Positions 1 through 64,000 of a stretch of DNA of 64,000 nt are shown piece after piece (the first letter of the stretch is position 1; each line of letters starts with the position of its first letter). The stretch is taken from NCBI RefSeq assembly GCF_003049665.1, contig NZ_PYWM01000013.1:1-64000 (forward strand). The letters are read 5' to 3'. The notes beneath the pieces are model-generated. The model did not search any database, was not told the DNA's origin, and saw only the letters and a program-made list of their open reading frames with translations. Source of the stretch: Lysinibacillus mangiferihumi (lineage in GTDB: Bacteria > Bacillota > Bacilli > Bacillales_A > Planococcaceae). Both the position numbers and the translations under genes were made by a program.

Positions 1-62
1 ACTTGCATGTATTAGGCACGCCGCCAGCGTTCGTCCTGAGCCAGGATCAAACTCTCCATAAA
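1..62 (-). rRNA. rrs: 16S ribosomal RNA, 5' end only (partial)
   Basis: Read on the minus strand, this is the conserved start of bacterial 16S rRNA: GGAGAGTTTGATCCTGGCTC followed by the GGCGGCGTGCC block and ATACATGCAAGT. Only about the first 60 nucleotides are in the window; the rest lies off the left edge. The mature 5' end is placed near position 62 by analogy with Bacillus 16S. Confidence 0.95.
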
Positions 63-424
63 AGAAATTTGATTAGCTCAAATTGTTTTGCTGGCATCAA
101 TTTTGATGTCCAAAATTTTGTTTCGTTAACTAACGTAGTTAGCTAGTAAAAACTATATTGATTACGTTTTGCTTGTTCAGTTTTCAAGGTTCATTTTGTT
201 AGTTACTAGTAAGTAACTTTTTATAATTTAACATACATTCAATATGATGTCAACTATTATTTTCTTGCAGTGTGTTGTTCACATGTTTCGTAACAACGTG
301 TTTAAATATAACATCTCGTAACATAGTTTGCAAGTGTTTAATTGAAATAAAACTATTCAGTCAATAATAACTAGTAGTTTCTTCTATAGTATATTAAGTG
401 TCAGGCACTCAAACAATTTCGAAT
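63..424 (-). promoter_or_regulatory. rrn operon leader with tandem promoters
   Basis: Two sigma-A type promoters face the 16S gene on the minus strand. The upstream one is TTGCAA (333-328), 17-bp spacer, TATATT (310-305). The downstream one is TTGACA (253-248), 17-bp spacer, TAAATT (230-225). Between the downstream promoter and the 16S start lies the usual CCTTGAAAACTGAACAA leader segment (about 170-192). Tandem promoters are typical of Bacillus rrn operons. A dispersed 25-bp repeat sits at the upstream edge (396-420). Confidence 0.75.
396..420. repeat. Dispersed 25-bp GTGTCAGGCACTC repeat, copy 1
   Basis: This 25-bp segment is identical to 50408-50432, where it forms one arm of a long palindrome. 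A diverged copy is at 59225-59248. It lies between the pbuG terminator and the rrn promoters and has no gene of its own. Confidence 0.8.
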
Positions 425-462
425 AAAAAGCTCCTCTTCGTTTTCACAAAGAGAAGCTTTTT
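425..462 (-). terminator. Rho-independent terminator of pbuG
   Basis: On the minus strand an AAAAAGCTTCTCTT / AAGAGGAGCTTTTT hairpin is followed by a T-rich run. It sits 10 bp beyond the pbuG stop codon. Confidence 0.85.
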
Positions 463-472
463 CATTTTTACA

Positions 473-1777
473 TTATCGAACCCAGATAAAGTATGCAAGG
501 AAGACAAAGAACAATCCGTACATCATTGGGTGAATTTCTTTTTTACGACCTGCTAAAAGCATTGTTACAGGATAGAATACGAAACCAATTGCAATCCCTG
601 TTGCAATTGAATAACCAAGCGGCATCATTAATACTGTGAAGAACGCTGGAACTGCAATTTCGAATTTATCCCATTCAATTAAACGTAATGATGAAACCAT
701 TAACACACCTACGATAACAAGTGCTGGTGCTGTTACCGCTGAAGTAACAACAGCAAGCAATGGGGAGAAGAATAGCGCGATTAAGAATAGCACTGCTGTA
801 ACAACTGCGGCAAAACCTGAACGAGCACCTGCTGCTACACCTGAAGTTGATTCTACATATGCAGTAGTTGTTGAAGTTCCGAATAACGAACCAATTGTTG
901 TAGCTAATGCATCCGCCATAAGCGCACGGCTTGCGCGTGGTAATTTATCGTCTTTTACTAGGCCAGCTTGAGTAGCAACAGCCATTAATGTACCTGCTGT
1001 ATCGAAAAAGTCAACGAATAAAAATGTTAGTACTACGACTAAAAATTTAACGTTTATTAAAGAATCAAAGTCATTAAAAATCGGTTTAAGTGCAACCATA
1101 AATGTTGAATCTACACTTGGAATTGCTGATACAACCGATACAGGTGGTGCAATGACACCTGTCATCATACCAACGACCGCTGTAATAACCATCCCTAAGA
1201 AAATACCGACGCTGCGGAATTTTAAGATAAGAATGACAGAAATAATAATACCGAACACTGCTAAAAGAGTGGAACCTGTAAATGCACCTAATGTTACTAA
1301 AGTTGCTGGACTATCTACAACGATACCCGCTCCTTGTAACCCTACGAATGTAATAAATAAACCAATACCAGCTGATACTGCATATTTAAGTTGTGCTGGA
1401 ATTGCATTAATAACTGTTTCACGAATACCTGTAAGTGAAAGGATAATAAAAATAATCCCTGAGAAAAATACACCTGTTAACCCAGTTTGCCAAGGAATAC
1501 CATATGCTCCTACTACAGTGAAAGCAAAGAATGCATTCAATCCCATACCTGGGGCTAATGAGATTGGGAATTTAGCGAAAATACCCATAATCAAAGAACC
1601 GACTGCTGCTGCTAATGCTGTTGCTACGAATACAGCACCTTTATCCATTCCTGCATTTTCCAGAATACCTGGGTTAACTGCTAAAATGTAAGCCATGGCA
1701 AGGAATGTTGTAATACCACCAATTATTTCGCGGCGATAATTAGTACCTAATTCATCGAACATGAAATATTTTTTCAT
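473..1777 (-). CDS. pbuG: Guanine/hypoxanthine permease (PbuG-type)
   Basis: A 434-residue multi-spanning membrane protein of the AzgA/NCS2-like purine permease family, which imports guanine and hypoxanthine by proton symport. It contains the family blocks GGITTFLAMAYILAVNP near the N terminus, APGMGLNAFFAF, FFDTAGTLMAVATQAGL and GTSTTTAYVESTSGVAAGAR. The reading frame extends upstream to 1879, but the start at 1777 (MKKYFMFDELG) is chosen because an ACGGAGGATC ribosome site precedes it and B. subtilis PbuG begins the same way. The extra upstream codons run through the riboswitch terminator and are not coding. A guanine riboswitch controls the gene. In B. subtilis pbuG follows guaA directly; here the island and two other genes separate them. 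Confidence 0.93.
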   Translation of the reverse strand: MKKYFMFDELGTNYRREIIGGITTFLAMAYILAVNPGILENAGMDKGAVFVATALAAAVGSLIMGIFAKFPISLAPGMGLNAFFAFTVVGAYGIPWQTGLTGVFFSGIIFIILSLTGIRETVINAIPAQLKYAVSAGIGLFITFVGLQGAGIVVDSPATLVTLGAFTGSTLLAVFGIIISVILILKFRSVGIFLGMVITAVVGMMTGVIAPPVSVVSAIPSVDSTFMVALKPIFNDFDSLINVKFLVVVLTFLFVDFFDTAGTLMAVATQAGLVKDDKLPRASRALMADALATTIGSLFGTSTTTAYVESTSGVAAGARSGFAAVVTAVLFLIALFFSPLLAVVTSAVTAPALVIVGVLMVSSLRLIEWDKFEIAVPAFFTVLMMPLGYSIATGIAIGFVFYPVTMLLAGRKKEIHPMMYGLFFVFLAYFIWVR

Positions 1778-1816
1778 TTTTGAAAGATCCTCCGTATTGT
1801 CGTCTTCAATACCGAA

Positions 1817-1858
1817 AACAAAAAAAGACACGCTGACTACTCTACTAGTCGCATGTCT
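1817..1858 (-). terminator. Riboswitch expression-platform terminator upstream of pbuG
   Basis: On the minus strand AGACATGCGACTA pairs with TAGTCAGCGTGTCT and is followed by a run of T. It sits between the purine aptamer and the pbuG ribosome site, as expected for transcription attenuation by bound guanine. Confidence 0.85.
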
Positions 1859-1925
1859 ACGATACATTTCAGCACTCATAATGTGTGAAATAAATTAGTT
1901 ACTATACATTCGTATAAAACTAAAA

Positions 1926-1992
1926 TCGTAGTCAAGTTATTTACGGTAACTTGGTAGAAACTCACGGGCCTTATCCCCGACATTATACGACG
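1926..1992 (-). promoter_or_regulatory. Guanine (purine) riboswitch controlling pbuG
   Basis: The minus strand shows the purine aptamer: P1 (TCGT / ACGA), the loop CCGTAAAT of hairpin P3, the core GTTTCTACC and the junction GACTACGA. The specificity base (position 74 of the family) is C, which predicts guanine or hypoxanthine rather than adenine binding. A terminator follows at 1817-1858, so ligand should switch transcription off. Confidence 0.93.
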
Positions 1993-2138
1993 ACTTATTT
2001 AATTTACAATCGTAATATATCATTTCGTTTTTTAGATTTCAACCCCATTTCCGAACATTTCTTATAAAAAAAATACGAAAGTTCGTATAAAATACGGAAT
2101 TAATGTTCAGTTTTTGGAAAAAACATAGAAAAATAAAG

Positions 2139-2168
2139 AAAAAGAACTCTTTTTCTCGAGTTCTTTTT
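2139..2168 (-). terminator. Terminator after the CPBP protease gene
   Basis: Perfect hairpin AAAAAGAACTC / GAGTTCTTTTT on the minus strand, 11 bp beyond the stop codon at 2180. It is symmetric enough to work in both directions. Confidence 0.8.
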
Positions 2169-2179
2169 AGTGTTAGTCA

Positions 2180-2836
2180 CTAAAGTGCAAAAAGCATCGC
2201 AATACCATTGTTAAAGATATGGAGGGTTATTGAATACACGATATTAAAATTTGATTTGTAATAAATGACGCCAAAGACGAGCCCAGAGTAAAAGTAAGGG
2301 ATCACTTGAACAATTTCTGAAAAGCTATGTACATGTAAAAGGCCAAATAAGAAACTTGAAATTCCAATCGAGAAATATACCCCTATCTTTGTCTTTAACT
2401 TTTTCAGGATGATTTCCCTAAATATTATCTCCTCATTCACCGGCCCCAGCAAAACGACTGGAAACAAAAAGACAAATAGCATCATACCTTGCGCTATCTG
2501 CAAAACATGGTTGACGCTAGATTGATTTGACGAGTTAGCAAAGGAATCAACCAATGGATCTATAAAAATTACACCTAGACATAGTAGCAACAAGCCAACA
2601 ATAAATAATTGAATGAATTTTAAAGGTTTGTTTCGAATATCTTTCAAACCAAGAATTATTTGGCTACGTAATGATATAAAGGCTATGATACAAACCATTC
2701 CATGCGCAAGACAAAATAGCAATAAGAAAGTATTTAGTTCAGTCTGATTAGCTGGCGAATTAAAAAGCTTTGGCAATACAAGCACCAGTGATATGTAACT
2801 AAATAAAATCACGCTATACTTATATTTTCGTAACAT
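2180..2836 (-). CDS. CPBP family intramembrane metalloprotease
   Basis: A 218-residue membrane protein with about six hydrophobic segments. The CPBP (Abi/CAAX-protease) motifs are present: EEIIFRE (EExxxR), FGLLHVH (FxxxH) and a later H...N in the last membrane segment. The family includes Rce1-like proteases and bacteriocin-immunity proteins; the substrate cannot be read from sequence. The open frame begins with GTG at 2863, but GGAATGGAG ahead of ATG 2836 (MLRKYKY) is the best ribosome site, so that start is chosen. It is flanked by its own terminator and lies alone between pbuG and the MOSC gene. Confidence 0.82.
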   Translation of the reverse strand: MLRKYKYSVILFSYISLVLVLPKLFNSPANQTELNTFLLLFCLAHGMVCIIAFISLRSQIILGLKDIRNKPLKFIQLFIVGLLLLCLGVIFIDPLVDSFANSSNQSSVNHVLQIAQGMMLFVFLFPVVLLGPVNEEIIFREIILKKLKTKIGVYFSIGISSFLFGLLHVHSFSEIVQVIPYFYSGLVFGVIYYKSNFNIVYSITLHIFNNGIAMLFAL

Positions 2837-2978
2837 TATCTCCATTCCTTTCAATTTTTTCACTACTCATTACTACACAAACAATTATCGTTTTAGACGA
2901 TTTTATTGTAATAACATGCTATTTAGGATGCAATTCATTTGATCGTAAGCTAATCCATTGAAATTCCTTACATAAATA

Positions 2979-3014
2979 AGAACCCCCTTTAACCTAAAAG
3001 CTAAAGGGGGTTCT
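2979..3014 (-). terminator. Terminator after the MOSC gene
   Basis: Strong hairpin AGAACCCCCTTTA / TTAAAGGGGGTTCT on the minus strand followed by TATTT, 15 bp beyond the stop codon. Confidence 0.85.
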
Positions 3015-3028
3015 GATACTTTTGTGCT

Positions 3029-3697
3029 TTACTTCCCTACTCGACTCTGCAACGACTGAATCTTTTTTTCTAACTTTTGTTGCCAATCTAACGCTAATGC
3101 ATCCACCGCTTGAATTTTCTTCATCGCACCTACATCATTGTTTTTATAATAGACCTCGTTGCAATATAAAACAGATATACCTGCAGGATGTCTTTCAATC
3201 AATTCAATCGTTGAATTTGCACTGATTGTTCCCTCGATTAGCACACGTGCAAGATAGCCCGTATACCCCGTTTCAATTAAACGTTTGAGCAATATATCTG
3301 CCTTTGCATATCTATCAATCGTGCTACACGGAATACGCCCTTGCGTAATTTGAATAACAGCATTTCCAATTTTATAAGTATCTCCTATACAAACATCCGC
3401 TTCCAACATGTTCGTTACCGTTAAATTCTCACCGAATGTTGCAGTCGGCAATTTTTTACCTAGTTCTTGTTCCCATTGTATGTAATGCTCTGCTGGATAT
3501 AAACAAACAGCACGATCAGGCCCACCATGATGTTTTTTATCTGCTACATCATCTCCCTCAAATCCACTCTTTCCTAAATAAACTTCTTGTACTTCTTGTT
3601 TGTCAATTCCTGTTATCATTGATCGCCCATTGTTATAGTTCAATTCTTTTGGCATACCGACAGCTAATGTGTGAATCGTCGCAATACTTTTCTCCAT
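3029..3697 (-). CDS. MOSC domain-containing protein (YiiM/YflK-like)
   Basis: A 222-residue soluble protein with a MOSC domain. It keeps the features of the YiiM-like subgroup: GGPDRAVCLYP, FGENLTV, and the conserved cysteine in the GRIPCSTID region thought to bind molybdenum cofactor. YiiM-type proteins reduce N-hydroxylated bases and related compounds; that role here is inferred from family only. The frame opens at a TTG at 3712, but GAGGGGG lies seven bases ahead of ATG 3697 (MEKSIATI), which is taken as the start. Before the island inserted, this gene would have lain just downstream of guaA. Confidence 0.82.
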   Translation of the reverse strand: MEKSIATIHTLAVGMPKELNYNNGRSMITGIDKQEVQEVYLGKSGFEGDDVADKKHHGGPDRAVCLYPAEHYIQWEQELGKKLPTATFGENLTVTNMLEADVCIGDTYKIGNAVIQITQGRIPCSTIDRYAKADILLKRLIETGYTGYLARVLIEGTISANSTIELIERHPAGISVLYCNEVYYKNNDVGAMKKIQAVDALALDWQQKLEKKIQSLQSRVGK

Positions 3698-3833
3698 TTT
3701 CATCCCCCTCAATTAAAAGCCAACGTCATTTCATAAACTTAGTTTACTACATCCAACACTTTTCCAGCAATTGACGCTCCTTCTACAATGGTTTATGGTC
3801 TGTCTCCATGTTACACCCGTCATCACCACGCAA

Positions 3834-3873
3834 CAAAAAAGCCCTAAACCCCTGTGTTATCAGGGCATTTAGG
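3834..3873 (-). terminator. Displaced native terminator of guaA
   Basis: Hairpin CCTAAATGCCCTG / CAGGGGTTTAGG on the minus strand, followed by GCTTTTTT. It lies just past the detached guaA 3' fragment and was presumably the original guaA terminator, now about 15.6 kb from the gene because of the inserted element. Confidence 0.8.
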
Positions 3874-3892
3874 ACTCTTGCTATTTGCGATT

Positions 3893-3943
3893 ACTCCCAC
3901 TCAATAGTTGCAGGTGGCTTAGATGTAATATCATACAGCACGC
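3893..3943 (-). pseudogene. guaA: Detached 3' fragment of guaA
   Basis: The minus strand encodes [10 protein letters not shown] followed by TAA, identical at protein level to the last ten residues of GMP synthase. Compared with the intact gene at 19476 the wobble positions differ (GCAACT versus GCAACG, CCT versus CCA) and the stop is TAA rather than TAG. This is the chromosomal 3' end left behind when the element integrated and supplied a replacement end. Confidence 0.9.
3913..3943. repeat. Attachment site (att), left boundary of the element
   Basis: A 31-bp sequence starting GGTGGCTTAGATG and ending CAGCACGC is repeated exactly at 19498-19528 inside guaA. The match extends outward to 49 bp (3895-3943 versus 19480-19528) with two mismatches. 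It marks the far junction of the integrated element. Confidence 0.9.
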
Positions 3944-4100
3944 TCACCAACCATTAATATATAAGGGTTTATCATCCGTTCAAATATCAGTGTAACTCTT
4001 AAATCCACACTGATTCCTAAGGTCAATTGTAGCAGGTTAAGGGGGGAGTTACAACACTATTATTCACAATAATTTAGAAGTCCCTAAGCTTTTCCAAATA
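3944..4100. other. Element end, probable recombinase arm region
   Basis: No gene is seen. The stretch holds a CAGTGT / ACACTG inverted repeat near 4004-4032 and an AT-rich tail. Its position just inside the att site suggests integrase arm-binding sites, but no repeat shared with the other end was identified by eye. Confidence 0.3.
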
Positions 4101-4124
4101 AAAAAGAGAGCTATTTTAGCTCCC
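4101..4124 (-). terminator. Terminator at the end of the element's minus-strand gene run
   Basis: Hairpin GGGAGCTA / TAGCTCTC with a short AAA loop on the minus strand, followed by six T. It lies 11 bp beyond the stop of the 82-residue gene and closes the minus-strand gene run. Confidence 0.85.
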
Positions 4125-4134
4125 TACTCAACTC

Positions 4135-4383
4135 CTAATCCCAACTTATTCGTTGGAGGTCTAAGAGTTCTAATTGTTTCTCAAATTCTGCAAACTTTTC
4201 ATTCATACGCTCTACATCTTCCTGTGTGAAAGTGAACAGATTTGGAAGCTTAGCAATACGCTCTAAAGCAATTTCAAATACACCTAACTGACGCTCAATG
4301 CCCTCTTTATCCTCTCTGATTCTATCCTTGATAGGAATACCCTCGTAGACTCTTAGTGCATTGGAACAGCCGTTAATACACAT
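4135..4383 (-). CDS. Hypothetical phage-element protein (82 aa, 5' end uncertain)
   Basis: Not recognised. An 82-residue, charged, mainly helical protein with a likely coiled coil (VERMNEKFAEFEKQLELLDL). The annotated ATG at 4383 has no convincing ribosome site. The same frame is open upstream to 4452 and reads YYDFHEKSKIWRNINSDED, which looks like real protein, but it has no start codon. A good GGGGGAG site followed by TTG (LAYKYDT) lies just upstream in another frame. A one-base frameshift near 4440-4450 would join the two, so the gene may be damaged or the start misjudged. As last gene after two connector-like proteins it could be another head-completion or tail-interface protein; this is only a guess from position. 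Confidence 0.5.
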   Translation of the reverse strand: MCINGCSNALRVYEGIPIKDRIREDKEGIERQLGVFEIALERIAKLPNLFTFTQEDVERMNEKFAEFEKQLELLDLQRISWD

Positions 4384-4585
4384 TTGAACATCTTCGTCTG
4401 AATTGATATTGCGCCAAATTTTACTTTTCTCATGAAAATCATAGTATCGTACTTATAAGCCAATTAAGCTCCCCCTAGCATTATGTCCTCCTATCCATTA
4501 AGACCACATTATACCATTTTTATGTACGTGTAAAATGACATGGTACAATGGAAGAAACACACTTAGGGGTATCATCAATCATCTA

Positions 4586-5185
4586 TTATATAGGAAGTAA
4601 CACATCTTCAGATTGCACCTTAAGCTCAATCAGACCTGCTTTCACAATTTCAGCATTAATAACCTTGTATGACCTTCCATAGAGCGCTATAGCTTCATTC
4701 ACTTGAAAGCTCTTTCGGTTCTTGATAGTGTCCTGTACATTGATAACAAGCGTCTTAGTAGCTGTTACAATGGCATCTTCATCAACTGTCATTTCCTTGT
4801 AGCTCACCACAGCAGGCTCTTGACGGTCTACAACTGTTTCTGTCTTGTAGATTGGTCTACCCATATTGTCAGTACCCACTTTGATTTTTACCGTCTTAGT
4901 CAGCTCTAGGATATAGTTGCAATACTGTACTAAAGCTTTGTATTTGAACCCTCTCTGAGCTACTACATCGGTCATTACAAGGTAGTAACTGCCATCAATA
5001 CTGATATAGTCACCACGCTTAAACTCACTCAAGGAATGGAAATGAAAGGTGCTGTCAGGCGTTAGCATTGCATTGGTTACAAAGCCATTTACGGTGCTTG
5101 GTGTGTCTGTCAGTTCATTCATCACATATGGTTCAACAACGCCTGAGAAAGCTTCTGTAAGCGTCTGAGCATCAAATAAATTCAT
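4586..5185 (-). CDS. Probable phage head closure / head-tail connector protein
   Basis: A 199-residue protein whose middle section, FKRGDYISIDGSYYLVMTD, then YKALVQYCNYIL, has the beta-rich look of head-closure (stopper) proteins of Bacillus phages, which seal the capsid portal after packaging. This assignment is from pattern memory, not a search. The AGGAGTG ribosome site lies just before ATG 5185. It starts 11 bases after the 110-residue gene, so the two are probably co-translated. Together with portal and adaptor it would complete a packaging-competent head. Confidence 0.5.
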   Translation of the reverse strand: MNLFDAQTLTEAFSGVVEPYVMNELTDTPSTVNGFVTNAMLTPDSTFHFHSLSEFKRGDYISIDGSYYLVMTDVVAQRGFKYKALVQYCNYILELTKTVKIKVGTDNMGRPIYKTETVVDRQEPAVVSYKEMTVDEDAIVTATKTLVINVQDTIKNRKSFQVNEAIALYGRSYKVINAEIVKAGLIELKVQSEDVLLPI

Positions 5186-5196
5186 CTACTTCACTC

Positions 5197-5529
5197 CTAA
5201 ATATACAAAATGAAAATCTCAGAATTGTTATTTTCAGTTTTCATTTTTCTTACTTTATTAGTTAATTGGTCAATACGCTTCATTAGGTTCTCATGGAACT
5301 CACTGACGGTCATATCATCAATCTTAATAGCTTTCATCGTTGTCGGATTGTTAGCTACTGATTCAAGCATACTAAGAGCTGTAGCATAGATTGCTTTCTT
5401 ATCTGTCATAGACTGTGGATTATACTCAGCATGAGCATCAAGAGCGTTCTCAGCTAGATACACCATCAGCTCAGCTTCTTGGAACTCAATTCCCTTTGTT
5501 TCCATTTGTAATCTTTGTAAATTGTTCAT
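5197..5529 (-). CDS. Probable phage head-tail adaptor protein
   Basis: A 110-residue, largely helical protein. The first 95 residues (KGIEFQEAELMVYLAENALD, then EYNPQSMTDKKAIYATALSM) resemble small helical adaptors that dock under the portal ring in Bacillus siphophages, where they are often annotated as phage protein or gp15-like connector. AAGGTGAT lies ahead of ATG 5529. The C-terminal tail EIFILYI is hydrophobic and unlike the rest. It lies between the small recombinase terminator and the head-closure candidate. Confidence 0.5.
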   Translation of the reverse strand: MNNLQRLQMETKGIEFQEAELMVYLAENALDAHAEYNPQSMTDKKAIYATALSMLESVANNPTTMKAIKIDDMTVSEFHENLMKRIDQLTNKVRKMKTENNNSEIFILYI

Positions 5530-5563
5530 TATACTATCACCTTTTTCTATTTAATTGCATATA

Positions 5564-5589
5564 AAAAAGCCCTAGTAATACAGGGCTTA
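5564..5589 (-). terminator. Terminator of the small recombinase gene
   Basis: Hairpin AAGCCCT / AGGGCTT with an eight-base loop and six T on the minus strand. It overlaps the stop codon of the gene at 5587 and separates it from the connector genes. Confidence 0.85.
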
Positions 5590-6171
5590 GAAGAACGATA
5601 TGCTCTTTATGCTATTCTCTATTGATTCCTCGGTTATCCCAATGTATCGTAACGTAGTCTTTTGACTCGAATGATTAAAGATTTCCATCAGTGTTGCAAC
5701 ATCTTTCGTAGCTTGGTAGTAGGTATAGCCAAACGTCTTGCGCATTGTGTGAGTACCAATGTCATTCCTATCAATCATGTCACCTGCACTTGTAATGATT
5801 CGGTAAGCTTGTGTAGTTGAAATATGACCTTCGCCTTTACGGCTTGGGAATAGGTACACTGTGCCTTGTGGTAGTGTGTCAATGTATTCGCTAATTTCAG
5901 CCATTACATTGTTTAGGTACACTGTACGCTCTTTCTTAGTTTTGCCTTCTCTAATTTTGAAATTGGTTTTATGTTTCACCTGTTCAACAGTTAGTGCTAC
6001 TAAGTCACCACATCTAAGACCTGTTGAAATCCCTAGTTTGAATAGAAGCTGATTGCGTAAACCAAATTCTTTCGTCATGCCTAATGCTTCAATCAAGTTA
6101 TTAATGTCTTTCTTATCTTTTAATGGTTGTACATCAATTAATGTACCTTCTTTTGGATTCTTATTTGCCAT
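5587..6171 (-). CDS. Small tyrosine recombinase lacking the core-binding domain
   Basis: A 194-residue protein consisting almost only of the catalytic domain of the phage integrase family. The full catalytic set is visible: Arg in STGLRCGDL, Lys in the EGKTKKERTVYL turn, HTMRK (HxxR), NHSSQ (His/Asn box) and the nucleophile Tyr in TTLRYIG. It lacks the N-terminal SAM-like core-binding domain of a normal integrase such as the one at 18396. ATG 6171 (MANKNPK) is preferred over 6228 because AGAGGT lies ahead of it. The gene has its own promoter and terminator and palindromic upstream repeats. Similar short recombinases occur in Bacillus phages beside head or lysis genes; their job is unclear. 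Confidence 0.8.
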   Translation of the reverse strand: MANKNPKEGTLIDVQPLKDKKDINNLIEALGMTKEFGLRNQLLFKLGISTGLRCGDLVALTVEQVKHKTNFKIREGKTKKERTVYLNNVMAEISEYIDTLPQGTVYLFPSRKGEGHISTTQAYRIITSAGDMIDRNDIGTHTMRKTFGYTYYQATKDVATLMEIFNHSSQKTTLRYIGITEESIENSIKSISFF

Positions 6172-6190
6172 GTTTATGACCTCTTTTCTT

Positions 6191-6301
6191 ATGTATGCTT
6201 TCGTTGTTATTTTCAAAATACCATACATTCACATAGGGGTCAATATAAGAATGGCTCTACATCAACATTCTTTATGTATGCTAATTCACAAAAGCATACA
6301 T
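6191..6301 (-). promoter_or_regulatory. Promoter with paired ATGTATGC operators upstream of the small recombinase
   Basis: A promoter TTGACC (6243-6238), 17-bp spacer, TATTTT (6220-6215) drives the recombinase. It overlaps two inverted repeats built from ATGTATGC / GCATACAT: 6274-6281 with 6294-6301, and 6191-6198 with the partial CATACAT at 6222-6228. The geometry suggests an operator, perhaps autoregulatory, or a recombination site for the encoded enzyme. Confidence 0.55.
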
Positions 6302-6316
6302 TCGAAACCGAGAAGC

Positions 6317-6721
6317 TTATTTATTATTATTTTCCTCATTCGCTAACTGTAATAGCCGTTCCTTCACACCTCTAGGCAATGGCACACCAATCCTAGCTAG
6401 GTTCTCAGTGATAGACAAACCTTCCATACCAATATAGAAGTAAATTGCCATTGTCCTAAAGACAGGAACACCTGACGCTGTGAGTACGTCTAATAGGTTC
6501 GCTAAGACTATTACAATCATGATAGTAGCTTTCTTCAAGAAGCCGACAAAAGCAATCTTTGAGGATAGACGCTTTTGCACAAGTGACATAATGACACCTG
6601 TAACAATATCAATAATCATAAACGCTACAAGAACAGTCAATGATACATGCCACCCTCCAATAAGGAAGGATAATGACGTTCCCGACAGCGCTAGGATAGT
6701 GAATAAGCTCATTTTCTCCAT
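6317..6721 (-). CDS. Phage holin (Cph1/TcdE, holin 4-1 type)
   Basis: A 134-residue protein with three or four hydrophobic segments, including FTILALSGTSLSFLIGGW and VSLTVLVAFMIIDIVTGV, and a short charged tail. The MxxIDxxTGV motif and the late GMEGLSITENLARIGVPLP block are characteristic of the phage_holin_4_1 family (phage lysis holins and the clostridial TcdE). Start ATG 6721 is chosen because GGAGGTGA lies ahead of it; the longer frame to 6784 has no such site. No endolysin gene accompanies it anywhere in the element. It lies between portal and small recombinase, an unusual place for a lysis gene. Confidence 0.85.
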   Translation of the reverse strand: MEKMSLFTILALSGTSLSFLIGGWHVSLTVLVAFMIIDIVTGVIMSLVQKRLSSKIAFVGFLKKATIMIVIVLANLLDVLTASGVPVFRTMAIYFYIGMEGLSITENLARIGVPLPRGVKERLLQLANEENNNK

Positions 6722-6901
6722 TTGCTCATCACCTCCAATACAACAGTTGTAACAAGCGTGAAAAATTGGATATATACACTCCAAGCTCCCACACCCTAAA
6801 AACCACTAATTTTCACCAAAAATAAAAAGCCTAAGCTTAACCAAAATCCCTAAGATTTCAGTAAACATTAGACTTATCTTTTATCCTTGTATTATCCACC
6901 T

Positions 6902-8245
6902 TTACGATACCTTTTCTGTATCATCACTATACCCAACATTATCGCCTTGATTCATATGCTCAAATGGCTTCACATCAAGTATGCGATTCATTTCAAGAGC
7001 AATATCATTTACATAAGGTGACTGCTCAAGGATAGTTTCAACACTTAAAGCTCCCATTGCATGTTGCTTTCTCATGTTGTCAATAATCTCAGCATGGTTA
7101 GATGGTGTATTGTATTGGAAGTTAAATTCAAGCGTCATAAAATCATCTTCTGTGATATGAACACCTTTGTATTTCAACAGCTCACAGACCTTCTCCCAAC
7201 GTTCATAGAAGCCCTTCTTCAAGTATGTTTCATTCAGACCTGCTTTTGTGTCTGCTAATGAGAACAACAGCTTGATACTAACCTCTGATAGATTGCTCAC
7301 ATCAGTTTTGTTCATTGATACAGCAGGTGTCGAGCTTACATCTAATAGAGCTTGTTGAAGTGTCTTATAGACCAATTCAAATGACTTAGAATCCAATTGA
7401 TTAGTTACCATCTTGAAGTCTGCTCCATCATCAAGATTTAAGCCACCCCCAACAATTTCACTAGGTAGAGAATCTTTAAGTTGCTGACCAACTGCAACAG
7501 GAATAGGATTCATAAACTTGTACATAGAATCAACATACTTAGAAAGCACATCTTCCATGTTGTCTAAGATTGTCATGTAATCATCTAGCTCTGAGCGACC
7601 TTCTGTGTTGCTAAATTCATTGTCAGATTTATAAAGGATAGGTAAACCACTTAAATTAACGTGTTGAGCAGCGAGCTTTAATTCGCCACCCTCATTTGAC
7701 CATTCTTCAACCTTGCTATCTGTGTAGACTGTGTAATAAGTAATCCCATCAAAGACATAATGCTCAATAAAAGCAATCATTTCCCCATGATGGTTGAATA
7801 CAGGTGTTCCATCGTCAGCGTCAATAATCTTTGAATCAATGCGCCCCTTAGCATTAATGAAAAGGTACTCAGCAACTTGACCAAACTTCATCAGCTTGCT
7901 AAGGATAATAACATTCTTGTCATCAAAGCGACCTAGCTTATTGACCTTCAAGAACTGCTCCACCATTTTCTCAGCACCAATGATATTGACACTATTCTTC
8001 AATAGGTACTGTGTTTGGAAGTTTAAAATAGTCTTTGCCAACTGAATGACAATCTTTCTTGGCTCAATGACCTGTCCATTATATTTGAATGAATCACGCT
8101 GTAAAATCTTGTGCTGACCATCTAAATACTTCTTCTTCTCAAGCACTCCCTGCAATCGCTCTTGGTTGTCATAAGAGTCAACTTCCCCTAAGAACCAATG
8201 AGAGCTACCTTTGTGCTTTACTTGTAAATATCTTTCTAGGTTCAT
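6902..8245 (-). CDS. Phage portal protein (SPP1 gp6-like)
   Basis: A 447-residue protein forming the dodecameric ring through which DNA enters the capsid. Supporting features: the N-terminal basic region with HKILQRDSFKYNGQ, then PRKIVIQLAKTILNFQTQYL, the glycine-rich PILYKSDNEFSNTEGRSEL segment that begins the crown, and the late helical wing with SNLSEVSIKLLFSLADTKA. This order is typical of SPP1-type portals in Gram-positive phages. The start ATG overlaps the stop of the preceding 67-residue gene (TAATG), with AAAGGAGAGG ahead, indicating translational coupling. Length is slightly shorter than SPP1 gp6. A gene for the downstream connector ring lies about 1.4 kb further on. Confidence 0.85.
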   Translation of the reverse strand: MNLERYLQVKHKGSSHWFLGEVDSYDNQERLQGVLEKKKYLDGQHKILQRDSFKYNGQVIEPRKIVIQLAKTILNFQTQYLLKNSVNIIGAEKMVEQFLKVNKLGRFDDKNVIILSKLMKFGQVAEYLFINAKGRIDSKIIDADDGTPVFNHHGEMIAFIEHYVFDGITYYTVYTDSKVEEWSNEGGELKLAAQHVNLSGLPILYKSDNEFSNTEGRSELDDYMTILDNMEDVLSKYVDSMYKFMNPIPVAVGQQLKDSLPSEIVGGGLNLDDGADFKMVTNQLDSKSFELVYKTLQQALLDVSSTPAVSMNKTDVSNLSEVSIKLLFSLADTKAGLNETYLKKGFYERWEKVCELLKYKGVHITEDDFMTLEFNFQYNTPSNHAEIIDNMRKQHAMGALSVETILEQSPYVNDIALEMNRILDVKPFEHMNQGDNVGYSDDTEKVS

Positions 8246-8448
8246 TACTCAACCTCTCCTTTTCTGATTATTGCTATATTAATATCTTTTAACATTTCTT
8301 CTTTTGCTTTTAGCTCAGATTTAAGCAACTTAATATCAAGCTCAAGCGCTTCCTTCTTCTCTTTCAGCGATTGTTCTCTTATTGCTCGTTTATCAAGCTC
8401 CTGTTCCATTGTTAAAACTCTTTTTCTATATGCGTCCATAAATGCCAT
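8245..8448 (-). CDS. Small coiled-coil protein between terminase and portal
   Basis: Not recognised. A 67-residue, highly charged protein (many K and E) predicted to form one long coiled coil from about residue 10 to 55 (LKEKKEALELDIKLLKSELK). GGAG lies eight bases before ATG 8448. It is translationally coupled to the portal gene. Small coiled-coil proteins in this slot of phage genomes are usually unassigned; a packaging accessory role is possible but unsupported. Confidence 0.6.
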   Translation of the reverse strand: MAFMDAYRKRVLTMEQELDKRAIREQSLKEKKEALELDIKLLKSELKAKEEMLKDINIAIIRKGEVE

Positions 8449-8478
8449 TTACTTAGCTCCATTCTCTTGTTATTCAGT

Positions 8479-8507
8479 GATAGCCCTTCCTTTAAGGAAG
8501 GACTATC
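8479..8507 (-). other. Intergenic hairpin after terminase large subunit
   Basis: A near-perfect inverted repeat, GATAGTCCTTCCTT / AAGGAAGGGCTATC, immediately follows the TerL stop codon. It lacks a T run, so it is more likely an mRNA processing or stability element than a terminator. Confidence 0.5.
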
Positions 8508-8508
8508 T

Positions 8509-10098
8509 CTATACATACCATTTATTTGTTTTCATGCCTTGAATCGCTAGTGCTGTTGAAATAACACTATCATCATGATGCAAGTCACTATTCCCACGCT
8601 TGTTCCCTAAGCGCCCATTTGTTTCAATGAACATCTGCATCTGTTGCAAGGTGGTCTTACACTCAAGGTTAATAAGACCAAGCTCAAACTGTTCCTTCAT
8701 ATCTGAAATCATGATTGCCTTTGTTTTCTCAGAAGTCACGAAACCAATTTGAAGTTTCTTCTTTCCTCGTTCATCAAAGGTTTTCATCTTATACATATTG
8801 AGATAGCCACGTTCTTTGCGTAGGCGCTCAATGATGGGCAAGCCATAGCTGTTACGCTCCACCGTTAAAAATGCATAGTTATAAAAAATACCCAAGTCAT
8901 AAATGACCTGAGCAAATTCATACACAGCTATTTTATTATGGTAGAAGCTCATTACCTGCTGACCTTCTGAATCAAACGCTGTGATTGTTGAATAGTCATT
9001 CCCTGAGCCACTCGCTGTATCAACACCAAAGTAATATTTCTTTGAGCGCTCAGGCAATTCGAAAATGTCTAAGCCCTTACCAATGTATTTTCGAACGCTC
9101 TCAGGCGCTTCTGACAGCACATCATTTTTAGGAAGTGGGTCAATAGCATAAGAAAGCCTAGTTAATACCTTACTTTGATCAAACACACTTTTCCCTGTAC
9201 TAATAAAGGATTCTAATGGATTGGAAGGATACTCCTGCATAAACTGCTGTTCATTCTCCATATCTTGAATCTTCCACCTGCGCCACATAAGTTGCTTTAA
9301 AGTTGCGCCTGTATTATGTAGAGCTACTTCATCATCTTCTAAATCATCTGACGCAAGGCGCTTGCCACTATTGGTTGCTTTGTACCAACGCTCAGCTTCA
9401 TCATAGTCATGAGCAAATTGTTTTTTGTATAGCTTGTGATAGAAAGGAATGAAATAAGGAATATACTTTGACTTACCTTTGAGGGCTTGCATGTAAAGGC
9501 GATAGAAGTGGTTACTTGTACCATTTGAGGTTGTTTCAATCGTCAGTTGGCTCTCAGCGCCTTTTGCAAGGGACTGTTCAACTGACAGCAATTGAGTTTC
9601 TTGTGAAGCGTAGAAAGCAAACTCAGATAGATGAACATAGGTATAAGTAGAACCTCGCCCAATATCTTTATTACCTGCTGTCACAGAACTGATTCTTGAG
9701 CCATTGGTAAACAACAGCTCGCTTCTGTTATCCCTGCGAACCTTTGGAAACACATTAGGGAATTTTTCTCTTGGCACAGCATCATTCATCTGTTTAAGCT
9801 TTTCAAATAACGCTTTAGCTGAATCACCTTTATAGGAAACAATCAAAATGTTTTCATTGGGCTTTGTCAATGCTCGCCACAATGCTCTAGCAAGCACAAA
9901 AGTTGAAATACCTGCTTGCCTTGCTTTACCAATCACCACAAAGCGATTGTCTAGCATCAAGCTTTCAATTTCCTGCTGAGCTTCATTAATTTCAAATTTG
10001 ATAACCTCATTTTCGTTATCTGTAATAAAAATAAAGTTCTTAGCGAATAGTGGAAATTCACTCAGAACTTTGGTCAGTTTATTAACTTTAATTACCAT
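8509..10098 (-). CDS. terL: Phage terminase large subunit
   Basis: A 529-residue packaging motor with ATPase and nuclease domains. The Walker A-like P-loop is GKARQAGIST (about residues 58-67), the Walker B region is YVHLSEFAFYA, and coupling motif residues follow in TIETTSNGT. The RNase H-like nuclease shows YYFGVDTASGSGND, then LTVERNSYG and a final acidic cluster DLHHDDSVIS. All catalytic positions appear intact. It starts two bases after the TerS stop. The order TerS, TerL, small protein, portal is the normal packaging module of Gram-positive phages and satellites. Confidence 0.92.
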   Translation of the reverse strand: MVIKVNKLTKVLSEFPLFAKNFIFITDNENEVIKFEINEAQQEIESLMLDNRFVVIGKARQAGISTFVLARALWRALTKPNENILIVSYKGDSAKALFEKLKQMNDAVPREKFPNVFPKVRRDNRSELLFTNGSRISSVTAGNKDIGRGSTYTYVHLSEFAFYASQETQLLSVEQSLAKGAESQLTIETTSNGTSNHFYRLYMQALKGKSKYIPYFIPFYHKLYKKQFAHDYDEAERWYKATNSGKRLASDDLEDDEVALHNTGATLKQLMWRRWKIQDMENEQQFMQEYPSNPLESFISTGKSVFDQSKVLTRLSYAIDPLPKNDVLSEAPESVRKYIGKGLDIFELPERSKKYYFGVDTASGSGNDYSTITAFDSEGQQVMSFYHNKIAVYEFAQVIYDLGIFYNYAFLTVERNSYGLPIIERLRKERGYLNMYKMKTFDERGKKKLQIGFVTSEKTKAIMISDMKEQFELGLINLECKTTLQQMQMFIETNGRLGNKRGNSDLHHDDSVISTALAIQGMKTNKWYV

Positions 10099-10100
10099 TT

Positions 10101-10496
10101 TTAAGACAACTCCAATTCATCATAAGCACCATCGTTTTCAAATGGCTCATAGACTTTAGTTGACTTAGCTTCCTTGTTAAATGCTCTGACCTGCTTTTGA
10201 AGGTCTAATAAAAGCTTAATAGCCTTTTCATCGCCTGTGAGAGCTTTTTCTGCTGTGACTTGATAAATCTGCTCCATGTCATTTGCTATGCGTGATTCTA
10301 AGTATAGGTTAGTCAAAGTCAAATACTCGCTTGATTTTTCCCATTTCTTCATGTGGTTTAAAGTTTTAACATCTAGCTTTTGACATAGTTCTTCTTCTGT
10401 AAGCTCATCGGTGCGATTGACATATAAATCAAACTTCCATTTGAAGTATTCCCTTTTCTTGTAGGGAACTGCTTCAAGTGCCTTGTAAATATCCAT
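10101..10496 (-). CDS. terS: Probable phage terminase small subunit
   Basis: A 131-residue helical protein placed directly before terL, with an N-terminal helix-turn-helix-like region (TEELCQKLDVKTLNHMKKWE) and the helical EKALTGDEKAIKLLLDLQ block seen in phBC6A51-type small terminases. Small terminases recognise the packaging site on DNA and load it on TerL; in satellites this protein redirects packaging to the satellite genome. ATG 10496 is chosen over 10505 because AAAGGA lies nine bases ahead of it. Identification rests on position plus the C-terminal pattern. Confidence 0.72.
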   Translation of the reverse strand: MDIYKALEAVPYKKREYFKWKFDLYVNRTDELTEEELCQKLDVKTLNHMKKWEKSSEYLTLTNLYLESRIANDMEQIYQVTAEKALTGDEKAIKLLLDLQKQVRAFNKEAKSTKVYEPFENDGAYDELELS

Positions 10497-10523
10497 TAAT
10501 ATCATTCCTTTCTTTGTAGGTGG

Positions 10524-11510
10524 TTAGCTGTTAAATTCATCTCTACACTCGATTGCAAGTTTTGCTTGCTCAAGGTATCTATCAACAATTTTAAATGCAA
10601 CACCATCTTCATCTATTAAAGCTTTTTGTTTTTTCAATTTATTAATGCGCTTTTCCCCTGCTCTAAGAACTCTTTTCTCAAAGTCAGTTAAGCCTATTTC
10701 CCTCTTTTGTTTTTGCAAGTCTAAAAAAGCAATATAATCCTGTTCAATCGGGAAAACATCTTTGCCATCTTCATCTTTAAATGTATTAAATCGCTGTTCT
10801 GTTTCTTTGAGTGCTTCAACATTAAAATGCTCTAAGCTTGTTTCTTCCACAATTTCTTTTTCAACATATTTCTTGTTGAATGAATGATTTGTGATTTCAT
10901 CATCTTCAAAAGGCGTTGTTCTATATCGGTTAGTGTTTTGCTTACCTGTGTCATTGTAGTCACCAATATTCTTGTGAATTAGACCTTCTTCAACAGCTTC
11001 GTTGACTGCTTTAAAAGCTGTTGATTCTGAGCATTTTAAAATGTTTGCCCAACGTGACTTAGAGCAACCAAATGTGCCATCACCACTGTTAGCCCACTTA
11101 AAAACAGCAAGATACACATGTAAATGGCGAATATCTTTGATTTCATCAAAAACCTCAAAATCAAGTTGAGTGAAATACTTAGTGTCAAATTCTGATAGCT
11201 CAACTATTAAAGTATCATTTGCTTTGAAAGCATTTGTAAGCTCACCATCTGCATTTGTAAATCTGATAACCTTTTTATCTCTTAATGAGATAAGCGTATT
11301 CTTAATATTTAAAACTGCTCGCTTTTGGCTACTTGCTAACTTGATATGTCCCATATCATGTATAGTCGATGGTGTTGTAAATATTTGACCTCTAAGGTTT
11401 CTGCTCGTTGAGAGTAGTGAGTAAACATATATTTCCTCTGACGTAAGATGAAACTCAGTTCTTTCATCTATTAGTAGATTGTTAATTTGAATATAAGTAA
11501 AATTTTCCAT
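10524..11510 (-). CDS. Putative winged-helix replication protein
   Basis: A 328-residue protein. The N-terminal 140 residues (EFHLTSEEIYVYSLLSTSRN and STIHDMGHIKL) look like the winged-helix domain of plasmid or phage RepA/DnaD-type initiators, in which a first helix-turn-helix senses or binds iterons. A second helix-turn-helix is suggested by SRWANILKCSESTAFKAVNE. The C-terminal third is charged and helical. AGGAG lies ahead of ATG 11510. It separates the capsid genes from the terminase genes, an uncommon gene order. A regulator role is the main alternative. Confidence 0.5.
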   Translation of the reverse strand: MENFTYIQINNLLIDERTEFHLTSEEIYVYSLLSTSRNLRGQIFTTPSTIHDMGHIKLASSQKRAVLNIKNTLISLRDKKVIRFTNADGELTNAFKANDTLIVELSEFDTKYFTQLDFEVFDEIKDIRHLHVYLAVFKWANSGDGTFGCSKSRWANILKCSESTAFKAVNEAVEEGLIHKNIGDYNDTGKQNTNRYRTTPFEDDEITNHSFNKKYVEKEIVEETSLEHFNVEALKETEQRFNTFKDEDGKDVFPIEQDYIAFLDLQKQKREIGLTDFEKRVLRAGEKRINKLKKQKALIDEDGVAFKIVDRYLEQAKLAIECRDEFNS

Positions 11511-11545
11511 TCGTTAAAAACTCCTGTGTGATTGTATTTTTGTAT

Positions 11546-11575
11546 AAAAAAAGAAGTCACCTACTTGGCAACTTC
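11546..11575 (-). terminator. Terminator after the DUF5659 gene
   Basis: Hairpin GAAGTTGCC / GGTGACTTC (with two G-T pairs) followed by seven T on the minus strand, immediately after the stop codon at 11576. It divides the small-gene block from the replication and packaging genes. Confidence 0.8.
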
Positions 11576-11761
11576 CTAGTTGATTTCCTTGTATTTGTCT
11601 AAAGCTCGCTGTAGTTCATCAGTTTTTTGATAGACTGTATAAATCGCATTGTCCTTAATGCTTTTAGCTTTAATAATGTATGGGATTCCTTCTGATTTCA
11701 AAAAGATCGAAAGTTTCTTTGTGAAACAAAAGAAGAAATCTTGTTCAGTTAACTGTTTCAT
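11576..11761 (-). CDS. DUF5659 domain-containing small protein
   Basis: A 61-residue protein with the pattern of DUF5659: an early FFFCFTKKLSIFLKSEGIPY segment and a closing LQRALDKYKEI helix. This family is common in phages and mobile elements of Firmicutes and has no known function. A clear AAAGGAG ribosome site precedes ATG 11761. It sits between a small XRE regulator and the winged-helix gene. Confidence 0.65.
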   Translation of the reverse strand: MKQLTEQDFFFCFTKKLSIFLKSEGIPYIIKAKSIKDNAIYTVYQKTDELQRALDKYKEIN

Positions 11762-11807
11762 ATGTAAAGCTCCTTTTCTATTCTTTGCTGTTCTGCTCCA
11801 TTGTGCG

Positions 11808-11978
11808 CTAGTTATTTAGGATATAGTCTTTGTATTGGTTCACTTTGCTTGCATCCATTGCTACCTTGTTATGCTCATATTTTGATAGTAGAGCGATTGA
11901 GCAACCAATGGACTTGGCAATTTGATTCAACTTAATGCCCTTTTGTCTACGCATTAAGAATAATTCTGTTTGTGTCAT
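11808..11978 (-). CDS. Small XRE/Cro-type helix-turn-helix protein
   Basis: A 56-residue reading frame beginning MTQTELFLMRRQKGIKLNQI and ending KDYILNN. The segment GIKLNQIAKSIGCSIALLSKY is a clear Cro/CI-type helix-turn-helix with a recognition helix at about residues 26-34. AAAGGAAG precedes the ATG. It is shorter than a usual repressor (no oligomerisation domain) and resembles small phage activators or anti-repressors. It lies among late structural genes rather than beside the integrase. No CI-like partner was found in the element. Confidence 0.72.
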   Translation of the reverse strand: MTQTELFLMRRQKGIKLNQIAKSIGCSIALLSKYEHNKVAMDASKVNQYKDYILNN

Positions 11979-12024
11979 GGTCTTACTTCCTTTCCTCAGT
12001 TAAAAATTTTCATGAAATGAATTT

Positions 12025-12053
12025 AAAAAGGCACTCCCATAATTGAGAGTGCC
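12025..12053 (-). terminator. Terminator after the capsid gene
   Basis: Hairpin GGCACTC / GAGTGCC followed by five T on the minus strand. It lies 7 bp past the end of the reading frame that follows the capsid stop codon, i.e. directly behind the presumed original capsid stop at 12060. Confidence 0.85.
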
Positions 12054-12059
12054 ATTGGA

Positions 12060-12923
12060 TTAAATCTTTGTTAAAACTGCTACTGCTTTTTTAGAACCCA
12101 CTTTTAAAGTAGCTTCTGCAACAATTTGACCTTTAACTGAATCACCTGTTTTTGCAAGTGGTTAAAAATGTGGTTCACGTAAATAAGCTAAATCAACATA
12201 AGCGTCATTGAAGAACACCACTTTGTCAGCAGGTACATGCTTAGATAAAACAAATTTAACTGAGCCATAGTTAGTATTGATTTCATCTACTAGTAGACCA
12301 AATGAAGTTGTCACATGGTTGTATGAGTAGTTGCCCTTGTAGATTGCATCAATTTCTTCTTTAATATCTGCGTTCACAAAAGCGTACACTTGACCTTCTG
12401 CTAGATTTTGACCCCAAAGATTACGCATAATTTGCTTAATCGCTGCTTCATCAATTGTAGCTGTTACAGCATTAGTAGCATCAGCCATTTCAACTAAACC
12501 TGATAGTTGGCGTTTGAAAGGTGTTTTTGAACCATCAGCTTTAAGACCATTGATAAATTTCTTCTCCATGTTCACTTTAAGCTCAAGCAAACGGTCAGCA
12601 ACTTCCACTGAGAACTGAGTTGATTGCATTGCTTCTGCTGTGCCTGATACTTGTACACCTTTCTTGAAAATCTCAAGAATGTTGTTTAGCTCTGCTCTAG
12701 CTGATTCATAGAAAACTGTTGTTTCTGCTCCTTCAACTGCTGAAATATCATCATCGTTTGAAAGTGACTTTTCTCTCCATGTGTAGACTGTGCTAAGAGC
12801 TTTTTCAATATTTCCTTTAGCCATCAGTAAAGATGTAAAAGGTGTTGCTTGAACTCCAATAACTGCGATTTCGTTCGCTAATGAAATGCGTTCTGATTCT
12901 GTGAATGATTGTGATTTAAACAT
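12060..12923 (-). pseudogene. Major capsid protein (SU10-like) with an in-frame stop
   Basis: Reads as a HK97-fold major capsid protein of the SU10/DUF5309 group. Translation from ATG 12923 (MFKSQSFTESERI, AGAAGGAA ahead) gives 253 residues ending LREPHF at TAA 12162-12164. The same frame then continues for 33 more codons, PLAKTGDSVKGQIVAEATLK and on to TKI, to a second TAA at 12060 directly in front of a terminator. That tail is the normal C-terminal strand region of such capsid proteins, and GAA to TAA would explain the break. So the gene either carries a nonsense mutation or is read through. The truncated product is encoded by 12162-12923. The scaffold gene lies just upstream. Confidence 0.75.
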
Positions 12924-12954
12924 AAAAATATTCCTTCTTCCTGTTTGTTTTGTT

Positions 12955-13368
12955 TTACTTAAATAACTTTGAGAACTTGCTTGCAATCATGCCTTTGGCG
13001 TCACCATTTTGCTTGTGAGCTGTATAATCATCTTGCTTAGCAACTTCTTTTGGTTTGAAGCCAATATCAAGTTTTACCTCATTAATTAATTGTGCTAATG
13101 CATCAACTTTTTCTGCTGGTGTTTTAGCAAAGCCAAATTGCTCTACAAATTCCTTCGCATATCCAAACCCTCGTTCTTCAAGCTGTAACTGTAATCTTAG
13201 ATTTTCATATTGAACTTTCTCTTGCTCTAAGCGTTCAATCTCTTCTAGTAGCTCCTGCCTTTCTTGCTCCAATGGATTACCCTGTTGCTCCTGCAGAGGT
13301 GCTTCGTTTGTGTCAGCAACCTCAATAGATTCCATTTCAGTTACTTCTGCTGTTTGTAAGTTTTCCAT
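12955..13368 (-). CDS. Phage scaffolding protein
   Basis: A 137-residue acidic protein with a long Glu/Gln-rich coiled coil (about residues 33-68: EQERQELLEEIERLEQEKVQ), a middle AKTPAEKVDALAQLINEV helix and a basic C terminus ending ASKFSKLFK. This layout, together with its place directly before the capsid gene, is that of DUF4355-type scaffold proteins, which guide capsid assembly and leave the mature head. AAGGAG lies ahead of ATG 13368. No prohead protease gene is seen nearby. Confidence 0.78.
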   Translation of the reverse strand: MENLQTAEVTEMESIEVADTNEAPLQEQQGNPLEQERQELLEEIERLEQEKVQYENLRLQLQLEERGFGYAKEFVEQFGFAKTPAEKVDALAQLINEVKLDIGFKPKEVAKQDDYTAHKQNGDAKGMIASKFSKLFK

Positions 13369-13414
13369 TAATAAATCTCCTTCTGATTAGATATTTTCCG
13401 TATTTCTACAGACC

Positions 13415-13446
13415 AAAAAAGCCTATAAGCAGATTGCTCATGGCTT
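13415..13446 (-). terminator. Terminator-like hairpin upstream of the scaffold gene
   Basis: Minus-strand AAGCCATGAGCA / TGCTTATAGGCTT hairpin followed by six T, only 47 bp before the scaffold start. Readthrough or antitermination would be needed for transcripts from the 13870 gene to reach the capsid genes, unless a promoter lies in the short gap. Confidence 0.6.
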
Positions 13447-13473
13447 AATATTTCACCATCCTGTACAAGCTCT

Positions 13474-13485
13474 CAGAACGTTCTG
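13474..13485. repeat. 12-bp perfect palindrome CAGAACGTTCTG
   Basis: A perfect 12-bp palindrome in the intergenic region upstream of the scaffold gene, a candidate operator for a dimeric regulator. It is not a standard LexA box, because the GAAC and GTTC halves are directly adjacent. Confidence 0.5.
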
Positions 13486-13572
13486 TGTCGTGTTTGGATT
13501 GCATCACTCATAAATCTTCAAGTGAATCATCAAAACAGCTCATAGGCGCTAATCGGGCTTTACAGGTGGTGT

Positions 13573-13770
13573 CCTGAGCGTTCATACATTTATACAGAAG
13601 AAATGACCACGCTCAGTTAAAAAGTTGAATAAAACTCAATAAAAAAAGGACTACAATTAAGTAGCCCCATCTTGTATCGCCTAATCAATAGCAAAACAAT
13701 TACGCTCAAATAAAAGTAAGCTTAGACAATATCTAATGGAATTACGCTCAGGTACTAGTAAGACCTGAGC
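13573..13770. repeat. Cluster of ACGCTCAGG-type motifs
   Basis: Five copies of a GCTCA / TGAGC motif occur in 200 bp: 13573-13580, 13609-13616, 13701-13707, 13745-13753 and 13763-13770. The last two form a perfect 8-bp inverted repeat GCTCAGGT / ACCTGAGC. The intergenic position between the 315-residue gene and the capsid genes suggests an operator cluster, packaging site or replication iterons. Confidence 0.45.
13641..13667 (-). terminator. Terminator downstream of the 315-residue gene
   Basis: Hairpin GGGCTACTT / GTAGTCC followed by seven T on the minus strand, about 200 bp past the stop codon at 13870. Confidence 0.75.
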
Positions 13771-13869
13771 ATAAAAATGATTTTAATTTTGGTGAGAGCA
13801 ATATTTCGTACTGCCCTCACAACAACATTATATACACAAAAAGTGTTACTCATTTTTTTGAACAAAATA

Positions 13870-14817
13870 TCAATTCTTGTAATCTTGATATTTTGCCTGT
13901 ATTCTCGCTAATGTATTTTTGAAGTTGCTCTCTTTGAGTTCCATTCTTTCAGCAAAATGACGCTTATTGATACCACTAATATAACCATCTTCATCAAAGA
14001 TAAAATTATCGGTCAATCCATTGTCAAACTCAGCTTGCACCTCTAGCAACAATCTTTCAGCAAATTCCTTTTGATGTTTATTCAAATTTAAGAAGTCGAT
14101 TTCCAGCACCTTTTGAGCGATAAACTGATTACGTTTTAGCTTCATCTTGTCTTTGCTTACATAATAGCTTTTGCCCTTACGATTGATGAACCTTGTGCCA
14201 TTTTCTTTATTTAGCTCTCTTGGTGTGCGATTTAATAAAGCTTTATTAATAAACGTAACAATCTCTTTGTCGCTCTTAGCTAAATCAACCAAAGGTAAAA
14301 TATCATTTAGCACTCTTGTAATAGCATTATCTGCTTCTGCAAGTAGCCTTATTCGCTCGACTTTGATTTTTGGTAAAACTGATTTAATTTCACTTAAACA
14401 GTAGTCTAATTCCTCGTCATAGCGTGGGAACATGTCCATTTCAACCTTATCAAACTCATATACATCATATGCTTGACCAATTGCCATTAGGTTTGAATGG
14501 ACAACCTCAGTCAACCTAGATTCCTCATATAATGATTTATATTCGTTTAGCTTGCTTAGATGCAAAGTATAGGCATACCTAGCGTTAACCTCTTTGATTG
14601 ACCTAACCCTAACAGCAATATACTCTATCGAACTATTAACAATCGGCTCTCTTACTATCTTGTGGTATTTGTAAGCAACATGACCATCAATATAATCATC
14701 TACTTCAACAATCTCATATGATTTATTGTATTTGATGCCATTGCTCAACTTAATGATTGACTTGATAAATGCTTGCTTATCATTAATTTGTTGCCTTATG
14801 TTTGTTGTTTCTTCCAT
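13870..14817 (-). CDS. Hypothetical element protein (315 aa), possible DNA-binding protein
   Basis: Not recognised. A 315-residue, soluble, charged and mainly helical protein. The last 40 residues (INKRHFAERMELKESNFKNT) look like a helix-turn-helix with a recognition helix, so DNA binding is plausible. AAGGGA lies ahead of ATG 14817. A good promoter (TTAGCA, 17-bp spacer, TATAAT at 14915-14887) lies 70 bp upstream, making this the first gene of the minus-strand block. Its leading position would suit a replication initiator or an activator of the late genes. Neither can be claimed from the sequence. Confidence 0.6.
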   Translation of the reverse strand: MEETTNIRQQINDKQAFIKSIIKLSNGIKYNKSYEIVEVDDYIDGHVAYKYHKIVREPIVNSSIEYIAVRVRSIKEVNARYAYTLHLSKLNEYKSLYEESRLTEVVHSNLMAIGQAYDVYEFDKVEMDMFPRYDEELDYCLSEIKSVLPKIKVERIRLLAEADNAITRVLNDILPLVDLAKSDKEIVTFINKALLNRTPRELNKENGTRFINRKGKSYYVSKDKMKLKRNQFIAQKVLEIDFLNLNKHQKEFAERLLLEVQAEFDNGLTDNFIFDEDGYISGINKRHFAERMELKESNFKNTLARIQAKYQDYKN

Positions 14818-14886
14818 GCTAAATTTCCCTTCAATTTATATAGTGTAGCTGTCACCAACTTTCTTCTAGCTGATTTTTAGCCCTAT

Positions 14887-14915
14887 ATTATATGTCATTT
14901 TCCCATCTTTGCTAA
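14887..14915 (-). promoter_or_regulatory. Promoter for the element's minus-strand genes
   Basis: TTAGCA (14915-14910), 17-bp spacer and a consensus TATAAT (14892-14887) on the minus strand, about 70 bp before the ATG at 14817. Confidence 0.55.
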
Positions 14916-15260
14916 GGTTTTCTAAAAAATTAATATCAAAATTTTATCATTTCTTGAATATATCCTTATTTATCACGCAAAAAATACCTTTTCAGCTCAA
15001 CAGGTGCTTCAATCATCATTTCATTCTTCTATCACGACACTAACCACAAGCTTTCACAATCAACTCTAATCCACCTAGCAGGCTCACAGGGAGGTCTTAA
15101 ACTCATTCACTAACATCGAATCATTTAATCTGCATATCTCGCTACAGCGCCCTTAGAAACGTTTTTAGAGCAGGTGTCGATTTCCCATTGTTGTTGAAGT
15201 GTGATTTTTTTCTCCTATCTGCTCAAAAAGGCAAACTTAATACAGCTTAAACATCAAATT
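14916..15260. other. Non-coding stretch inside the element
   Basis: No gene of convincing size. On the minus strand a short frame without a standard start codon reads KKITLQQQWEIDTCSKNVS then KGAVARYAD and stop, preceded by AGGAG. It looks protein-like and may be the remnant of a small regulator. Confidence 0.35.
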
Positions 15261-15375
15261 CCATAGGTTACGTTTAGGTATGGCTATCTACTTAGTGTAT
15301 TAATATTATATTTATTAGTATTTTAATATATATAAATATACTAAGTAGAGTGATGTACCTTAGCGTAACCTTTGG
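15261..15375. repeat. Large nested inverted repeat with AT-rich core
   Basis: Three nested inverted repeats share one centre near 15318: GGTTACG / CGTAACC (outer), AGGTA / TACCT (middle) and CTACTTAGT / ACTAAGTAG (inner). They surround a core of about 45 bp made almost only of A and T. The whole can fold into a long hairpin or cruciform. It lies in the divergent gap between the minus-strand block and the plus-strand cargo genes, where an origin, operator or replication terminus would be expected. Confidence 0.7.
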
Positions 15376-15540
15376 TAATAAAAGTAGGAAAGCATATTGG
15401 AACAGCTTCTATTATAAGTACACCAAATAACAGTGGGCTACCGCAATCTCAGTATACCTTGCTTTATAAGCTCACTTTTCCATACACCAATATTTGTAAA
15501 TGTGTTAAACTATACCAAACGACTGATTATTCAGTTATTC

Positions 15541-15573
15541 AACTAACGGAGCAGTTTAGTTGAACAAGAGATG
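15541..15573 (+). repeat. Cassette-boundary repeat, copy 1
   Basis: AACTAACGGAGCAGTTTAG followed by TTGAACAAGAG. The AACTAA / TTAGTT arms form a small hairpin. It carries the GGAG ribosome site and the TTG start codon of the 95-residue gene. Related copies are at 15854 and 16744. Confidence 0.7.
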
Positions 15574-15847
15574 CTATACTATACACATTATTACCAGTAA
15601 AGATGGTGAACTAATGGAACAAGTGCTAAAAGAAATGTTGTCTCCGAGTAATCAATATAAAGTTCAAATTATTAAGCGTAAGGATGGTCTTTTTACCACA
15701 GAGGTATATATGTGGCAGGAAGACTGCGGATATGAGTATTGGAGTCCTATTAAAAAAGGATTGTCTTTGATTGAGACCGAGGAAGGTGCAGTGACGTTAG
15801 CCATTGACCATTTAAGAGAATATTCCGGTGAAATTATCACTCTTTAA
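15560..15847 (+). CDS. Hypothetical cargo protein (95 aa)
   Basis: Not recognised. A 95-residue soluble protein of the element's plus-strand cargo region. It starts at TTG 15560 with GGAG nine bases ahead, both within a palindromic repeat. An internal ATG at 15614 is the alternative, but the sequence before it (CYTIHIITSKDGEL) looks like a beta strand and turn belonging to the same domain. The remainder, KVQIIKRKDGLFTTEVYMW, then EEGAVTLAIDHLREYSGEI, suggests a small alpha-beta fold. No membrane segment or signal peptide. Opposite strand to the phage genes and flanked by repeats, so probably acquired separately. Confidence 0.55.
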   Translation: MNKRCYTIHIITSKDGELMEQVLKEMLSPSNQYKVQIIKRKDGLFTTEVYMWQEDCGYEYWSPIKKGLSLIETEEGAVTLAIDHLREYSGEIITL

Positions 15848-15853
15848 TTACTT

Positions 15854-15886
15854 CACTAAAGGGGCAGTTTAGTTAAATAAGAAGAG
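15854..15886 (+). repeat. Cassette-boundary repeat, copy 2
   Basis: CACTAAAGGGGCAGTTTAG followed by TTAAATAAGAAGAG. It begins 6 bp after the stop codon of the 95-residue gene and lies upstream of the HAD gene. It matches copy 1 at most positions; the ACTAAA / TTTAGT arms are palindromic. Confidence 0.7.
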
Positions 15887-15948
15887 GGAAAATTTATTAC
15901 ATAAAGAATATTAATTACTAACAGATTTTTAGAAAATTGGAGGTAATT

Positions 15949-16749
15949 ATGAGTGTTTTAAAGGATAGAAATAAAGTAGATGCAATAGTATTGGATTTAG
16001 ATGGTACATTATTAAATTCCAATAAGATGATAAGTAAGAGAAATTTAGATTCAATATTAGAAATTCATAAACTTGGGATACCAATTATAATTGCAACAGC
16101 ACGACCACCAAGAGCAATAAAAGAATTTCTCCCAAAGGAATTACAAGAAATCGCTGTTTTTGTTTATTATAATGGTGCATTGATTGTGAATCAGCAATTA
16201 CAAATAGATGAACATTACTCAATCAAATCAACTATAAACGAACAAATTATTGAATACTTAATTTCAAATGAACCCGATCACTTATTTTCAATTGAAGTTA
16301 ATGATACTTGGTACAGTTATAAAGAGATTGATTATCGCTCATTTATGAAGGTTTCTAAGAACCCTGAAATTATTGAGATTGTAGAAATAAAATTAAAAAG
16401 CCCAACAAAAATACTTGTTTCACACTTAAAGAATATAGAGGACTTTAATAAAAAGTTCGGGGATAAAGTAAATGTTATAAATACGGACTCAAACCAACTT
16501 ACACAAATAATGAAATTAGGCATTTCGAAAGAGTCTGCAATAACAAACCTTGCAGAACGATTAGATATTTCATTAGAAAAAACAATGGTTTTCGGCGATG
16601 ATTTTAACGACTTAGGCTTATTTAAAATATGTGGAATTCCAATAGCTATGGACAATTCAATAGACGAATTAAAAAGTATTGCTAAAAAAATTACAACTTC
16701 AAATGATGAAGATGGTGTAGCTAATATCCTGGAAACCTTATGTAACTAA
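15949..16749 (+). CDS. Cof-type HAD-IIB family phosphatase
   Basis: A 266-residue haloacid-dehalogenase superfamily hydrolase of the Cof/IIB class, which dephosphorylates sugar phosphates, nucleotides or cofactors. All four HAD motifs are visible: DLDGTLL (nucleophile Asp), IATARP, the Lys in KLGISKESA and GDDFNDLG. A C2B-type cap lies between motifs II and III. The start ATG 15949 follows GGAGGT. The stop codon TAA lies inside repeat copy 3. A strong terminator follows. As cargo on a satellite-like element on the strand opposite to the phage genes, it may give the host a metabolic or resistance trait; the substrate is unknown. Confidence 0.85.
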   Translation: MSVLKDRNKVDAIVLDLDGTLLNSNKMISKRNLDSILEIHKLGIPIIIATARPPRAIKEFLPKELQEIAVFVYYNGALIVNQQLQIDEHYSIKSTINEQIIEYLISNEPDHLFSIEVNDTWYSYKEIDYRSFMKVSKNPEIIEIVEIKLKSPTKILVSHLKNIEDFNKKFGDKVNVINTDSNQLTQIMKLGISKESAITNLAERLDISLEKTMVFGDDFNDLGLFKICGIPIAMDNSIDELKSIAKKITTSNDEDGVANILETLCN

Positions 16750-16776
16750 CGGGGTGCTTTACTTCAACAAGAAAAG
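16744..16776 (+). repeat. Cassette-boundary repeat, copy 3
   Basis: AACTAACGGGGTGCTTTAC followed by TTCAACAAGAAAAG. It contains the TAA stop codon of the HAD gene and leads directly into a terminator hairpin. Confidence 0.7.
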
Positions 16777-16817
16777 GACTTGTGTATGATAAATTCTCAT
16801 ATATGCAAGTCCTTTTG
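16772..16817 (+). terminator. Terminator of the HAD cargo gene
   Basis: Hairpin AAAAGGACTTG(TGTATG) / (CATATATG)CAAGTCCTTTT on the plus strand, ending in TTTTGTT. Confidence 0.85.
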
Positions 16818-16936
16818 TTATGCTCTCACAATCGCTCTGTGAGATGAATCCATATGACCAACTATCCACTTGAACGAATCTCGATTGCCTACAATGCTGT
16901 TCTGCGGAGCTTCAAAGTACCCACCTTAGAAACTAA

Positions 16937-17153
16937 ATCTTTTAATACCTTTTAAAATACTTTAAAAAAACCCTTAAACTATTTTAAATTGTTTTGAATT
17001 GTTTAAAAAACCTTTGAACCATTTCAGATTGTTTTAAATACTTCAAAAAGCTTTAAAAGCATTTCAAACTGTTTTATATGCTATTAAAAACTTTTAAACC
17101 ATTTTAAATACTTCAAAAAATCCTTTAAACCATTTTAAATTGTTTAATTTTTG
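16937..17153. repeat. Helically phased TTTAAA array
   Basis: About 217 bp in which short units of the form CTTTTAAACC or ATTTTAAATTG recur some 20 times with a spacing of about 10-11 bp, one DNA helical turn. Units drift in sequence (CTTCAAAAAG, ATTTCAAACTG, CCTTTGAACC) but keep a T-run to A-run centre. No reading frame of 60 codons or more crosses it. Phased AT tracts imply strong curvature or easy melting, as in replication origins, centromere-like sites or architectural protein targets. Confidence 0.75.
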
Positions 17154-17290
17154 CAAGCTCAATATTAGATTTAATCTTGAAAATAAACTAGGGCGCAAGC
17201 CCGTCCTTAGTTTCTTTCTTTAGCTTATTTATTTCTTTAATAGGTTTCTTTCTTTAAACTTGTCAGAATGTGTTCCACTTCAGCTCACAT
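17154..17290. other. Non-coding stretch after the phased array
   Basis: No gene seen. It contains a small GGGC / GCCC hairpin (about 17189-17202) and T/C-rich stretches with repeated TTTCTTTCTTTA. Confidence 0.4.
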
Positions 17291-17386
17291 TTTAGACCCC
17301 CCTATATAAAATCTGTCCATTTTGGAACACTATTTACATAGGCATGGGTCTAAATAATGTTCCTTTTTGGTACAACATTTACATAG
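17291..17386. repeat. Paired inverted and direct repeats, possible origin or operator
   Basis: A perfect 9-bp inverted repeat TTTAGACCC (17291-17299) / GGGTCTAAA (17346-17354) flanks the first of two direct repeats: TTTTGGAACACTATTTACAT at 17320 and TTTTGGTACAACATTTACAT at 17365, differing at three of 22 positions when the following AG is counted. This lies close to the phased array in a 1.4-kb gene-free region. Confidence 0.6.
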
Positions 17387-18002
17387 CTGCTTTTCATGCT
17401 TATATTAATATTATTTACGCTCCTAGAATACTTTAAGCTTGACAACTGTTTACGCCCTTCCCATCATGAAGCCAGAATTGAGGAAAACGGCTTGGCGCAA
17501 AAATGCCTTGCCTATGTCTGCGAAACTAAAAAAATAGAATCATAGACATAGACAAGACATTTCCAATCGTACATGAATCCGTCATTTGAGGTATCCGTAT
17601 ATGTATGCCCTTGTTAAATGCGTCCTCTCGAACAATACATCTACTTATCTACTTCTGCCCCCGATAGTTGTTGTAATCCTTATACGTGCCTTACACGTAG
17701 CGTAAATGCTTATTCTACTGTTATGAGAAGCTCAGCAACAATTACAATGTGATGTATCCTGTGTGACCGTAGCCACTCAGACCTTCCACTCCTGACCTTT
17801 AATGGTTGTCAGCACCATTCAGATACCCAAGCTAACAAGGAAGCTTGTAGTGGTATCCTAGACTTAATTTATGCGTTGGCTAAGTCATAACCTGTCAAGT
17901 TTAGATTCAATTGGTGTTACTAGGTTTCCACCAAAGACTACCTAAAAAAGACAATAGCAAACTAGACCTTAGCGATTGAAATTTTATCGCAAAGCCTGTA
18001 CA
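17387..18002. other. Non-coding stretch inside the element
   Basis: No gene of convincing length on either strand. Short inverted repeats are present, for example CTATGTCT / AGACATAG around 17512-17564. No tRNA gene was recognised. Confidence 0.4.
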
Positions 18003-18092
18003 ATAGCTACATTGGTGATGTGTGCTATCATTTTTTCGGTAGTCATATTCAGTTAGAAGTCGTTGGTGTTACAGCACTGACGACTTTTTTCT
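18003..18092 (+). terminator. Two tandem hairpins ending in T runs
   Basis: On the plus strand a first hairpin (ATAGCTACA / TGTGTGCTAT, about 18003-18030) is followed by CATTTTTTC. A second, stronger hairpin (AGTCGTTGGTG / CACTGACGACT, 18058-18085) is followed by TTTTTTCT. No plus-strand gene ends nearby, so a short untranslated RNA may terminate here. Confidence 0.6.
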
Positions 18093-18118
18093 ATGCAATC
18101 AATTTGCTATTGCAACCT

Positions 18119-18142
18119 AGAAGCATCTGCAATAGATGCTTC
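18119..18142. other. Perfect 10-bp inverted repeat
   Basis: AGAAGCATCT / AGATGCTTCT with a five-base loop. On the minus strand it lies 44 bp past the stop codon of the small gene at 18186 but has no T run. Confidence 0.5.
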
Positions 18143-18185
18143 TAACGCTCTAAGCTTAATGCCTGTTTATACTCGCTTAGTCGAG

Positions 18186-18362
18186 TTATCTAACGTAATA
18201 GGTAGACTCTTTAATTAATTCATCTAAATCAGCTTTCAACTTAACTAGCTCATTTTGGTAATGCTCCATTGCTTCTTGGTTATTATTGCTTGTCCAAAAT
18301 TCCATTCTTTGTTGAAGATGTAGTTCAGCAAACATAAAAGCCTTTTGCACTCTCTTGTCCAT
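18186..18362 (-). CDS. Small hypothetical protein downstream of the integrase
   Basis: Not recognised. A 58-residue frame, MDKRVQKAFMFAELHLQQ and onward, ending KESTYYVR. It is helical and charged with a probable coiled coil in the second half (HYQNELVKLKADLDELIKES). GAGGGAG lies eight bases ahead of ATG 18362, and the gene starts 33 bp after the integrase stop on the same strand, so they are probably co-transcribed. Excisionases often lie in this place, but it has no visible winged-helix motif. Confidence 0.6.
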   Translation of the reverse strand: MDKRVQKAFMFAELHLQQRMEFWTSNNNQEAMEHYQNELVKLKADLDELIKESTYYVR

Positions 18363-18395
18363 TAAATAAGCTCCCTCTGATACTTCTGTTGATGT

Positions 18396-19328
18396 TTAAA
18401 TTTTGATATTATTCAACGGGCTGTGTAAGCGACCAATATCAAGGATGGCATTTTGCTCTAAACCTCGTAAATATTTGGCGGTTTCCTGAGTGTCAAAATG
18501 ACCAAGTAAACGACTTAGACTATACACGTCAATACCATTCCTAAGTTGCTTCTGTGCAAAGTAATGACGACAATCATGTGGAGAGCAACGAATACCATCT
18601 CTAATACCAACATTGTTGCAATGCTCTTTTAGAATTTTATTGATACGAGAACGGTGTAACTGTTGAGCGCTTTGGTCTAAAAAATAGTTGTCTTCCACTT
18701 CATCAGGATGCTTATGGCTGAATCGTTTCTTCTTAGCTTCCTCGAACCTACGCATATACTTCCTCATGGTCTTGCTAATGTAGACTAGGCGTTCTTTTGA
18801 ACCCTTTCCATGAATCAAAATGTGACGTAATGAAACGTCTGATTCCTTGATATTGCAAAGCTCAGAAACCCTTATACCTGTATCAAATAGCATTATCAAA
18901 ATAAGCTTATCTCGAATATTGGAATAGGTTTCCTCTCTTACATCATTGATAATTCGCTGTACTTCTTCATCACTGAAAGTCAGAATAATACGCTTTTCTT
19001 CTTTCAAGCTTTTGATTTTCCTAAGAGGATTGTTCTTTTCTTCCATATATTCTTCCTCGACCAAGTAGTTAAAAAACACTCTCAAAGTAGCAATATTGTT
19101 GTTCAGTGTAATTGGTTTCTCAGCTCCAAGCTGTTGACGATACTGAATGTATTTTTTGATATGGATTGATTCAACCCCTTCTACATCTTGAACCTCATAC
19201 TCAGATTCCATGTACTCTTGCCAACGCTTCAACCGCCAAATGCACATCTCGATGTATTTTGGTTTTCTTCCAACAATCTCTTGATTTAACTTAAAATCAT
19301 CTATAAGCTCCATAATTTTTGGCAACAA
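18396..19328 (-). CDS. int: Tyrosine recombinase / integrase of the guaA-inserted element
   Basis: A 310-residue XerC/D-like integrase. The N-terminal core-binding domain spans about residues 10-100. The catalytic domain shows DTGIRVSEL (Arg I), HGKGSKERLV (Lys), SPHDCRHYF (HxxR), LLGHFDTQET (His) and the nucleophile Tyr in TAKYLRG. The frame starts at TTG 19328, five or six bases after GGGAG, which decides the start. It lies about 150 bp from the guaA stop codon, on the same strand and next to the att repeat, so it is very likely the enzyme that integrated the element. No terminator separates it from guaA. Confidence 0.92.
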   Translation of the reverse strand: MLPKIMELIDDFKLNQEIVGRKPKYIEMCIWRLKRWQEYMESEYEVQDVEGVESIHIKKYIQYRQQLGAEKPITLNNNIATLRVFFNYLVEEEYMEEKNNPLRKIKSLKEEKRIILTFSDEEVQRIINDVREETYSNIRDKLILIMLFDTGIRVSELCNIKESDVSLRHILIHGKGSKERLVYISKTMRKYMRRFEEAKKKRFSHKHPDEVEDNYFLDQSAQQLHRSRINKILKEHCNNVGIRDGIRCSPHDCRHYFAQKQLRNGIDVYSLSRLLGHFDTQETAKYLRGLEQNAILDIGRLHSPLNNIKI

Positions 19329-19475
19329 AAAAACTCCCTTCTACTCACAAGTAATGTGAATAAAAGAGAGTTGATATTTAAACGTCAATTGTTGCATGTG
19401 AACAAGTATTTGTTCTATACAACAAGCTTCAAACCCTTGATATGACTGAGTTTAGAGGTTGTTAGGCATTTAGTC

Positions 19476-21029
19476 CTATTCCCACTCAATCGTTGCTGGT
19501 GGCTTAGATGTAATATCATACAGCACGCGGTTTACGTGTTTTACTTCGTTTACTAAACGTACAGAGATTTTCTCTAGTACGTCCCAAGGGATACGTGCCC
19601 AGTCAGAAGTCATACCGTCGATAGACGTAACAGCACGGATACCGATTGCGTAGTCATACGTACGAGCATCGCCCATTACACCTACTGAACGAATATCAGG
19701 TAATACCGTGAAGTATTGCCAAATGTCACGATCAAGACCAGCTTTTGCGATTTCTTCGCGTAAGATGAAATCAGATTCACGAACAATTTCAAGTTTTTCT
19801 TCTGTTACTTCACCAAGTACACGAATACCTAAACCAGGACCTGGGAATGGTTGACGCCAAACAATTTTTTCATCTAGACCAAGTTCTAAGCCAAGTGCAC
19901 GAACTTCGTCTTTGAATAATGTTTTTAATGGTTCAATTAATTTGAACTGCATGTCTTCTGGAAGACCGCCTACATTATGGTGAGATTTGATTGTTTGCGC
20001 AGTCGACGTACCAGATTCAATAATGTCTGTGTATAACGTTCCTTGTGCAAGGAAATCCATACCTTCTAATTTTGAAGCTTCTTCATCGAATACGTAAATA
20101 AATTCGTTACCGATAATTTTGCGTTTTTTCTCTGGATCAGATACACCCGCTAGTTTGTCCATGAAGCGTTGACGTGCATCGATTTTAATTAGGTTCATAT
20201 CGAAATCTTCTGTGAAAGTTTTCATCACCTGTTCAACTTCACCTTTACGGTTTAGGTTGTGGTCTACGAACATACAAGTCAGTTGGTCACCGATTGCTTT
20301 ATGAATAAGTACTGCAACAACAGAAGAGTCTACTCCGCCTGAAAGTGCACATAATACTTTTTTATCGCCAACGATTTCGCGAATTTTAGCAATTTCGATT
20401 TCGATAAAGTTTGCCATTGACCAATCGCCTTTAGCACCACAAATATCGAATACGAATTGACGTAGTAAATCATTACCATATACAGAGTGACGAACTTCTG
20501 GGTGGAATTGTACTGCATATAGTTTACGTTCTGCGTTTGCCATAGCAGCGATTGGACAAGATGCACTTGTTGCAATGATTTCAAAGCCAGCAGGTACTTC
20601 TGTTACGTGGTCGCCATGACTCATCCAGACGATTTGTTCTGTTGGTAAATCACCGAATAATTTATTAGCAGCCGTTACTTGAATTTCCGCTTTACCGTAT
20701 TCACGTGTTGCAGCGCCTTCTACTTTACCGCCTTGCGTATGCGCCATTAACTGCATACCATAGCAAATACCTAGGATTGGTAAACCTAATTCGAAAATAG
20801 CTGGATCTACATGGAATGCATTGTCATCATAAACAGAGTTAGGACCACCTGAAAAGATAATACCGGCTGCATTCATGTCTTTAATTTCATCTGCTGTAAT
20901 CGTATGTGGGTGTAATTCACTGAAAACACCAAATTCACGGATACGACGCGTAATTAATTGGTTAAATTGGCTACCGAAGTCTAGAACGACGATTTTTTCT
21001 TGCTCTTTTAATAAAGGGCTTGCTGACAA
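19476..21029 (-). CDS. guaA: GMP synthase (glutamine-hydrolysing)
   Basis: Converts XMP to GMP with ATP and glutamine in purine synthesis. The 517-residue protein has an N-terminal class-I amidotransferase ([10 protein letters not shown] with the catalytic Cys, and QFHPEVRHS with His-Glu), an ATP-pyrophosphatase domain with the PP-loop [11 protein letters not shown], and the C-terminal dimerisation domain ending [10 protein letters not shown]. The frame opens at GTG 21038, but AGAGGTGG lies six bases before TTG 21029, which is the likelier start. A guanine riboswitch precedes it. The last codons and TAG stop come from the inserted element, which replaced the original 3' end without changing the protein. 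Confidence 0.97.
19498..19528. repeat. Attachment site (att) within guaA, right boundary of the element
   Basis: Exact 31-bp copy of 3913-3943, within codons for [10 protein letters not shown] of GMP synthase. The flanking 18 bp toward the gene end differ from the other copy at only two positions, both silent. Confidence 0.9.
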
Positions 21030-21078
21030 TATTTCCACCTCTTCTTCTATTTTTAAAGGACGTTTTCATATGTTCAAA

Positions 21079-21117
21079 GAAAAACGCGTATGAAAGTAAA
21101 AAAAACTTCCTACGCGT
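21079..21117 (-). terminator. Riboswitch expression-platform terminator upstream of guaA
   Basis: Hairpin ACGCGTAGGAAGT / ACTTTCATACGCGT on the minus strand followed by TTTTTC, between the aptamer and the guaA start. Confidence 0.8.
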
Positions 21118-21200
21118 CCATAAGCTCTTGATATATAAAGGGGAATGCGTAACAAAGAAAAGTGATGTATAAAACTTCTCACCTAGCCAAAACATTCACC

Positions 21201-21267
21201 TTCATAGAGAAATCATTTACGGTGATTTCGTAGAAACATCCGAACCCTATTTTCGAACTTATATGAA
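21201..21267 (-). promoter_or_regulatory. Guanine (purine) riboswitch controlling guaA
   Basis: Minus-strand P1 (TTCATA / TATGAA), P2 with the conserved AATAGGG-type loop, core TGTTTCTAC, P3 (GAAATCA / TGATTTC) with loop CCGTAAA, then TCTATGAA. The specificity C (position 74) and the core U (51) are kept, so a guanine-class ligand is expected. Position 73, normally A, is U here. Confidence 0.88.
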
Positions 21268-21321
21268 AGCCATCCTAATCATATATAATTTTTTTCATTT
21301 TACTCTTTGTACCCATTAAAA

Positions 21322-23529
21322 TCAACCGATTGTGCGATTGATTAAATATTCCCAACTTTCCCGCAGTTTAACGAAGTCAACTTCTTGTGCATTCTTGCCA
21401 TAAATCTTTTGCTCGTATACGGCCGTTAACTTTTGCATCTCTTCTGTCTCTAACGATGCATCTACCCGTTCAGCAAACGCTCGTAATGTTTCGTCATGTT
21501 TTCGTTTTAAACCAATGCGCCCTAACTGTTTCGTTAATGCTTGATAGGAAGCATCAAAACTTGACCAATCTGCTTCTTTTTTGCGATAGACACGCACCTG
21601 CATTTTAGGAATCCATGTTTTTCGTTGTACAAATAAAGCCACACCAATAATAATGAGTAAAGCCATTAGCGTGAACCAAACATATTTTAACGATTTCACC
21701 CAAGCCCATACACGGTCTAAGCTAAAAGCTGAATTGTTAGCTGTTTGCTCTGTTGGTTGCTCTTTCTTTTGCTGTTGCGCTGGTTTTTCTTCTGGTTGTA
21801 GTACTTCTTCTTGCTGAGGTTGATTTCGCTGTAAATCATAATCAATATTCACTGTACCAGAAAAGCCAATTGTCGGTTCAAACTCTATCCACCCTGTGCC
21901 TGGAACATATGCCTCTACCCAAGAGTGGGCATTGTCATTCGTCACTTTATATTCACGCAGACCATTTGATAACGCCCCTGCATTACCTGGTGCAAAGCCT
22001 TTCACCCAGCGAGCGGGAATGCCGATAGAACGGAGCATAACAACCATGGATGTAGAAAAGTTATCACAGTAGCCTACTTTTGTATCGAATAAAAATTGAT
22101 CTACATAATCTTGTTTTTCAGCAGGAATAGCTGCTGCTTTTTTATCGTATCTATAGTTTCCTGTTGAAAAATAGCCTTCCACTGCCTTTATTTTTTCATA
22201 TACAGAGGCTTTATCACGCGTTACATCAAGCGTTAAATCTTGTACACGCTGTGGAAGTGTGTCAGGTAATTGTAAAAAACGATTATAAGAAGGATCTAAT
22301 GTTTCTAGCATAGCTGGTTCAGACATTTGAAGCTGTTGCAAACTATAGTTTGGCTCACTATAAGTTATCGTATAATTTGACAGTAATTTATTACTACCAT
22401 TATCCGTCGTCACCAATTCGCCACTCGGTTGTTTTGTTACTATTTTTTCGGTTTGTCCATCTTGAATATACAAGGTAGGGTCCTCTGCCGAAACGGATAA
22501 CATGCCATATGTTTGAATTAAAAATGGCATAGGGACAGCCATGTCCATTTGAATTTGCCGTTCATTTTCTCGTGGCCCGACCTGCAAGGATGTATAAATC
22601 GGGGTATCATTTTCAAAAACAGCTTCCCCCATATACTCACCTGATAACACCCAGCCTTTCGATGTATAGGTATCTTTAGTATCGATACGCCAATAATGGC
22701 GATCACGTGAGGTTGCCGTAAAAATTAATGTATTATCTCCTTTATACGGTCCACCTAACCTACTGTCATCATCACTATAGCCAACTGTTCTTTGCCCATC
22801 TCCTACACCATCTTGCCCTGTAACGCTTTTGATAAACGGTACTGGATCAGCCCATGTAGGTCCTGCTTTTGGTAAATAGAATGCCACCATACTGACAAGT
22901 GCCACCGAAATAAGCATTGGTAAAACAATTTTCCACTTTCTAAGCATATCACTCGGTGCATCGAGCTGAAGTCTTAAACGTTTAATAAAAAGTACACCCG
23001 TCATAATTAGACCAAGCACAATTACTTTAATAATAGCGAGCTTTCCATTATATTCGCTAAACGTATCAAGTGTCGCGATGAAAAATACGGTTAATACGAA
23101 GAAGTAGAAAATATTATGATGCACTGTAATCCAGTGGTGAATTAAATAGATTAACATCCAAATCAACGCTAAAAACAATACTGTTCTAAATGCATCTGAT
23201 ACTTGTCCAAAATTCCCTGAAAAAATGTTCACCATGTTCCACGTCACTTCATTCACTACAAACGGAATGGTATGTCCTGAAAAAAACGGATTCTCGCTAT
23301 AAACAAATATAACAAACCATGTAATATAACCTAACTTTATAAGCCCGGACAATAACGGTCGAACTTTAAATAAAGAAAGCACTAGTGCTAAGCCAATAAA
23401 AACTAGAAACAACTGACTTAAACCTGTATTTGTTAATTGCATAACTGGTGTTAGCCACTCACGTAATATAAAGAAAATAATGACGTACGCGAAAGCTAGC
23501 TCAATAAAATTTTCTAGTGATTTTTTCAC
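21322..23529 (-). CDS. yebA: Transglutaminase-like membrane protein (TgpA/YebA)
   Basis: A 735-residue membrane protein. About six N-terminal membrane segments (residues 10-200) precede a large extracytoplasmic part with a transglutaminase-core domain: the catalytic Cys in VGYCDNFSTSM, the His in NAHSWVEAYVPG and the Asp/Glu region of GWIEFEPTIGF. A single late membrane span (WFTLMALLIIIGVALFVQ) is followed by a cytoplasmic DUF4129-type tail (DETLRAFAERVD). Family members probably cross-link or cleave cell-surface proteins; the substrate is unknown. It begins with GTG overlapping the yeaD stop and lies just before guaA, matching the B. subtilis order yeaC-yeaD-yebA-guaA. Confidence 0.88.
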   Translation of the reverse strand: MKKSLENFIELAFAYVIIFFILREWLTPVMQLTNTGLSQLFLVFIGLALVLSLFKVRPLLSGLIKLGYITWFVIFVYSENPFFSGHTIPFVVNEVTWNMVNIFSGNFGQVSDAFRTVLFLALIWMLIYLIHHWITVHHNIFYFFVLTVFFIATLDTFSEYNGKLAIIKVIVLGLIMTGVLFIKRLRLQLDAPSDMLRKWKIVLPMLISVALVSMVAFYLPKAGPTWADPVPFIKSVTGQDGVGDGQRTVGYSDDDSRLGGPYKGDNTLIFTATSRDRHYWRIDTKDTYTSKGWVLSGEYMGEAVFENDTPIYTSLQVGPRENERQIQMDMAVPMPFLIQTYGMLSVSAEDPTLYIQDGQTEKIVTKQPSGELVTTDNGSNKLLSNYTITYSEPNYSLQQLQMSEPAMLETLDPSYNRFLQLPDTLPQRVQDLTLDVTRDKASVYEKIKAVEGYFSTGNYRYDKKAAAIPAEKQDYVDQFLFDTKVGYCDNFSTSMVVMLRSIGIPARWVKGFAPGNAGALSNGLREYKVTNDNAHSWVEAYVPGTGWIEFEPTIGFSGTVNIDYDLQRNQPQQEEVLQPEEKPAQQQKKEQPTEQTANNSAFSLDRVWAWVKSLKYVWFTLMALLIIIGVALFVQRKTWIPKMQVRVYRKKEADWSSFDASYQALTKQLGRIGLKRKHDETLRAFAERVDASLETEEMQKLTAVYEQKIYGKNAQEVDFVKLRESWEYLINRTIG

Positions 23530-24707
23530 GGCTTCATCACCTCCGTGAACAAGTGGTAATAATCTGTTGGGTTTACATGTACGACTTGAATATGTTTATA
23601 ACGCTTTGTTACATCAGAACGTGCCTGTGTCTCTTGAGATACTACAAAACAAATACAACTTTTCACCGTATTACCTAAAGTATGTAGTAATTCATCTGAT
23701 ATATCACTCGTAACATATAGAAGCGTTGCCACACGCTGAAGGACTTGGGTATCACGCAATTGATATTTTGCATTTTCAACAGGTTTGACACAAGCTAAAT
23801 GATGCATCACTCGATCTAATTGCTTTTCACCTTGGATGGAAGAAAACACTTTTGTTTTTACGCCTGTTGAAACAAAGGAAATATCCCCACGCCCTCGTAC
23901 AATGGCATTAAGCATTGAAGCGACTAACTCCACCTTCTCTTCAAATAACGGAGAAGAACCTACATCGAGCATTAACATCAATTCCTGTGATTGACGATCT
24001 TCAAATTCCTTTGACTGAAGTGTTTGTGTTTTTGCAAATGACTTCCAATGAATCCACGAAAAGCGGTCACCTGGTACATATTCGCGTAAACCTATAGCCA
24101 TTGATGTGTCCTTCACAATGGAATAAGGGGTCATCATGGACCCAACATCTAATTTTGTTTGTAATGTAGCATATTTCATATCATGCACTCTCGGATAAAC
24201 TAGAACTGTTTGTTCTTTTTCTACCAAAATGCGCTTCTTTGCCCATCCGAAAAAATCATGGAAGATGATATGCGCACCTAAATAACGATGCTCACCACGC
24301 GACAAGCTTTCAAGTGTGTAACGCCAAGTAAACGTTTTTTTAAAACCTACAAATTTTATGGCGTCTTTCTCTTGCACCTTTGACTGCACTAGCATCTCGC
24401 TACCAACAAGTTCTTCCATCAGCATATACGCAAATGGAAAACGCGTTTTTCTTTCTACACTTATTGTTACTTGAACTGATTGTCCGCTTTCTACATGAGA
24501 AGGTTCAATTTTACGCTCTACACTGTATATTTCCTCCCTCACAAGTTGGAATATAAAAGCGTACAACAAAAATGGACTTACCGTAAAAAAGACAAACCAG
24601 CTGACAAATCCACCTTGAAACATAGCGTAACAAAACGTAATAAGTATCAGAAAGCTCACTAATAGAAAATGTTTACTTTTTTCAAAAAGGGCTCGCCATT
24701 TCTTCAT
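23526..24707 (-). CDS. yeaD: DUF58 domain-containing membrane protein (YeaD)
   Basis: A 393-residue protein with two N-terminal membrane segments (residues 14-50) and a C-terminal DUF58 / von Willebrand factor A-like domain. The diagnostic motif is GLREYVPGDRFSWIHWKSFAK (written in part: REYVPGDRFSWIHWKS), followed by the MIDAS-like LMLDVGSS. DUF58 proteins form a conserved trio with a MoxR ATPase and a transglutaminase-like protein and are thought to act together in assembling or modifying surface complexes. It overlaps both neighbours by four bases, showing a tight operon. Confidence 0.88.
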   Translation of the reverse strand: MKKWRALFEKSKHFLLVSFLILITFCYAMFQGGFVSWFVFFTVSPFLLYAFIFQLVREEIYSVERKIEPSHVESGQSVQVTISVERKTRFPFAYMLMEELVGSEMLVQSKVQEKDAIKFVGFKKTFTWRYTLESLSRGEHRYLGAHIIFHDFFGWAKKRILVEKEQTVLVYPRVHDMKYATLQTKLDVGSMMTPYSIVKDTSMAIGLREYVPGDRFSWIHWKSFAKTQTLQSKEFEDRQSQELMLMLDVGSSPLFEEKVELVASMLNAIVRGRGDISFVSTGVKTKVFSSIQGEKQLDRVMHHLACVKPVENAKYQLRDTQVLQRVATLLYVTSDISDELLHTLGNTVKSCICFVVSQETQARSDVTKRYKHIQVVHVNPTDYYHLFTEVMKP

Positions 24708-25648
24708 TGCTCTGCTAACCTCTTCGTCGGCACAGGCGTTTTTGCAATAATACGTTCAATAATTTCTTCTGCTGTTACATCATCATAACGCGCATCTGGC
24801 TTGAGCACTAATCGGTGGCTAAAGACATAGGGCGCTAAATATTGAACATCGTCTGGTATTACATAGCTTCGCCCTTTCATAAATGCATATGCCTGAGACG
24901 CCTTCATCAAAGCAATTGTCGCACGAGGACTAACCCCTAAATACACGTAGTTATTCTCTCTTGTTTGAGAAGCCAGTTCAACCATATAGTTTTTAACGGA
25001 GTCCTCCACATAAACGCCTTGCACAAGTTGCTGTAATTCAATTAATTGTGCCACCGACAGCACAGCATCAATTTTTTCAATAGACTTGCCATTTTCAGCA
25101 CGACGCAGTATTTCTACTTCTTGCCCTCTCGTTGGATAGCCCATTTTTATTTTTAGTAAAAAGCGATCAAGCTGTGCCTCTGGTAATGGATAGGTACCCT
25201 CATGTTCGATAGGATTTTGCGTCGCCATAACAAAAAATGGCTGATTAATCATAAGTGTATTGCCATCAATTGTGACAGACGCCTCCTCCATCGCTTCAAG
25301 TAAGGCCGATTGTGTTTTCGGTGACGTTCTATTAATTTCATCAGCCAAAACTACATCGCCCATAATCGGCCCTGGACGAAATTCAAATTCCATTGTTTTT
25401 GGGTTATAAATAGAAACACCTACAACATCGGAGGGCAGTAAATCGGGAGTAAATTGAATACGTTTGAATTGGGCATCGAAAGATTTAGCAAGCGCACGTA
25501 CCATCATAGTCTTACCAACTCCTGGCACATCCTCAAGTAATACGTGCCCCCTTGCAAGCAAGGCTACAATGCTAAGTTCCGCTACCTCTCTCTTTCCTAT
25601 CATTACTTTCTCTATATTTTCTAATACCATTTGGATTTGTAAATTCAT
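24704..25648 (-). CDS. yeaC: MoxR-family AAA+ ATPase (YeaC)
   Basis: A 314-residue AAA+ ATPase. Walker A is EDVPGVGKTMM, Walker B LADEINRTSP, sensor 1 FVMATQNPIEHEGTYPLPEA, and arginine finger QLDRFLLK, all typical of MoxR chaperones. Such ATPases remodel or insert metal into partner proteins that carry VWA domains, here probably the DUF58 product encoded next. GGGAGGG precedes ATG 25648. It is the first gene of the yeaC-yeaD-yebA operon, with a gap of about 200 bp to the divergent-looking terminator of the nos operon. Confidence 0.92.
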   Translation of the reverse strand: MNLQIQMVLENIEKVMIGKREVAELSIVALLARGHVLLEDVPGVGKTMMVRALAKSFDAQFKRIQFTPDLLPSDVVGVSIYNPKTMEFEFRPGPIMGDVVLADEINRTSPKTQSALLEAMEEASVTIDGNTLMINQPFFVMATQNPIEHEGTYPLPEAQLDRFLLKIKMGYPTRGQEVEILRRAENGKSIEKIDAVLSVAQLIELQQLVQGVYVEDSVKNYMVELASQTRENNYVYLGVSPRATIALMKASQAYAFMKGRSYVIPDDVQYLAPYVFSHRLVLKPDARYDDVTAEEIIERIIAKTPVPTKRLAEQ

Positions 25649-25794
25649 AAAACTAAAACCCTCCCATTTTCGCTAACCAATTATTTGAATTGCACGATAA
25701 TTTAGTTCAAGCATATCGAAAACTGTTTCGTAACACAATTAATGTGCCATTATCCAGTTAAAATGATAAATTAACAAACATGTTATTGCCTCTA

Positions 25795-25834
25795 TAAAAA
25801 GAGGTTTGTTTGATGTTTCTTATCAAACAAACCT
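25795..25834 (-). terminator. Terminator of the nos accessory operon
   Basis: Minus-strand hairpin AGGTTTGTTTGAT / ATCAAACAAACCT followed by CTTTTTAT, 33 bp past the nosF stop. Confidence 0.88.
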
Positions 25835-25867
25835 ACCTAATAGTATAACGTTTCATTTACATAAATG

Positions 25868-26545
25868 TTACAGATTTAATTTTTTTAACCATAAACTCTC
25901 TAATGTTGAAACATTTTCATTCCTCAATATTGCATTTAAGTCTCCTGAAAGTAATATATTTCCTTCATGTAACACTAACACATCGTCTGCTACTTCCTCT
26001 ACAAATCCTAGTAAATGTGTAGAAAATATCACTGTATTGCCCATTTCCTTTTGTTCAAGCATCATTTTTTTCAACTCTGCAATCCAAAATGGGTCAAGTC
26101 CATTCGTTGGTTCATCTAAAATCAGGAGCGACCCCGCACCTAGTAAACTTTGGGCAAGATTTAACCGTTGCCGCATTCCCTTCGAAAACTGTTGAACCCT
26201 TTGCTTTCTAACGTCCCACAAGCCAACGCGTTTCAATACTTGCTCTTGCTCTTTTTTAGCTATTCTTTTCAAAGAGGACAGTAATTGCAATACTTCTGCT
26301 GCCGTTAACATTGAGGGAAAATCTACATCATCTGGCATATAACGAATCGCTTGACTGTCCTGCCATTTTAGCTCCCCTGACATCGGTTTCTCCTGTCCAG
26401 TTAACAGGCGAATAAGCGTACTTTTCCCTGCTCCATTGCCACCTGCTAACGCTAAAATACGCCCTTTCTGCACAGTAAAGGATACGTCTTTAAGTCCCCT
26501 ATTATTTTTATAGACATTTGATAGATGATTCGCCTCTAGTAACAC
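25868..26545 (-). CDS. nosF: ABC transporter ATP-binding protein (NosF-like)
   Basis: A 225-residue ABC ATPase: Walker A GGNGAGKSTLI, signature FSKGMRQRLNLAQ, Walker B LLILDEPTNGLDP, H-loop STHLLGF. The start is GTG 26545, overlapping the nosY stop as TAGTG with AAGGGGGAG ahead; the open frame to 26611 is not used. With NosY it forms a transporter thought to supply a sulfur species or copper-related substrate for CuZ-site assembly in nitrous oxide reductase. It is last in the nosL-D-L-Y-F operon. No nosZ lies in this window, so its client enzyme is uncertain. Confidence 0.82.
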   Translation of the reverse strand: MLLEANHLSNVYKNNRGLKDVSFTVQKGRILALAGGNGAGKSTLIRLLTGQEKPMSGELKWQDSQAIRYMPDDVDFPSMLTAAEVLQLLSSLKRIAKKEQEQVLKRVGLWDVRKQRVQQFSKGMRQRLNLAQSLLGAGSLLILDEPTNGLDPFWIAELKKMMLEQKEMGNTVIFSTHLLGFVEEVADDVLVLHEGNILLSGDLNAILRNENVSTLESLWLKKLNL

Positions 26546-27354
26546 TACCGCTTCTCCCCCTTCTTTAGTCTCCTTGCAGTAAAGGCAAGCGGTAAAGCTA
26601 CCCACAAACATGTTACCAATCCATATACCACATAGCCCAATGGTGATGCATAAAATGCTGTCACATTATAAAAAGATGGACCAAGTACGCTGGCCTGTTT
26701 TGTAAATATAAAGTAACCAAAGCGCAACCATTCTACAGGATTAATATGCATAACAATAATCGTTAGCTTTTGTAAAATATGCCCTGCAACTACTGTGCCA
26801 ATTGCCATTAAGGCATACGACAGAAGCAATAAGAAAAATGACCATAAAACTAACGACAGCGATAGCGCAAATAATCTCGTTTTCGCTACCGCCCCAATAG
26901 CTAACGCTAAGGAAGTAAAAATAGCAATGCATAATAATGTCAGACTTATAAAAATAAACGGCAAACGTACGCCACCAAGTAATCCACCAAGTGCTAAAAC
27001 AACACCAAACGCTACCATCACGATTAATAAAAAGGCAATAACAGTAGCTAAATACTTTCCAAAAATATATTGTTTACGCGTCATCGGATAGGTTTTTAAT
27101 AAAGAAAACCACCCTGTTTCTATATCACCAGCAATGCTCATACTGCCAATTGTCAAAATAAATAGAGGCAATAAAAACAAAAGGACATTTAAAAACGAAG
27201 CTGTTTGACGAGTAAAACCTTCTACATCAGGCAGTGCCATTTGCTGGATAACAATAATCGATGTAAAAACAAAAGTGAAGAGTAAGCCAACTAATTGCAT
27301 CCACCGACTGCGCAACATTTGTTTCAATTCAAGTTTGATGAGCATGCTGTACAT
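26545..27354 (-). CDS. nosY: ABC transporter permease (NosY-like)
   Basis: A 269-residue integral membrane protein with six hydrophobic segments, an ABC-2 type permease of the NosY group. Characteristic pieces: LELKQMLRSRWMQLVG at the start, SIAGDIETGWFSLLKTYP after the second span, and a MHINPVEWLRFG region. Start ATG 27354 overlaps the stop of the preceding nosL gene as TGATG, so the long frame back to 27372 is discarded. Partner of the NosF ATPase, with which it overlaps by one base. Confidence 0.82.
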   Translation of the reverse strand: MYSMLIKLELKQMLRSRWMQLVGLLFTFVFTSIIVIQQMALPDVEGFTRQTASFLNVLLFLLPLFILTIGSMSIAGDIETGWFSLLKTYPMTRKQYIFGKYLATVIAFLLIVMVAFGVVLALGGLLGGVRLPFIFISLTLLCIAIFTSLALAIGAVAKTRLFALSLSLVLWSFFLLLLSYALMAIGTVVAGHILQKLTIIVMHINPVEWLRFGYFIFTKQASVLGPSFYNVTAFYASPLGYVVYGLVTCLWVALPLAFTARRLKKGEKR

Positions 27355-27806
27355 CACTGATGAATCCCCCAATTAAAATCGCTTAAATCCTCATAAGTAA
27401 GCACTTGTCCCTTACCTTCAGTAGTCATCCAAGATTGCGCAGCTTCTTGCGTTTCGAAAGCAAGTACACCATAATTCATCGGCGTCCAATAATCTTTGTT
27501 GTAGACAAACGTCGCCTTCGAAACATCAATCCATTTATTCTCTTTTGCATCCTTAATGAAAGCAGCTCCAACCTCTTCGTCTCCATTTGCCGCAATGTAC
27601 TCAATTAAACACCCAATATCATCAAACATTTCATAGTCACCATTTTTCAAGGCAATTTGTCCGGCATACTCGTTATGCACAATTGACATGTTACAAACTT
27701 TACAAACATCGGTTTCATTGACAATGTCACGTGGTTTAAACGTTTTTTCACTACACCCTACAGCCAGTAAACAACTAACGCAAATTATTAGTATCCACTT
27801 TTTCAT
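27354..27806 (-). CDS. nosL: NosL-family copper-binding lipoprotein (second copy)
   Basis: A 150-residue lipoprotein. A signal peptide ends in the lipobox LLAVGC (Cys about residue 18), so it should be anchored on the outer face of the membrane. The NosL features are CKVCNMSI (copper-binding Cys/Met), FDDIGCLIEYI and the MNYGVLAFETQEAAQSW strand. NosL delivers Cu(I) to nitrous oxide reductase in denitrifiers. ATG 27806 overlaps the nosD stop by four bases. It shares its fold with the longer NosL at 29133 but lacks the Met/His-rich tail. Confidence 0.85.
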   Translation of the reverse strand: MKKWILIICVSCLLAVGCSEKTFKPRDIVNETDVCKVCNMSIVHNEYAGQIALKNGDYEMFDDIGCLIEYIAANGDEEVGAAFIKDAKENKWIDVSKATFVYNKDYWTPMNYGVLAFETQEAAQSWMTTEGKGQVLTYEDLSDFNWGIHQ

Positions 27807-29071
27807 TCCATCAAACCTCTTTTCCATAGCCATACGCTACTTAAAATAAAAAATAGACCTAGCAAAAACTGTGCTATATCCATATCTACTTTTTTTACAC
27901 TTTGGTCTTTCATCAGTTTCGGCGTTTCATCAACAAGCACCGTCCTCGCGCTTTTATTGATTTGCTGATCGAGGGAAGTTAGTAAAACAACGCTTGGTGA
28001 CGCTACAAAATATTGATACACTGGCTGTTGGACCATCCATTGTCCAAAGCTAGATACAGCGACATATGGAACATCGCCAGTACCGTTATTTTTTAAATCC
28101 GTTCCAACATAATCATCATAATAATTACTGGATAACCGATAGCCTTGTTGATCCGAACGAGCGGTTAATATATTGCCAGTAAACTGATTATTCTCTACAA
28201 CTGTTTGGTCATCTACCTTTGTTCCTTCAATGGCCGTTTGATTCATTTGAAAATGATTATGCATAATTTGCACCTCTGCACTTTTCTGTAATGCAATGGC
28301 CGTTCGATTGTTCTTCATCGTATTAAAAGCAAGGTCTGCACGCTGCACATCATATAGCAATGCTCCGCTGCCATTCATATCGTTATGATGGATGACTACA
28401 TTGTCCTTAATCGTAATACCGCTAGTCATCATCACCATCAATCCTGTTACATTGCTCGCATACGTATTGTTTAGAGCCTTGGCATTTTCAGTATACATAA
28501 AATGCGTACCATAACGGCTATTCTCTACCGTATTGCGTTGCACAACAATGCCGTCAACCTCTTCTACGTAAATACCATCTTGCACATGTTTAATATTACT
28601 ATCTTCAACCACTATCTTCTCGCTTTGATAAATAGCAATACCATTACCTTTTTTTGAATAATGCGCCTGTGTGCCAACTATTTCAACATGTTGGATGTGT
28701 ACATTTTCGCCGTGTTGAATATGCACAGCACTATGCACGTCGTTAATTTTCAATTGTCGTAGCGCAAGACCTTCCACCTCACTAGCAACAATTCCCTTTT
28801 TTCCCGATAGCGTCATATTGTCAATCATTACTGCGTCTGCACCTTCAATACGAATTGCTGGTTTTTCCCCAACGGCTGCAATCTCTGTGCCTTTTTCTCC
28901 ACGCAATGTAATGTTTTTTGTCACGATCAAATTTCCTTTATAATAACCTGCTGGAATGTTGATGACGGCCCCAGGTTCCGCTCTGTCGATTGCCTCCTGT
29001 ATATCAAATTTTGCATAGGCAGTCGAACTTATACATAGCAAAAACAATAAGACACATCCTATTTTTTTCAC
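27803..29071 (-). CDS. nosD: NosD-like parallel beta-helix protein
   Basis: A 422-residue exported protein. The signal peptide MKKIGCVLLFLLCISSTAYA is followed by about 300 residues of right-handed parallel beta-helix (CASH/NosD) repeats such as GIYVEEVDGIVVQRNTVENS and NRTAIALQKSAEVQIMHNHF, then a C-terminal membrane span (QFLLGLFFILSSVWLW). NosD is needed with NosF and NosY to assemble the copper-sulfide centre of nitrous oxide reductase. The start is GTG 29071 after GGAGGT. A small hairpin separates it from the first nosL. Confidence 0.85.
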   Translation of the reverse strand: MKKIGCVLLFLLCISSTAYAKFDIQEAIDRAEPGAVINIPAGYYKGNLIVTKNITLRGEKGTEIAAVGEKPAIRIEGADAVMIDNMTLSGKKGIVASEVEGLALRQLKINDVHSAVHIQHGENVHIQHVEIVGTQAHYSKKGNGIAIYQSEKIVVEDSNIKHVQDGIYVEEVDGIVVQRNTVENSRYGTHFMYTENAKALNNTYASNVTGLMVMMTSGITIKDNVVIHHNDMNGSGALLYDVQRADLAFNTMKNNRTAIALQKSAEVQIMHNHFQMNQTAIEGTKVDDQTVVENNQFTGNILTARSDQQGYRLSSNYYDDYVGTDLKNNGTGDVPYVAVSSFGQWMVQQPVYQYFVASPSVVLLTSLDQQINKSARTVLVDETPKLMKDQSVKKVDMDIAQFLLGLFFILSSVWLWKRGLME

Positions 29072-29097
29072 CTTTAGTACCTCCAAGTTCAGTAAGA

Positions 29098-29122
29098 AAA
29101 GACTAGAGGAAATTCCCCTAGC
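29098..29122 (-). other. Hairpin between nosL and nosD
   Basis: Minus-strand inverted repeat CTAGGGGAA / TTTCCTCTAG followed by TCTTTTCTT, 11 bp past the nosL stop. It may be a weak terminator or processing site that sets the nosL to nosD ratio. Confidence 0.55.
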
Positions 29123-29132
29123 CCTTTGTGTA

Positions 29133-29777
29133 TTAATGATTATGGTCATCACTTTCGTGATTCATCTCTTCCATATTCATTTTATCTGATTCTCCATTAG
29201 CTTCCTTTTCAGCGTTTTCTTGCATTTTCTTTTTACGGCGCTCTAATGCATCGTCTTTAATTTTTTGTAATTCTTCTACATGCGCTGTTGGATTTTCAGC
29301 TAAATACTTATCTGCATCAGCTTTGTTAATGAAATAGATATATCCCCAGTTCATTGGTGATTTTAAATCTGTTTTCACGATTGTGACATCTTCGACCTTC
29401 GCCCAATCTTTTGTATTATAATCACGTACAAACTTATCATTTTTCTCGTTATTCGCAACCTCTGCATTGACTAAACAGCCAATGTCATCATAAAACGCAA
29501 TTGTACCATCTGCTTTAATCGCTTGAGCAGAAAATACACCCATTTCATGGTCTTTCATATAAACCTTCATATTACACATTTCGCAAACTGTATCTTCTTG
29601 TGGTTCTTGTAATCGTGAATCTACTAAAGAAGCAACTTGCACTGATTCATCTTTCACTTCAGACTCTTTCGATGCAACTTCTGAATTCGTTTTTTCTTCC
29701 TTCACTTCTGCCTTTTCAGTACCACACGCTGTCAATATTAGTAACGTAGCTAGTACTGGTAACCATAATTTTTTCAC
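29133..29777 (-). CDS. nosL: NosL-family copper lipoprotein with Met/His-rich tail
   Basis: A 214-residue lipoprotein. The signal peptide ends in LILTAC (lipobox). A charged linker rich in Lys, Glu and Ser leads to a NosL domain: VCEMCNMKVYMKDHEMG, FYDDIGCLVNAE and SPMNWGYIYF. The C terminus adds a long charged helix and a tail rich in Met, His and acidic residues (DKMNMEEMNHESDDHNH) that should bind copper. It begins at GTG 29777 with TGGGGGAG ahead. First gene of the operon nosL-nosD-nosL-nosY-nosF. With no nosZ here it may serve another copper enzyme or a nosZ elsewhere. Confidence 0.85.
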   Translation of the reverse strand: MKKLWLPVLATLLILTACGTEKAEVKEEKTNSEVASKESEVKDESVQVASLVDSRLQEPQEDTVCEMCNMKVYMKDHEMGVFSAQAIKADGTIAFYDDIGCLVNAEVANNEKNDKFVRDYNTKDWAKVEDVTIVKTDLKSPMNWGYIYFINKADADKYLAENPTAHVEELQKIKDDALERRKKKMQENAEKEANGESDKMNMEEMNHESDDHNH

Positions 29778-29952
29778 TATTGCTCCCCCAATTCTTTTCT
29801 GTTACTACCTAGTATTTTACAGATAAGTTGTGAAATAAGATGAAAATCTCTGTGAAGATTCGGAAAAATCTATTTGACTACTTTGCAAACGTCTTGAAGT
29901 CAAAGTATTCTCTTACAAACTAAAACGATTAAAAAAGCGAGGACAAAAGAGA

Positions 29953-29992
29953 AAAAGTGTTAGATTGACTGCCATCAATCTAACACTTTTTT
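29953..29992. terminator. Strong bidirectional terminator-like hairpin
   Basis: AAAAAGTGTTAGATTGA / TCAATCTAACACTTTTTT, a perfect 17-bp stem. It lies in a 590-bp gene-free interval. No gene ends right beside it; the nearest is the minus-strand gene whose stop is at 30369, with two repeat elements between. Confidence 0.75.
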
Positions 29993-30000
29993 GCTATTCC

Positions 30001-30129
30001 GTTGTTGTCCGCTACGGCGGTGCTTTCCGCTCAGCACAGTAAGGCCGCAACCCTCGCTAACGCGCGGTCTGTTGCGTCTTACATTATGTGCTGTTCCCGC
30101 TGGAGTCACCGCCTTCGCTACCAACAACT
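30001..30129. repeat. GTTG...CAAC palindromic repeat element, copy A
   Basis: About 129 bp, GC-richer than its surroundings, beginning GTTGTTGTCCGCTACGG and ending GCTACCAACAAC. Internally it pairs GTAAGGCCGCAAC with GTTGCGTCTTAC, so it folds as a large hairpin. It has the same plan as 38401-38531. Confidence 0.75.
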
Positions 30130-30254
30130 AGTGAACACTTCTAATTTTTTATTTTTGCAAAAGCAAGAGTGGCTAAGGTCTCCATATAGCAGAAAATTAT
30201 GAACAGCTTTCGTCTGTTTCTTAAATTTTTTTAGTTATGTCCTAGCCTCTTGTC

Positions 30255-30345
30255 GTTGTTGTCCGCTACGGGCGGGTCTTTGATTCACTGACTTTTACTG
30301 GCGATTGGTTGTGCGTTCTTTAGTAGAGTCGCCACAATCAACAAC
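30255..30345. repeat. Palindromic repeat element, copy B (shortened)
   Basis: Starts GTTGTCCGCTACGGGCGG like the other copies and ends CACAATCAACAAC but lacks the CGTAAGCCGCAAC centre. Probably a degenerate or internally deleted member of the same family. Confidence 0.6.
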
Positions 30346-30368
30346 CCATGTTCTCGAACTTGATTTTG

Positions 30369-30689
30369 CTATATAGAGGTACGGTAACTATTGTGGCGCT
30401 TCTTTAGCTTACTTAGACGGCTCAGTTTTCCAGCTGTTTCATTTAGTTCATTGTGAATTTGAACAGTGCCTCCGCTTTCCGCAAAAATAGGTTCTAGTTG
30501 ATTATGACGTTGTTGCTGCATCGGCCTCTTATTACTTGATTGCTTTTTATCTTTATTTTTTTGCAAACTTTTTTTAAATTGTTGCTGTGTATGGTGGCTA
30601 AAGTTATGACTAATATCACCAGCATGTAAATACTGTTGTTCATTACGAAAAGTGCTACCTGTCGTCGCATTTACTCTAGAAGTCCTCAT
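30369..30689 (-). CDS. Hypothetical basic, low-complexity protein (106 aa)
   Basis: Not recognised. A 106-residue protein, strongly basic and rich in Gln, Asn, Ser and His (QQQFKKSLQKNKDKKQSSN, PMQQQRHNQLE), probably largely disordered, with no signal peptide or membrane span. The AAGGAGGG ribosome site seven or eight bases before ATG 30689 is excellent, so it is very likely translated. It stands alone between repeat elements and nadE. It may be genus-specific. Confidence 0.65.
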   Translation of the reverse strand: MRTSRVNATTGSTFRNEQQYLHAGDISHNFSHHTQQQFKKSLQKNKDKKQSSNKRPMQQQRHNQLEPIFAESGGTVQIHNELNETAGKLSRLSKLKKRHNSYRTSI

Positions 30690-30780
30690 AATTAGTTACC
30701 CTCCTTTTCATTTTACTTACTTTATAGGTATTTATATCGACATTATATGCAAAAAATTAAGCAAACAGAACCAAATATAT

Positions 30781-30836
30781 AAAAAAAGAATAGAATTATT
30801 CAAAAAGTATCTATCACTTTTGAACAACTCTATTCT
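30781..30836 (-). terminator. Terminator of the pncB-nadE operon
   Basis: Very long minus-strand hairpin (AGAATAGAGTTGTTCAAAAG paired with CTTTTTGAATAATTCTATTC) followed by seven T, 9 bp past the nadE stop. Confidence 0.9.
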
Positions 30837-30844
30837 CATAAGCA

Positions 30845-31669
30845 TTACTTCCAAAAATCATCAAAAATTGTAATTGGCATATGGCGTTTATGTTGAGAGC
30901 GTAAATAATGTTGCTCTAATCGTTCACGAGCATCGTCAGGAATTTGCTTCCCTTCTAAATAATCATCAATTTGCTCATAAGTTACTCCAAGCGCCACTTC
31001 ATCTGGCAAAGATGGACGATGTTCTTCCAAGTCAGCAGTCGGAACTTTTAAATACAGATGCGCTGGACAACCAAGTGCCGCTAATAATTGTTTCCCCTGA
31101 CGCTTATTCAGACGAAAAATAGGCATTAAATCAGCTCCGCCGTCACCATATTTTGTAAAGAAACCTGTAATTGCCTCCGCAGCGTGGTCTGTTCCTAACA
31201 CAACAGCACTATTCATAGCAGCGATAGAAAATTGTACTTTCATGCGCTCCCGTGCTTTTTCATTACCTTTTACAAAATCACTAAGCACAACTCCAGCATC
31301 GGCTAGAGCACGAACACTTGCATCAACCGCTTCCTTAATATTGACCGTGTAGGTAGTCGTAGGCTGAATAAAATCAATAGCGTCCTGACAGTCTTGTTCA
31401 TCCTTTTGAATACCATATGGTAAACGCACTGCCCAAAATGAATACTTCTGCTCGCCTGCTTCCTCATTTAACTCATTCACTGCTAGTTGAGCTAATTTAC
31501 CAGTTAAAGTAGAGTCTTGACCACCTGATATACCAAGTACAAACCCTTTTACAAAGCTATATTTTTGTGCATATGCCTTCAAAAAATCAATGGATTTACG
31601 AATTTCTTCCTGTGCATCAATTGTTGGCAAAACTTTTAATTCGGTAATAATTTGCTGTTGTAATGCCAT
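30845..31669 (-). CDS. nadE: NH3-dependent NAD synthetase
   Basis: Catalyses the last step of NAD formation, amidating nicotinate adenine dinucleotide with ammonia and ATP. The 274-residue protein shows the PP-loop [20 protein letters not shown], and further on [20 protein letters not shown] and [12 protein letters not shown], all typical of the single-domain NadE of Bacillus (no glutaminase domain). ATG 31669 (MALQQQI) is chosen by likeness to B. subtilis NadE; the open frame begins at GTG 31681. It follows pncB with a gap of 15 bp, forming an NAD salvage operon. Confidence 0.95.
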
Positions 31670-31684
31670 AACATCTTCCACTCC

Positions 31685-33154
31685 TTAGTCTTTTACAATT
31701 CGATCGACCATTTCTCGTACTTCTTCAATATTTCGCATTTTATTATCCCAGCATTTTTGGCTTAAATCGACTGGATATTCCTCTGGATTCATGGCACGTT
31801 TATATTCATCCCACAGCAGTTCTAAATTGTCAGCTGCATAATTACGCATCTCTTCCAACGTTGGATTGTCATAAATTACGTCCCCTTTATTAATCACATG
31901 CTGATGCAAGTTTTTCGCCTCGAAATTCGTGACAAATTTTGATACGAATGTATGCACAGGGTGGAACATCTTTATTCGCTCTTCAGATTGGGGGTCTTCA
32001 TCATGCATCGTAATGTAATCACCCTCTGCTTTACCGTTTTTACGGTCAATAATACGATAAACACTTTTCAAACCAGGAGTTGAAACTTTTTCAGCATTAG
32101 CAGAAATTTTAATCGTGTCCTCTAACTGACCTTCATCATTTTCAATAGCGACCATTTTATAAACAGCCCCTAATGCTGGCTGATCGTAAGCTGTAATTAA
32201 TTTTGTACCAATTCCCCACATATCTACGCGGGCACCTTGAGCTTTCAAGTTTAAAATCGTATATTCATCTAAATCATTGGAGACAACAATTTTGGCATCA
32301 TGGAAGCCTGCTTCATCTAACATACGACGTGCTTCTTTTGACAAGAAAGCAATATCCCCACTATCTAAACGAATACCAATGAAATTAATTTTATCACCAA
32401 GCTCTTTTGCCACTTTTATCGCATTCGGCACCCCAGATTTCAGCGTATTATAGGTGTCCACTAAAAATACGCAGTTGCGATGACGTTTCGCATAGGCGTG
32501 GAATGCATCATAATCATTTTTATAAGCCTGTACAAGTGCATGAGCATGAGTACCAGCTACCGGAATGTTAAATAGTTTTCCTGCACGCACATTACTAGTT
32601 GAAGCAAACCCTCCTATAAATGCTGCACGAGTTCCCCAAATAGCCGCATCCATTTCTTGCGCTCGACGTGTACCAAACTCCATTGCCATTTCATCTTTAA
32701 CGATTTGCTTAATACGACTCGCTTTAGTGGCAATTAGTGTTTGGTAATTGACAATATTCAATAGAGCCGTCTCGATTAGTTGTGCTTCAACTAAAGGTGC
32801 CTCAATACGTACAATTGGCTCATTGGCAAAAACGAGCTCCCCTTCCACCATTGAATACATATCGCCTGTAAAGCGAATATTTTTTAAATAGTCAATGAAG
32901 TCTTCTTTATATCCAACCTCTTCACGTAAATACGCGATATCTGACTCACTAAAGCGAAAATCTCGCAAATACTCAAGCATGCGTTCCAGTCCAGCAAATA
33001 CGGCAAAGCCATTTCCAAATGGTAATTTTCTAAAATATAATTCAAAAATCGCTTTTCTATTATGTATGCCATCAGCCCAATAAGACTCTGCCATATTAAT
33101 TTGATACAGGTCCGTGTGTAGCGCTAAGCTATCGTCAGCATAGTTCGATCTCAT
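31685..33154 (-). CDS. pncB: Nicotinate phosphoribosyltransferase
   Basis: Makes nicotinate mononucleotide from nicotinate and PRPP in NAD salvage. The 489-residue protein has the family signatures LALHTDLYQINMAESY near the N terminus, FGTRRAQEMDAA with active-site residues, GTHAHALVQAY and IRLDSGDIAFLSKEARR, and the WGIGTKLITAYDQPALG loop. Start ATG 33154 is chosen because GAAGAAGGGA lies six bases ahead; the ATG at 33178 has no site. It is the first gene of a two-gene operon with nadE. Confidence 0.95.
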   Translation of the reverse strand: MRSNYADDSLALHTDLYQINMAESYWADGIHNRKAIFELYFRKLPFGNGFAVFAGLERMLEYLRDFRFSESDIAYLREEVGYKEDFIDYLKNIRFTGDMYSMVEGELVFANEPIVRIEAPLVEAQLIETALLNIVNYQTLIATKASRIKQIVKDEMAMEFGTRRAQEMDAAIWGTRAAFIGGFASTSNVRAGKLFNIPVAGTHAHALVQAYKNDYDAFHAYAKRHRNCVFLVDTYNTLKSGVPNAIKVAKELGDKINFIGIRLDSGDIAFLSKEARRMLDEAGFHDAKIVVSNDLDEYTILNLKAQGARVDMWGIGTKLITAYDQPALGAVYKMVAIENDEGQLEDTIKISANAEKVSTPGLKSVYRIIDRKNGKAEGDYITMHDEDPQSEERIKMFHPVHTFVSKFVTNFEAKNLHQHVINKGDVIYDNPTLEEMRNYAADNLELLWDEYKRAMNPEEYPVDLSQKCWDNKMRNIEEVREMVDRIVKD

Positions 33155-33369
33155 AGGAATCCCTTCTTCCACTTTCATAATTAGTCCTAGTATACACTAT
33201 ATACCCAAAATCTTGCGTTATACACTTTTCTGTTCCCATGTTATGTTTCCTAACATATATAGTCAGAAAATTTTGAACTGTTCACATTTTAGACACAAAT
33301 TTTAGCACCGCTTTCATTCCTTTTATAAATAGCTTTTTAGTAAACTACTACGAAAGACGAAATATATCA

Positions 33370-33431
33370 TGTAATATAACCTACCATCGTAATAAAAAAA
33401 ACAATTGCGCCATGTATCTACTCGCTATAAT
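33370..33431 (+). promoter_or_regulatory. Promoter region of glnK-amtB with TnrA-like box
   Basis: TGTAATATAACCTACCA (33370-33386) matches the TnrA consensus TGTNAN7TNACA at all but one fixed position. A TATAAT -10 element follows at 33426-33431. TnrA activates nrgAB in B. subtilis under nitrogen limitation. The distance from box to -10 is about one helical turn longer than expected. Confidence 0.5.
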
Positions 33432-33465
33432 ATGTAAATTAAATTTACGCAAGGAGCTGTTGTGA

Positions 33466-33807
33466 GTGAAAAAAATAGAGGCCATTATTCGTCCGGAAGT
33501 TTTTGGGGCTGTACGAGACGGACTTGCAAAAGTAGGCATTGCAGGTTTAAGTATTTCTGAAATCGCTGGCTGCGGTCGTCAATTAGGTCATACAGGTTTG
33601 TTTCGAGGCAATGCCTATGAAATTGAGTTTTTACCAAAATTGAAATTAGAAATGATCATCGATGATGAAAAAGTTGATGCTATTGTGGAAGTTTTATTAC
33701 GCGATGCTGCAACTGGTAAAGTTGGAGACGGGAAAATTTTCATTTATCCAGTAGAACAGGCAATTCGTATCCGTACTAAAGAAGTCGGATCAATTGCTGT
33801 AGAATAA
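33466..33807 (+). CDS. glnK: PII nitrogen regulatory protein (GlnK/NrgB)
   Basis: A 113-residue trimeric PII signal protein. It starts at GTG 33466 after AAGGAG. Visible features: MKKIEAIIRPE strand, GCGRQLGHTGLFRG base of the T-loop, Tyr in NAYEIEFLPK at the apex position, and GDGKIFIYPVEQAIRIRT (B- and C-loop nucleotide binding). It senses ATP/ADP and 2-oxoglutarate and docks on the AmtB ammonium channel encoded 13 bp downstream. In Bacillus the corresponding NrgB also sequesters TnrA. Confidence 0.95.
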   Translation: MKKIEAIIRPEVFGAVRDGLAKVGIAGLSISEIAGCGRQLGHTGLFRGNAYEIEFLPKLKLEMIIDDEKVDAIVEVLLRDAATGKVGDGKIFIYPVEQAIRIRTKEVGSIAVE

Positions 33808-33820
33808 GGGGGAGATAGTT

Positions 33821-35116
33821 ATGGATGACGTACTATTATCTGTAAATTTAGTTTGGATTATGCTTGGGACAATTTTAGTATTCTTTATGCACGCAGGTTT
33901 TGCAATGGTCGAGGCAGGTTTTACTCGTTCTAAAAATGCAGTTAACATTATTATGAAAAATTTCTTAACCATATCGCTTGGTGGGATTGTTTATTTCCTA
34001 TGTGGATATGCCATTATGTTTGGCGACACAGCAGGAGGCTTCTTCGGAACAAGTGGTTTCGCTTTAAACGGTGTAGATGACCTCTCCTTCTTTATTTTCC
34101 AAACAATGTTTGCTGCCACAGGTGCGACTATCTTATCGGGTGCAGTAGCAGAACGTACAAATATTTTTGCTTATATCGGTGTCATCATACTAATGACAAT
34201 ACTTGTTTATCCCGTAGTAGGTCATTGGGTGTGGAGCGGTCAAGGTTGGTTAACTGACCTCGGCTTTATCGATTTTGCTGGTTCTACTGTTGTCCATTTA
34301 ACTGGTGCAGTAGCTGCGTTTATAGCAGCCATAATGGTTGGACCACGTCTAGGTAAATACGAAAACGGACGTGTTAACGTTATTACTGGTCATAGTATTC
34401 CTATAGGCGCATTAGGTGTGTTCTTACTTTGGTTCGGTTGGTTCGGCTTTAATGGTGCCTCTACGTTAGCAGCAGACCCTGCACTTGTTCCAAAAGTAAT
34501 TGCCAATACATTTTTCGCAGCAGCAGCTGGCGTTGTTGCCACTGCATTCTATACTAAATTCCGCTACGGTCATATTGATGGCTCACTAACTCTCAACGGT
34601 GCATTAGCAGGTCTAGTAGGCATTACAGCTGGTGCCGCAAACGTCAGCATTGTTGGTTCACTTATTATTGGTTTAATCGCAGCACCATTATTAGTAGAAG
34701 GTGTCCGTTTTATTGAATGGAAGTTAAAAGTAGATGATCCTGTAGGTGCAATTGCTGTCCACGGTATTTGTGGTATTTGGGGTACACTTGCAGTTGGGCT
34801 ATTTGATGTTGGTGGTCAAGGTCTGTTCTACGGTGGTGGCATTAGCTTACTAGGTATTCAAGCTATAGGTGTGATTGCTACAATTGCTTGGGTTAGCGTT
34901 ACTGTCACAGCTGGCTTATATATCATTAAAGCATTTGTCCCTTTACGTGTATCAGCAGAAGAAGAAATTACAGGTCTAGATGTGATCGAACATGGTACAC
35001 CTGCTTATGAATACCAAGAGATTTTTAAAAGCTCCGCTATACAAGGTGAAACATTTGCACAACGTTTAACTCACATCGGCAAAACACAAACAAACGTGAC
35101 CGAAAAACATGTCTAA
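33821..35116 (+). CDS. amtB: Ammonium transporter AmtB/NrgA
   Basis: A 431-residue membrane protein with about eleven spans. Amt signatures: FFMHAGFAMVEAGFTRSKNA, FQTMFAATGATILSGAVAER, DFAGSTVVHLTGAVAAFIAA with the pore His, LLWFGWFGFNGAST and DDPVGAIAVHGICGIWGTLA with the second pore His. The cytoplasmic tail after residue 385 is hydrophilic. Imports ammonium and is gated by the PII protein encoded just before it. AAGGGGGAG precedes the ATG. Confidence 0.96.
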   Translation: MDDVLLSVNLVWIMLGTILVFFMHAGFAMVEAGFTRSKNAVNIIMKNFLTISLGGIVYFLCGYAIMFGDTAGGFFGTSGFALNGVDDLSFFIFQTMFAATGATILSGAVAERTNIFAYIGVIILMTILVYPVVGHWVWSGQGWLTDLGFIDFAGSTVVHLTGAVAAFIAAIMVGPRLGKYENGRVNVITGHSIPIGALGVFLLWFGWFGFNGASTLAADPALVPKVIANTFFAAAAGVVATAFYTKFRYGHIDGSLTLNGALAGLVGITAGAANVSIVGSLIIGLIAAPLLVEGVRFIEWKLKVDDPVGAIAVHGICGIWGTLAVGLFDVGGQGLFYGGGISLLGIQAIGVIATIAWVSVTVTAGLYIIKAFVPLRVSAEEEITGLDVIEHGTPAYEYQEIFKSSAIQGETFAQRLTHIGKTQTNVTEKHV

Positions 35117-35146
35117 AAAATAGATACGTTATCCATTAAAGGCACT

Positions 35147-35201
35147 AGAAACTGTTAGCTATCCGTATCAATTTGCGCGGATTTCTAGCAGTTTCTTTTT
35201 T
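35147..35201 (+). terminator. Terminator of glnK-amtB
   Basis: Plus-strand hairpin AGAAACTGTTAG / CTAGCAGTTTCT followed by six T. It lies 30 bp past the amtB stop and just before the opposing ogt stop. Confidence 0.85.
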
Positions 35202-35208
35202 GTTATAT

Positions 35209-35709
35209 TTATTCTATCTCTAACTCAAGTAAGAACTGTTTCATCGTTAACCCACTGCGAAAGCCTGTTAGCTTACCGTTCTTCCCAATTACACGGTGGC
35301 ACGGAATAATCGCTAATATCGGGTTTGCACCGATTGCACTTCCAACAGCCCTCACAGCCTTTGGATTGCCTATTCGCTCTGCAATAGCAGCATATGTTGT
35401 GGTTGTTCCATAAGGAAGTTCTTTGAGTGCATCCCAGACGGCTAGTTGAAATGCTGTTCCTTTCACATGAATCGGTAAATTAAATTCAGTCAGCTCTCGA
35501 TTAAAATAGGCTGTGAATTGCTTAACATAAGGCTTAAGCTTTTCACTGTTTTCTTCAAAACTGTAGCCTTTAAAGTGCTTTTGAGCCCACGTTTCCACCT
35601 CATCAAATGCGGTATTGGGTGTGCCAAGATAGACAAGCCCTTCATTCGCCGCAATCATATACATCTCGCCTTGTGCGAATGTTAGTGTATCTACATATAA
35701 AATAGTCAT
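35209..35709 (-). CDS. ogt: Methylated-DNA--protein-cysteine S-methyltransferase
   Basis: Repairs O6-alkylguanine by transferring the alkyl group to its own cysteine. The 166-residue protein has the C-terminal DNA-binding domain with the active-site motif NPILAIIPCHRVIG, the upstream GTTTTYAAIAERIGNPKAVR helix-turn-helix and GKLTGFRSGL. The N-terminal ribonuclease-like domain is present. GTAAGGAG lies before ATG 35709. It is monocistronic, facing the amtB terminator. Confidence 0.93.
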   Translation of the reverse strand: MTILYVDTLTFAQGEMYMIAANEGLVYLGTPNTAFDEVETWAQKHFKGYSFEENSEKLKPYVKQFTAYFNRELTEFNLPIHVKGTAFQLAVWDALKELPYGTTTTYAAIAERIGNPKAVRAVGSAIGANPILAIIPCHRVIGKNGKLTGFRSGLTMKQFLLELEIE

Positions 35710-35828
35710 TAAAATTCTCCTTACACATGATGATTAGAAGTATACTGCAAAAAGGTAAAATAACTGTAGTTAACAAATATTTCATGCTACAGTTATTTTA
35801 CCTATAAGCATAAAGGAGTTTCAACTAC

Positions 35829-36560
35829 ATGACTACGATATACGAGCCCGCTATCCATCTTCAACAAGTGAGCTTTTTAGTAAAGGATAAGGCTATTTTA
35901 AAGTCCATTACCGGTTCATTTCCTAAAGGCAAAATTACAACGCTCGTTGGCCCATCTGGCGCTGGTAAAACGACCTTATTAAAAATGTGTAACGGACTAT
36001 TATCACCAACTGACGGGCTTATATTCATTGACAATCAAACAATCACTACCTATGAGCCAACTACATTAAGAAAACATGTCGGAATTGCCCTTCAAGCAGC
36101 ACCTATGATTGCTGGAACTGTATTTGATAATTTGGCTCTTCCACTCGCTTTACAAGGAAAAAAGCTCACACAACAAGATGCCATTCAATATTTACTAGAT
36201 GTCGGGCTCGATGCCAGCTTTTTACACCGCGCTACAAATGAATTATCTGGTGGACAACGTCAAAAGGTATCCATTGCACGTACTCTTATTAATCAATCTT
36301 CTATATTATTGTTAGATGAGATAACTTCCGCATTGGACCGTCAATCTGTACAGGATATTGAAGCACTTATCGTATCATTAAATAAAAACTATAATGTTAC
36401 GATTATCTGGATTACCCACAATTTACAGCAAGCGCTCACGATCGGCCATTACACATGGGTCATGATGGATGGAGAGCTTATTGAAACAGGTGAAAGCTCG
36501 TTATTGAAAGCCCCTACTCACCCAAGAGTCGCTGAATTTATACAGGGGGTAAACGCATGA
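35829..36560 (+). CDS. fetA: ABC transporter ATP-binding protein (FetA-like)
   Basis: A 243-residue ABC ATPase: Walker A VGPSGAGKTTLLKM, signature NELSGGQRQKVSIAR, Walker B ILLLDEITSALDR and H-loop ITHNLQQA. It overlaps the permease gene by four bases. Pairing with a UPF0014/FetB permease identifies it as FetA of the FetAB iron exporter, which reduces oxidative damage in E. coli; that substrate is inferred from the family. AAAGGAG lies ahead of ATG 35829. Confidence 0.8.
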   Translation: MTTIYEPAIHLQQVSFLVKDKAILKSITGSFPKGKITTLVGPSGAGKTTLLKMCNGLLSPTDGLIFIDNQTITTYEPTTLRKHVGIALQAAPMIAGTVFDNLALPLALQGKKLTQQDAIQYLLDVGLDASFLHRATNELSGGQRQKVSIARTLINQSSILLLDEITSALDRQSVQDIEALIVSLNKNYNVTIIWITHNLQQALTIGHYTWVMMDGELIETGESSLLKAPTHPRVAEFIQGVNA

Positions 36561-37309
36561 CTTATACTTCACTTTCGCTAACATTGATTTTTGTTTTAAT
36601 CCCGCTAGTACTATCAAAGACATTTAAGCTAGGGCTTGAAAAAGACACAATTATTGCAACGATTCGCTCAATTATTCAATTGCTTGCAGTCGGCTATATT
36701 TTAAATTTTGTCTTTGGTGAAGGGAGTATTATATATATTTTTCTAATGGTGGCATTGATGATTGTGGCTGCCACTTTAAATGCCCGAAAAAAGGGAAAAG
36801 GTATTAAGGGTATTACGTGGAAAATAGTGTTTACGCTTGTAATGGTGGAAATTGTCACACAAGGCGTTTTACTCGGTTTCAACATTGTTCCTACAACTGC
36901 ACAGTATATTATTCCTATTAGCGGAATGCTAATTGGCAACTCCATGGTACTATCTATTTTATTTTTAAATCGCTTTACTGCGGAAATTACAAGTCACGAA
37001 AATGAAATTGAACTCATTTTATCGCTAGGAGGTACACCAAAGCAAGCAATTCATCGCCAACTAATCAATGCGATTAAAGCGAGCATGATCCCTACCATCG
37101 AAAGTCAAAAAACGATTGGGCTTGTTCAATTACCAGGTATGATGAGTGGTCAAATTATTGGTGGTGCAGACCCTATACAAGCAGTACAATTTCAATTGTT
37201 AATTATTTTTGCCCTTTTAACAACCGCAACATTATCGAGCATAATGATAGGTTTTTTAAGCTATCCTGCGCTTTTTAACGCAAGGTTACAATTATTGGAA
37301 GTTGAATAA
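36557..37309 (+). CDS. fetB: ABC transporter permease, UPF0014 family (FetB-like)
   Basis: A 250-residue membrane protein with about seven spans. UPF0014 signatures: TIIATIRSIIQLLAVGYILN near the N terminus, PISGMLIGNSMVLSILFLNR, and the cytoplasmic helix EIELILSLGGTPKQA followed by TIESQKTIGLVQLPGMMSGQ (in two parts). Forms the membrane half of an iron(-like) metal exporter with the ATPase encoded just before it; the ATG overlaps the fetA stop. Confidence 0.85.
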   Translation: MTYTSLSLTLIFVLIPLVLSKTFKLGLEKDTIIATIRSIIQLLAVGYILNFVFGEGSIIYIFLMVALMIVAATLNARKKGKGIKGITWKIVFTLVMVEIVTQGVLLGFNIVPTTAQYIIPISGMLIGNSMVLSILFLNRFTAEITSHENEIELILSLGGTPKQAIHRQLINAIKASMIPTIESQKTIGLVQLPGMMSGQIIGGADPIQAVQFQLLIIFALLTTATLSSIMIGFLSYPALFNARLQLLEVE

Positions 37310-37325
37310 TTGTTTTCGTGATATC

Positions 37326-37353
37326 ATGACAATTACTATAAATATGTTATACT
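37326..37353 (+). promoter_or_regulatory. Promoter of the proline dehydrogenase gene
   Basis: ATGACA (37326-37331), 16-bp spacer, TATACT (37348-37353), 32 bp before the ATG. Confidence 0.5.
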
Positions 37354-37384
37354 AGTAAGAAAAATGCAGTGAGGAGAATGACCC

Positions 37385-38359
37385 ATGTTATTACGCGATT
37401 TTTTCATCCAATTATCTGAAAACCAACTATTAAATAGTGCTGCTAAAAAATACGGCTTAAAGTTAGGTGCCCAAAGTGTGGTAGCTGGTACTAATATAGA
37501 AGAAACAATTGCAAGCATCAAAGATTTAAACGCACATAATATCTCTTGCACGGTGGATAATCTAGGGGAATTTGTTGCCAATGAAGAAGAAGCGACAAAA
37601 GCTAAGGAACAAATCCTCGCTGTCATTGAAGCCATTCATGAAAATGGTGTGGATGCGCATATTTCGTTAAAGCCATCTCAATTAGGTTTAGACATTGATG
37701 TTGATTTTTGCTATGACAATCTATATGAGATCGTAGAAAAAGCAGCAGCTTATGATATTTTTGTTAACTTTGATATGGAAAATTACGGTCGTCTACAAAC
37801 ATCATTTGATATGGTGGAAGAGCTATCAAAAACATTCAACAATGTTGGAACGGTTATCCAATCATACTTTTATCGTGCAAAAGACGATATTGAAAAATTT
37901 AAAAACTACCGCTTACGTATTGTAAAGGGTGCATATAAAGAGCCTGCTGATGTAGCCTTCCAAGATAAGCTAGATATCGATTTAAACTTTATCGAATTGA
38001 TTGAATATCATTTATTACATGGCAAATTTACATCGATTGCGACACATGACCATAACGTTATTGCACATGTTAAACGCTTTGTTGCAGACAATAATATTCC
38101 ACTCGATAAATTTGAATTCCAAATGTTGTACGGCTTCCGCACAGATATGCAAAAAGAGCTTGCGAAAGAAGGCTATAACTTCTGTGTCTATGTACCATTT
38201 GGCGAAGATTGGTACGGTTACTTTATGCGTCGTTTAGCGGAGCGTCCGCAAAACCTTAACCTAGTTACGAAACAAGTATTTACGAAAAAAACGAATACCG
38301 TTCTTGCAGTAGCAGCTGGTGCATTCGTTCTTGGACGTTTAACAAAGCGTAAAAAGTAA
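37385..38359 (+). CDS. putB: Proline dehydrogenase
   Basis: An FAD-dependent TIM-barrel enzyme of 324 residues that oxidises proline to pyrroline-5-carboxylate. Motifs: AHISLKPSQLGLDID, VNFDMENYGR, VIQSYFYRAKDDIE, LRIVKGAYKEP, TSIATHDHNVI, EFQMLYGFR, and the substrate-binding FGEDWYGYFMRRLAERPQN with its Arg pair. It is the monofunctional Bacillus type, not a PutA fusion. GAGGAG precedes the ATG. The C-terminal tail (AVAAGAFVLGRLTKRKK) is hydrophobic then basic and may touch the membrane. No pyrroline-5-carboxylate dehydrogenase gene is adjacent. Confidence 0.92.
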   Translation: MLLRDFFIQLSENQLLNSAAKKYGLKLGAQSVVAGTNIEETIASIKDLNAHNISCTVDNLGEFVANEEEATKAKEQILAVIEAIHENGVDAHISLKPSQLGLDIDVDFCYDNLYEIVEKAAAYDIFVNFDMENYGRLQTSFDMVEELSKTFNNVGTVIQSYFYRAKDDIEKFKNYRLRIVKGAYKEPADVAFQDKLDIDLNFIELIEYHLLHGKFTSIATHDHNVIAHVKRFVADNNIPLDKFEFQMLYGFRTDMQKELAKEGYNFCVYVPFGEDWYGYFMRRLAERPQNLNLVTKQVFTKKTNTVLAVAAGAFVLGRLTKRKK

Positions 38360-38400
38360 TAAAAAATCTTGTAGAAAAACTTATAGCGCTAACTATTGCC

Positions 38401-38531
38401 GTTGATTTCCGCTACGGGCGGACGCTTTCCGCGGGCACACCGTAAGCCGCAACCCTCGCTATCGCGCAGGTTGTTGCGGCTTACGTTTTGTGCTGTCCCG
38501 CAGGAGTCGCCCGCCCTCCGCTCCAATCAAC
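38401..38531. repeat. GTTG...CAAC palindromic repeat element, copy C
   Basis: 131 bp, beginning GTTGATTTCCGCTACGGG and ending CGCTCCAATCAAC, with an internal CGTAAGCCGCAAC / GTTGCGGCTTACG stem and GGGCGG / CCGCCC pairing. It is markedly GC-rich compared with flanks and lies between convergent genes. Best-preserved of three copies. Confidence 0.8.
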
Positions 38532-38589
38532 TAATAAATGCATTTAACTTAGTATCAAATAACATTTCCTAACTATAAAAATAACAAGA

Positions 38590-38619
38590 GGCATCAAGAG
38601 TGAAATCTTGATGCCTTTA
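38590..38619. terminator. Bidirectional terminator between putB and yoxD
   Basis: GGCATCAAGA / TCTTGATGCC hairpin followed by TTTAAT on the plus strand and CTCTTGTTATTTTT on the minus strand, between converging genes. Confidence 0.7.
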
Positions 38620-38672
38620 ATCTTGTCACCATTTTTGGTAACTCTTTTTTTCATTTGATGGACAACTACTTT

Positions 38673-39389
38673 TTAAGGATTTGTTGACCAAAGGCCTGCA
38701 TGTTTTAGCACAACACGTGGATGTAATTTTAATTGAGCGACCATTAAGTCTGCTAAATCTTCCGCTTGCATAACCTTTTCAGGGTTACCATCAGTTAATT
38801 GTAATTCCACTGCCATATCCGTTGCAACCGTACTTGGCGTTAATGTCACAACACGAATGTTATGTTTGCGAACTTCTAACATCAGCGATTCACTCATACC
38901 AATAACAGCCGCTTTCGAAGCACTATACGCACTCGTAATCGGAGCACCCTTTTGACCAGCGGTAGATGAAATGTTAATAATATCTCCGGAAGAACGCTCA
39001 ATCATTTCAGGTAGGACGGCACGTGTTGTGTAATATACACCTTTGACATTTACATCTACAATATTCGTCCAATCTTCAGGTGAAAGCTCTAAAAACTTAC
39101 CGAATTTTGAAATACCCGCATTATTTACTAAAATATCGATTGGCCCTAACTCAGCACGAATACTTTCTACTGCTGTTGTGATAGATTGCAAATTAGCTAC
39201 ATCCGCTGTAGCTAGTGCCACCTTGACTTCATACGCCTTTAATAAGTCAGCAACCTGTTGTAAATTTTCTAATGTGCGTCCTACAAGCCCAACATTAATG
39301 CCCTCTTTCGCAAAGGCGATGGCTGTTGCACGGCCAATACCACGACCTGCACCAGTTATTAAAGCTGTTTTACCAGTAATCGTTTGCAT
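38673..39389 (-). CDS. yoxD: Short-chain dehydrogenase, 3-ketoacyl-ACP reductase-like (YoxD)
   Basis: A 238-residue NAD(P)-dependent SDR. Cofactor motif [12 protein letters not shown], structural NNAGIS, catalytic Ser in [11 protein letters not shown] and YSASK (Tyr-x-x-x-Lys) are all present. Length and sequence style match B. subtilis YoxD, annotated as a FabG-like reductase with no proven substrate. Start ATG 39389 ([10 protein letters not shown]) follows AAAGGAG; the longer frame to 39440 is not needed. It lies downstream of desKR on the same strand with a gap of 85 bp and may be transcribed separately. Confidence 0.87.
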
Positions 39390-39474
39390 ATATCTTGCTC
39401 CTTTATAAGTAGTGATAGAAAAATCTCTGTTGTTTAGCATACCTATTCATCCTTGAAAAGTACATCCAGAAGAC

Positions 39475-40080
39475 TTATTTATTCCATCCTTTTTCCTTAA
39501 AGCGTGCAATCGCTTCAATCCGATTGCCCACATGAAGCTTCTCTAAAATGGTGGAAATATAGTTACGTACAGTTCCTGCCGATAAAAATAACTCAGCCGC
39601 AATTTCCTTCGTCGTTTTACCTTCTGCCACAAGTGTCAACACTTGACTTTCGCGCTCAGTTAACGGATTCTCACTATCATCCTCATAGACAAAGTCAACC
39701 AGCTCGGGTGCGTAAATGCGTTTGCCATCAACAATTGTTCGAATGGCACTAACCAATTCTTCGATAGGACTGTCCTTTAGTAAGTAACCTCGTACACCTG
39801 CTTTTCTTGCTCGTTCAAAGTAGCCAGGTCTTGCAAAAGTTGTTAATATAATAACTTTACAGTCAGAACCATGTAATTCTTCAGCCGCATCAAGCCCAGT
39901 TTTCACCGGCATTTCAATATCCATAATACAAATATCCGGCTGGTGCTCTGCTACAAGCGCCAATGCTTCCTCACCATTTTTGGCTAAACCGACAACTTCC
40001 ATATCTTCCTCCATACTAAGTAAGGAACGAAGTGCGCCTAACAGCATCCCCTGGTCTTCAGCGATTACAATTCGTATCAT
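39475..40080 (-). CDS. desR: Response regulator DesR
   Basis: A 201-residue NarL/FixJ-type regulator. Receiver domain: IAEDQG acidic pocket, phospho-acceptor Asp in ICIMDIEMPVKTG, TTFARPGY, and Lys in LLKDSP. The C-terminal LuxR-type helix-turn-helix is LTERESQVLTLVAEGKTTKE then IAAELFLSAGTVRNYIS. Encoded 16 bp after the DesK kinase and next to the desaturase, as in B. subtilis, where phosphorylated DesR activates des in the cold. A likely binding site is upstream of des at 42509. Confidence 0.93.
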   Translation of the reverse strand: MIRIVIAEDQGMLLGALRSLLSMEEDMEVVGLAKNGEEALALVAEHQPDICIMDIEMPVKTGLDAAEELHGSDCKVIILTTFARPGYFERARKAGVRGYLLKDSPIEELVSAIRTIVDGKRIYAPELVDFVYEDDSENPLTERESQVLTLVAEGKTTKEIAAELFLSAGTVRNYISTILEKLHVGNRIEAIARFKEKGWNK

Positions 40081-40096
40081 GTCATAACCCTCTTTC

Positions 40097-41245
40097 CTAT
40101 AGGTTCTTCAGATTTTCTGCAACCTTTTGATGTGTAATGGTCACTGGAATCGATACCGTTAAAGTAGTGCCATTTTCACTTTCTATTTTAAATGTGCCAT
40201 TAATAAACTCTAATCGTTCGCGCATCCCTTTTAAGCCGTTACCTGTTTTCAATGCCTGTTTTTTCGTAATGCCTTGTCCATTATCGCGAACAATCAAATG
40301 TACTTCTTTAAAGTTTTGATGGAAGGCTATTTCACATTTGGTTGCGCCGCTATGTTTCACAATATTCGTTACGGCTTCCTTCAAACACATGGACAACACA
40401 TTCTCTACAAGTGGTGGGACACGTAAGGAGTCCATATCCCCCTCAAAAACAAATTCCATTTCAGCCGCTTTTAAAATTTGAGATATACGCATAAGCTCAT
40501 CTTCAAATTTATTTGTCCGCATATCCGATACTAATTCTCGAACCTCTTTTAAAGCAATACTAGCTGTTTGACGAATATCTTTTATCTCGATTAATGCTTG
40601 CTGAGGATCACGTGCAATAAGTCTAGATGCTAAATCGCTTTTTAAGCCAATCATGGATAATTTTTGACCGAGCGTATCATGTAAATCTCTTGCTATACGT
40701 TGCCGTTCCTCAAAAACAATTAATTCGGCAATACGTTCATTTGCAGTTTCTAATTGCCCTTCTAAATTTTCACGCTTATTTTTCGAATAAATTGTTAACG
40801 GTAGAAGCACCACTGCCAAAATCGTTAAAACAACAAATGGAAGCTGTGATAAAAATAAATGTAGCTCAACAAAGAAACCAAATCCTGTAGATATCACAGT
40901 AAAACCAATATGGAGGCCATACATTATGTAAAAGCCAACCGGTCTACGGATATTTCCAATGAAAAAGGCTGTAAAAATCGATAAATACACATAGCCGAAC
41001 AAAATAGTCAACGTAATATTAATGACCATCTCAAAGCTAATCCACATATAAACAAGCCCGTTTTTAGCGTTCACAGAAAATCGGTAAAAAATAAAATAGA
41101 GCATTAAAAAAGTAATGCCTATTGATATTTCAATATACGATGATTTTCTAAATATAAAGAAAAACGGGAGAAAACAAAAAATAATCCATAAATAAACGCT
41201 GAGCATAGGACTATTCGGAATGATACTATGCCGTTTCCTCATCAT
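40097..41245 (-). CDS. desK: Sensor histidine kinase DesK
   Basis: A 382-residue membrane thermosensor kinase. About five membrane segments (residues 15-150) lead into a coiled-coil linker (LEGQLETANERIAELI) and a HisKA_3 domain with the phospho-acceptor His in RIARDLHDTLGQKLSMIG. The ATPase domain has VTNIVKHSGAT (N box) and DNGQGI plus GLKGMRERLEF. It detects reduced membrane fluidity and phosphorylates DesR. The open frame to 41362 runs back into a terminator; ATG 41245 (MMRKRHS) gives the usual DesK length. Confidence 0.92.
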   Translation of the reverse strand: MMRKRHSIIPNSPMLSVYLWIIFCFLPFFFIFRKSSYIEISIGITFLMLYFIFYRFSVNAKNGLVYMWISFEMVINITLTILFGYVYLSIFTAFFIGNIRRPVGFYIMYGLHIGFTVISTGFGFFVELHLFLSQLPFVVLTILAVVLLPLTIYSKNKRENLEGQLETANERIAELIVFEERQRIARDLHDTLGQKLSMIGLKSDLASRLIARDPQQALIEIKDIRQTASIALKEVRELVSDMRTNKFEDELMRISQILKAAEMEFVFEGDMDSLRVPPLVENVLSMCLKEAVTNIVKHSGATKCEIAFHQNFKEVHLIVRDNGQGITKKQALKTGNGLKGMRERLEFINGTFKIESENGTTLTVSIPVTITHQKVAENLKNL

Positions 41246-41351
41246 AATCTCACGCTCTTTCCTACTTTTCCCTATATTATAACAAGAAAAGCATATTTGC
41301 GCCCGTCCATTGCCATACAGTGGCTTGCCTACGAGCCTATCCTTACTATGT

Positions 41352-41385
41352 AAAACAGCCACCTCCTAAGAAGAGATGGCTGTTT
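41352..41385 (-). terminator. Terminator between des and desKR
   Basis: Minus-strand AAACAGCCATCTC / GAGGTGGCTGTTT hairpin just after the des stop. des should be mostly monocistronic, with limited readthrough into desKR. Confidence 0.75.
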
Positions 41386-41389
41386 ACGA

Positions 41390-42421
41390 CTAAGCAGCAA
41401 TACTGCCTTTCGTTTTTCGTTTTATGATTTCATTGACTTCTTTAAAAGAGACAAATTTGCCAAGTTCTTCATCGTATAATTTATAGCGTAACGATTCTAA
41501 GCTTGTACGTAACGTAATTGTAGTAGCCGTGTGTAATGGTGGCGTTTCTTTATGCGCTTTTTCAAGATTATAGTTCGGTACACGCGGAGCTAAATGGTGT
41601 ACATGGTGGAAGCCGATATTACCTGTTATCCATTGTAATAATTTCGGTAATTTGTAGTATGAACTACCTTCTACCGCGGCTTTCACATAATCCCAATCAG
41701 TGTCATGCTCGAAATAAGAATCTTCGTACGTATGTTGGATATAGAATAACCAAATTCCTAATGCACCTGCGATAAATAAAGTAACACCCTGCACTAATAA
41801 AAATGCTTGCCAACCCATAGTGTAAATGAGCCCTGCACAAATGCCGGCAATAATAATATTTGTTAAATGCGTATTCATACGCTCTTTTTGCTTCGCATCT
41901 TTTCGGTTAAAACGATTTAAAACTAATACCATATATAAAGGACCTAAGCCGAACATTACAAGTGGATTACGATAAAAACGATACCATAATCGTTGACCTT
42001 TAGAAGATTGTAAATATTCTTCTACTGTCATCATATCAATATCACCAATACCACGCTTATCTAAGTTCGAGCTTGTTGCATGGTGAATTGTATGCTCACG
42101 TTTCCATTTTTCATAAGGGAACGATGTTAGTACCCCAGTTAATAAGCCAACCCAGTCGTTTGCCTTTTTGCTTTTGAAAAATGAACCGTGGGTACAATCA
42201 TGGAAAATAATAAATGTTCTTACGACAAAACCAGCAGCAATAACACTTAAACCTGCAGTTAACCATGGCGAAATATCAACCAACATATAACCAGCAATCC
42301 ATAGGACGATTAACGGCGCTATTGTGTTAACCATTTGAAAAACACTTTTACCTGTGTCTGATTTCGCAAATGGTGCTACATCTTGGCGCAACTTTTTCGT
42401 TTTTTCTTTATCTGTTGCCAT
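41390..42421 (-). CDS. des: Membrane fatty acid desaturase Des
   Basis: An acyl-lipid desaturase of 343 residues, probably delta-5 as in B. subtilis, that introduces a cis double bond into membrane phospholipid chains after cold shift. Four to six membrane segments and the three di-iron His boxes: HDCTHGSF, REHTIHHATSS and FHHVHHLAPRVPNYNL. Start ATG 42421 (MATDKEKTK) gives a normal length; the longer frame to 42493 overlaps the promoter. Controlled by the DesKR pair encoded downstream. Confidence 0.93.
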   Translation of the reverse strand: MATDKEKTKKLRQDVAPFAKSDTGKSVFQMVNTIAPLIVLWIAGYMLVDISPWLTAGLSVIAAGFVVRTFIIFHDCTHGSFFKSKKANDWVGLLTGVLTSFPYEKWKREHTIHHATSSNLDKRGIGDIDMMTVEEYLQSSKGQRLWYRFYRNPLVMFGLGPLYMVLVLNRFNRKDAKQKERMNTHLTNIIIAGICAGLIYTMGWQAFLLVQGVTLFIAGALGIWLFYIQHTYEDSYFEHDTDWDYVKAAVEGSSYYKLPKLLQWITGNIGFHHVHHLAPRVPNYNLEKAHKETPPLHTATTITLRTSLESLRYKLYDEELGKFVSFKEVNEIIKRKTKGSIAA

Positions 42422-42471
42422 TCCTTTTTTCCCTCGTTTCCTTTTGCTTATGATATCATCATAAAACAAGA

Positions 42472-42524
42472 GTATAGCGAGCAACAGACGCAAACATCAT
42501 AAAAAGCATATGACATTTGTCATA
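42472..42524 (-). promoter_or_regulatory. des promoter with candidate DesR operator
   Basis: A perfect palindrome TATGACAAATGTCATA (42524-42509 on the minus strand) lies upstream of a TATACT -10 element (42477-42472) that has a poor -35. That is the layout of an activator-dependent promoter, in keeping with DesR control. Confidence 0.6.
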
Positions 42525-42532
42525 CTCAAAAG

Positions 42533-42612
42533 CCAGCGCTATAAAATTCCGCTCTCCGCTAAGGTTATTTCAACACGTTAGCGATGCTGTTGTTACTTTA
42601 TTAGCGCTGCCT
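42533..42612. repeat. Inverted repeat of about 80 bp downstream of the acetyltransferase gene
   Basis: Ends GCCAGCGCTATAAA and TTTATTAGCGCTGCC are inverted copies. On the minus strand the second arm is followed by GCTTTTG. It may be a long-loop terminator or a small degenerate repeat element. Confidence 0.45.
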
Positions 42613-42614
42613 TT

Positions 42615-43115
42615 TTACTTTTCAGGTCCCGTTAAATGCAGTTGATAAAATACTAAATCCAACCATTCTCCAAATTTGTATCCCGCATTTTTAATTGTTC
42701 CTGCATATTCAAAGCCTAGCTTCTCGTGCGCCTTAATACTGCCAATATTTTCGCCATCGATACCGGCAACTAAAGTCTTCACACCCTGTTTCTCTGCGAT
42801 ATCAATCAATTGATGCATTAACTTACTGGCAATGCCTTTCTGATAATGCTCCTTGTGTACGTATACCGAATGCTCCATCGTATGCTTATAACCTGGATAA
42901 GGGCGGAACTGACTGTAATTTGCAAAACCCGCCACTACTCCATTTTCCTCAAAAACTAACAACGGGTTACCCGCTGCTTGGTGCTCATAAAACCATTGCT
43001 TTTTCTCATCTAATGATTGTATTTCATACCTATATACAGCTTTACTCGTTAAAATAACATCGTTATAAATAGCTAAAACCTCAGGTAAATCTTTTTCTTC
43101 CATAAATCGAATCAT
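42615..43115 (-). CDS. GNAT N-acetyltransferase, phosphinothricin acetyltransferase-like
   Basis: A 166-residue GNAT enzyme. Motif A is visible as SVYVHKEHYQKGIASKLMHQ (acetyl-CoA binding), followed by GIDGENIGSIKAHEKLGFEYAG, and the aromatic FANYSQFRPYPGYKHTMEHS strand, as in YwnH/Pat-like enzymes that acetylate amino-acid analogues such as phosphinothricin or methionine sulfoximine. The substrate cannot be decided from sequence. ATG 43115 (MIRFMEEKDL) is chosen as start; the frame opens at 43190. Stand-alone gene. Confidence 0.85.
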   Translation of the reverse strand: MIRFMEEKDLPEVLAIYNDVILTSKAVYRYEIQSLDEKKQWFYEHQAAGNPLLVFEENGVVAGFANYSQFRPYPGYKHTMEHSVYVHKEHYQKGIASKLMHQLIDIAEKQGVKTLVAGIDGENIGSIKAHEKLGFEYAGTIKNAGYKFGEWLDLVFYQLHLTGPEK

Positions 43116-43330
43116 CCAGTTCACGTCCTCACCTAAAAAGAAATAGAACCCCACCGATAACAGCAGGGTATGCATTGCACAATAGTCCATTCGACAAGCA
43201 TAAAGGAAACACGGATTTTGAGCAGGCTTGGATATTGCCCGTTCAAAATCCGTACTATCCGTTGCTCACATGTACTTTAATCGTTGACCGTTAAAGTGTT
43301 CTTCATAAAGATAAAGCATTTTTAGCAAAA

Positions 43331-46300
43331 TTACACGTTAAAATATCTCGCATCTGGATGCGCGAAAACTATTGCAGATACGGAAGCTTCTGGCTCCATC
43401 ATAAAGCCTTCTGTTAAATGAACCCCTATATCTTCTGGCTTGAGCAAACCAAATAATTTTTCTTGGTCCTCCAAGTTTGGGCATGCAGGATAGCCAAATG
43501 AGAAACGTTGCCCTTGATATTTCGCAGCAAAACGGTCTCGCATTGTGAAATCTGTGTTGTCTGGGAAGCCCCATTGATCACGAATTTCTTGGTGCATACG
43601 TTCCGCAAAGCCCTCAGCAAGCTCAAGAGCAGTTGATTGAAGGGCATGACTTTCAAGGAACTTCCCATCTTCTTTTAATTGACGAGCTGTCGCCATTACA
43701 CCTTGACCAGCTGTGACAACCATCAATGCAATATAGTCCATTTCTCCACTTTCTACTGTTTTCAAGAAATCTGCTAAACACATAAATGGTTCCACCTGTT
43801 GGCGAGGGAATGTAAAGCGTTCAATTTCCGTTTTACTATCGGCAGGATCATAAACGATGACATCATCTCCATCAGCTTGTGCTGGGAAGAATTGATACAA
43901 GCCTGAAGGTTTCAATAGATCACTTTGTAAATAATCATCCACCAATGCTTTTAATTCTGTTGCTCGCGTATCCCCTGCATCTAGTAATTGTTGAACTTGT
44001 CCTTTTAGCCCTAAGTGATGCCCTAGTAATGTTCGCATATTGACATATGGATATAGATGCGACACCGAGTACTCCTTTTTCACATGACGGCGAACATCCG
44101 ATGGCAGGAACACCGGTGCATCTTTCACAGTACGTACAGGCTTCACTGTAATTTCTTTAGCAGGTCGTGCTGCACGTTTTTCATCTGCTTCTAATCGTTT
44201 TTGGCGGGACTCTGCTATTTCAGCTAAAAAGTTTTCTCGCGTCTCACTACCCATTAACAGATTCACTTGCTCTAGCCCTTGCATCGCATCTTTTGAGTAA
44301 ATGACAGGTCCTTCATATTCATTAGCAATTTTCGTTTCTGTAAAGCGTCGAGACAACGCCGCCCCTCCTACTAGTATCGGCACATCAATACCAGCAGCCT
44401 TAAAGTCTTGCGCAGTGATCACCATCTGCTGAGCAGATTTAACGAGTAAGCCAGATAGTCCGATGAAATCAGGTTTTTCTTTACGAATCGCTTCAATTAA
44501 CTGAGCTGGCGTTACTTTAATACCTAAATCAACGACTTTGTAGCCATTATTACTTAAAATAATATCTACTAGGTTTTTACCGATATCATGCACATCACCT
44601 TTTACAGTAGCGAGCACCATTTTACCTTTGCCAGAACTGTCCTCATTTTTTTCCATAAATTGTTCAAGATGTGCTACAGCAGCCTTCATAACACCCGCTG
44701 ATTGTAATACTTCTGCAACGATAAGCTGATTATCGTTGAATAAACGACCAACCTCAGCCATCCCTTCCATCAGCGGCCCATTAATAATATCAAGCGGCGC
44801 CTCAAAAATTTCACGAGCGGCATCTAAGTCTTCAATAAGCCCCTCTTTTGTTCCTTCTAAAATATAGTAAGCTAAGCGCCCTTCCACCGTTTTCGGAATA
44901 TCCGCTTCTGTTTTCTCTTTCTTTTTATCACGATAAAAATCAGTGAAAACCGCTAATGTTTCATCATTTGTATTAAACAATAGATCATTTGCTAGCTTAA
45001 TTTCCGCTTCAGGAATCGATGCATAACGCTCTAATTTCTCTGTATTTACAATCGCGTAATCCAAGCCCGCCTGTGTACAGTGATATAAATAAACAGCGTT
45101 CAGAACTTCACGACCCACTGGTGGTAAGCCGAAAGAAATATTACTGACACCGAGTACCGTTAACGTACGTGGCATTTTTTCTTTGATAAGACGAATGCCC
45201 TCAATTGTTTCAAGTGCTGATCCAATATATTGTTCATCTCCAGTACCTACCGGGAACATTAACGGGTCAAAAATAATATCTTCAGGAGCCAAGCCCCATT
45301 TCTCCGTTAATAATTGATAAGAACGCTCAGCAATTTCTAATTTACGATGACGATCTACTGCCATCCCCTGCTCATCAATCGTACCAACAACTAAAGAAGC
45401 ACCATATTTTTTCACTAATGGCATTACGGCGTCAAAACGTTCTTCTCCATCCTCTAGGTTAATAGAGTTAATGATGGCTTTCCCTTGAGAAAATTTCAAT
45501 GCTTCCTCAATTACTTTTTCATCTGTGGAGTCGATAACAAGTGGAACCTTAACTTTTTTCACAACTTCCTGCATAAATCCACGCATATCCGCCAATTCAT
45601 CTCGGTCAGGGTTCGCTAAACAAATATCGATAACATGTGCACCATTTTTCACTTGCGCACGAGCAATTTCTGCCGCTTCCTCATATTTACCATCAATGAT
45701 TAAATTTTTAAATTTTCGAGAGCCAATAACATTTGTTCGTTCCCCAATAAATAATGGGCGCATTGAATCATCGTACACTAAAGGTTCAATACCCGATACG
45801 ACATGACCATGTGTAGCTTCAGGTAATGGACGTGGCTTTTCGTCCTTTAGTACTTCTCTAATTGCTGCAATATGGGCTGGTGTTGTCCCACAACAACCAC
45901 CGACAATATTCAGCCAGCCTTTTTCAGCAAAACCTTTTAATTTTTGTGATAAGGATTCGGGTGATTCATGATAACAACCTTCCTCATCCGGTAAACCAGC
46001 ATTCGGATAACAGCTAATATAACCAGTAGAAAGCTCCGCTAGTGAACGAATATGATCGGTCATAAATTCTGGACCAGTTGCACAGTTTAAACCGACTGAA
46101 AGCGGCTTAATATGTTCGATTGATATGTAAAAAGCATCAATTGTTTGCCCTGCTAATGTTGTACCCATCGGTTCAATCGTGCCGGAAATCATCACCGGTA
46201 ATTCTTTGCCCGTCTCTTTAAACGCACGTGACACCCCTAGTGTCCCCGCTTTTACATTGAGCATATCCTGACTCGTTTCTAGTAGCAGTACATCTGAACC

Positions 46301-46762
46301 TGCTTCAATTAGAGCCTTTGCCTGTACATAAAAGTTTTCTTCTAGTTCATCAAAGGTAATACCGCCAGTGACTGATAATGTTTTCGTCGTTGGGCCCATC
46401 GCTCCGGCAACGAAACGTGGCCATTCTGGAGTAGAAAACTCATCCACTACTTTGCGTGCAATTTCCACCGCACGTTTATTAATCTCTTCCGCATTAGCCC
46501 CAAGATTATATTCATTTAATACGAGAGGTGTACCGCCAAACGTATTTGTACAAATGATATCCGCACCAGCTTCTAAATATTTTCGATGAACCTTTTCAAG
46601 CACATCGGGTCTAGTTAATACAAGATTCTCGTTACAACCATCAAGCTCCTCACCACCAAAATCTTCTGCTGATAAGTTTTCATTTTGAAGCATTGTACCC
46701 ATTGCGCCATCCAGAATTAAAATTCGTTTCTCTAGTTGCTCTTCAATCAAGTGCTTAGCCAT
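43331..46762 (-). CDS. metH: Cobalamin-dependent methionine synthase
   Basis: Transfers methyl from methyltetrahydrofolate through cobalamin to homocysteine. The 1143-residue protein has all four modules in order: homocysteine-binding barrel (ILDGAMGTMLQ; zinc ligands in GLNCATGP and VGGCCGTTP), pterin-binding barrel (FIGERTNVIGSRKF), B12-binding domain (cap, then DVHDIGKNLVDIIL with the axial His and GLSGLLVKSA), and the C-terminal reactivation domain (GQRFSFGYPACPNLEDQEKLF in part). Its ATG overlaps the upstream yitJ stop by eight bases, so the SAM riboswitch in front of yitJ controls it. The B12 demand fits the cobalamin-regulated transporter at 59206. Confidence 0.96.
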   Translation of the reverse strand: MAKHLIEEQLEKRILILDGAMGTMLQNENLSAEDFGGEELDGCNENLVLTRPDVLEKVHRKYLEAGADIICTNTFGGTPLVLNEYNLGANAEEINKRAVEIARKVVDEFSTPEWPRFVAGAMGPTTKTLSVTGGITFDELEENFYVQAKALIEAGSDVLLLETSQDMLNVKAGTLGVSRAFKETGKELPVMISGTIEPMGTTLAGQTIDAFYISIEHIKPLSVGLNCATGPEFMTDHIRSLAELSTGYISCYPNAGLPDEEGCYHESPESLSQKLKGFAEKGWLNIVGGCCGTTPAHIAAIREVLKDEKPRPLPEATHGHVVSGIEPLVYDDSMRPLFIGERTNVIGSRKFKNLIIDGKYEEAAEIARAQVKNGAHVIDICLANPDRDELADMRGFMQEVVKKVKVPLVIDSTDEKVIEEALKFSQGKAIINSINLEDGEERFDAVMPLVKKYGASLVVGTIDEQGMAVDRHRKLEIAERSYQLLTEKWGLAPEDIIFDPLMFPVGTGDEQYIGSALETIEGIRLIKEKMPRTLTVLGVSNISFGLPPVGREVLNAVYLYHCTQAGLDYAIVNTEKLERYASIPEAEIKLANDLLFNTNDETLAVFTDFYRDKKKEKTEADIPKTVEGRLAYYILEGTKEGLIEDLDAAREIFEAPLDIINGPLMEGMAEVGRLFNDNQLIVAEVLQSAGVMKAAVAHLEQFMEKNEDSSGKGKMVLATVKGDVHDIGKNLVDIILSNNGYKVVDLGIKVTPAQLIEAIRKEKPDFIGLSGLLVKSAQQMVITAQDFKAAGIDVPILVGGAALSRRFTETKIANEYEGPVIYSKDAMQGLEQVNLLMGSETRENFLAEIAESRQKRLEADEKRAARPAKEITVKPVRTVKDAPVFLPSDVRRHVKKEYSVSHLYPYVNMRTLLGHHLGLKGQVQQLLDAGDTRATELKALVDDYLQSDLLKPSGLYQFFPAQADGDDVIVYDPADSKTEIERFTFPRQQVEPFMCLADFLKTVESGEMDYIALMVVTAGQGVMATARQLKEDGKFLESHALQSTALELAEGFAERMHQEIRDQWGFPDNTDFTMRDRFAAKYQGQRFSFGYPACPNLEDQEKLFGLLKPEDIGVHLTEGFMMEPEASVSAIVFAHPDARYFNV

Positions 46763-48602
46763 CTATACTTACTCCTTTTTTCTGTTCATCCAATTGTCCG
46801 ATAAATTTCATTAATTCAAGCGTCATATCATAGCGTAAAAACGGTGTAATTAAATAAATACCATTAAAATATTCTGCCGCTACTTCTACTAACTCTTTGG
46901 CAATTGCAATCCCTTCTAATGTTGAACGTTCTTTATCTTCACCACACGCCTTCATACGTGCTAGTGCATCGTCTGATAATTTAATCCCTGGTACTTCATG
47001 ATGTAAAAACTCGGCGCTCTTATAGCTCGTTACTGGCATAATACCAATATAAATTGGGGCGTCTAAATGCTTTGTTGCCTCATAAATTTCCACAATTTTT
47101 TCTTTTGTATAAACAGGTTGAGAAATAAAATAATCCGCACCATGTTCAATCTTTTTCTCTAAGCGTGCTACTGCACGATCTAATACACGAACATTCGGGT
47201 TAAATGCTGCCGCAACAGAAAAGTTTGCTTTCTTACGAAGTGGCTTACCGGAAAATGATATCCCCTCATTCAACTGTTTAATTAATTGAATAAGCTCCAT
47301 GGATGAAACATCATAAACACTTGTGGCACCTGGGAAGTCTCCTACCTTTGTTGGATCTCCAGTAACCGCTAAAATATCATGAATGCCAAGTGCATTTAAG
47401 CCCATTAAATGGGATTGTAGACCAATTAAGTTACGGTCACGGCACGTAATATGCGTCAACGGTCGTACACCATGTGTCTCCTTTAATAACGCACCCATAG
47501 CGACATTACTAATGCGGGGAGATGCAAGCGAATTATCAGCCATCATCACGACATCTGCACCTGCTTCATATAATTTTTTTGCCCCTTGAATAAAACCGTC
47601 AATTTCTAGATGTCTCGGAGTGTCTAACTCTACGATAACCGAACGTTCGCGCTTCACCTTTTCATGTAGCGGTTCATATGTCGCAGGTTCCGCTTCCCGC
47701 ACAATCTCTACTTTTTCAGGTTTCGTATACTTTGCTTCAACAGGCGTTAACTCTTCTAAATATTTCTTCGCAGCTGCTATATGTTTAGGTGTCGTACCAC
47801 AACATCCACCGATTAAACGAACACCTTGGTCACGCAATGCAACTGCTGCTCGGCCAAAATAATCAGCTTCTGACTCATAAACGACACGCCCATCCTCTAA
47901 ATCTAGTAGCGATGCATTTGGATATGCTGACATAAATGCTTTATCAGGAAGCTCCACACCTTCAAATGCTTGAATTGTATGATGGGGACCTAAACGACAA
48001 TTGACGCCTACTACATCTGCACCAAGAGCTTGTAACTCATGTAATGCTTGATTTAACGTCATTCCATTTTGCAACACACCCGGCTCATGCATGGATACTT
48101 GTGCAATAATCGGTAACTCTGTTTTGCCACGTAACATTTTTAACGTTGCACTTAACTCTTCAAAATCATAATACGTTTCAAGTAAAAGACCATCAGGATT
48201 GCCAGCAAGTAACACATTTGCTTGTTCTTCAACAGTCAATAATATTTCCTCTAAAGTAGCATCACTTTTACGAATGCCACGGATGCCCCCAATTGTCCCT
48301 AAAACAAATTGCCCGCCATCAGCTGCCGCTCGTTTTGCAATCGTGATTGCCGCTTCATTATATTGTTGAACCCGTGATTCTAAGCCGTAACGCGCTAATT
48401 TAATCGCATTTGCACCGTAAGTATTGGTCTGAATGACATCTGCACCAGCAGCTATATATTCTCTATGAATTTTTTCAATTAACTCCGGTCTCTGTACATT
48501 CATTTCCTCATGACAGTACTCTAAGCCGTAGCCATATAATACAGTACCAATGGCTCCATCCGCGGTAAGCACATGTGTTTTTAACTTTTCTAGCAATCCC
48601 AT
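46755..48602 (-). CDS. yitJ: Bifunctional homocysteine S-methyltransferase / methylenetetrahydrofolate reductase (YitJ)
   Basis: A 615-residue fusion. Residues 1-290 form a homocysteine S-methyltransferase barrel (LTADGAIGTVLYGYG; zinc ligands in GVNCRLGP and IGGCCGTTP). Residues 320-610 form an FAD-dependent methylenetetrahydrofolate reductase (HITCRDRNLIGLQSHLMGL; DILAVTGDPTKVGDFPGATS; FISQPVYTKE). It makes methyl-THF for MetH, encoded next. Start ATG 48602 follows AGAGGG. Governed by a SAM riboswitch, the same arrangement as B. subtilis yitJ. Confidence 0.95.
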   Translation of the reverse strand: MGLLEKLKTHVLTADGAIGTVLYGYGLEYCHEEMNVQRPELIEKIHREYIAAGADVIQTNTYGANAIKLARYGLESRVQQYNEAAITIAKRAAADGGQFVLGTIGGIRGIRKSDATLEEILLTVEEQANVLLAGNPDGLLLETYYDFEELSATLKMLRGKTELPIIAQVSMHEPGVLQNGMTLNQALHELQALGADVVGVNCRLGPHHTIQAFEGVELPDKAFMSAYPNASLLDLEDGRVVYESEADYFGRAAVALRDQGVRLIGGCCGTTPKHIAAAKKYLEELTPVEAKYTKPEKVEIVREAEPATYEPLHEKVKRERSVIVELDTPRHLEIDGFIQGAKKLYEAGADVVMMADNSLASPRISNVAMGALLKETHGVRPLTHITCRDRNLIGLQSHLMGLNALGIHDILAVTGDPTKVGDFPGATSVYDVSSMELIQLIKQLNEGISFSGKPLRKKANFSVAAAFNPNVRVLDRAVARLEKKIEHGADYFISQPVYTKEKIVEIYEATKHLDAPIYIGIMPVTSYKSAEFLHHEVPGIKLSDDALARMKACGEDKERSTLEGIAIAKELVEVAAEYFNGIYLITPFLRYDMTLELMKFIGQLDEQKKGVSIDG

Positions 48603-48637
48603 AAATCGTAGCCCTCTCTTTCCTTGTATCCAAAATA

Positions 48638-48670
48638 TAAAAAGCCTTCTTTTACAAAAAAGAAGGCTTT
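48638..48670 (-). terminator. Terminator of the SAM riboswitch
   Basis: Minus-strand AAAGCCTTCTTTT / AAAAGAAGGCTTT hairpin followed by TTATATTTT, between the aptamer and yitJ. Confidence 0.88.
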
Positions 48671-48689
48671 AACGAATCGCAATTGTTGT

Positions 48690-48793
48690 TCCTTCTCATC
48701 TTCGACCAAAAAGGTCTTCTGGATTTAGCACCTGACATAAGTTGGTTGCTGAAGCTTCATAGGGCCAGTCCCTCTGCTTCTCTTGATAAGAAT
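48690..48793 (-). promoter_or_regulatory. SAM-I (S-box) riboswitch controlling yitJ-metH
   Basis: The minus strand contains the S-box hallmarks: CTTATCAAGAGAAGCAGAGG, then GACTGGCCCTATGAAGC, CAGCAACC and GGTGCTAAATCC, closing with GATGAGAAGG. SAM binding should favour the downstream terminator and switch off methionine synthesis. Confidence 0.95.
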
Positions 48794-48917
48794 GTAGTAT
48801 GAATTTTTCAAATAATTAAAAGAATCATATCGTTTACAGACGATAGAGTCAAGACTATTTCACTTAACAAAGGAGATTTCTCCCGAAAAAAATATTATTT
48901 TAGTTTTAACTTCACTG

Positions 48918-50306
48918 TTATTCTAGTTTTTCCGCAAGCGATTCGCCTATTTTTTTACCATTTTGAATACAAGCACCAATACCTACGCCGAAGTATGAGC
49001 AACCCGCTATCGATAAATTGGGATACCGTTCTGCAAGCTCCGCTGTTAAGCCTTGCAACGCCTCATGATGTGCCAAATCGTATTTTGGCATTTGATCGAT
49101 CCATTTGGCTACATTTACAACCATTGGTTTTTCATCAATGCCTAAACTTTTCTTTACATCTTCTAATGCTACAGCTGTCAATTCTTCATCTGTCATCATA
49201 CGTAATGTTTCATACGCAGGGTTAATGCTCTTATAAAAGAGGCGCACAAGCAATTTACTATTAGCAGATGTATGTTTCCATTTTCGGCTTGTCCATGTTG
49301 CGGCATTGCATTGCACATTCGAGTTATGTGACACAATAAAGCCTGTCCCATCTGCTGGTAGCACTGCGTCCGGTACATCAAAGCCTAGGTAAATGGTGAT
49401 GGCAGAGGCTGTAGTAAATTCTTTAAAATAGCGATCCAAAGATGGGTCCTGTAATAAGCTTTGCACGACTTCATTTGGCAGTGCTAATACTACGTGCTCA
49501 GCCTCAATCATGCTCCCATCTGCTAATGTGATTGTATAATGTTCTTCATGTTTTTTTACATTGGTTGTTGCTACGCCTTTAATAATTTCTACATTTGTTA
49601 ACGTTTCTTCAAGACGATGGATAAGTGATGATAAGCCCTGTTTAAACGAAATAAACTTTTTGTTGGAAGCTTTCACAAATTGTTCGCGATTTGCCTCAAA
49701 ACCTTTAATAATACTACCGTACTCATTTTTATAGTCGATTATGTACGGTAAGGTAGATGCTATCGACAGTTGATGGAGGTCACCCGAATATACCCCAGCT
49801 AATACTGGTGCAATTTGATTTTGTACAAGTTCTTCCCCTAAGTAATATGTTAAAAACTCACCGATTGAGCTGTCCTTAGTAAAGCCTTTATTCGGCATTG
49901 TTAAATCTTGTAATGCCTGTTGTTTACCCGCTTCTGATACTAGTGTACTCGCTTCAAGAGACGCTAAACTCATTGGAATACCGAATGTTGAATCAGCAGG
50001 GATCGCATGTAATTCGTCGTTTGTATAGATATAAGATACCCCTGTTTCGTTGTACACTAGCTCCTGTTCAAAATTAAGCTCCTGCACCAGCTCCATGACC
50101 CCTTTATGACGAGCCACAATCGAGTCAGCACCCGTTTCCATAATGAATCCTTGCTCATAAGCGGAATGTAACTTACCACCTAAGTATGGATTTTTCTCAA
50201 CAAGCACTAGTTTGACATCTATGTTTTTTTGCAATACTTGGCGTTGTAAATAATGCATCGTACATAAACCAGTAATGCCGCCACCTAATACAACTATTGT
50301 TTTCAT
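48918..50306 (-). CDS. hemY: Coproporphyrinogen III / protoporphyrinogen oxidase (CgoX/HemY)
   Basis: An FAD-dependent oxidase of 462 residues in haem synthesis. The N-terminal dinucleotide-binding motif is VVLGGGITGLCTMHYLQ, followed by GGKLHSAYEQGFIMETGADS. Near the C terminus SIAGCSYFGVGIGACIQNGK binds the FAD. In Gram-positive bacteria this oxygen-dependent enzyme converts coproporphyrinogen III to coproporphyrin III. The usual hemE and hemH genes are not adjacent, so it is unlinked here. Start ATG 50306 with a weak GGGGCGA site. Confidence 0.92.
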   Translation of the reverse strand: MKTIVVLGGGITGLCTMHYLQRQVLQKNIDVKLVLVEKNPYLGGKLHSAYEQGFIMETGADSIVARHKGVMELVQELNFEQELVYNETGVSYIYTNDELHAIPADSTFGIPMSLASLEASTLVSEAGKQQALQDLTMPNKGFTKDSSIGEFLTYYLGEELVQNQIAPVLAGVYSGDLHQLSIASTLPYIIDYKNEYGSIIKGFEANREQFVKASNKKFISFKQGLSSLIHRLEETLTNVEIIKGVATTNVKKHEEHYTITLADGSMIEAEHVVLALPNEVVQSLLQDPSLDRYFKEFTTASAITIYLGFDVPDAVLPADGTGFIVSHNSNVQCNAATWTSRKWKHTSANSKLLVRLFYKSINPAYETLRMMTDEELTAVALEDVKKSLGIDEKPMVVNVAKWIDQMPKYDLAHHEALQGLTAELAERYPNLSIAGCSYFGVGIGACIQNGKKIGESLAEKLE

Positions 50307-50407
50307 AAAGTATCGCCCCTAATTCGTTATTTCTCTCCTTATTAGTATAAACTTTTTTCACAAACAATAACGTTCAACCCATTACAAATTTAGCAACACT
50401 ATATATA

Positions 50408-50454
50408 AAGTGTCAGGCACTCAAACAATTTCAAATTGTTTGAGTGCCTGACAC
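50408..50454 (-). terminator. Perfect 22-bp palindrome with GTGTCAGGCACTC arms (repeat copy 2)
   Basis: GTGTCAGGCACTCAAACAAT continues through TTCAAATT into its exact inverted copy, 45 bp in all. It starts one base after the HemAT stop and is followed on the minus strand by TTTATATATAG, so it may act as its terminator. One arm is identical to 396-420. Confidence 0.7.
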
Positions 50455-51744
50455 CTAGTTTAAGTTTTGTGCGACATTTGCTAATTTGTCAGCTGAATTT
50501 GTTACTTCATTAAATGCTAGCCCAAGCTCATGAAGGACCTGAGCAACGGCCTGAACCTCTTTTTCCATAAGGTCATTTTGACACTTAGCTTGTGTCATCG
50601 CATCTAAAATTTTATTAAACTGTCCTTCAGTTTGAGCCATGTTCTCCTCACCTGAAGCAACCTCTGCCTGAATATTACTAAGCGAATATGCCAGTTTAGA
50701 CGTTCGCTCTGTCGTTTTTTCTAATAATTTTGCAACGGATGTAACAGATTCTTTCGTTTGACTAGACAATTTACGTACTTCCTCTGCCACAACACTAAAG
50801 CCTTTCCCCGCCTCTCCAGCGCGGGCTGCTTCAATAGCTGCATTTAAAGCAAGCAGATTTGTTTGGTTGGCAATGTTCGTTACAACATTCATAATCGCTT
50901 CCATTTCTTTCGACATATCCGTTAATTGTTTAATATTATCCGTAATATCATCCACTGATTGAATAATATTACACATATTTTGAGATTGATGTTGTAAGCA
51001 TTCGCGACCTTCTATTGCTTGACTTTCTGCTAACGTACTCACCTGAAGCGATTTTTTTGCCAATTGCTTAATTTCATGTGATTGATTATTTAATAGATGG
51101 AAGGAGGCATTTGTTTCTTGTGAAATGGTCGCTAATCCTTCTGACGATTCCACAATTTTTTTCTCAACTGCTTCTTTCTCACGTTCAACGTTTTCCTTCA
51201 GTTGCTCAATTGTACTTTCAAACGCTTCTAATACAAGTTGCTGCTCGAAATTAGAAATTTTAGAAATTGCTCGTATTGTATTCAATTGGTCTTTCGGATG
51301 CACTACATGTTCTTCAACTAAATCAATAAATGACATGGTTAAATCTTGGAAAGCACAAATATACCATTGTGTTCTCAGTCCGATATGTACATGCACTTTT
51401 GCGATACTTACTCGTCTTTTATAAAATTCCTCATCAATTGTACCGTTAAACATTTCTATAATATGACGACGCAATGTGACCTTCAATTTATCCACAGAAC
51501 TATGTTTATTAATAATGTCTACTAAACTATGCTCAGTTCCAATCATTTCATAAAACCGGTCAACGATGTGATTTATGTTGTCCTCAACAAATGGTTTAAA
51601 AGCTTTTAAATATTGTAAATCTTCTTTTGTCAAATTTAGCATTTCAATTTGCTTAACCAGTGTTCGAGAGTTCGGAACATCCATTGTCACCGAGTATTGC
51701 TGTAAATCTAACGTCATTGCCTTTTTCTGTTTTTGAAAAATCAC
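50455..51744 (-). CDS. hemAT: Globin-coupled aerotaxis transducer (HemAT-like)
   Basis: A 429-residue soluble chemoreceptor. Residues 1-185 form a sensor globin: the proximal His (about 118) lies in [15 protein letters not shown], as in HemAT of B. subtilis, and the candidate distal Tyr in VDRFYEMI. The C-terminal half is a methyl-accepting signalling hairpin with the conserved tip [20 protein letters not shown] and [15 protein letters not shown]. It binds oxygen through haem and signals to CheA. There are no membrane segments. The start is GTG 51744 after AGAGGG. The neighbour hemY suggests no functional link beyond haem. Confidence 0.9.
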
Positions 51745-52349
51745 ACTTTTCCCTCTTTCATTACGTGTTCTTTTGAAAAGCTGAGCAAAAATCCCATTTC
51801 CGTTTACCCAAATATATTGACAAATCTATGAAAAGATACCACAACCACTAATAAATTTACAAGAAAATAATATAACAAAATAACATCATAATAATCAGTA
51901 ATTCATCATTTTTCATTATTAAAATCACTCATATACATTATACATTTTTAATATAATTGTCAATTTATTATATCCTATATTTTACCATTAGTTAGCATAC
52001 AATTTAAAAGTAAACTAAATGGTTTTCAACTGTTAAATTGCAATAAAACGCTGTCACAATTTTTTTCAGTAGCTATTTCTACGGTATTTATTAGAATTTA
52101 CGTATTCCGTCTGCAACACTACATGTAATATTAAGTATCTTTAATTTCAATATCTCCCCTCCGGCAATTTATTAAGAGTCCTTTATCCTGTTTTTTTATT
52201 TAAAAATGAATACAATTAACCATTGTAAATTTTGTTAATAAATAGAACAAAATAACCATTCCACTAATAGCCCCCTGTAAAAATGGACTCTCCCCAAATC
52301 ATTTTTCTATGTATAGATGTATGATCACTATTTGCCCTTCCACCACAAT
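51745..52349. other. AT-rich intergenic region
   Basis: About 600 bp without a gene on either strand. Very AT-rich, with many TTTAT and AATAT runs; no riboswitch, tRNA or clear repeat was recognised. It contains the promoter region of the HemAT gene. Confidence 0.5.
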
Positions 52350-52389
52350 AAAAAACCGCAACGCCTAGTTCATAGCTAACCGTTACGGG
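52350..52389 (-). terminator. Terminator of the SEL1-repeat gene
   Basis: Minus-strand CCGTAACG / CGTTGCGG hairpin followed by six T, 28 bp past the stop. Confidence 0.8.
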
Positions 52390-52417
52390 TAAATTTCAAT
52401 ATCATAAAATTTCAAAT

Positions 52418-53704
52418 TTAAAGCTCTTCTAATTCTTCTAGTAAAACCGTTGCTTCTTCTATACCTGCTTCTGCCGCAAGTCCATACCATTTTTTCGCTT
52501 CTTTAATATTACGTGGTATTCCCTCACCTTTGTTATAAATATGACCAAGCTGCAATTTTGCTTCAGGGTCTCCTTGGAGTGAGGCTTGTTTGAACCAATG
52601 AATACCTTTTTCAATATTACGAATCCCCGTTAAACCCTTGCTCCAAATAAAGCCCAAATCATAAAATGCATCTACATGATATTGTTCAGCCGCTCTTTCA
52701 AACCAATATAAACCACGATTTATATCCCGCGCTTGCACTAAGTGGCCTTCTAAATAAATCCCACCTAGTCTGTATTGCGCTTCAACATACCCTGCCTCAG
52801 CCGAATTTTTATAAAAGGTAAATGCTTTCTCTTCATCTATTGCAACACCTAACCCTTGTTCATGCATAAGACCTAATGTAAACATTGCCTCTGCCACCCC
52901 TTGTGCGGCAGCAATCTCGAACCAATGTTTAGCAAGTGACATATTTTCTGGTACACTCTCACCATTCAAATACATATCCGCTAAATTATTGGCCGCATCT
53001 GCATGCCCTTGTTGCGCTGCAGCTTCGTATAACTTAAAAGCACGATCATAACTCTCTTCTACACCAATTCCCTCAAAATAATAGTTGCCAAGAGCATATT
53101 GGGCATTCGCATTATCTTGTTTTGCCGCTAATTCAAACCACTTAATCGACTTTTTCGGTTGGAAAAATGTATCCTCATTTGCACTATAATATTCTCCAAG
53201 TTCAAATTGGACATCTGCATCTTGTTCTTCAATCGCAGCTTTGTATAAATCGATGATTTCTTCATGGTCTAAATCTTCTTCTTCAAAAACAGCAACTGTT
53301 TCGTCCTGATGTGTAAAATACCATTCCAGGACATCCAGGACATCATCAACAACCTCCGTTGTATAAGCTAACTTCTCTAAGGAAGTAATTTGCCATATTA
53401 AAATATATATCGGGAGTGGGATTGCCTCACGCAATACATCATCATATTCTGCTAACAGCGTTAGTACATTGTCTTGCACTGTTTGTGTTTGCTCAGGATG
53501 TACTATTTGTAAGTGTCGCTGTTGTTTTTTTCTTAGCAATCCCTGAATAACTTGATAGAGCATTTTTTGCAAGGTTGTCAGTTGTACTTCATCCAATACG
53601 AGTAAAGTGAGGTTTTGTGCAAACCATGTATTCTGTATATTTGTTAATTGTTGTAAGGACTGCGTTCGCTCCTTATTTTGCTTTGCTAAAAATTGCCCGT
53701 ACAT
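52418..53704 (-). CDS. SEL1-like repeat (tetratricopeptide) protein
   Basis: A 428-residue protein. Residues 1-150 are an unassigned helical region. From about 155 to the end there are at least six SEL1-like repeats of about 36 residues, for example AQYALGNYYFEGIGVEESYD, ADAANNLADMYLNGESVPEN and AMFTLGLMHEQGLGVAIDEE. Such solenoids are protein-binding scaffolds. No signal peptide, so probably cytoplasmic. AAGGGGGG lies seven bases before ATG 53704. Monocistronic; function unknown. Confidence 0.85.
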   Translation of the reverse strand: MYGQFLAKQNKERTQSLQQLTNIQNTWFAQNLTLLVLDEVQLTTLQKMLYQVIQGLLRKKQQRHLQIVHPEQTQTVQDNVLTLLAEYDDVLREAIPLPIYILIWQITSLEKLAYTTEVVDDVLDVLEWYFTHQDETVAVFEEEDLDHEEIIDLYKAAIEEQDADVQFELGEYYSANEDTFFQPKKSIKWFELAAKQDNANAQYALGNYYFEGIGVEESYDRAFKLYEAAAQQGHADAANNLADMYLNGESVPENMSLAKHWFEIAAAQGVAEAMFTLGLMHEQGLGVAIDEEKAFTFYKNSAEAGYVEAQYRLGGIYLEGHLVQARDINRGLYWFERAAEQYHVDAFYDLGFIWSKGLTGIRNIEKGIHWFKQASLQGDPEAKLQLGHIYNKGEGIPRNIKEAKKWYGLAAEAGIEEATVLLEELEEL

Positions 53705-53777
53705 TTCATTTCCCCCCTTGCACACTATGTAAAAAAACTGCCTTGCTATTATTATATGGAAGGCAGTTCAAGAATGG

Positions 53778-54791
53778 TTACACATATGCTCTTAACATTA
53801 GTCCTATAAATAACGTAATGACGAAAAAGAGCGTTATATGTCCCCATTTATACATTTCTAACAAACCGATAAATTCACGAGTAAAAGCGTTAGGTATATA
53901 ATATAACGCCGTTTTAGAGCCTACACCTTGTGCATCAAGCTTTGCCCTTCTTGCATAAATACTCGCTCGAAATACATGAAAATTATTCGTAACAAAAAGT
54001 GAACGGTACTCTTTCCCTTGCGCATGCGCATCCATAATCGCTTTAGAGAACGCCATATTTTGCTCTGTATTTGTCGACCGATCTTCCATCAATATTTTCC
54101 GATTCGGTATTTGATGTTTATCTATCATATATGTTTCCATCGCAAACGCTTCTGAAACTTGTTCATCGCGCCCTTGCCCACCCGAGACGATAATAAAAGG
54201 TCGCTCTCCATATTTTTTATATTGCTTGACTGCCTCATCTAAACGGCTTGCTAATAGAGGAGGAACTTTATCACCAATAAGGCCAGATCCCAGCACAAGA
54301 ATATAATCAGGTTCATATGTTATCGGTGCAAAATGATAAATGATAGCGTAGACCATCACACTTGTATATAAAAATACTGTATAAGCAAAAATCAAAAACG
54401 CATAAAAGAAAAGAATATGCCAAAGAGGATTTTCAATATTCGTAAAGAATACGAAAACATAGCCAATCATCATTGCAAAGAAAACCAAGCCAAACACAGC
54501 TAGTAATACATTTTGAAATCTTCGTCCTTCTTTTTCAAGCAGGATTTTACTATTGAAAAACATCGCAATGGATAGTATTAACATGATACCTGGTATAATA
54601 CCGAACAACGTCATGATACCCATTTTGGACACAATACCTTGTTCGTTAATAAATAAATCATAACGTGTTGTCATACCTACAAATACATTCAACCCTATTA
54701 AGCCTAAAACGACAGCGTTAATAAAGCGTCTTTTTTCTGTAATATACAGCATTAAAAATATTGAAATTAATAATGTCATTGTTGGAAGCAC
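53778..54791 (-). CDS. YdcF/ElyC family membrane protein (DUF218)
   Basis: A 337-residue protein with about five N-terminal membrane segments (residues 5-145) and a C-terminal DUF218 domain (YILVLGSGLIGDKVPPLLAS, IIVSGGQGRDEQVSEAFAM, NTEQNMAFSKAIM, FVTNNFHVFRA). A last hydrophobic stretch ends the protein. DUF218 proteins such as SanA, ElyC and YdcF are linked to envelope integrity, but the reaction is unknown. It starts at GTG 54791 with AAAGGAG eight bases ahead. Confidence 0.82.
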   Translation of the reverse strand: MLPTMTLLISIFLMLYITEKRRFINAVVLGLIGLNVFVGMTTRYDLFINEQGIVSKMGIMTLFGIIPGIMLILSIAMFFNSKILLEKEGRRFQNVLLAVFGLVFFAMMIGYVFVFFTNIENPLWHILFFYAFLIFAYTVFLYTSVMVYAIIYHFAPITYEPDYILVLGSGLIGDKVPPLLASRLDEAVKQYKKYGERPFIIVSGGQGRDEQVSEAFAMETYMIDKHQIPNRKILMEDRSTNTEQNMAFSKAIMDAHAQGKEYRSLFVTNNFHVFRASIYARRAKLDAQGVGSKTALYYIPNAFTREFIGLLEMYKWGHITLFFVITLFIGLMLRAYV

Positions 54792-54976
54792 TGCATTTAC
54801 TCCTTTCCTTCCTTTCTATTCCCATTCAGCAGTATGCTGACACTACTTGTTCATATATTGCAAATTTCCTAAATTACAGGTAGTGAATATTTTATTTTTC
54901 ACTATAGTTCATGTAAAATTACTATTAAGAACTATTTTATGATAAAACAAAAAAATATTTTGGAGGAATGTAAGTA

Positions 54977-55450
54977 ATGAAAAAAATTCTTGCTGCTCTT
55001 TTTGCAGCGACACTAATGTTTGCATCAGTTGGCGCAACACTATTCATATCAGACACACCAACTGCAGAAGCGAAATCATATAAGTCAGGTAAAAAAGGCT
55101 TCTCAAACAACAACAATAGCTCAAATATCCAAAAATCTCAGGATAATTCTAAAGACCAAAATAATGCTACAACAAATAAAAATAATACTTCTACAAACAA
55201 AACAGATTCAACTACTGCAAAAAAAGGTGGCTTTTTCTCTGGTGGCCTTATGAAGGGCTTAATGCTAGGTGGTTTAGCAGGTTTACTATTCGGTAGTCTA
55301 TTTAGTAGTTTAGGTATGCTTGGTAATATTTTAGGTTTATTAATTAATATCGCTGCTATTGCTGTAATTGTGATGCTTGTCGTGAAAATTATCAATATGT
55401 TTAAAGACAAAAAGCGTAAAGAACAGGAAGCTACACAATGGCACAAATAA
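54977..55450 (+). CDS. Secreted/membrane low-complexity protein
   Basis: A 157-residue protein with a signal peptide (MKKILAALFAATLMFASVGA, likely cleaved near AEA at residue 30). A disordered Asn/Lys/Ser/Thr-rich stretch (residues 35-80) follows, then a glycine-rich hydrophobic hairpin (GGLMKGLMLGGLAGLLFGSL) and a second membrane span before a basic tail. The pattern resembles Tim44-like small Bacillus proteins, but the Tim44 domain itself is missing. GGAGG precedes the ATG. It overlaps the next gene by 13 bases, so the two are coupled. Confidence 0.7.
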   Translation: MKKILAALFAATLMFASVGATLFISDTPTAEAKSYKSGKKGFSNNNNSSNIQKSQDNSKDQNNATTNKNNTSTNKTDSTTAKKGGFFSGGLMKGLMLGGLAGLLFGSLFSSLGMLGNILGLLINIAAIAVIVMLVVKIINMFKDKKRKEQEATQWHK

Positions 55451-55725
55451 TTAACGAGCAAGATATTATCAATGCAATTTGTCTTTCACAGGCTTACCAT
55501 CTAAATGTTCGCCCTGAAGACGTACTTGTTGAGCTAACGTACGAAGATGAGACAGGCTTCGGCGCGGAAGTCGAAACAAACGGTCAAATCGAAGTATTGA
55601 ATACCGCTGCTATGATTGGCGCATTACGTGTATGGATTAAAGACGTCCTACACGGCGATCCTTTCTCAACTGGTATTGAGCTAATTTTAGATGATGAAGA
55701 AGGCATTATTGCCAAACTATCATAG
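55438..55725 (+). CDS. DUF2653 family protein (YxcD-like)
   Basis: A 95-residue acidic cytoplasmic protein beginning MAQIINEQDIINAICLSQA and containing VELTYEDETGFGAEVETNG and a C-terminal GIELILDDEEGIIAKL, as in the DUF2653/YxcD family of Bacillus. Function unknown. It starts inside the end of the preceding membrane-protein gene, in the pair arrangement also seen for YxcD homologues. Confidence 0.75.
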   Translation: MAQIINEQDIINAICLSQAYHLNVRPEDVLVELTYEDETGFGAEVETNGQIEVLNTAAMIGALRVWIKDVLHGDPFSTGIELILDDEEGIIAKLS

Positions 55726-55875
55726 TTTAAAATCCATTAGGTCTGTTGAGTTTGTCCAGATTATTCAAGCATTAGTCTGTGACATCTACTGAAAGACCAC
55801 TCATAGTTCAGCGTTGATTTAACACTCATTCCTGACTTATTGAAGTAGAGTACCTCTACTCACTATGAAAACAAA

Positions 55876-55924
55876 TAGCCGTTCAATAAATCTTCTTAAT
55901 GGATTTATTGAACGGCTTTTTTTA
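55876..55924 (+). terminator. Terminator after the DUF2653 gene
   Basis: Plus-strand AGCCGTTCAATAAATC / GGATTTATTGAACGGCT hairpin followed by seven T, about 150 bp past the stop. Confidence 0.88.
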
Positions 55925-55985
55925 AAAGTTAGCTTAACCGTAATGACCTCTGACAGATTCGCTTTCAAGAAGTTCCTGATAAGGT

Positions 55986-57605
55986 TTATTTCAAACGTTC
56001 ACTAAAGTTCACTAATATTTTAGCAGCATGGCTTCTCTTTGTTGGGGCTTCAGGAGAAAATCTTCCTTCACTTCCTGCAACAATACCAAGCTCATACAGC
56101 ATTGTGATGGCATTTTTCGTTTCATCATTGTAGCTAGTTATATCGGTAAACGGTGTTTGATTTTTCACAACATAAGTTTGGTTAAACTGTTTTTCATAAG
56201 CACGATTCATCATTAATGCTAATTGCGCGCGCGTAATAGGCTGGCTTGGATTAAACTTGCCATCCGCCCCCTTCACAAGACCATGTGCATAAGCAGCAGC
56301 AATTTCTGACTGCGTTTCGGCATCGTAGCTCGCTATATCTGTGAAAGGCGCTTTGCTAGTTGTTGTTAAACCTAAGCTTCTAACAAGCATCGCTGCTGCC
56401 TGTGCGCGTGTAATATTTTGTTCAGGTCTAAAAGTACCATCAGCATAGCCCTTCATCATGCCTCTTTCAGCCGCTTTTTGAATGAACTCCCTTGCCCAAT
56501 GATTTTCTATATCTAAAAATTGGACTTTACTGCCTGTTGTAAAACTTGCAGTTGGACTTTGCACACTTTCATTGCCTGCTGCATCTATCGCTTTTATGGC
56601 TACAGTATAAGTAGTATTATCTACTAAACTATCGAGCGTTATAGCTGTTTGACTGGCATCGACTGTAGAGTAGAGTGTATTATTCAAATACACATGATAG
56701 TTCGTAACCCCTTCATTATCAGTTGCCGCTAGCCATTTTACAGTCGCCCCTGTACTACTATTAACATTGACTTGGATTGCTGAAGAAGTATCCCATAGTG
56801 AACTTGCTTTAATAGCTGGTAAAAATGCCTGCTTTGCTACTGCTAAATAACCTGCTTCACTTAAATGAATGTTTTCTGGATTTGGCAAAAAGTTAGTTAC
56901 ATCTTTCGCTACTACGTCATATGTTGGCACAAATATTGCACCTGCTTTTTCAGCAGTTGTTTTAATAGAAGCATTCATGATACCTAAAAGCATTTTAAAC
57001 TGTGTTTGCAAGTCTTCGCTATAATAAGGGAAAGAATTATAATAGCCCATCACGTAAATTTGTACCTGTGGATTTAACTTCTTTATTTCCTTGAGTATTG
57101 CCGCTATATTATTTATAGCTTCTTGGGATGCCTTTATAATGGCGGCTGTATCAATACCAGTTGTTGACGATTGTTTTAGAATTGGCAATAAATCATTAGC
57201 ACCAGCAGTTAACGTAATCAGCTCTGCTTCTTGAATTGAAGCTCTAAGCTTTGCACGGTCGTTTGTATAACCAAATCCCGTCACTGGTTTTTCTACATCA
57301 TCTTGTAAGTCTGTTAACACATTTTTAGTTGTATACCCCGAATAGGCAAACCCTTTATTATATGAAGTAAGTAAACCTTCTTGTTGTAATGCCTGTGCTA
57401 CAAAATCTGTATAGCCTAAGCCAATGACTCCAACTTCATTCATACCATGTGCTAATGAATCACCTAACGCTATGTAATCAGCCTGTACAACCCAGCTTGG
57501 CGCTATATGATCTTCTTTCTTTTCCGCATTCGCACCTACAGGTATTGTTAATTGTAAAGCTAGCATGCTAGCAGCTAAAAAACGAAATTTTTTTGAAAAT
57601 TGCAT
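55986..57605 (-). CDS. S-layer-anchored GDSL/SGNH hydrolase with fibronectin III domain
   Basis: A 539-residue exported protein. After the signal peptide (about residues 1-28) comes an SGNH esterase/lipase domain: block I YIALGDSLAHGMNEVG with the nucleophile Ser, block III LTAGANDLL and block V NIHLSEAGYLAV with Asp/His function. A fibronectin type III domain (about 270-355) and three SLH domains (RGMMKGYADGTFRPEQNITR is typical) follow and bind cell-wall polymer. It should be displayed on the surface and hydrolyse esters. GGAGGAG precedes ATG 57605. Confidence 0.9.
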   Translation of the reverse strand: MQFSKKFRFLAASMLALQLTIPVGANAEKKEDHIAPSWVVQADYIALGDSLAHGMNEVGVIGLGYTDFVAQALQQEGLLTSYNKGFAYSGYTTKNVLTDLQDDVEKPVTGFGYTNDRAKLRASIQEAELITLTAGANDLLPILKQSSTTGIDTAAIIKASQEAINNIAAILKEIKKLNPQVQIYVMGYYNSFPYYSEDLQTQFKMLLGIMNASIKTTAEKAGAIFVPTYDVVAKDVTNFLPNPENIHLSEAGYLAVAKQAFLPAIKASSLWDTSSAIQVNVNSSTGATVKWLAATDNEGVTNYHVYLNNTLYSTVDASQTAITLDSLVDNTTYTVAIKAIDAAGNESVQSPTASFTTGSKVQFLDIENHWAREFIQKAAERGMMKGYADGTFRPEQNITRAQAAAMLVRSLGLTTTSKAPFTDIASYDAETQSEIAAAYAHGLVKGADGKFNPSQPITRAQLALMMNRAYEKQFNQTYVVKNQTPFTDITSYNDETKNAITMLYELGIVAGSEGRFSPEAPTKRSHAAKILVNFSERLK

Positions 57606-57709
57606 ATACCCACTCCTCCTGCTCATCTACTAATTACTAGTTTACTAGATTTAAGGATAAAAGTGGGTGCATTATATTGTAAATACTTTGGCTAGAATTC
57701 TTTTCTACT

Positions 57710-58879
57710 CTATTTATGCTGTACCTTTCCATAGACACCTCCACCACCAACCTCAATATGTAATTGTCCCGTTCTCGCTAAATCAATCATCGTAGCTATT
57801 TTCTGTGGCACAATTTCCTCGAGTTGCTCGGTCGTGATACGGTGTAAAATAGTCATTTCAGTCCCAAATGCATGTAATAATCTTTCCATCATTTTCGGAC
57901 CTAAACCTGGTATAAAATCAAGTGGTATTTGATGGATGTAAGGTGGTCTGTCACGTTCATCAACATACGGCTCTGATAGTTCCTTAATACGTGTCGCAAC
58001 ACCTTTAATAATTTTCAAACTTGCACAGGATGTACAAAGCGTATCGTCTGCACTTAACTGCTTACCACAATTAGCACAAACAGTTTGATAATATTTGCCG
58101 AGCAATGGATTTAACCCATAATTCGCCACTACTGCCCGCCCATCCTGTTCATGGAGCGCCATCTTTAATTCGCTAAAATTAGCCGCCATTAATTTTAGTT
58201 TTTGATATTCACGAGCCATTTTCCCAAGCGAATGTGCATCAGAGTTTGTAACAAATGTATAGGCTTGAAGTTCTTTTATGTTTTTTACCATATTGGTATC
58301 AGAACTTAAACCAAGCTCTATAGCATCTATAAGCTGTGGATTGAATACTTCTGTTAAGCTTATATGAACACCTTTTCCAAATAAACTTTTAAATGGCGTA
58401 AAAACATGTGCTGGAATAAAAAGGCCCCCTAATTCCCGCACTTTTTGTTGTACAGCTCGGCCTTCACAATAAATACGCTGTGAACTTAAATGGATGTTTT
58501 TCATATACTGGCTCATCCAATTCGAAAAATTCTCCATCACTTGAATAGTAGGGAAATAAGCTAGCACATGAATTGGTCCATGGCAGGAGCTATCATATAT
58601 TTCGATTTCAGAACCTGGAATAAGCGTTGTTTCTTGAAACCGAAGTCCACCTTGCGATAACTCCTTAAGTTCGCCTTGTTGTATCATTATATTCATTTCA
58701 GCAATGACTTCTGGTGAATGACAATCAATAATGCCGATAATATCAAGCCCTTTTTTGGCACTAGCCATCTCTAAAATCCGTGCTAATGTTAACGTTTTAC
58801 TCCCAGTAATTTTCACTGCGCGCCCACTCATTGTTCGTCCAATATGAATATGTAAATCTGCATAATAGTCATGAAACAA
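57710..58879 (-). CDS. Endonuclease Q-like PHP-domain protein
   Basis: A 389-residue protein. N-terminal PHP-type metal site: YADLHIHIGR, GIIDCHSPEV, FIPAHVFTP and NSDAHSLG. Then a zinc ribbon CANCGKQLSADDTLCTSC and a helix-hairpin-helix (DFIPGLGPKMMERLLHAFG). This set matches EndoQ, which nicks DNA 5' of deaminated bases; the Bacillus homologue is YqxK-like. The start is TTG 58879 (MFHDYYAD): AAGGAG lies nine bases ahead of it, while the ATG at 58888 touches the ribosome site. A terminator lies upstream, so it is transcribed on its own. Confidence 0.82.
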   Translation of the reverse strand: MFHDYYADLHIHIGRTMSGRAVKITGSKTLTLARILEMASAKKGLDIIGIIDCHSPEVIAEMNIMIQQGELKELSQGGLRFQETTLIPGSEIEIYDSSCHGPIHVLAYFPTIQVMENFSNWMSQYMKNIHLSSQRIYCEGRAVQQKVRELGGLFIPAHVFTPFKSLFGKGVHISLTEVFNPQLIDAIELGLSSDTNMVKNIKELQAYTFVTNSDAHSLGKMAREYQKLKLMAANFSELKMALHEQDGRAVVANYGLNPLLGKYYQTVCANCGKQLSADDTLCTSCASLKIIKGVATRIKELSEPYVDERDRPPYIHQIPLDFIPGLGPKMMERLLHAFGTEMTILHRITTEQLEEIVPQKIATMIDLARTGQLHIEVGGGGVYGKVQHK

Positions 58880-58912
58880 TGTACACATCTCCTTTTGTTT
58901 TATTATAAAATG

Positions 58913-58939
58913 AAAAAACCTTACATTGCTGCAAGGTAT
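58913..58939 (-). terminator. Terminator after the 58-residue gene
   Basis: Minus-strand ACCTTGCA / TGTAAGGT hairpin followed by six T, ending the small gene at 58949. Confidence 0.85.
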
Positions 58940-58948
58940 TTTCAAGTA

Positions 58949-59125
58949 TTAGGATGGATGGTTTTGATGAGCGCCTTTATCTGTCTCGTACGAACCTGAA
59001 CCTTGGTTTGGCATTGCCGCTGCATCATAAGCAACTAATGTAACGCCAATTTTCTTTTCGAGTTCATTAATTTTTTCAAGCTGTGTGTGATCTAATTGTG
59101 CAAATTTTACTTCTTCCATATTCAT
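58949..59125 (-). CDS. Small hypothetical protein (58 aa)
   Basis: Not recognised. A 58-residue protein: an N-terminal helix (LDHTQLEKINELEKKIG), a strand TLVAYD, and a polar tail ending AHQNHPS. Start ATG 59125 follows AAAGGA by six bases. It has its own terminator. Similar short proteins occur beside EndoQ-like genes in Bacillaceae, but no function is known to me. Confidence 0.65.
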   Translation of the reverse strand: MNMEEVKFAQLDHTQLEKINELEKKIGVTLVAYDAAAMPNQGSGSYETDKGAHQNHPS

Positions 59126-59205
59126 CACGCATCCTTTCAAAAATAACGTTCCCCGAATATCTCACAACTATACTAAAGGCAATTGGATAATTTCTTTAAG
59201 CAGTG

Positions 59206-60003
59206 CTATGTGGAAATTGTTCGAAAATTGTTTGAGTGACTGGCACTTAAATAGGTTAAATATGGTTTGCCTGTTAGTGGATGTGTTTGAATATCGGCGC
59301 ATACTCCAAAAACATCACGCAGTAGCTTAGGTGTTAACACTTCTTCTGGCGTACCATATTGAACGATACGACCTTGTTGTAAAACATAAATGTAGTCGCA
59401 GTACATTGCGGCCATATTTAAATCATGTAAGGCGGCGACAACCGTCAAATGCAGTGTTTGAATTAAATCCATTAGTTGTAATTGATGCTGGATATCTAAA
59501 TGATTTGTCGGCTCATCTAAAATAAGTATCTGTGCTTGCTGTGCAAGCGCACGCGCAACCATCACTCTCTTTTTTTCCCCTCCAGAAAGGGAACTAAAAC
59601 TACGTGTTTCTAAATGGGCAATACCTGTTTGAGACAAGGCTTCTTTTACAATATTAAAGTCTTCCTTATTGTCCAGCTCAAAAAGTTTTTTATGTGGTGT
59701 TCTCCCCATGCTTACTAAATCTTTTACTAGAAAATCGAACAACACAGGCGTTTCTTGACTGACAACTGCTAATTTCTTTGCGATGACTTTACTTGATTGC
59801 TTAAATATATCTTGCTCATTTAATAGCACTGTACCGCTTTCTGGCTTTAATAAACGATACATATTTTTTAATAGTGTAGACTTTCCGCTACCATTAGGGC
59901 CAATCAACCCAACAAACTGCTTTGCTTTTATTTGAATACTTACTTTCTCCAATATGCACTGATCATGAATGGAGAATGATACTTCCTTTGCTTCTAATGT
60001 CAT
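59206..60003 (-). CDS. Cobalamin/iron-siderophore ABC transporter ATP-binding protein (BtuD-like)
   Basis: A 265-residue ABC ATPase of the FecE/BtuD class: Walker A GPNGSGKSTLLKN, signature FSSLSGGEKKRVMVARAL, Walker B ILILDEPTNHLD, H-loop ALHDLNMA. It follows the FecCD permease, and the pair lies behind a cobalamin riboswitch, so B12 or cobinamide is the likely cargo. ATG 60003 is used; GTG 60006 is equally possible. The last dozen residues (SASHSNNFRTIST) are encoded by a dispersed repeat copy, so the tail is probably not ancestral. Confidence 0.88.
   Translation of the reverse strand: MTLEAKEVSFSIHDQCILEKVSIQIKAKQFVGLIGPNGSGKSTLLKNMYRLLKPESGTVLLNEQDIFKQSSKVIAKKLAVVSQETPVLFDFLVKDLVSMGRTPHKKLFELDNKEDFNIVKEALSQTGIAHLETRSFSSLSGGEKKRVMVARALAQQAQILILDEPTNHLDIQHQLQLMDLIQTLHLTVVAALHDLNMAAMYCDYIYVLQQGRIVQYGTPEEVLTPKLLRDVFGVCADIQTHPLTGKPYLTYLSASHSNNFRTIST
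59225..59248. repeat. Dispersed GTGTCAGGCACTC-type repeat, copy 3 (diverged)
   Basis: Inverted copy of the 396-420 / 50408-50432 repeat with two mismatches (AAGTGCCAGTCACTC). It overlaps the 3' end of the BtuD-like gene. Confidence 0.65.
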
Positions 60004-60008
60004 CACCT

Positions 60009-61055
60009 TTAATCCCCTTCACCAAATGAATAATTGTTTCGACGTAGTAGCCAAATGAAAAATGGTCCCCCACAAAAAGCAGTAATAATACCAATCGGCA
60101 TTTCTTCTGGGGCTATTAATACACGCGCTAACGCATCAGCCCAAACTAGAAAAATTCCCCCTAACAATGCACTTATGGGGATAACATGTTTATAATTAGA
60201 GCCAACTAACAAGCGTACGATATGCGGAATAATTAAACCAACAAACCCGATGGACCCACTTACTGCAACGAGCACACCTGTCAGTAAAGATACGAGTACT
60301 ATTAGCTGTATGCGAAACTGTTGAAGATTTACCCCTAACGTGACGGCTGCTTCTTCCCCAAGTAGTAATAAATTCAGATTTCGATAGTATAGCCACAACA
60401 ACCCAAATACGATAAAAAAGACAATGACTGGAATAAATAAATTACTCCATTTTGCTCCTGCGAGACTGCCTAACATCCAATACATAACGGCTTTCATACC
60501 GCCCTCTTCCTTAGACATCATTAACATAAAATTCGAAGTGGCAGATAAGATAAAGGACACCGCCATCCCCGCTAGTAAAAGGCGAAAAATCGAAATACGT
60601 CCTCCTACACGCGACAACAAAAATACTAAGACAATTGCCATAAAAGAGCCTAAAAAAGCAGAGACTGAAAGGGCGTAGATGCCTAAAAATGAAAACGCCC
60701 CTAAAATAATGACAGCCGTTGCGCCCACTGTTGCTCCCGAAGAAATACCTAAAATATACGGATCGGCTATCGAATTACGGACTAGTGCTTGAACAGCAGC
60801 ACCAGCAACCGCTAAGCCTGCACCAACAACAGCCGCCAGGATAACGCGAGGAGCACGTATTTGCCATATAATAATCTCCTGCGAGCGACTCCAATCCGCC
60901 TCTACAGAACTAGTAAAGAACGGTATTTTTGAAAGAATTACTTTCCATACATGCAACGGTGTAACTGACACAGACCCAATCATAATGGCCACTGTCATAG
61001 ACGCAATGAGCGCTAGAAAAAGGGTCAAAGAAAATAACATAAATTTTTTATTCAT
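60009..61055 (-). CDS. FecCD-family ABC permease (BtuC-like)
   Basis: A 348-residue permease with about ten membrane spans. FecCD signatures: IIWQIRAPRVILAAVVGAGL, GAAVQALVRNSIADPYILGI (in part), GSIGFVGLIIPHIVRLLVG and the final FCGGPFFIWLLRR. Transports cobalamin or iron-siderophore complexes across the membrane. The upstream cobalamin riboswitch favours a corrinoid substrate. No substrate-binding lipoprotein gene lies beside it, so the binding protein must be encoded elsewhere. First gene of a two-gene operon. Confidence 0.9.
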   Translation of the reverse strand: MNKKFMLFSLTLFLALIASMTVAIMIGSVSVTPLHVWKVILSKIPFFTSSVEADWSRSQEIIIWQIRAPRVILAAVVGAGLAVAGAAVQALVRNSIADPYILGISSGATVGATAVIILGAFSFLGIYALSVSAFLGSFMAIVLVFLLSRVGGRISIFRLLLAGMAVSFILSATSNFMLMMSKEEGGMKAVMYWMLGSLAGAKWSNLFIPVIVFFIVFGLLWLYYRNLNLLLLGEEAAVTLGVNLQQFRIQLIVLVSLLTGVLVAVSGSIGFVGLIIPHIVRLLVGSNYKHVIPISALLGGIFLVWADALARVLIAPEEMPIGIITAFCGGPFFIWLLRRNNYSFGEGD

Positions 61056-61098
61056 TTGGTTATGAACTCCTTATCAATCATGATAAAGACGCAGCAAT

Positions 61099-61139
61099 AA
61101 AAAAGGGCATTCTACGCATACATGCATAGAAATACCCTT
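61099..61139 (-). terminator. Terminator of the cobalamin riboswitch
   Basis: Minus-strand AAGGGTATTTCTATGC / GCGTAGAATGCCCTT hairpin followed by six T, between the aptamer and the permease gene. Confidence 0.88.
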
Positions 61140-61211
61140 AGCTAAACAAATTAGGAGAAATATCCATCAATTGTCCGTAATTGCTTGCATCCTCGTGGGC
61201 ATTACAGGTAT

Positions 61212-61385
61212 GAACTAACTGGCAGGTCTCCTGGCTTCGATTCATCGTATCTACGATTGCCTTCCCATTTAAAAACAGTGGCTACATTATCATAGAACTC
61301 CTCGTTACAGTTGCGGGACAGCGTCGGATTTACACCGACTTCCCTTTTAAGTGATGCTCGTGTTTACAAGCGTCACACCATTAGT
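61212..61385 (-). promoter_or_regulatory. Cobalamin (AdoCbl) riboswitch
   Basis: The minus strand has the conserved B12 box: GGGAAGTCGGTGTAAATCCG, GCTGTCCCGCAACTGTAACG and, at the 3' end, GAAGCCAGGAGACCTGCCAG. Cobalamin binding should promote the terminator at 61099 and repress the transporter genes. Confidence 0.95.
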
Positions 61386-61548
61386 ATCTGAAATTTTAAA
61401 ATTATGACGATTCTATCATACATCATTATCGTAGTCTATTATTTCCTTCATTGAGGAATCCATCCTTCCTCCTTTCAAACAAAATCCATCATTTCTGCAC
61501 ATTTACTTGCTACATTAAAAACACATTAAATCGAAGGAGGAAATTCAT

Positions 61549-62145
61549 ATGGTGTTAAATAAAAATCGGCTCCTAATGTTAGTGGCAGCATTTGCTTTAC
61601 TAATACTTTCAGCTTGTGCTGACAATTCGACGAAGTCAGAATCTGCTCATAGCGACAAAACAGGCCACGGCGAAGAGATGGACCATGGGGATGAAATGGA
61701 TCATTCCATGATGAATCATTCAAGCTCTGGTGAAGTTCCAGCCACTTTAAAAACAGCCGAAAATCCAAAATTCCCTGTCGGCAGTAAGGCTATTCTTACA
61801 GATGGCCATATGTCAGGAATGACAGGAGCCGAAGCGACAATTGTCGGCGCTTACGATACGACAGCATATATTATTTCATTTGAGCCTACTACTGGTGGTA
61901 AGACAATTGAAAATCATAAATGGGTGATTCATGAGGAATTAATCGACCCAGGTGAAGCACCTTTATCTCCAGGAACAGAAGTAAAAACTGATGCTACCCA
62001 TATGACAGGCATGGAAAATGCAACTGTACGCATTGATGATGCCGTACAAACGACTGTCTATATGGTCGATTTTGCTTTAACAACTACTGGTGAAGAAATG
62101 AAAAATCATAAATGGGTGACTGATAGCGAGCTAGCTACAAAATAA
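61549..62145 (+). CDS. YdhK-family lipoprotein (DUF1541)
   Basis: A 198-residue lipoprotein with lipobox LILSAC. A His/Met/Asp-rich segment follows (EEMDHGDEMDHSMMNHSSSG), and then two copies of the DUF1541 repeat, each with the pattern HMSGM(TG/E)..AT, a YDTTAYIISF-type strand and ENHKWV. The metal-like His/Met run suggests copper or other metal handling at the surface, but function is unproven. AAGGAGG precedes ATG 61549. It converges on a two-component system and shares a terminator with it. Confidence 0.85.
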   Translation: MVLNKNRLLMLVAAFALLILSACADNSTKSESAHSDKTGHGEEMDHGDEMDHSMMNHSSSGEVPATLKTAENPKFPVGSKAILTDGHMSGMTGAEATIVGAYDTTAYIISFEPTTGGKTIENHKWVIHEELIDPGEAPLSPGTEVKTDATHMTGMENATVRIDDAVQTTVYMVDFALTTTGEEMKNHKWVTDSELATK

Positions 62146-62150
62146 TAACA

Positions 62151-62187
62151 AAACAGCCTCTGTGGTTTTACCATCAGAGGCTGTTTT
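62151..62187. terminator. Bidirectional terminator
   Basis: AACAGCCTCTG / CAGAGGCTGTTTTT hairpin between the converging YdhK gene and response regulator gene, with T runs on both strands. Confidence 0.88.
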
Positions 62188-62880
62188 TCATTCTAAAACC
62201 TTTTTGTCACCGCTTTTATGCCATTTATAGCCGATTCCCCACACTGTCTGTAAATAATCATCCACTGGAAAGCCACTTTTTCGAAGCTTATCCCGTAAAT
62301 TGCGGACATGTGAATCAATCGTTCGGTCTTCAATTGCTACATTATATCCCCATACAGTGTTGATTAAATGCTCTCTTGAGAAAACTTTATTTTGATAATC
62401 AAGAAATAATGCTAACATCGAAAATTCTTTTGGCGTTAAAGAAATCATCTTTTGGTGAAAAGATGACTCAAAGGATTCTTTATTTAAGCATAGCCCTTCG
62501 AAATTAATAACGATTTCTTCAGCCTTTGTTCTTCTTAAAACAGCCTGTATACGCGCTAACAATTCTTCCTCATCGAAAGGCTTTAAAATATAGTCGTCAG
62601 CTCCAAGATTTAACCCTTTTATAATATCAGCCTGTTCCCCTTTTGCCGTAAGCATAATAACCGGCACGTCCCAAAACTTCCTTATTTCCTGACATACTTG
62701 CCAGCCATCCATATCAGGCATCATAATATCTAACAGCACTAAATCGATATGATGTTCTTCTAAATATTCTAAAGCATCTCTCACAGACGACCTAGCAATG
62801 CAATGAAAAGAAGGTTCAAGATAAAGGGTTAGTAACTCTAACATCCTTGGTTCATCGTCAATTAATAATAATGTTTTCAT
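62188..62880 (-). CDS. OmpR-family response regulator
   Basis: A 230-residue regulator. Receiver: LLIDDEPRM, phospho-acceptor Asp in LVLLDIMMPDMDGW, VIMLTAKG and LKPFDEEELL. The C-terminal winged helix has LTPKEFSMLALFLDYQNKVF and DSHVRNLRDKLRK, as in PhoB/OmpR proteins. It is co-transcribed with the kinase upstream, six bases away. The signal is unknown; the adjacent YdhK lipoprotein gene may be a target. Confidence 0.92.
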   Translation of the reverse strand: MKTLLLIDDEPRMLELLTLYLEPSFHCIARSSVRDALEYLEEHHIDLVLLDIMMPDMDGWQVCQEIRKFWDVPVIMLTAKGEQADIIKGLNLGADDYILKPFDEEELLARIQAVLRRTKAEEIVINFEGLCLNKESFESSFHQKMISLTPKEFSMLALFLDYQNKVFSREHLINTVWGYNVAIEDRTIDSHVRNLRDKLRKSGFPVDDYLQTVWGIGYKWHKSGDKKVLE

Positions 62881-62886
62881 TTGTTC

Positions 62887-64000
62887 CTACTCCTTAAACA
62901 ATAATTTAAAAGTAGTCCCTTTGTTTTCCTCACTAACAACGGTAATTTCCCCTCCATGTGCATGAACGAGCTCCTTTACAATGGCAAGTCCTAATCCTAA
63001 ACCGCCATTGGCACGCGTACGAGATTTATCAACCCTATAAAAACGTTCAAAAATATAAGGTAAATCCTTCTGCGGAATTCCTTTTCCGGTATCTTTTATA
63101 ATAATTGATACGAAATGATTGTTTCTTTCCACTTGTAAGAAAGTCGAATCTCCTGAGGAACAATAAGTCAGCGCATTATTTAACAAATTCAAAATAATTT
63201 GCTCCAACCTTATTGTATCAGCCAATAAAGTTAGTCCCGCTTCACATTGCACAAAAAGGTCAATGTGTTTTTCATGAAAAGCAGGTCTTAACTTTGCCTC
63301 AATACTTGCCACAAAGTCATCCATATGAAGACATTCTTTGTTTATAACAAATGCGTTTTCATCCATTTTTGCTAAATCAAATAAGTCTTTTATTAACCGT
63401 GATAATCGATTCGTTTCATCAATAATAATACGTAAATACTTTTGACGATCTCGTTCCGATAAATCTCGTTTATAAAGAATATCTGTATAACCTTTTATAA
63501 ACGTAATCGGTGTTCGCAGCTCATGAGCAATACTCGATAAAAATTCCTTTCTTTCCTCTCGTAAATGATTTAAGTCATCAGATAATAGTTGAATAGCATT
63601 CGCAAGATCACTTAATTCATCTTGACCATTCGTTGAAAGGGCTACTGTAAAATCCCCTTTACTCATTTTTAATGTTGCTTCTTTCATTTCAATTAATGGA
63701 CGAGCAAGCTTTCTAGATAACACAATAATCACTACAATGGTCACCAATCCCGACACAAGCCCAACAATTAGGAAGTGTTTATTTAATCGCTCCATTAAGG
63801 CATGGATAGAATCTGTATTTTGGAACATAAAAACATAGCCAATGGTCTTTTGCTGTTTTTGAATTGGACTAACGGTCGCTATATACTTTTCATCTTGCCA
63901 ATTGTTCTCTAGCACCTGACCATCATAAGGTACACTTGCTCCAAGCCTCTGTAAATATGCTTTTATATCAAGGTGCGGCGAAGAAGTAGCTAAAATTTTG
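62887..64000 (-). CDS. Sensor histidine kinase (partial at window edge)
   Basis: The reading frame stays open to the right end of the window (IL ATSSPHLDIKAYLQRLGA lies before the internal GTG at 63915), so the N terminus is missing. Visible order: end of an extracytoplasmic sensor, a membrane span (FLIVGLVSGLVTIVVIIVL), HAMP (SRKLARPLIEMKEATLKMSK), HisKA with phospho-acceptor His in FLSSIAHELRTPITF, and ATPase boxes LNLLNNALTY, IKDTGKGIPQKD and GGLGLGLAIVKE. Partner of the OmpR-type regulator just downstream. Ligand unknown. Confidence 0.92.
   Translation of the reverse strand, partial: KILATSSPHLDIKAYLQRLGASVPYDGQVLENNWQDEKYIATVSPIQKQQKTIGYVFMFQNTDSIHALMERLNKHFLIVGLVSGLVTIVVIIVLSRKLARPLIEMKEATLKMSKGDFTVALSTNGQDELSDLANAIQLLSDDLNHLREERKEFLSSIAHELRTPITFIKGYTDILYKRDLSERDRQKYLRIIIDETNRLSRLIKDLFDLAKMDENAFVINKECLHMDDFVASIEAKLRPAFHEKHIDLFVQCEAGLTLLADTIRLEQIILNLLNNALTYCSSGDSTFLQVERNNHFVSIIIKDTGKGIPQKDLPYIFERFYRVDKSRTRANGGLGLGLAIVKELVHAHGGEITVVSEENKGTTFKLLFKE

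Follow-up and report, generated by a model that had tools for sequence, protein, structure and literature searches.

A 15.6-kb integrated element in the Lysinibacillus chromosome

The window analysed here, 64,000 nucleotides from Lysinibacillus mangiferihumi (contig NZ_PYWM01000013.1), contains a 15.6-kb mobile element integrated in the chromosome, of which a set of head and packaging genes forms the structural half (Table 1). The element is bounded by an exact direct repeat, and the site at the 3′ end of guaA is seen empty in five relatives. The first-pass annotation had drawn the limits at 4135–14817; its gene coordinates and minus-strand assignment stood, but the element is larger and takes in an integrase gene and a structured RNA. 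Also missing from that inventory were a 213-aa tyrosine recombinase and a 56-aa helix-turn-helix (HTH) protein of the Cro/CI type.

Table 1 Features of the integrated element and the basis of their assignment
Feature	Position	Strand	Basis
Whole integrated element, attR to attL	3913..19528	-	31-bp exact direct repeat; empty site in five relatives
attR, copy of guaA 3′ end	3913..3943	.	Repeat match reaches 52 bp at 94% (3892-3943)
82-aa ORF	4135..4383	-	No family match
u199, neck/stopper (head-closure) protein	4586..5185	-	Neck/stopper fold modelled for first half
u110, connector (adaptor) candidate, conserved	5197..5529	-	Position and conservation
Small tyrosine recombinase, 213 aa, late in operon	5587..6228	-	PF00589, E 1.6e-22
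Holin	6317..6784	-	PF05105 (Phage_holin_4_1), E 6.7e-34
Portal, SPP1 type	6902..8245	-	PF05133 (SPP1_portal), E 1.4e-67; SPP1 portal in PDB, E 6e-5
67-aa ORF	8245..8448	-	No PHROG match; relative in locus L047
TerL, T4 type	8509..10098	-	phrog_2, E 6.4e-39; family profile vs T4 gp17, E 6.4e-36
TerS	10101..10505	-	Weak phrog_24579 match, E 0.0097; position constant across family (syntenic)
Replication protein, DnaD-like/HTH_36	10524..11510	-	phrog_186, E 6.5e-7
DUF5659 protein	11576..11761	-	PF18903, E 1.3e-5
Small Cro/CI-type HTH protein, 56 aa	11808..11978	-	PF12844, E 9.7e-7, just below curated cut-off
Major capsid protein, SU10 type, interrupted by in-frame stop	12162..12986	-	PF17236 (SU10_MCP), E 2.5e-59
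Scaffold-like protein	12955..13368	-	Position and conservation upstream of capsid; no family match
315-aa protein, regulator candidate	13870..14817	-	Relatives in 7 of the compared loci; no significant family match
95-aa ORF, cargo candidate	15560..15847	+	
HAD hydrolase, cargo candidate	15937..16749	+	PF08282, E 1.2e-57
Large structured RNA region	17165..18192	-	Covariation; z-score -5.2
Pistol self-cleaving ribozyme, 5′ end of RNA	18111..18186	-	RF02679, 70.6 bits vs gathering score 34.5
Tyrosine integrase of element	18396..19328	-	PF00589, E 7.5e-29; 93% identical to integrase of locus L021
attL, inside guaA 3′ end (guaA 19476-21038)	19498..19528	.	31-bp exact direct repeat

Head, packaging and connector genes

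Family matches bore out the large terminase subunit (TerL), portal, capsid, holin and replication-like genes at the positions first assigned to them. The small terminase subunit (TerS) keeps the same place across the family of relatives described below, but its sequence match is weak; the proposed scaffold is likewise upheld by its position and conservation, but not by any family match. The capsid family matches the head of phage SU10, a podovirus, in the PDB. In the window copy, the capsid gene carries an in-frame stop 33 residues ahead of its end. The 33-aa piece beyond this stop corresponds to the final 33 residues of the L021 capsid, at 97% identity. The capsid frames of relatives are uninterrupted, for example at locus L052 of Lysinibacillus sp. 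KCTC 33748. The genes of the head and packaging set are real, but their earlier description as complete was too strong. Judging from this stop, the window copy is probably defective and unable to build heads.

Of the two connector-like proteins proposed at the outset, u199 showed a neck fold on modelling, whereas u110 is assigned by position only, having no PDB relative and no match among the phage records. The 82-aa and 315-aa products gave no significant family match. The first half of u199 is predicted to match phage necks and stoppers, so the gene set would end at the point where a tail is expected to dock. A u199 relative in phage LC76P1 lies between the capsid gene and later structural genes, and two weak phage matches both came from phages larger than 130 kb.

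Absence of tail and lysis genes

Scans of the 19 ORFs of the window element against Pfam and PHROG gave nothing convincing for a tail, a baseplate, a tape measure or an endolysin, in agreement with the initial reading. The sole weak exception was a 58-aa ORF (18186–18362), of which 34 residues match a tail PHROG (E 0.0051). The element has a holin without an endolysin, rather than the tail and lysis module of a complete tailed phage. Nor did any tail or lysin family appear among the matches listed for the relatives (128 ORFs from the right side and 88 mostly from the left), where tail genes might have been hidden in unassigned ORFs. Of the 136 unassigned ORFs of at least 60 aa in 15 repeat-bounded elements, 123 were scanned; the other 13 are all 86 aa or shorter.

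These results bear on whether the element could be a mini-phage, complete and autonomous, whose short tail is reduced to a minimum and in which u199 would serve as the nozzle and a GLUG/β-helix-like protein of ~440 aa as the receptor-binding spike. An SU10-type capsid would suit such a phage, as would the relatives of the ~440-aa protein found in 22 loci and the distant u199 members of 370–480 aa, whose Ig-like domains match tail and tail-fibre PHROGs. However, profiles of a trio including the ~440-aa protein had no match in the window or the nearest Lysinibacillus relatives, and the longest ORF in the 15 repeat-bounded elements measures 566 aa. Because u199 has a predicted neck fold in its first half and no endolysin family is among the matches listed, we regard a mini-phage as improbable. 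A search for a 116-aa protein, run without a positive control and hence uninformative, gave no match among 151 genomes.

A family of tail-less elements bounded by att repeats

Besides the window copy, we located 56 distinct loci (57 in all) in Bacilli, Desulfocucumis and metagenomes, counting near-identical loci once, including the pairs L037/L066 and L033/L034. All seven core genes are held by 39 loci, and in 37 of them the order scaffold–capsid–TerS–TerL–portal–u110–u199 is the same, on the same strand; one circular permutation and one spurious hit account for the exceptions. Such recurrence argues that the gene order is not due to chance. The 15 repeat-bounded elements measure 13.7–18.1 kb; all seven core genes are also present at locus L031, a contig of 14.6 kb with a terminal repeat of 99 bp. 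The tail-less set of ~15 kb thus recurs elsewhere, at 14–18 kb: in many genera it is found at different sites, flanked by att repeats of its own. The family TerL was matched by 2,279 of 50,697 phage records, all below 60% identity. A full-size phage with this terminase did not turn up in these records, where the best listed identity was 29%. One pattern-based scan of IMG/VR yielded 26 contigs, all of 24.3 kb or less, and likewise no full-size phage with this terminase.

This distribution weighs against the idea that the element is what remains of a full prophage after decay and loss of the tail module. The interrupted capsid gene of the window copy would fit such decay, as would the stretch 16750–18185, which holds no ORF of at least 50 aa, but much of that stretch is a conserved structured RNA. 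L031 carries the same genes on a terminally redundant contig, and the att-bounded recurrence in many genera leads us to reject a deletion remnant for the family, although the window copy is damaged; overall, this explanation is very unlikely. Still less probable is a domesticated head cluster resembling a gene-transfer agent and packaging host DNA: an integrase of its own, the att repeats and the empty sites speak against it, as does a patchy spread, since a full-length TerL of the family type occurs in 12 of 301 genomes.

Among the right-side ORFs, PADLOC gave four weak single matches in 128, and hence no clear defence cargo.

A structured RNA adjoins the integrase

An RNA of ~0.85 kb with strong covariation adjoins the integrase, with a Pistol ribozyme at its head; the ribozyme occupies the 5′ end of the RNA in the window and in loci L021 and L022. 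An Rfam scan of 17150–18200 up to E 5 gave ten matches, of which only Pistol was significant and none was ROOL or GOLLD. Matches to Rfam miRNA models in the window fell well short of the respective gathering scores and were disregarded. The RNA was found in 49 of the 301 genomes searched, including that of the window, and occurs in other integrated elements as well. With RNA model R2 it was detected in one of 35 further sources, at a locus already found by model R1, indicating that not every family member has the RNA core.

ROOL and GOLLD are reported to be large ornate structured RNAs of phages and prophages that often lie near tRNA islands (PMC12286853, PMC7567579). The present RNA resembles them as a large, ornate and structured RNA in a phage or prophage setting, but adjoins an integrase and carries the Pistol ribozyme at its 5′ end in the three loci above, without an Rfam match to either. 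Among titles and abstract openings, we recognised no description of this RNA or of the element family.

Relation to known satellites and a proposed life cycle

With its own head and packaging genes and no recognisable tail, the element is likely an integrated capsid-forming phage satellite of a lineage widespread in Bacillales and Clostridia. This reading from gene content upholds the first-pass annotation, which had proposed such a satellite or a relative and which would have been undercut by hidden tail genes or by descent from a full prophage through deletion. Members of the family probably borrow the tails of other phages.

Capsid-forming PICIs (cf-PICIs), reportedly the subject of Alqurainy et al. 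in 2023, offer one comparison. Their mean size is reported as 14 kb, with Bacillaceae among their hosts (PMC10803314); their own genes are said to cover capsid, portal, connectors and terminases, with the helper needed for tails only, and to include a head-maturation protease and, in the packaging module, an HNH nuclease (PMC10690885). The window element shares with these descriptions a similar size, an integrase with site-specific att repeats and empty sites, its own capsid gene (albeit interrupted), portal, TerL and a syntenic if weakly matching TerS, connectors (u199 by the fold of its first half, u110 by position only) and the lack of recognisable tail genes, which in the relatives holds among the matches listed. 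It could simply be another member of the published family, since the reported cf-PICI capsids form three clades, one of which could be the present one (PMC11389934). However, neither a maturation protease nor an HNH endonuclease was found among the 19 ORFs of the window element; among the matches listed for the relatives there is no HNH, whereas a peptidase PHROG and a GIY-YIG family each appear once in 88 ORFs. The element also departs from the published descriptions in having an SU10-type capsid with a scaffold-like protein and a T4-type TerL; some members of the family, in addition, have the large RNA next to the integrase. Its gene order is split: regulatory and replication genes lie between the capsid module, which comes first, and the terminase–portal module. 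Membership therefore seems rather doubtful; it overlaps the satellite reading and is a question of filing rather than of mechanism.

The Streptomyces satellites MulchRoom and MiniFlayer are described as encoding terminases, portal, capsid, scaffold and a head-to-tail adapter, lacking recognisable primases and using virulent Streptomyces phages as helpers; the tails of MulchRoom virions are as long as those of the helper (PMC10690885). The present family has the same predicted satellite-encoded functions, but differs from that description in its replication genes and its Bacilli and Clostridia hosts.

On balance, we lean towards an independent capsid-forming satellite lineage of Bacilli and Clostridia that falls outside the published cf-PICI clades and joins a scaffolded SU10-type capsid to a T4-type terminase and an SPP1-type portal. 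In part of this lineage, the integrase would have next to it a large structured RNA of a new kind, preceded by a Pistol ribozyme in some Lysinibacillus members; this RNA would be a conserved component, of control or of the particle, that other integrated elements share. If so, satellites with their own head and a borrowed tail have a separate construction, with a scaffolded SU10-type head and split gene order, in many Bacillales genera, and what large RNAs do in satellites, as in integrated elements of other kinds, becomes directly testable.

In the proposed cycle, a helper phage or induced prophage would trigger excision by the element integrase, and the element would replicate from an initiator that it encodes itself. 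A small head would be assembled from scaffold and SU10-type capsid protein, into which TerS/TerL and the portal would package the ~15-kb element; u110 and u199 would close the head, a helper tail would dock on u199, and helper lysis would release the particle. The u199 neck protein offers a concrete handle on tail compatibility. When a helper was sought outside the element, the hits of the u199 profile were limited to three places matched over its Ig-like part (E values between 1.8e-8 and 3.2e-5) and a weaker pair (E 0.02 and 0.14); the u110 profile gave a single match (E 0.27). Elsewhere in the same genome, two tape-measure matches exceed the Pfam cut-off, and the regions that contain them are possible tail donors.

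A tail-less head and packaging operon in a 15.6-kb element

The head and packaging gene set proposed in the first-pass annotation is present as a single operon-like run (ORF map and family scans) that encodes scaffold-like, capsid (SU10_MCP), HTH, DUF5659, replication, TerS, TerL, portal and holin proteins, a small recombinase, the connector candidate u110 and the neck/stopper-like u199. In a sequence search of solved structures, the family TerL grouped with T4 gp17, while the window portal matched the SPP1 portal (E 6e-5) and the capsid of the related locus L022 matched the SU10 major head protein (E 2.8e-8). No convincing tail or endolysin match was obtained for the 19 scanned ORFs of the element, as had been anticipated; a 58-aa ORF adjoining the integrase gave one weak tail match over 34 residues (E 0.0051, PHROG scan).

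The set had also been called complete. Although its genes are in place, the capsid frame of the window copy is broken by an in-frame stop. Translated separately, the 33-residue piece past the stop is 97% identical to the corresponding capsid end of L021 and 77-94% identical to five other capsids. The window copy is therefore probably defective for head formation, unless a truncated capsid protein suffices. L020, an identical copy of this stretch among the IMG/VR contigs, may derive from the same assembly, so the stop could still be a sequencing error.

A 31-bp exact repeat, one copy of which lies inside the guaA 3' end, sits within a longer 52-bp match of 94% identity. Five of the 11 relatives examined (L129, L130, L132, L135 and L137) have an empty site: the MOSC gene lies about 160-180 bp from the guaA end, which leaves no space for an element. 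We therefore set the element at 15.6 kb, which also takes in a control region without coding sequence and the genes for the integrase and a HAD hydrolase.

Positions of features in the window and in compared sequences
Feature	Sequence	Position	Strand
Element	window	3913-19528	minus
Repeat copy	window	3913-3943	
Repeat copy, inside guaA 3' end	window	19498-19528	
Head and packaging run	window	4135-14817	minus
Small tyrosine recombinase	window	5587-6228	minus
Structured RNA	window	17165-18192	minus
Pistol ribozyme	window	18111-18186	minus
Integrase	window	18396-19328	
Second element (L112, L115)	contig C11	~120319-136682	
116-, ~440- and ~93-aa trio	L063	3125-5098	
~270-aa protein	L063	6938-7747	

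Conservation of the gene set in Bacilli

TerL relationship identified 26 IMG/VR contigs (4.5-24.3 kb) and 33 further loci in GTDB genomes, in scans based on short peptide patterns that miss distant relatives. Nearly all GTDB loci are titled Bacilli (Lysinibacillus, Sporosarcina, Planomicrobium, Paenibacillus, Brevibacillus, Neobacillus and others), the remaining titles being Desulfocucumis and one Chryseobacterium. Five separately fetched stretches and the window itself bring the mapped loci to 65, of which 8 duplicate others, leaving 57. The search for the same gene set in other Bacillales was successful: all seven core genes (scaffold, capsid, TerS, TerL, portal, u110 and u199) occur in 39 distinct loci, with identical order and strand in 37. 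Of the two that differ, L031 is a contig in circular permutation that bears a terminal repeat of 99 bp; in L050 the difference comes from a spurious additional u110 match, its real u110 being in the usual position. The other 18 loci lack at least one core gene; many run into the end of the contig or locus, and three (L075, L080 and L081) appear partial.

Both flanks were available for 29 non-duplicate loci, and 15 of these showed an unambiguous bracketing repeat, 23-124 bp long (the unclear repeats of L047 and L049 were left out, and many remaining loci are cut short on one side). The bounded elements span 13.7-18.1 kb (median 15.8 kb), and two, L050 and L057, are inserted at a tRNA gene (Rfam). 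Their longest ORF is 566 aa; that of the window element is TerL, at 529 aa. Larger ORFs, of 638-902 aa, occur to the left of the terminase in four loci without mapped ends (L035, L036, L038 and L041).

Tail genes might still have been hidden among unassigned ORFs. We scanned 128 such ORFs of at least 60 aa between TerL and the right end and 88 more, mostly from the left side of bounded elements (nine from five other loci), covering 123 of the 136 unassigned ORFs of the 15 elements; the other 13 are all at most 86 aa. Among the matches listed, 25 of 27-67 families, were proteins of replication, holins, HTH proteins, unknowns and a small number of transposase-like proteins, with no tail gene; rare single matches could escape view in lists of this length.

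Nor was an autonomous phage source found among 50,697 phage records searched with five proteins. TerL matched 2,279 records, the portal 33 and the capsid 146, all below 60% identity (best among the matches listed, 29% for TerL and 30% for the capsid); u199 gave two weak matches and u110 none.

Capsid-forming PICIs (cf-PICIs), satellites with their own heads and borrowed helper tails, are described with a mean size of 14 kb and hosts including Bacillaceae (PMC10803314), components including a protease and an HNH nuclease (PMC10690885) and capsids in three clades (PMC11389934). The present family works alike in gene logic but departs in gene order, and neither protease nor HNH nuclease was found in the window. 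As this comparison is with published descriptions, not sequences, we do not file the family as cf-PICI.

A structured RNA beside the integrase

Neither strand of positions 17165-18185 has an ORF that reaches 50 aa, yet control region DNA is conserved (84.5% over 484 bp against L030, whose TerL protein is just 71% identical). A consensus from six aligned sequences comprises 158 pairs, of which 52 show a change in both partners. Pairing holds in 89.6% of cells, versus 36-44% when slid, the structure being derived from this same alignment, and none of 500 shuffles matched the observed values. A 188-nt core model recovered 18 of 44 sources at E <1e-6, namely 17 satellite loci and L086. The resulting 18-sequence alignment, itself fitted to the model, has 91.1% of its cells paired and scores 0.750 for covariation, versus 0.07-0.11 when slid.

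The refined model gave 68 matches in 49 of 301 genomes, including that of the window. Full-length family-type TerL occurs in 12 of the 301, with RNA and TerL at most about 12 kb apart in eight; the RNA core is mostly found outside this satellite family. Of 11 other copies inspected, 10 have an integrase ORF no more than about 0.5 kb upstream. The window RNA is headed by a Pistol ribozyme (70.6 bits, Rfam), which was detected in three of 12 RNA-bearing satellite sources (window, L021 and L022) but not in any of seven further stretches that bear the RNA; neither ROOL nor GOLLD matched the window region. Processing, excision control or a part in the particle are candidate roles.

L086, 8.1 kb of a 16.5-kb IMG/VR contig, carries integrase and RNA without a family TerL in the whole record, as well as ParB-like and replication-like proteins (by eye). 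Other elements, in L104 and L111, also occupy the guaA site and have this RNA alongside; in L111, guaA is separated from the MOSC gene by about 9 kb that gave no matches to the family capsid or terminase.

Accessory proteins and a second element

A conserved ~270-aa protein between HTH and DUF5659 has relatives in 40 of 65 loci; it had no PHROG match (L063 copy) or Pfam match (L057 relative), and its profile matched neither the window nor the nearest Lysinibacillus relatives. Three proteins encoded upstream of the scaffold, 116 aa, ~440 aa (GLUG/beta-helix-like) and ~93 aa long, have relatives in 21-22 of 65 loci and no profile match in the window; these are perhaps virion-surface or receptor-binding proteins.

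The window genome holds a second element at ssrA, with 30-bp repeats, an integrase, the same RNA, an HTH protein and, by profile, an SU10-type capsid. HNH-like, scaffold-like, 785-aa tape-measure-like and TerS-like proteins were recognized by eye, and no TerL or portal profile matched. Near its end (L115) lies a counterpart of the small tyrosine recombinase encoded late in the window operon.
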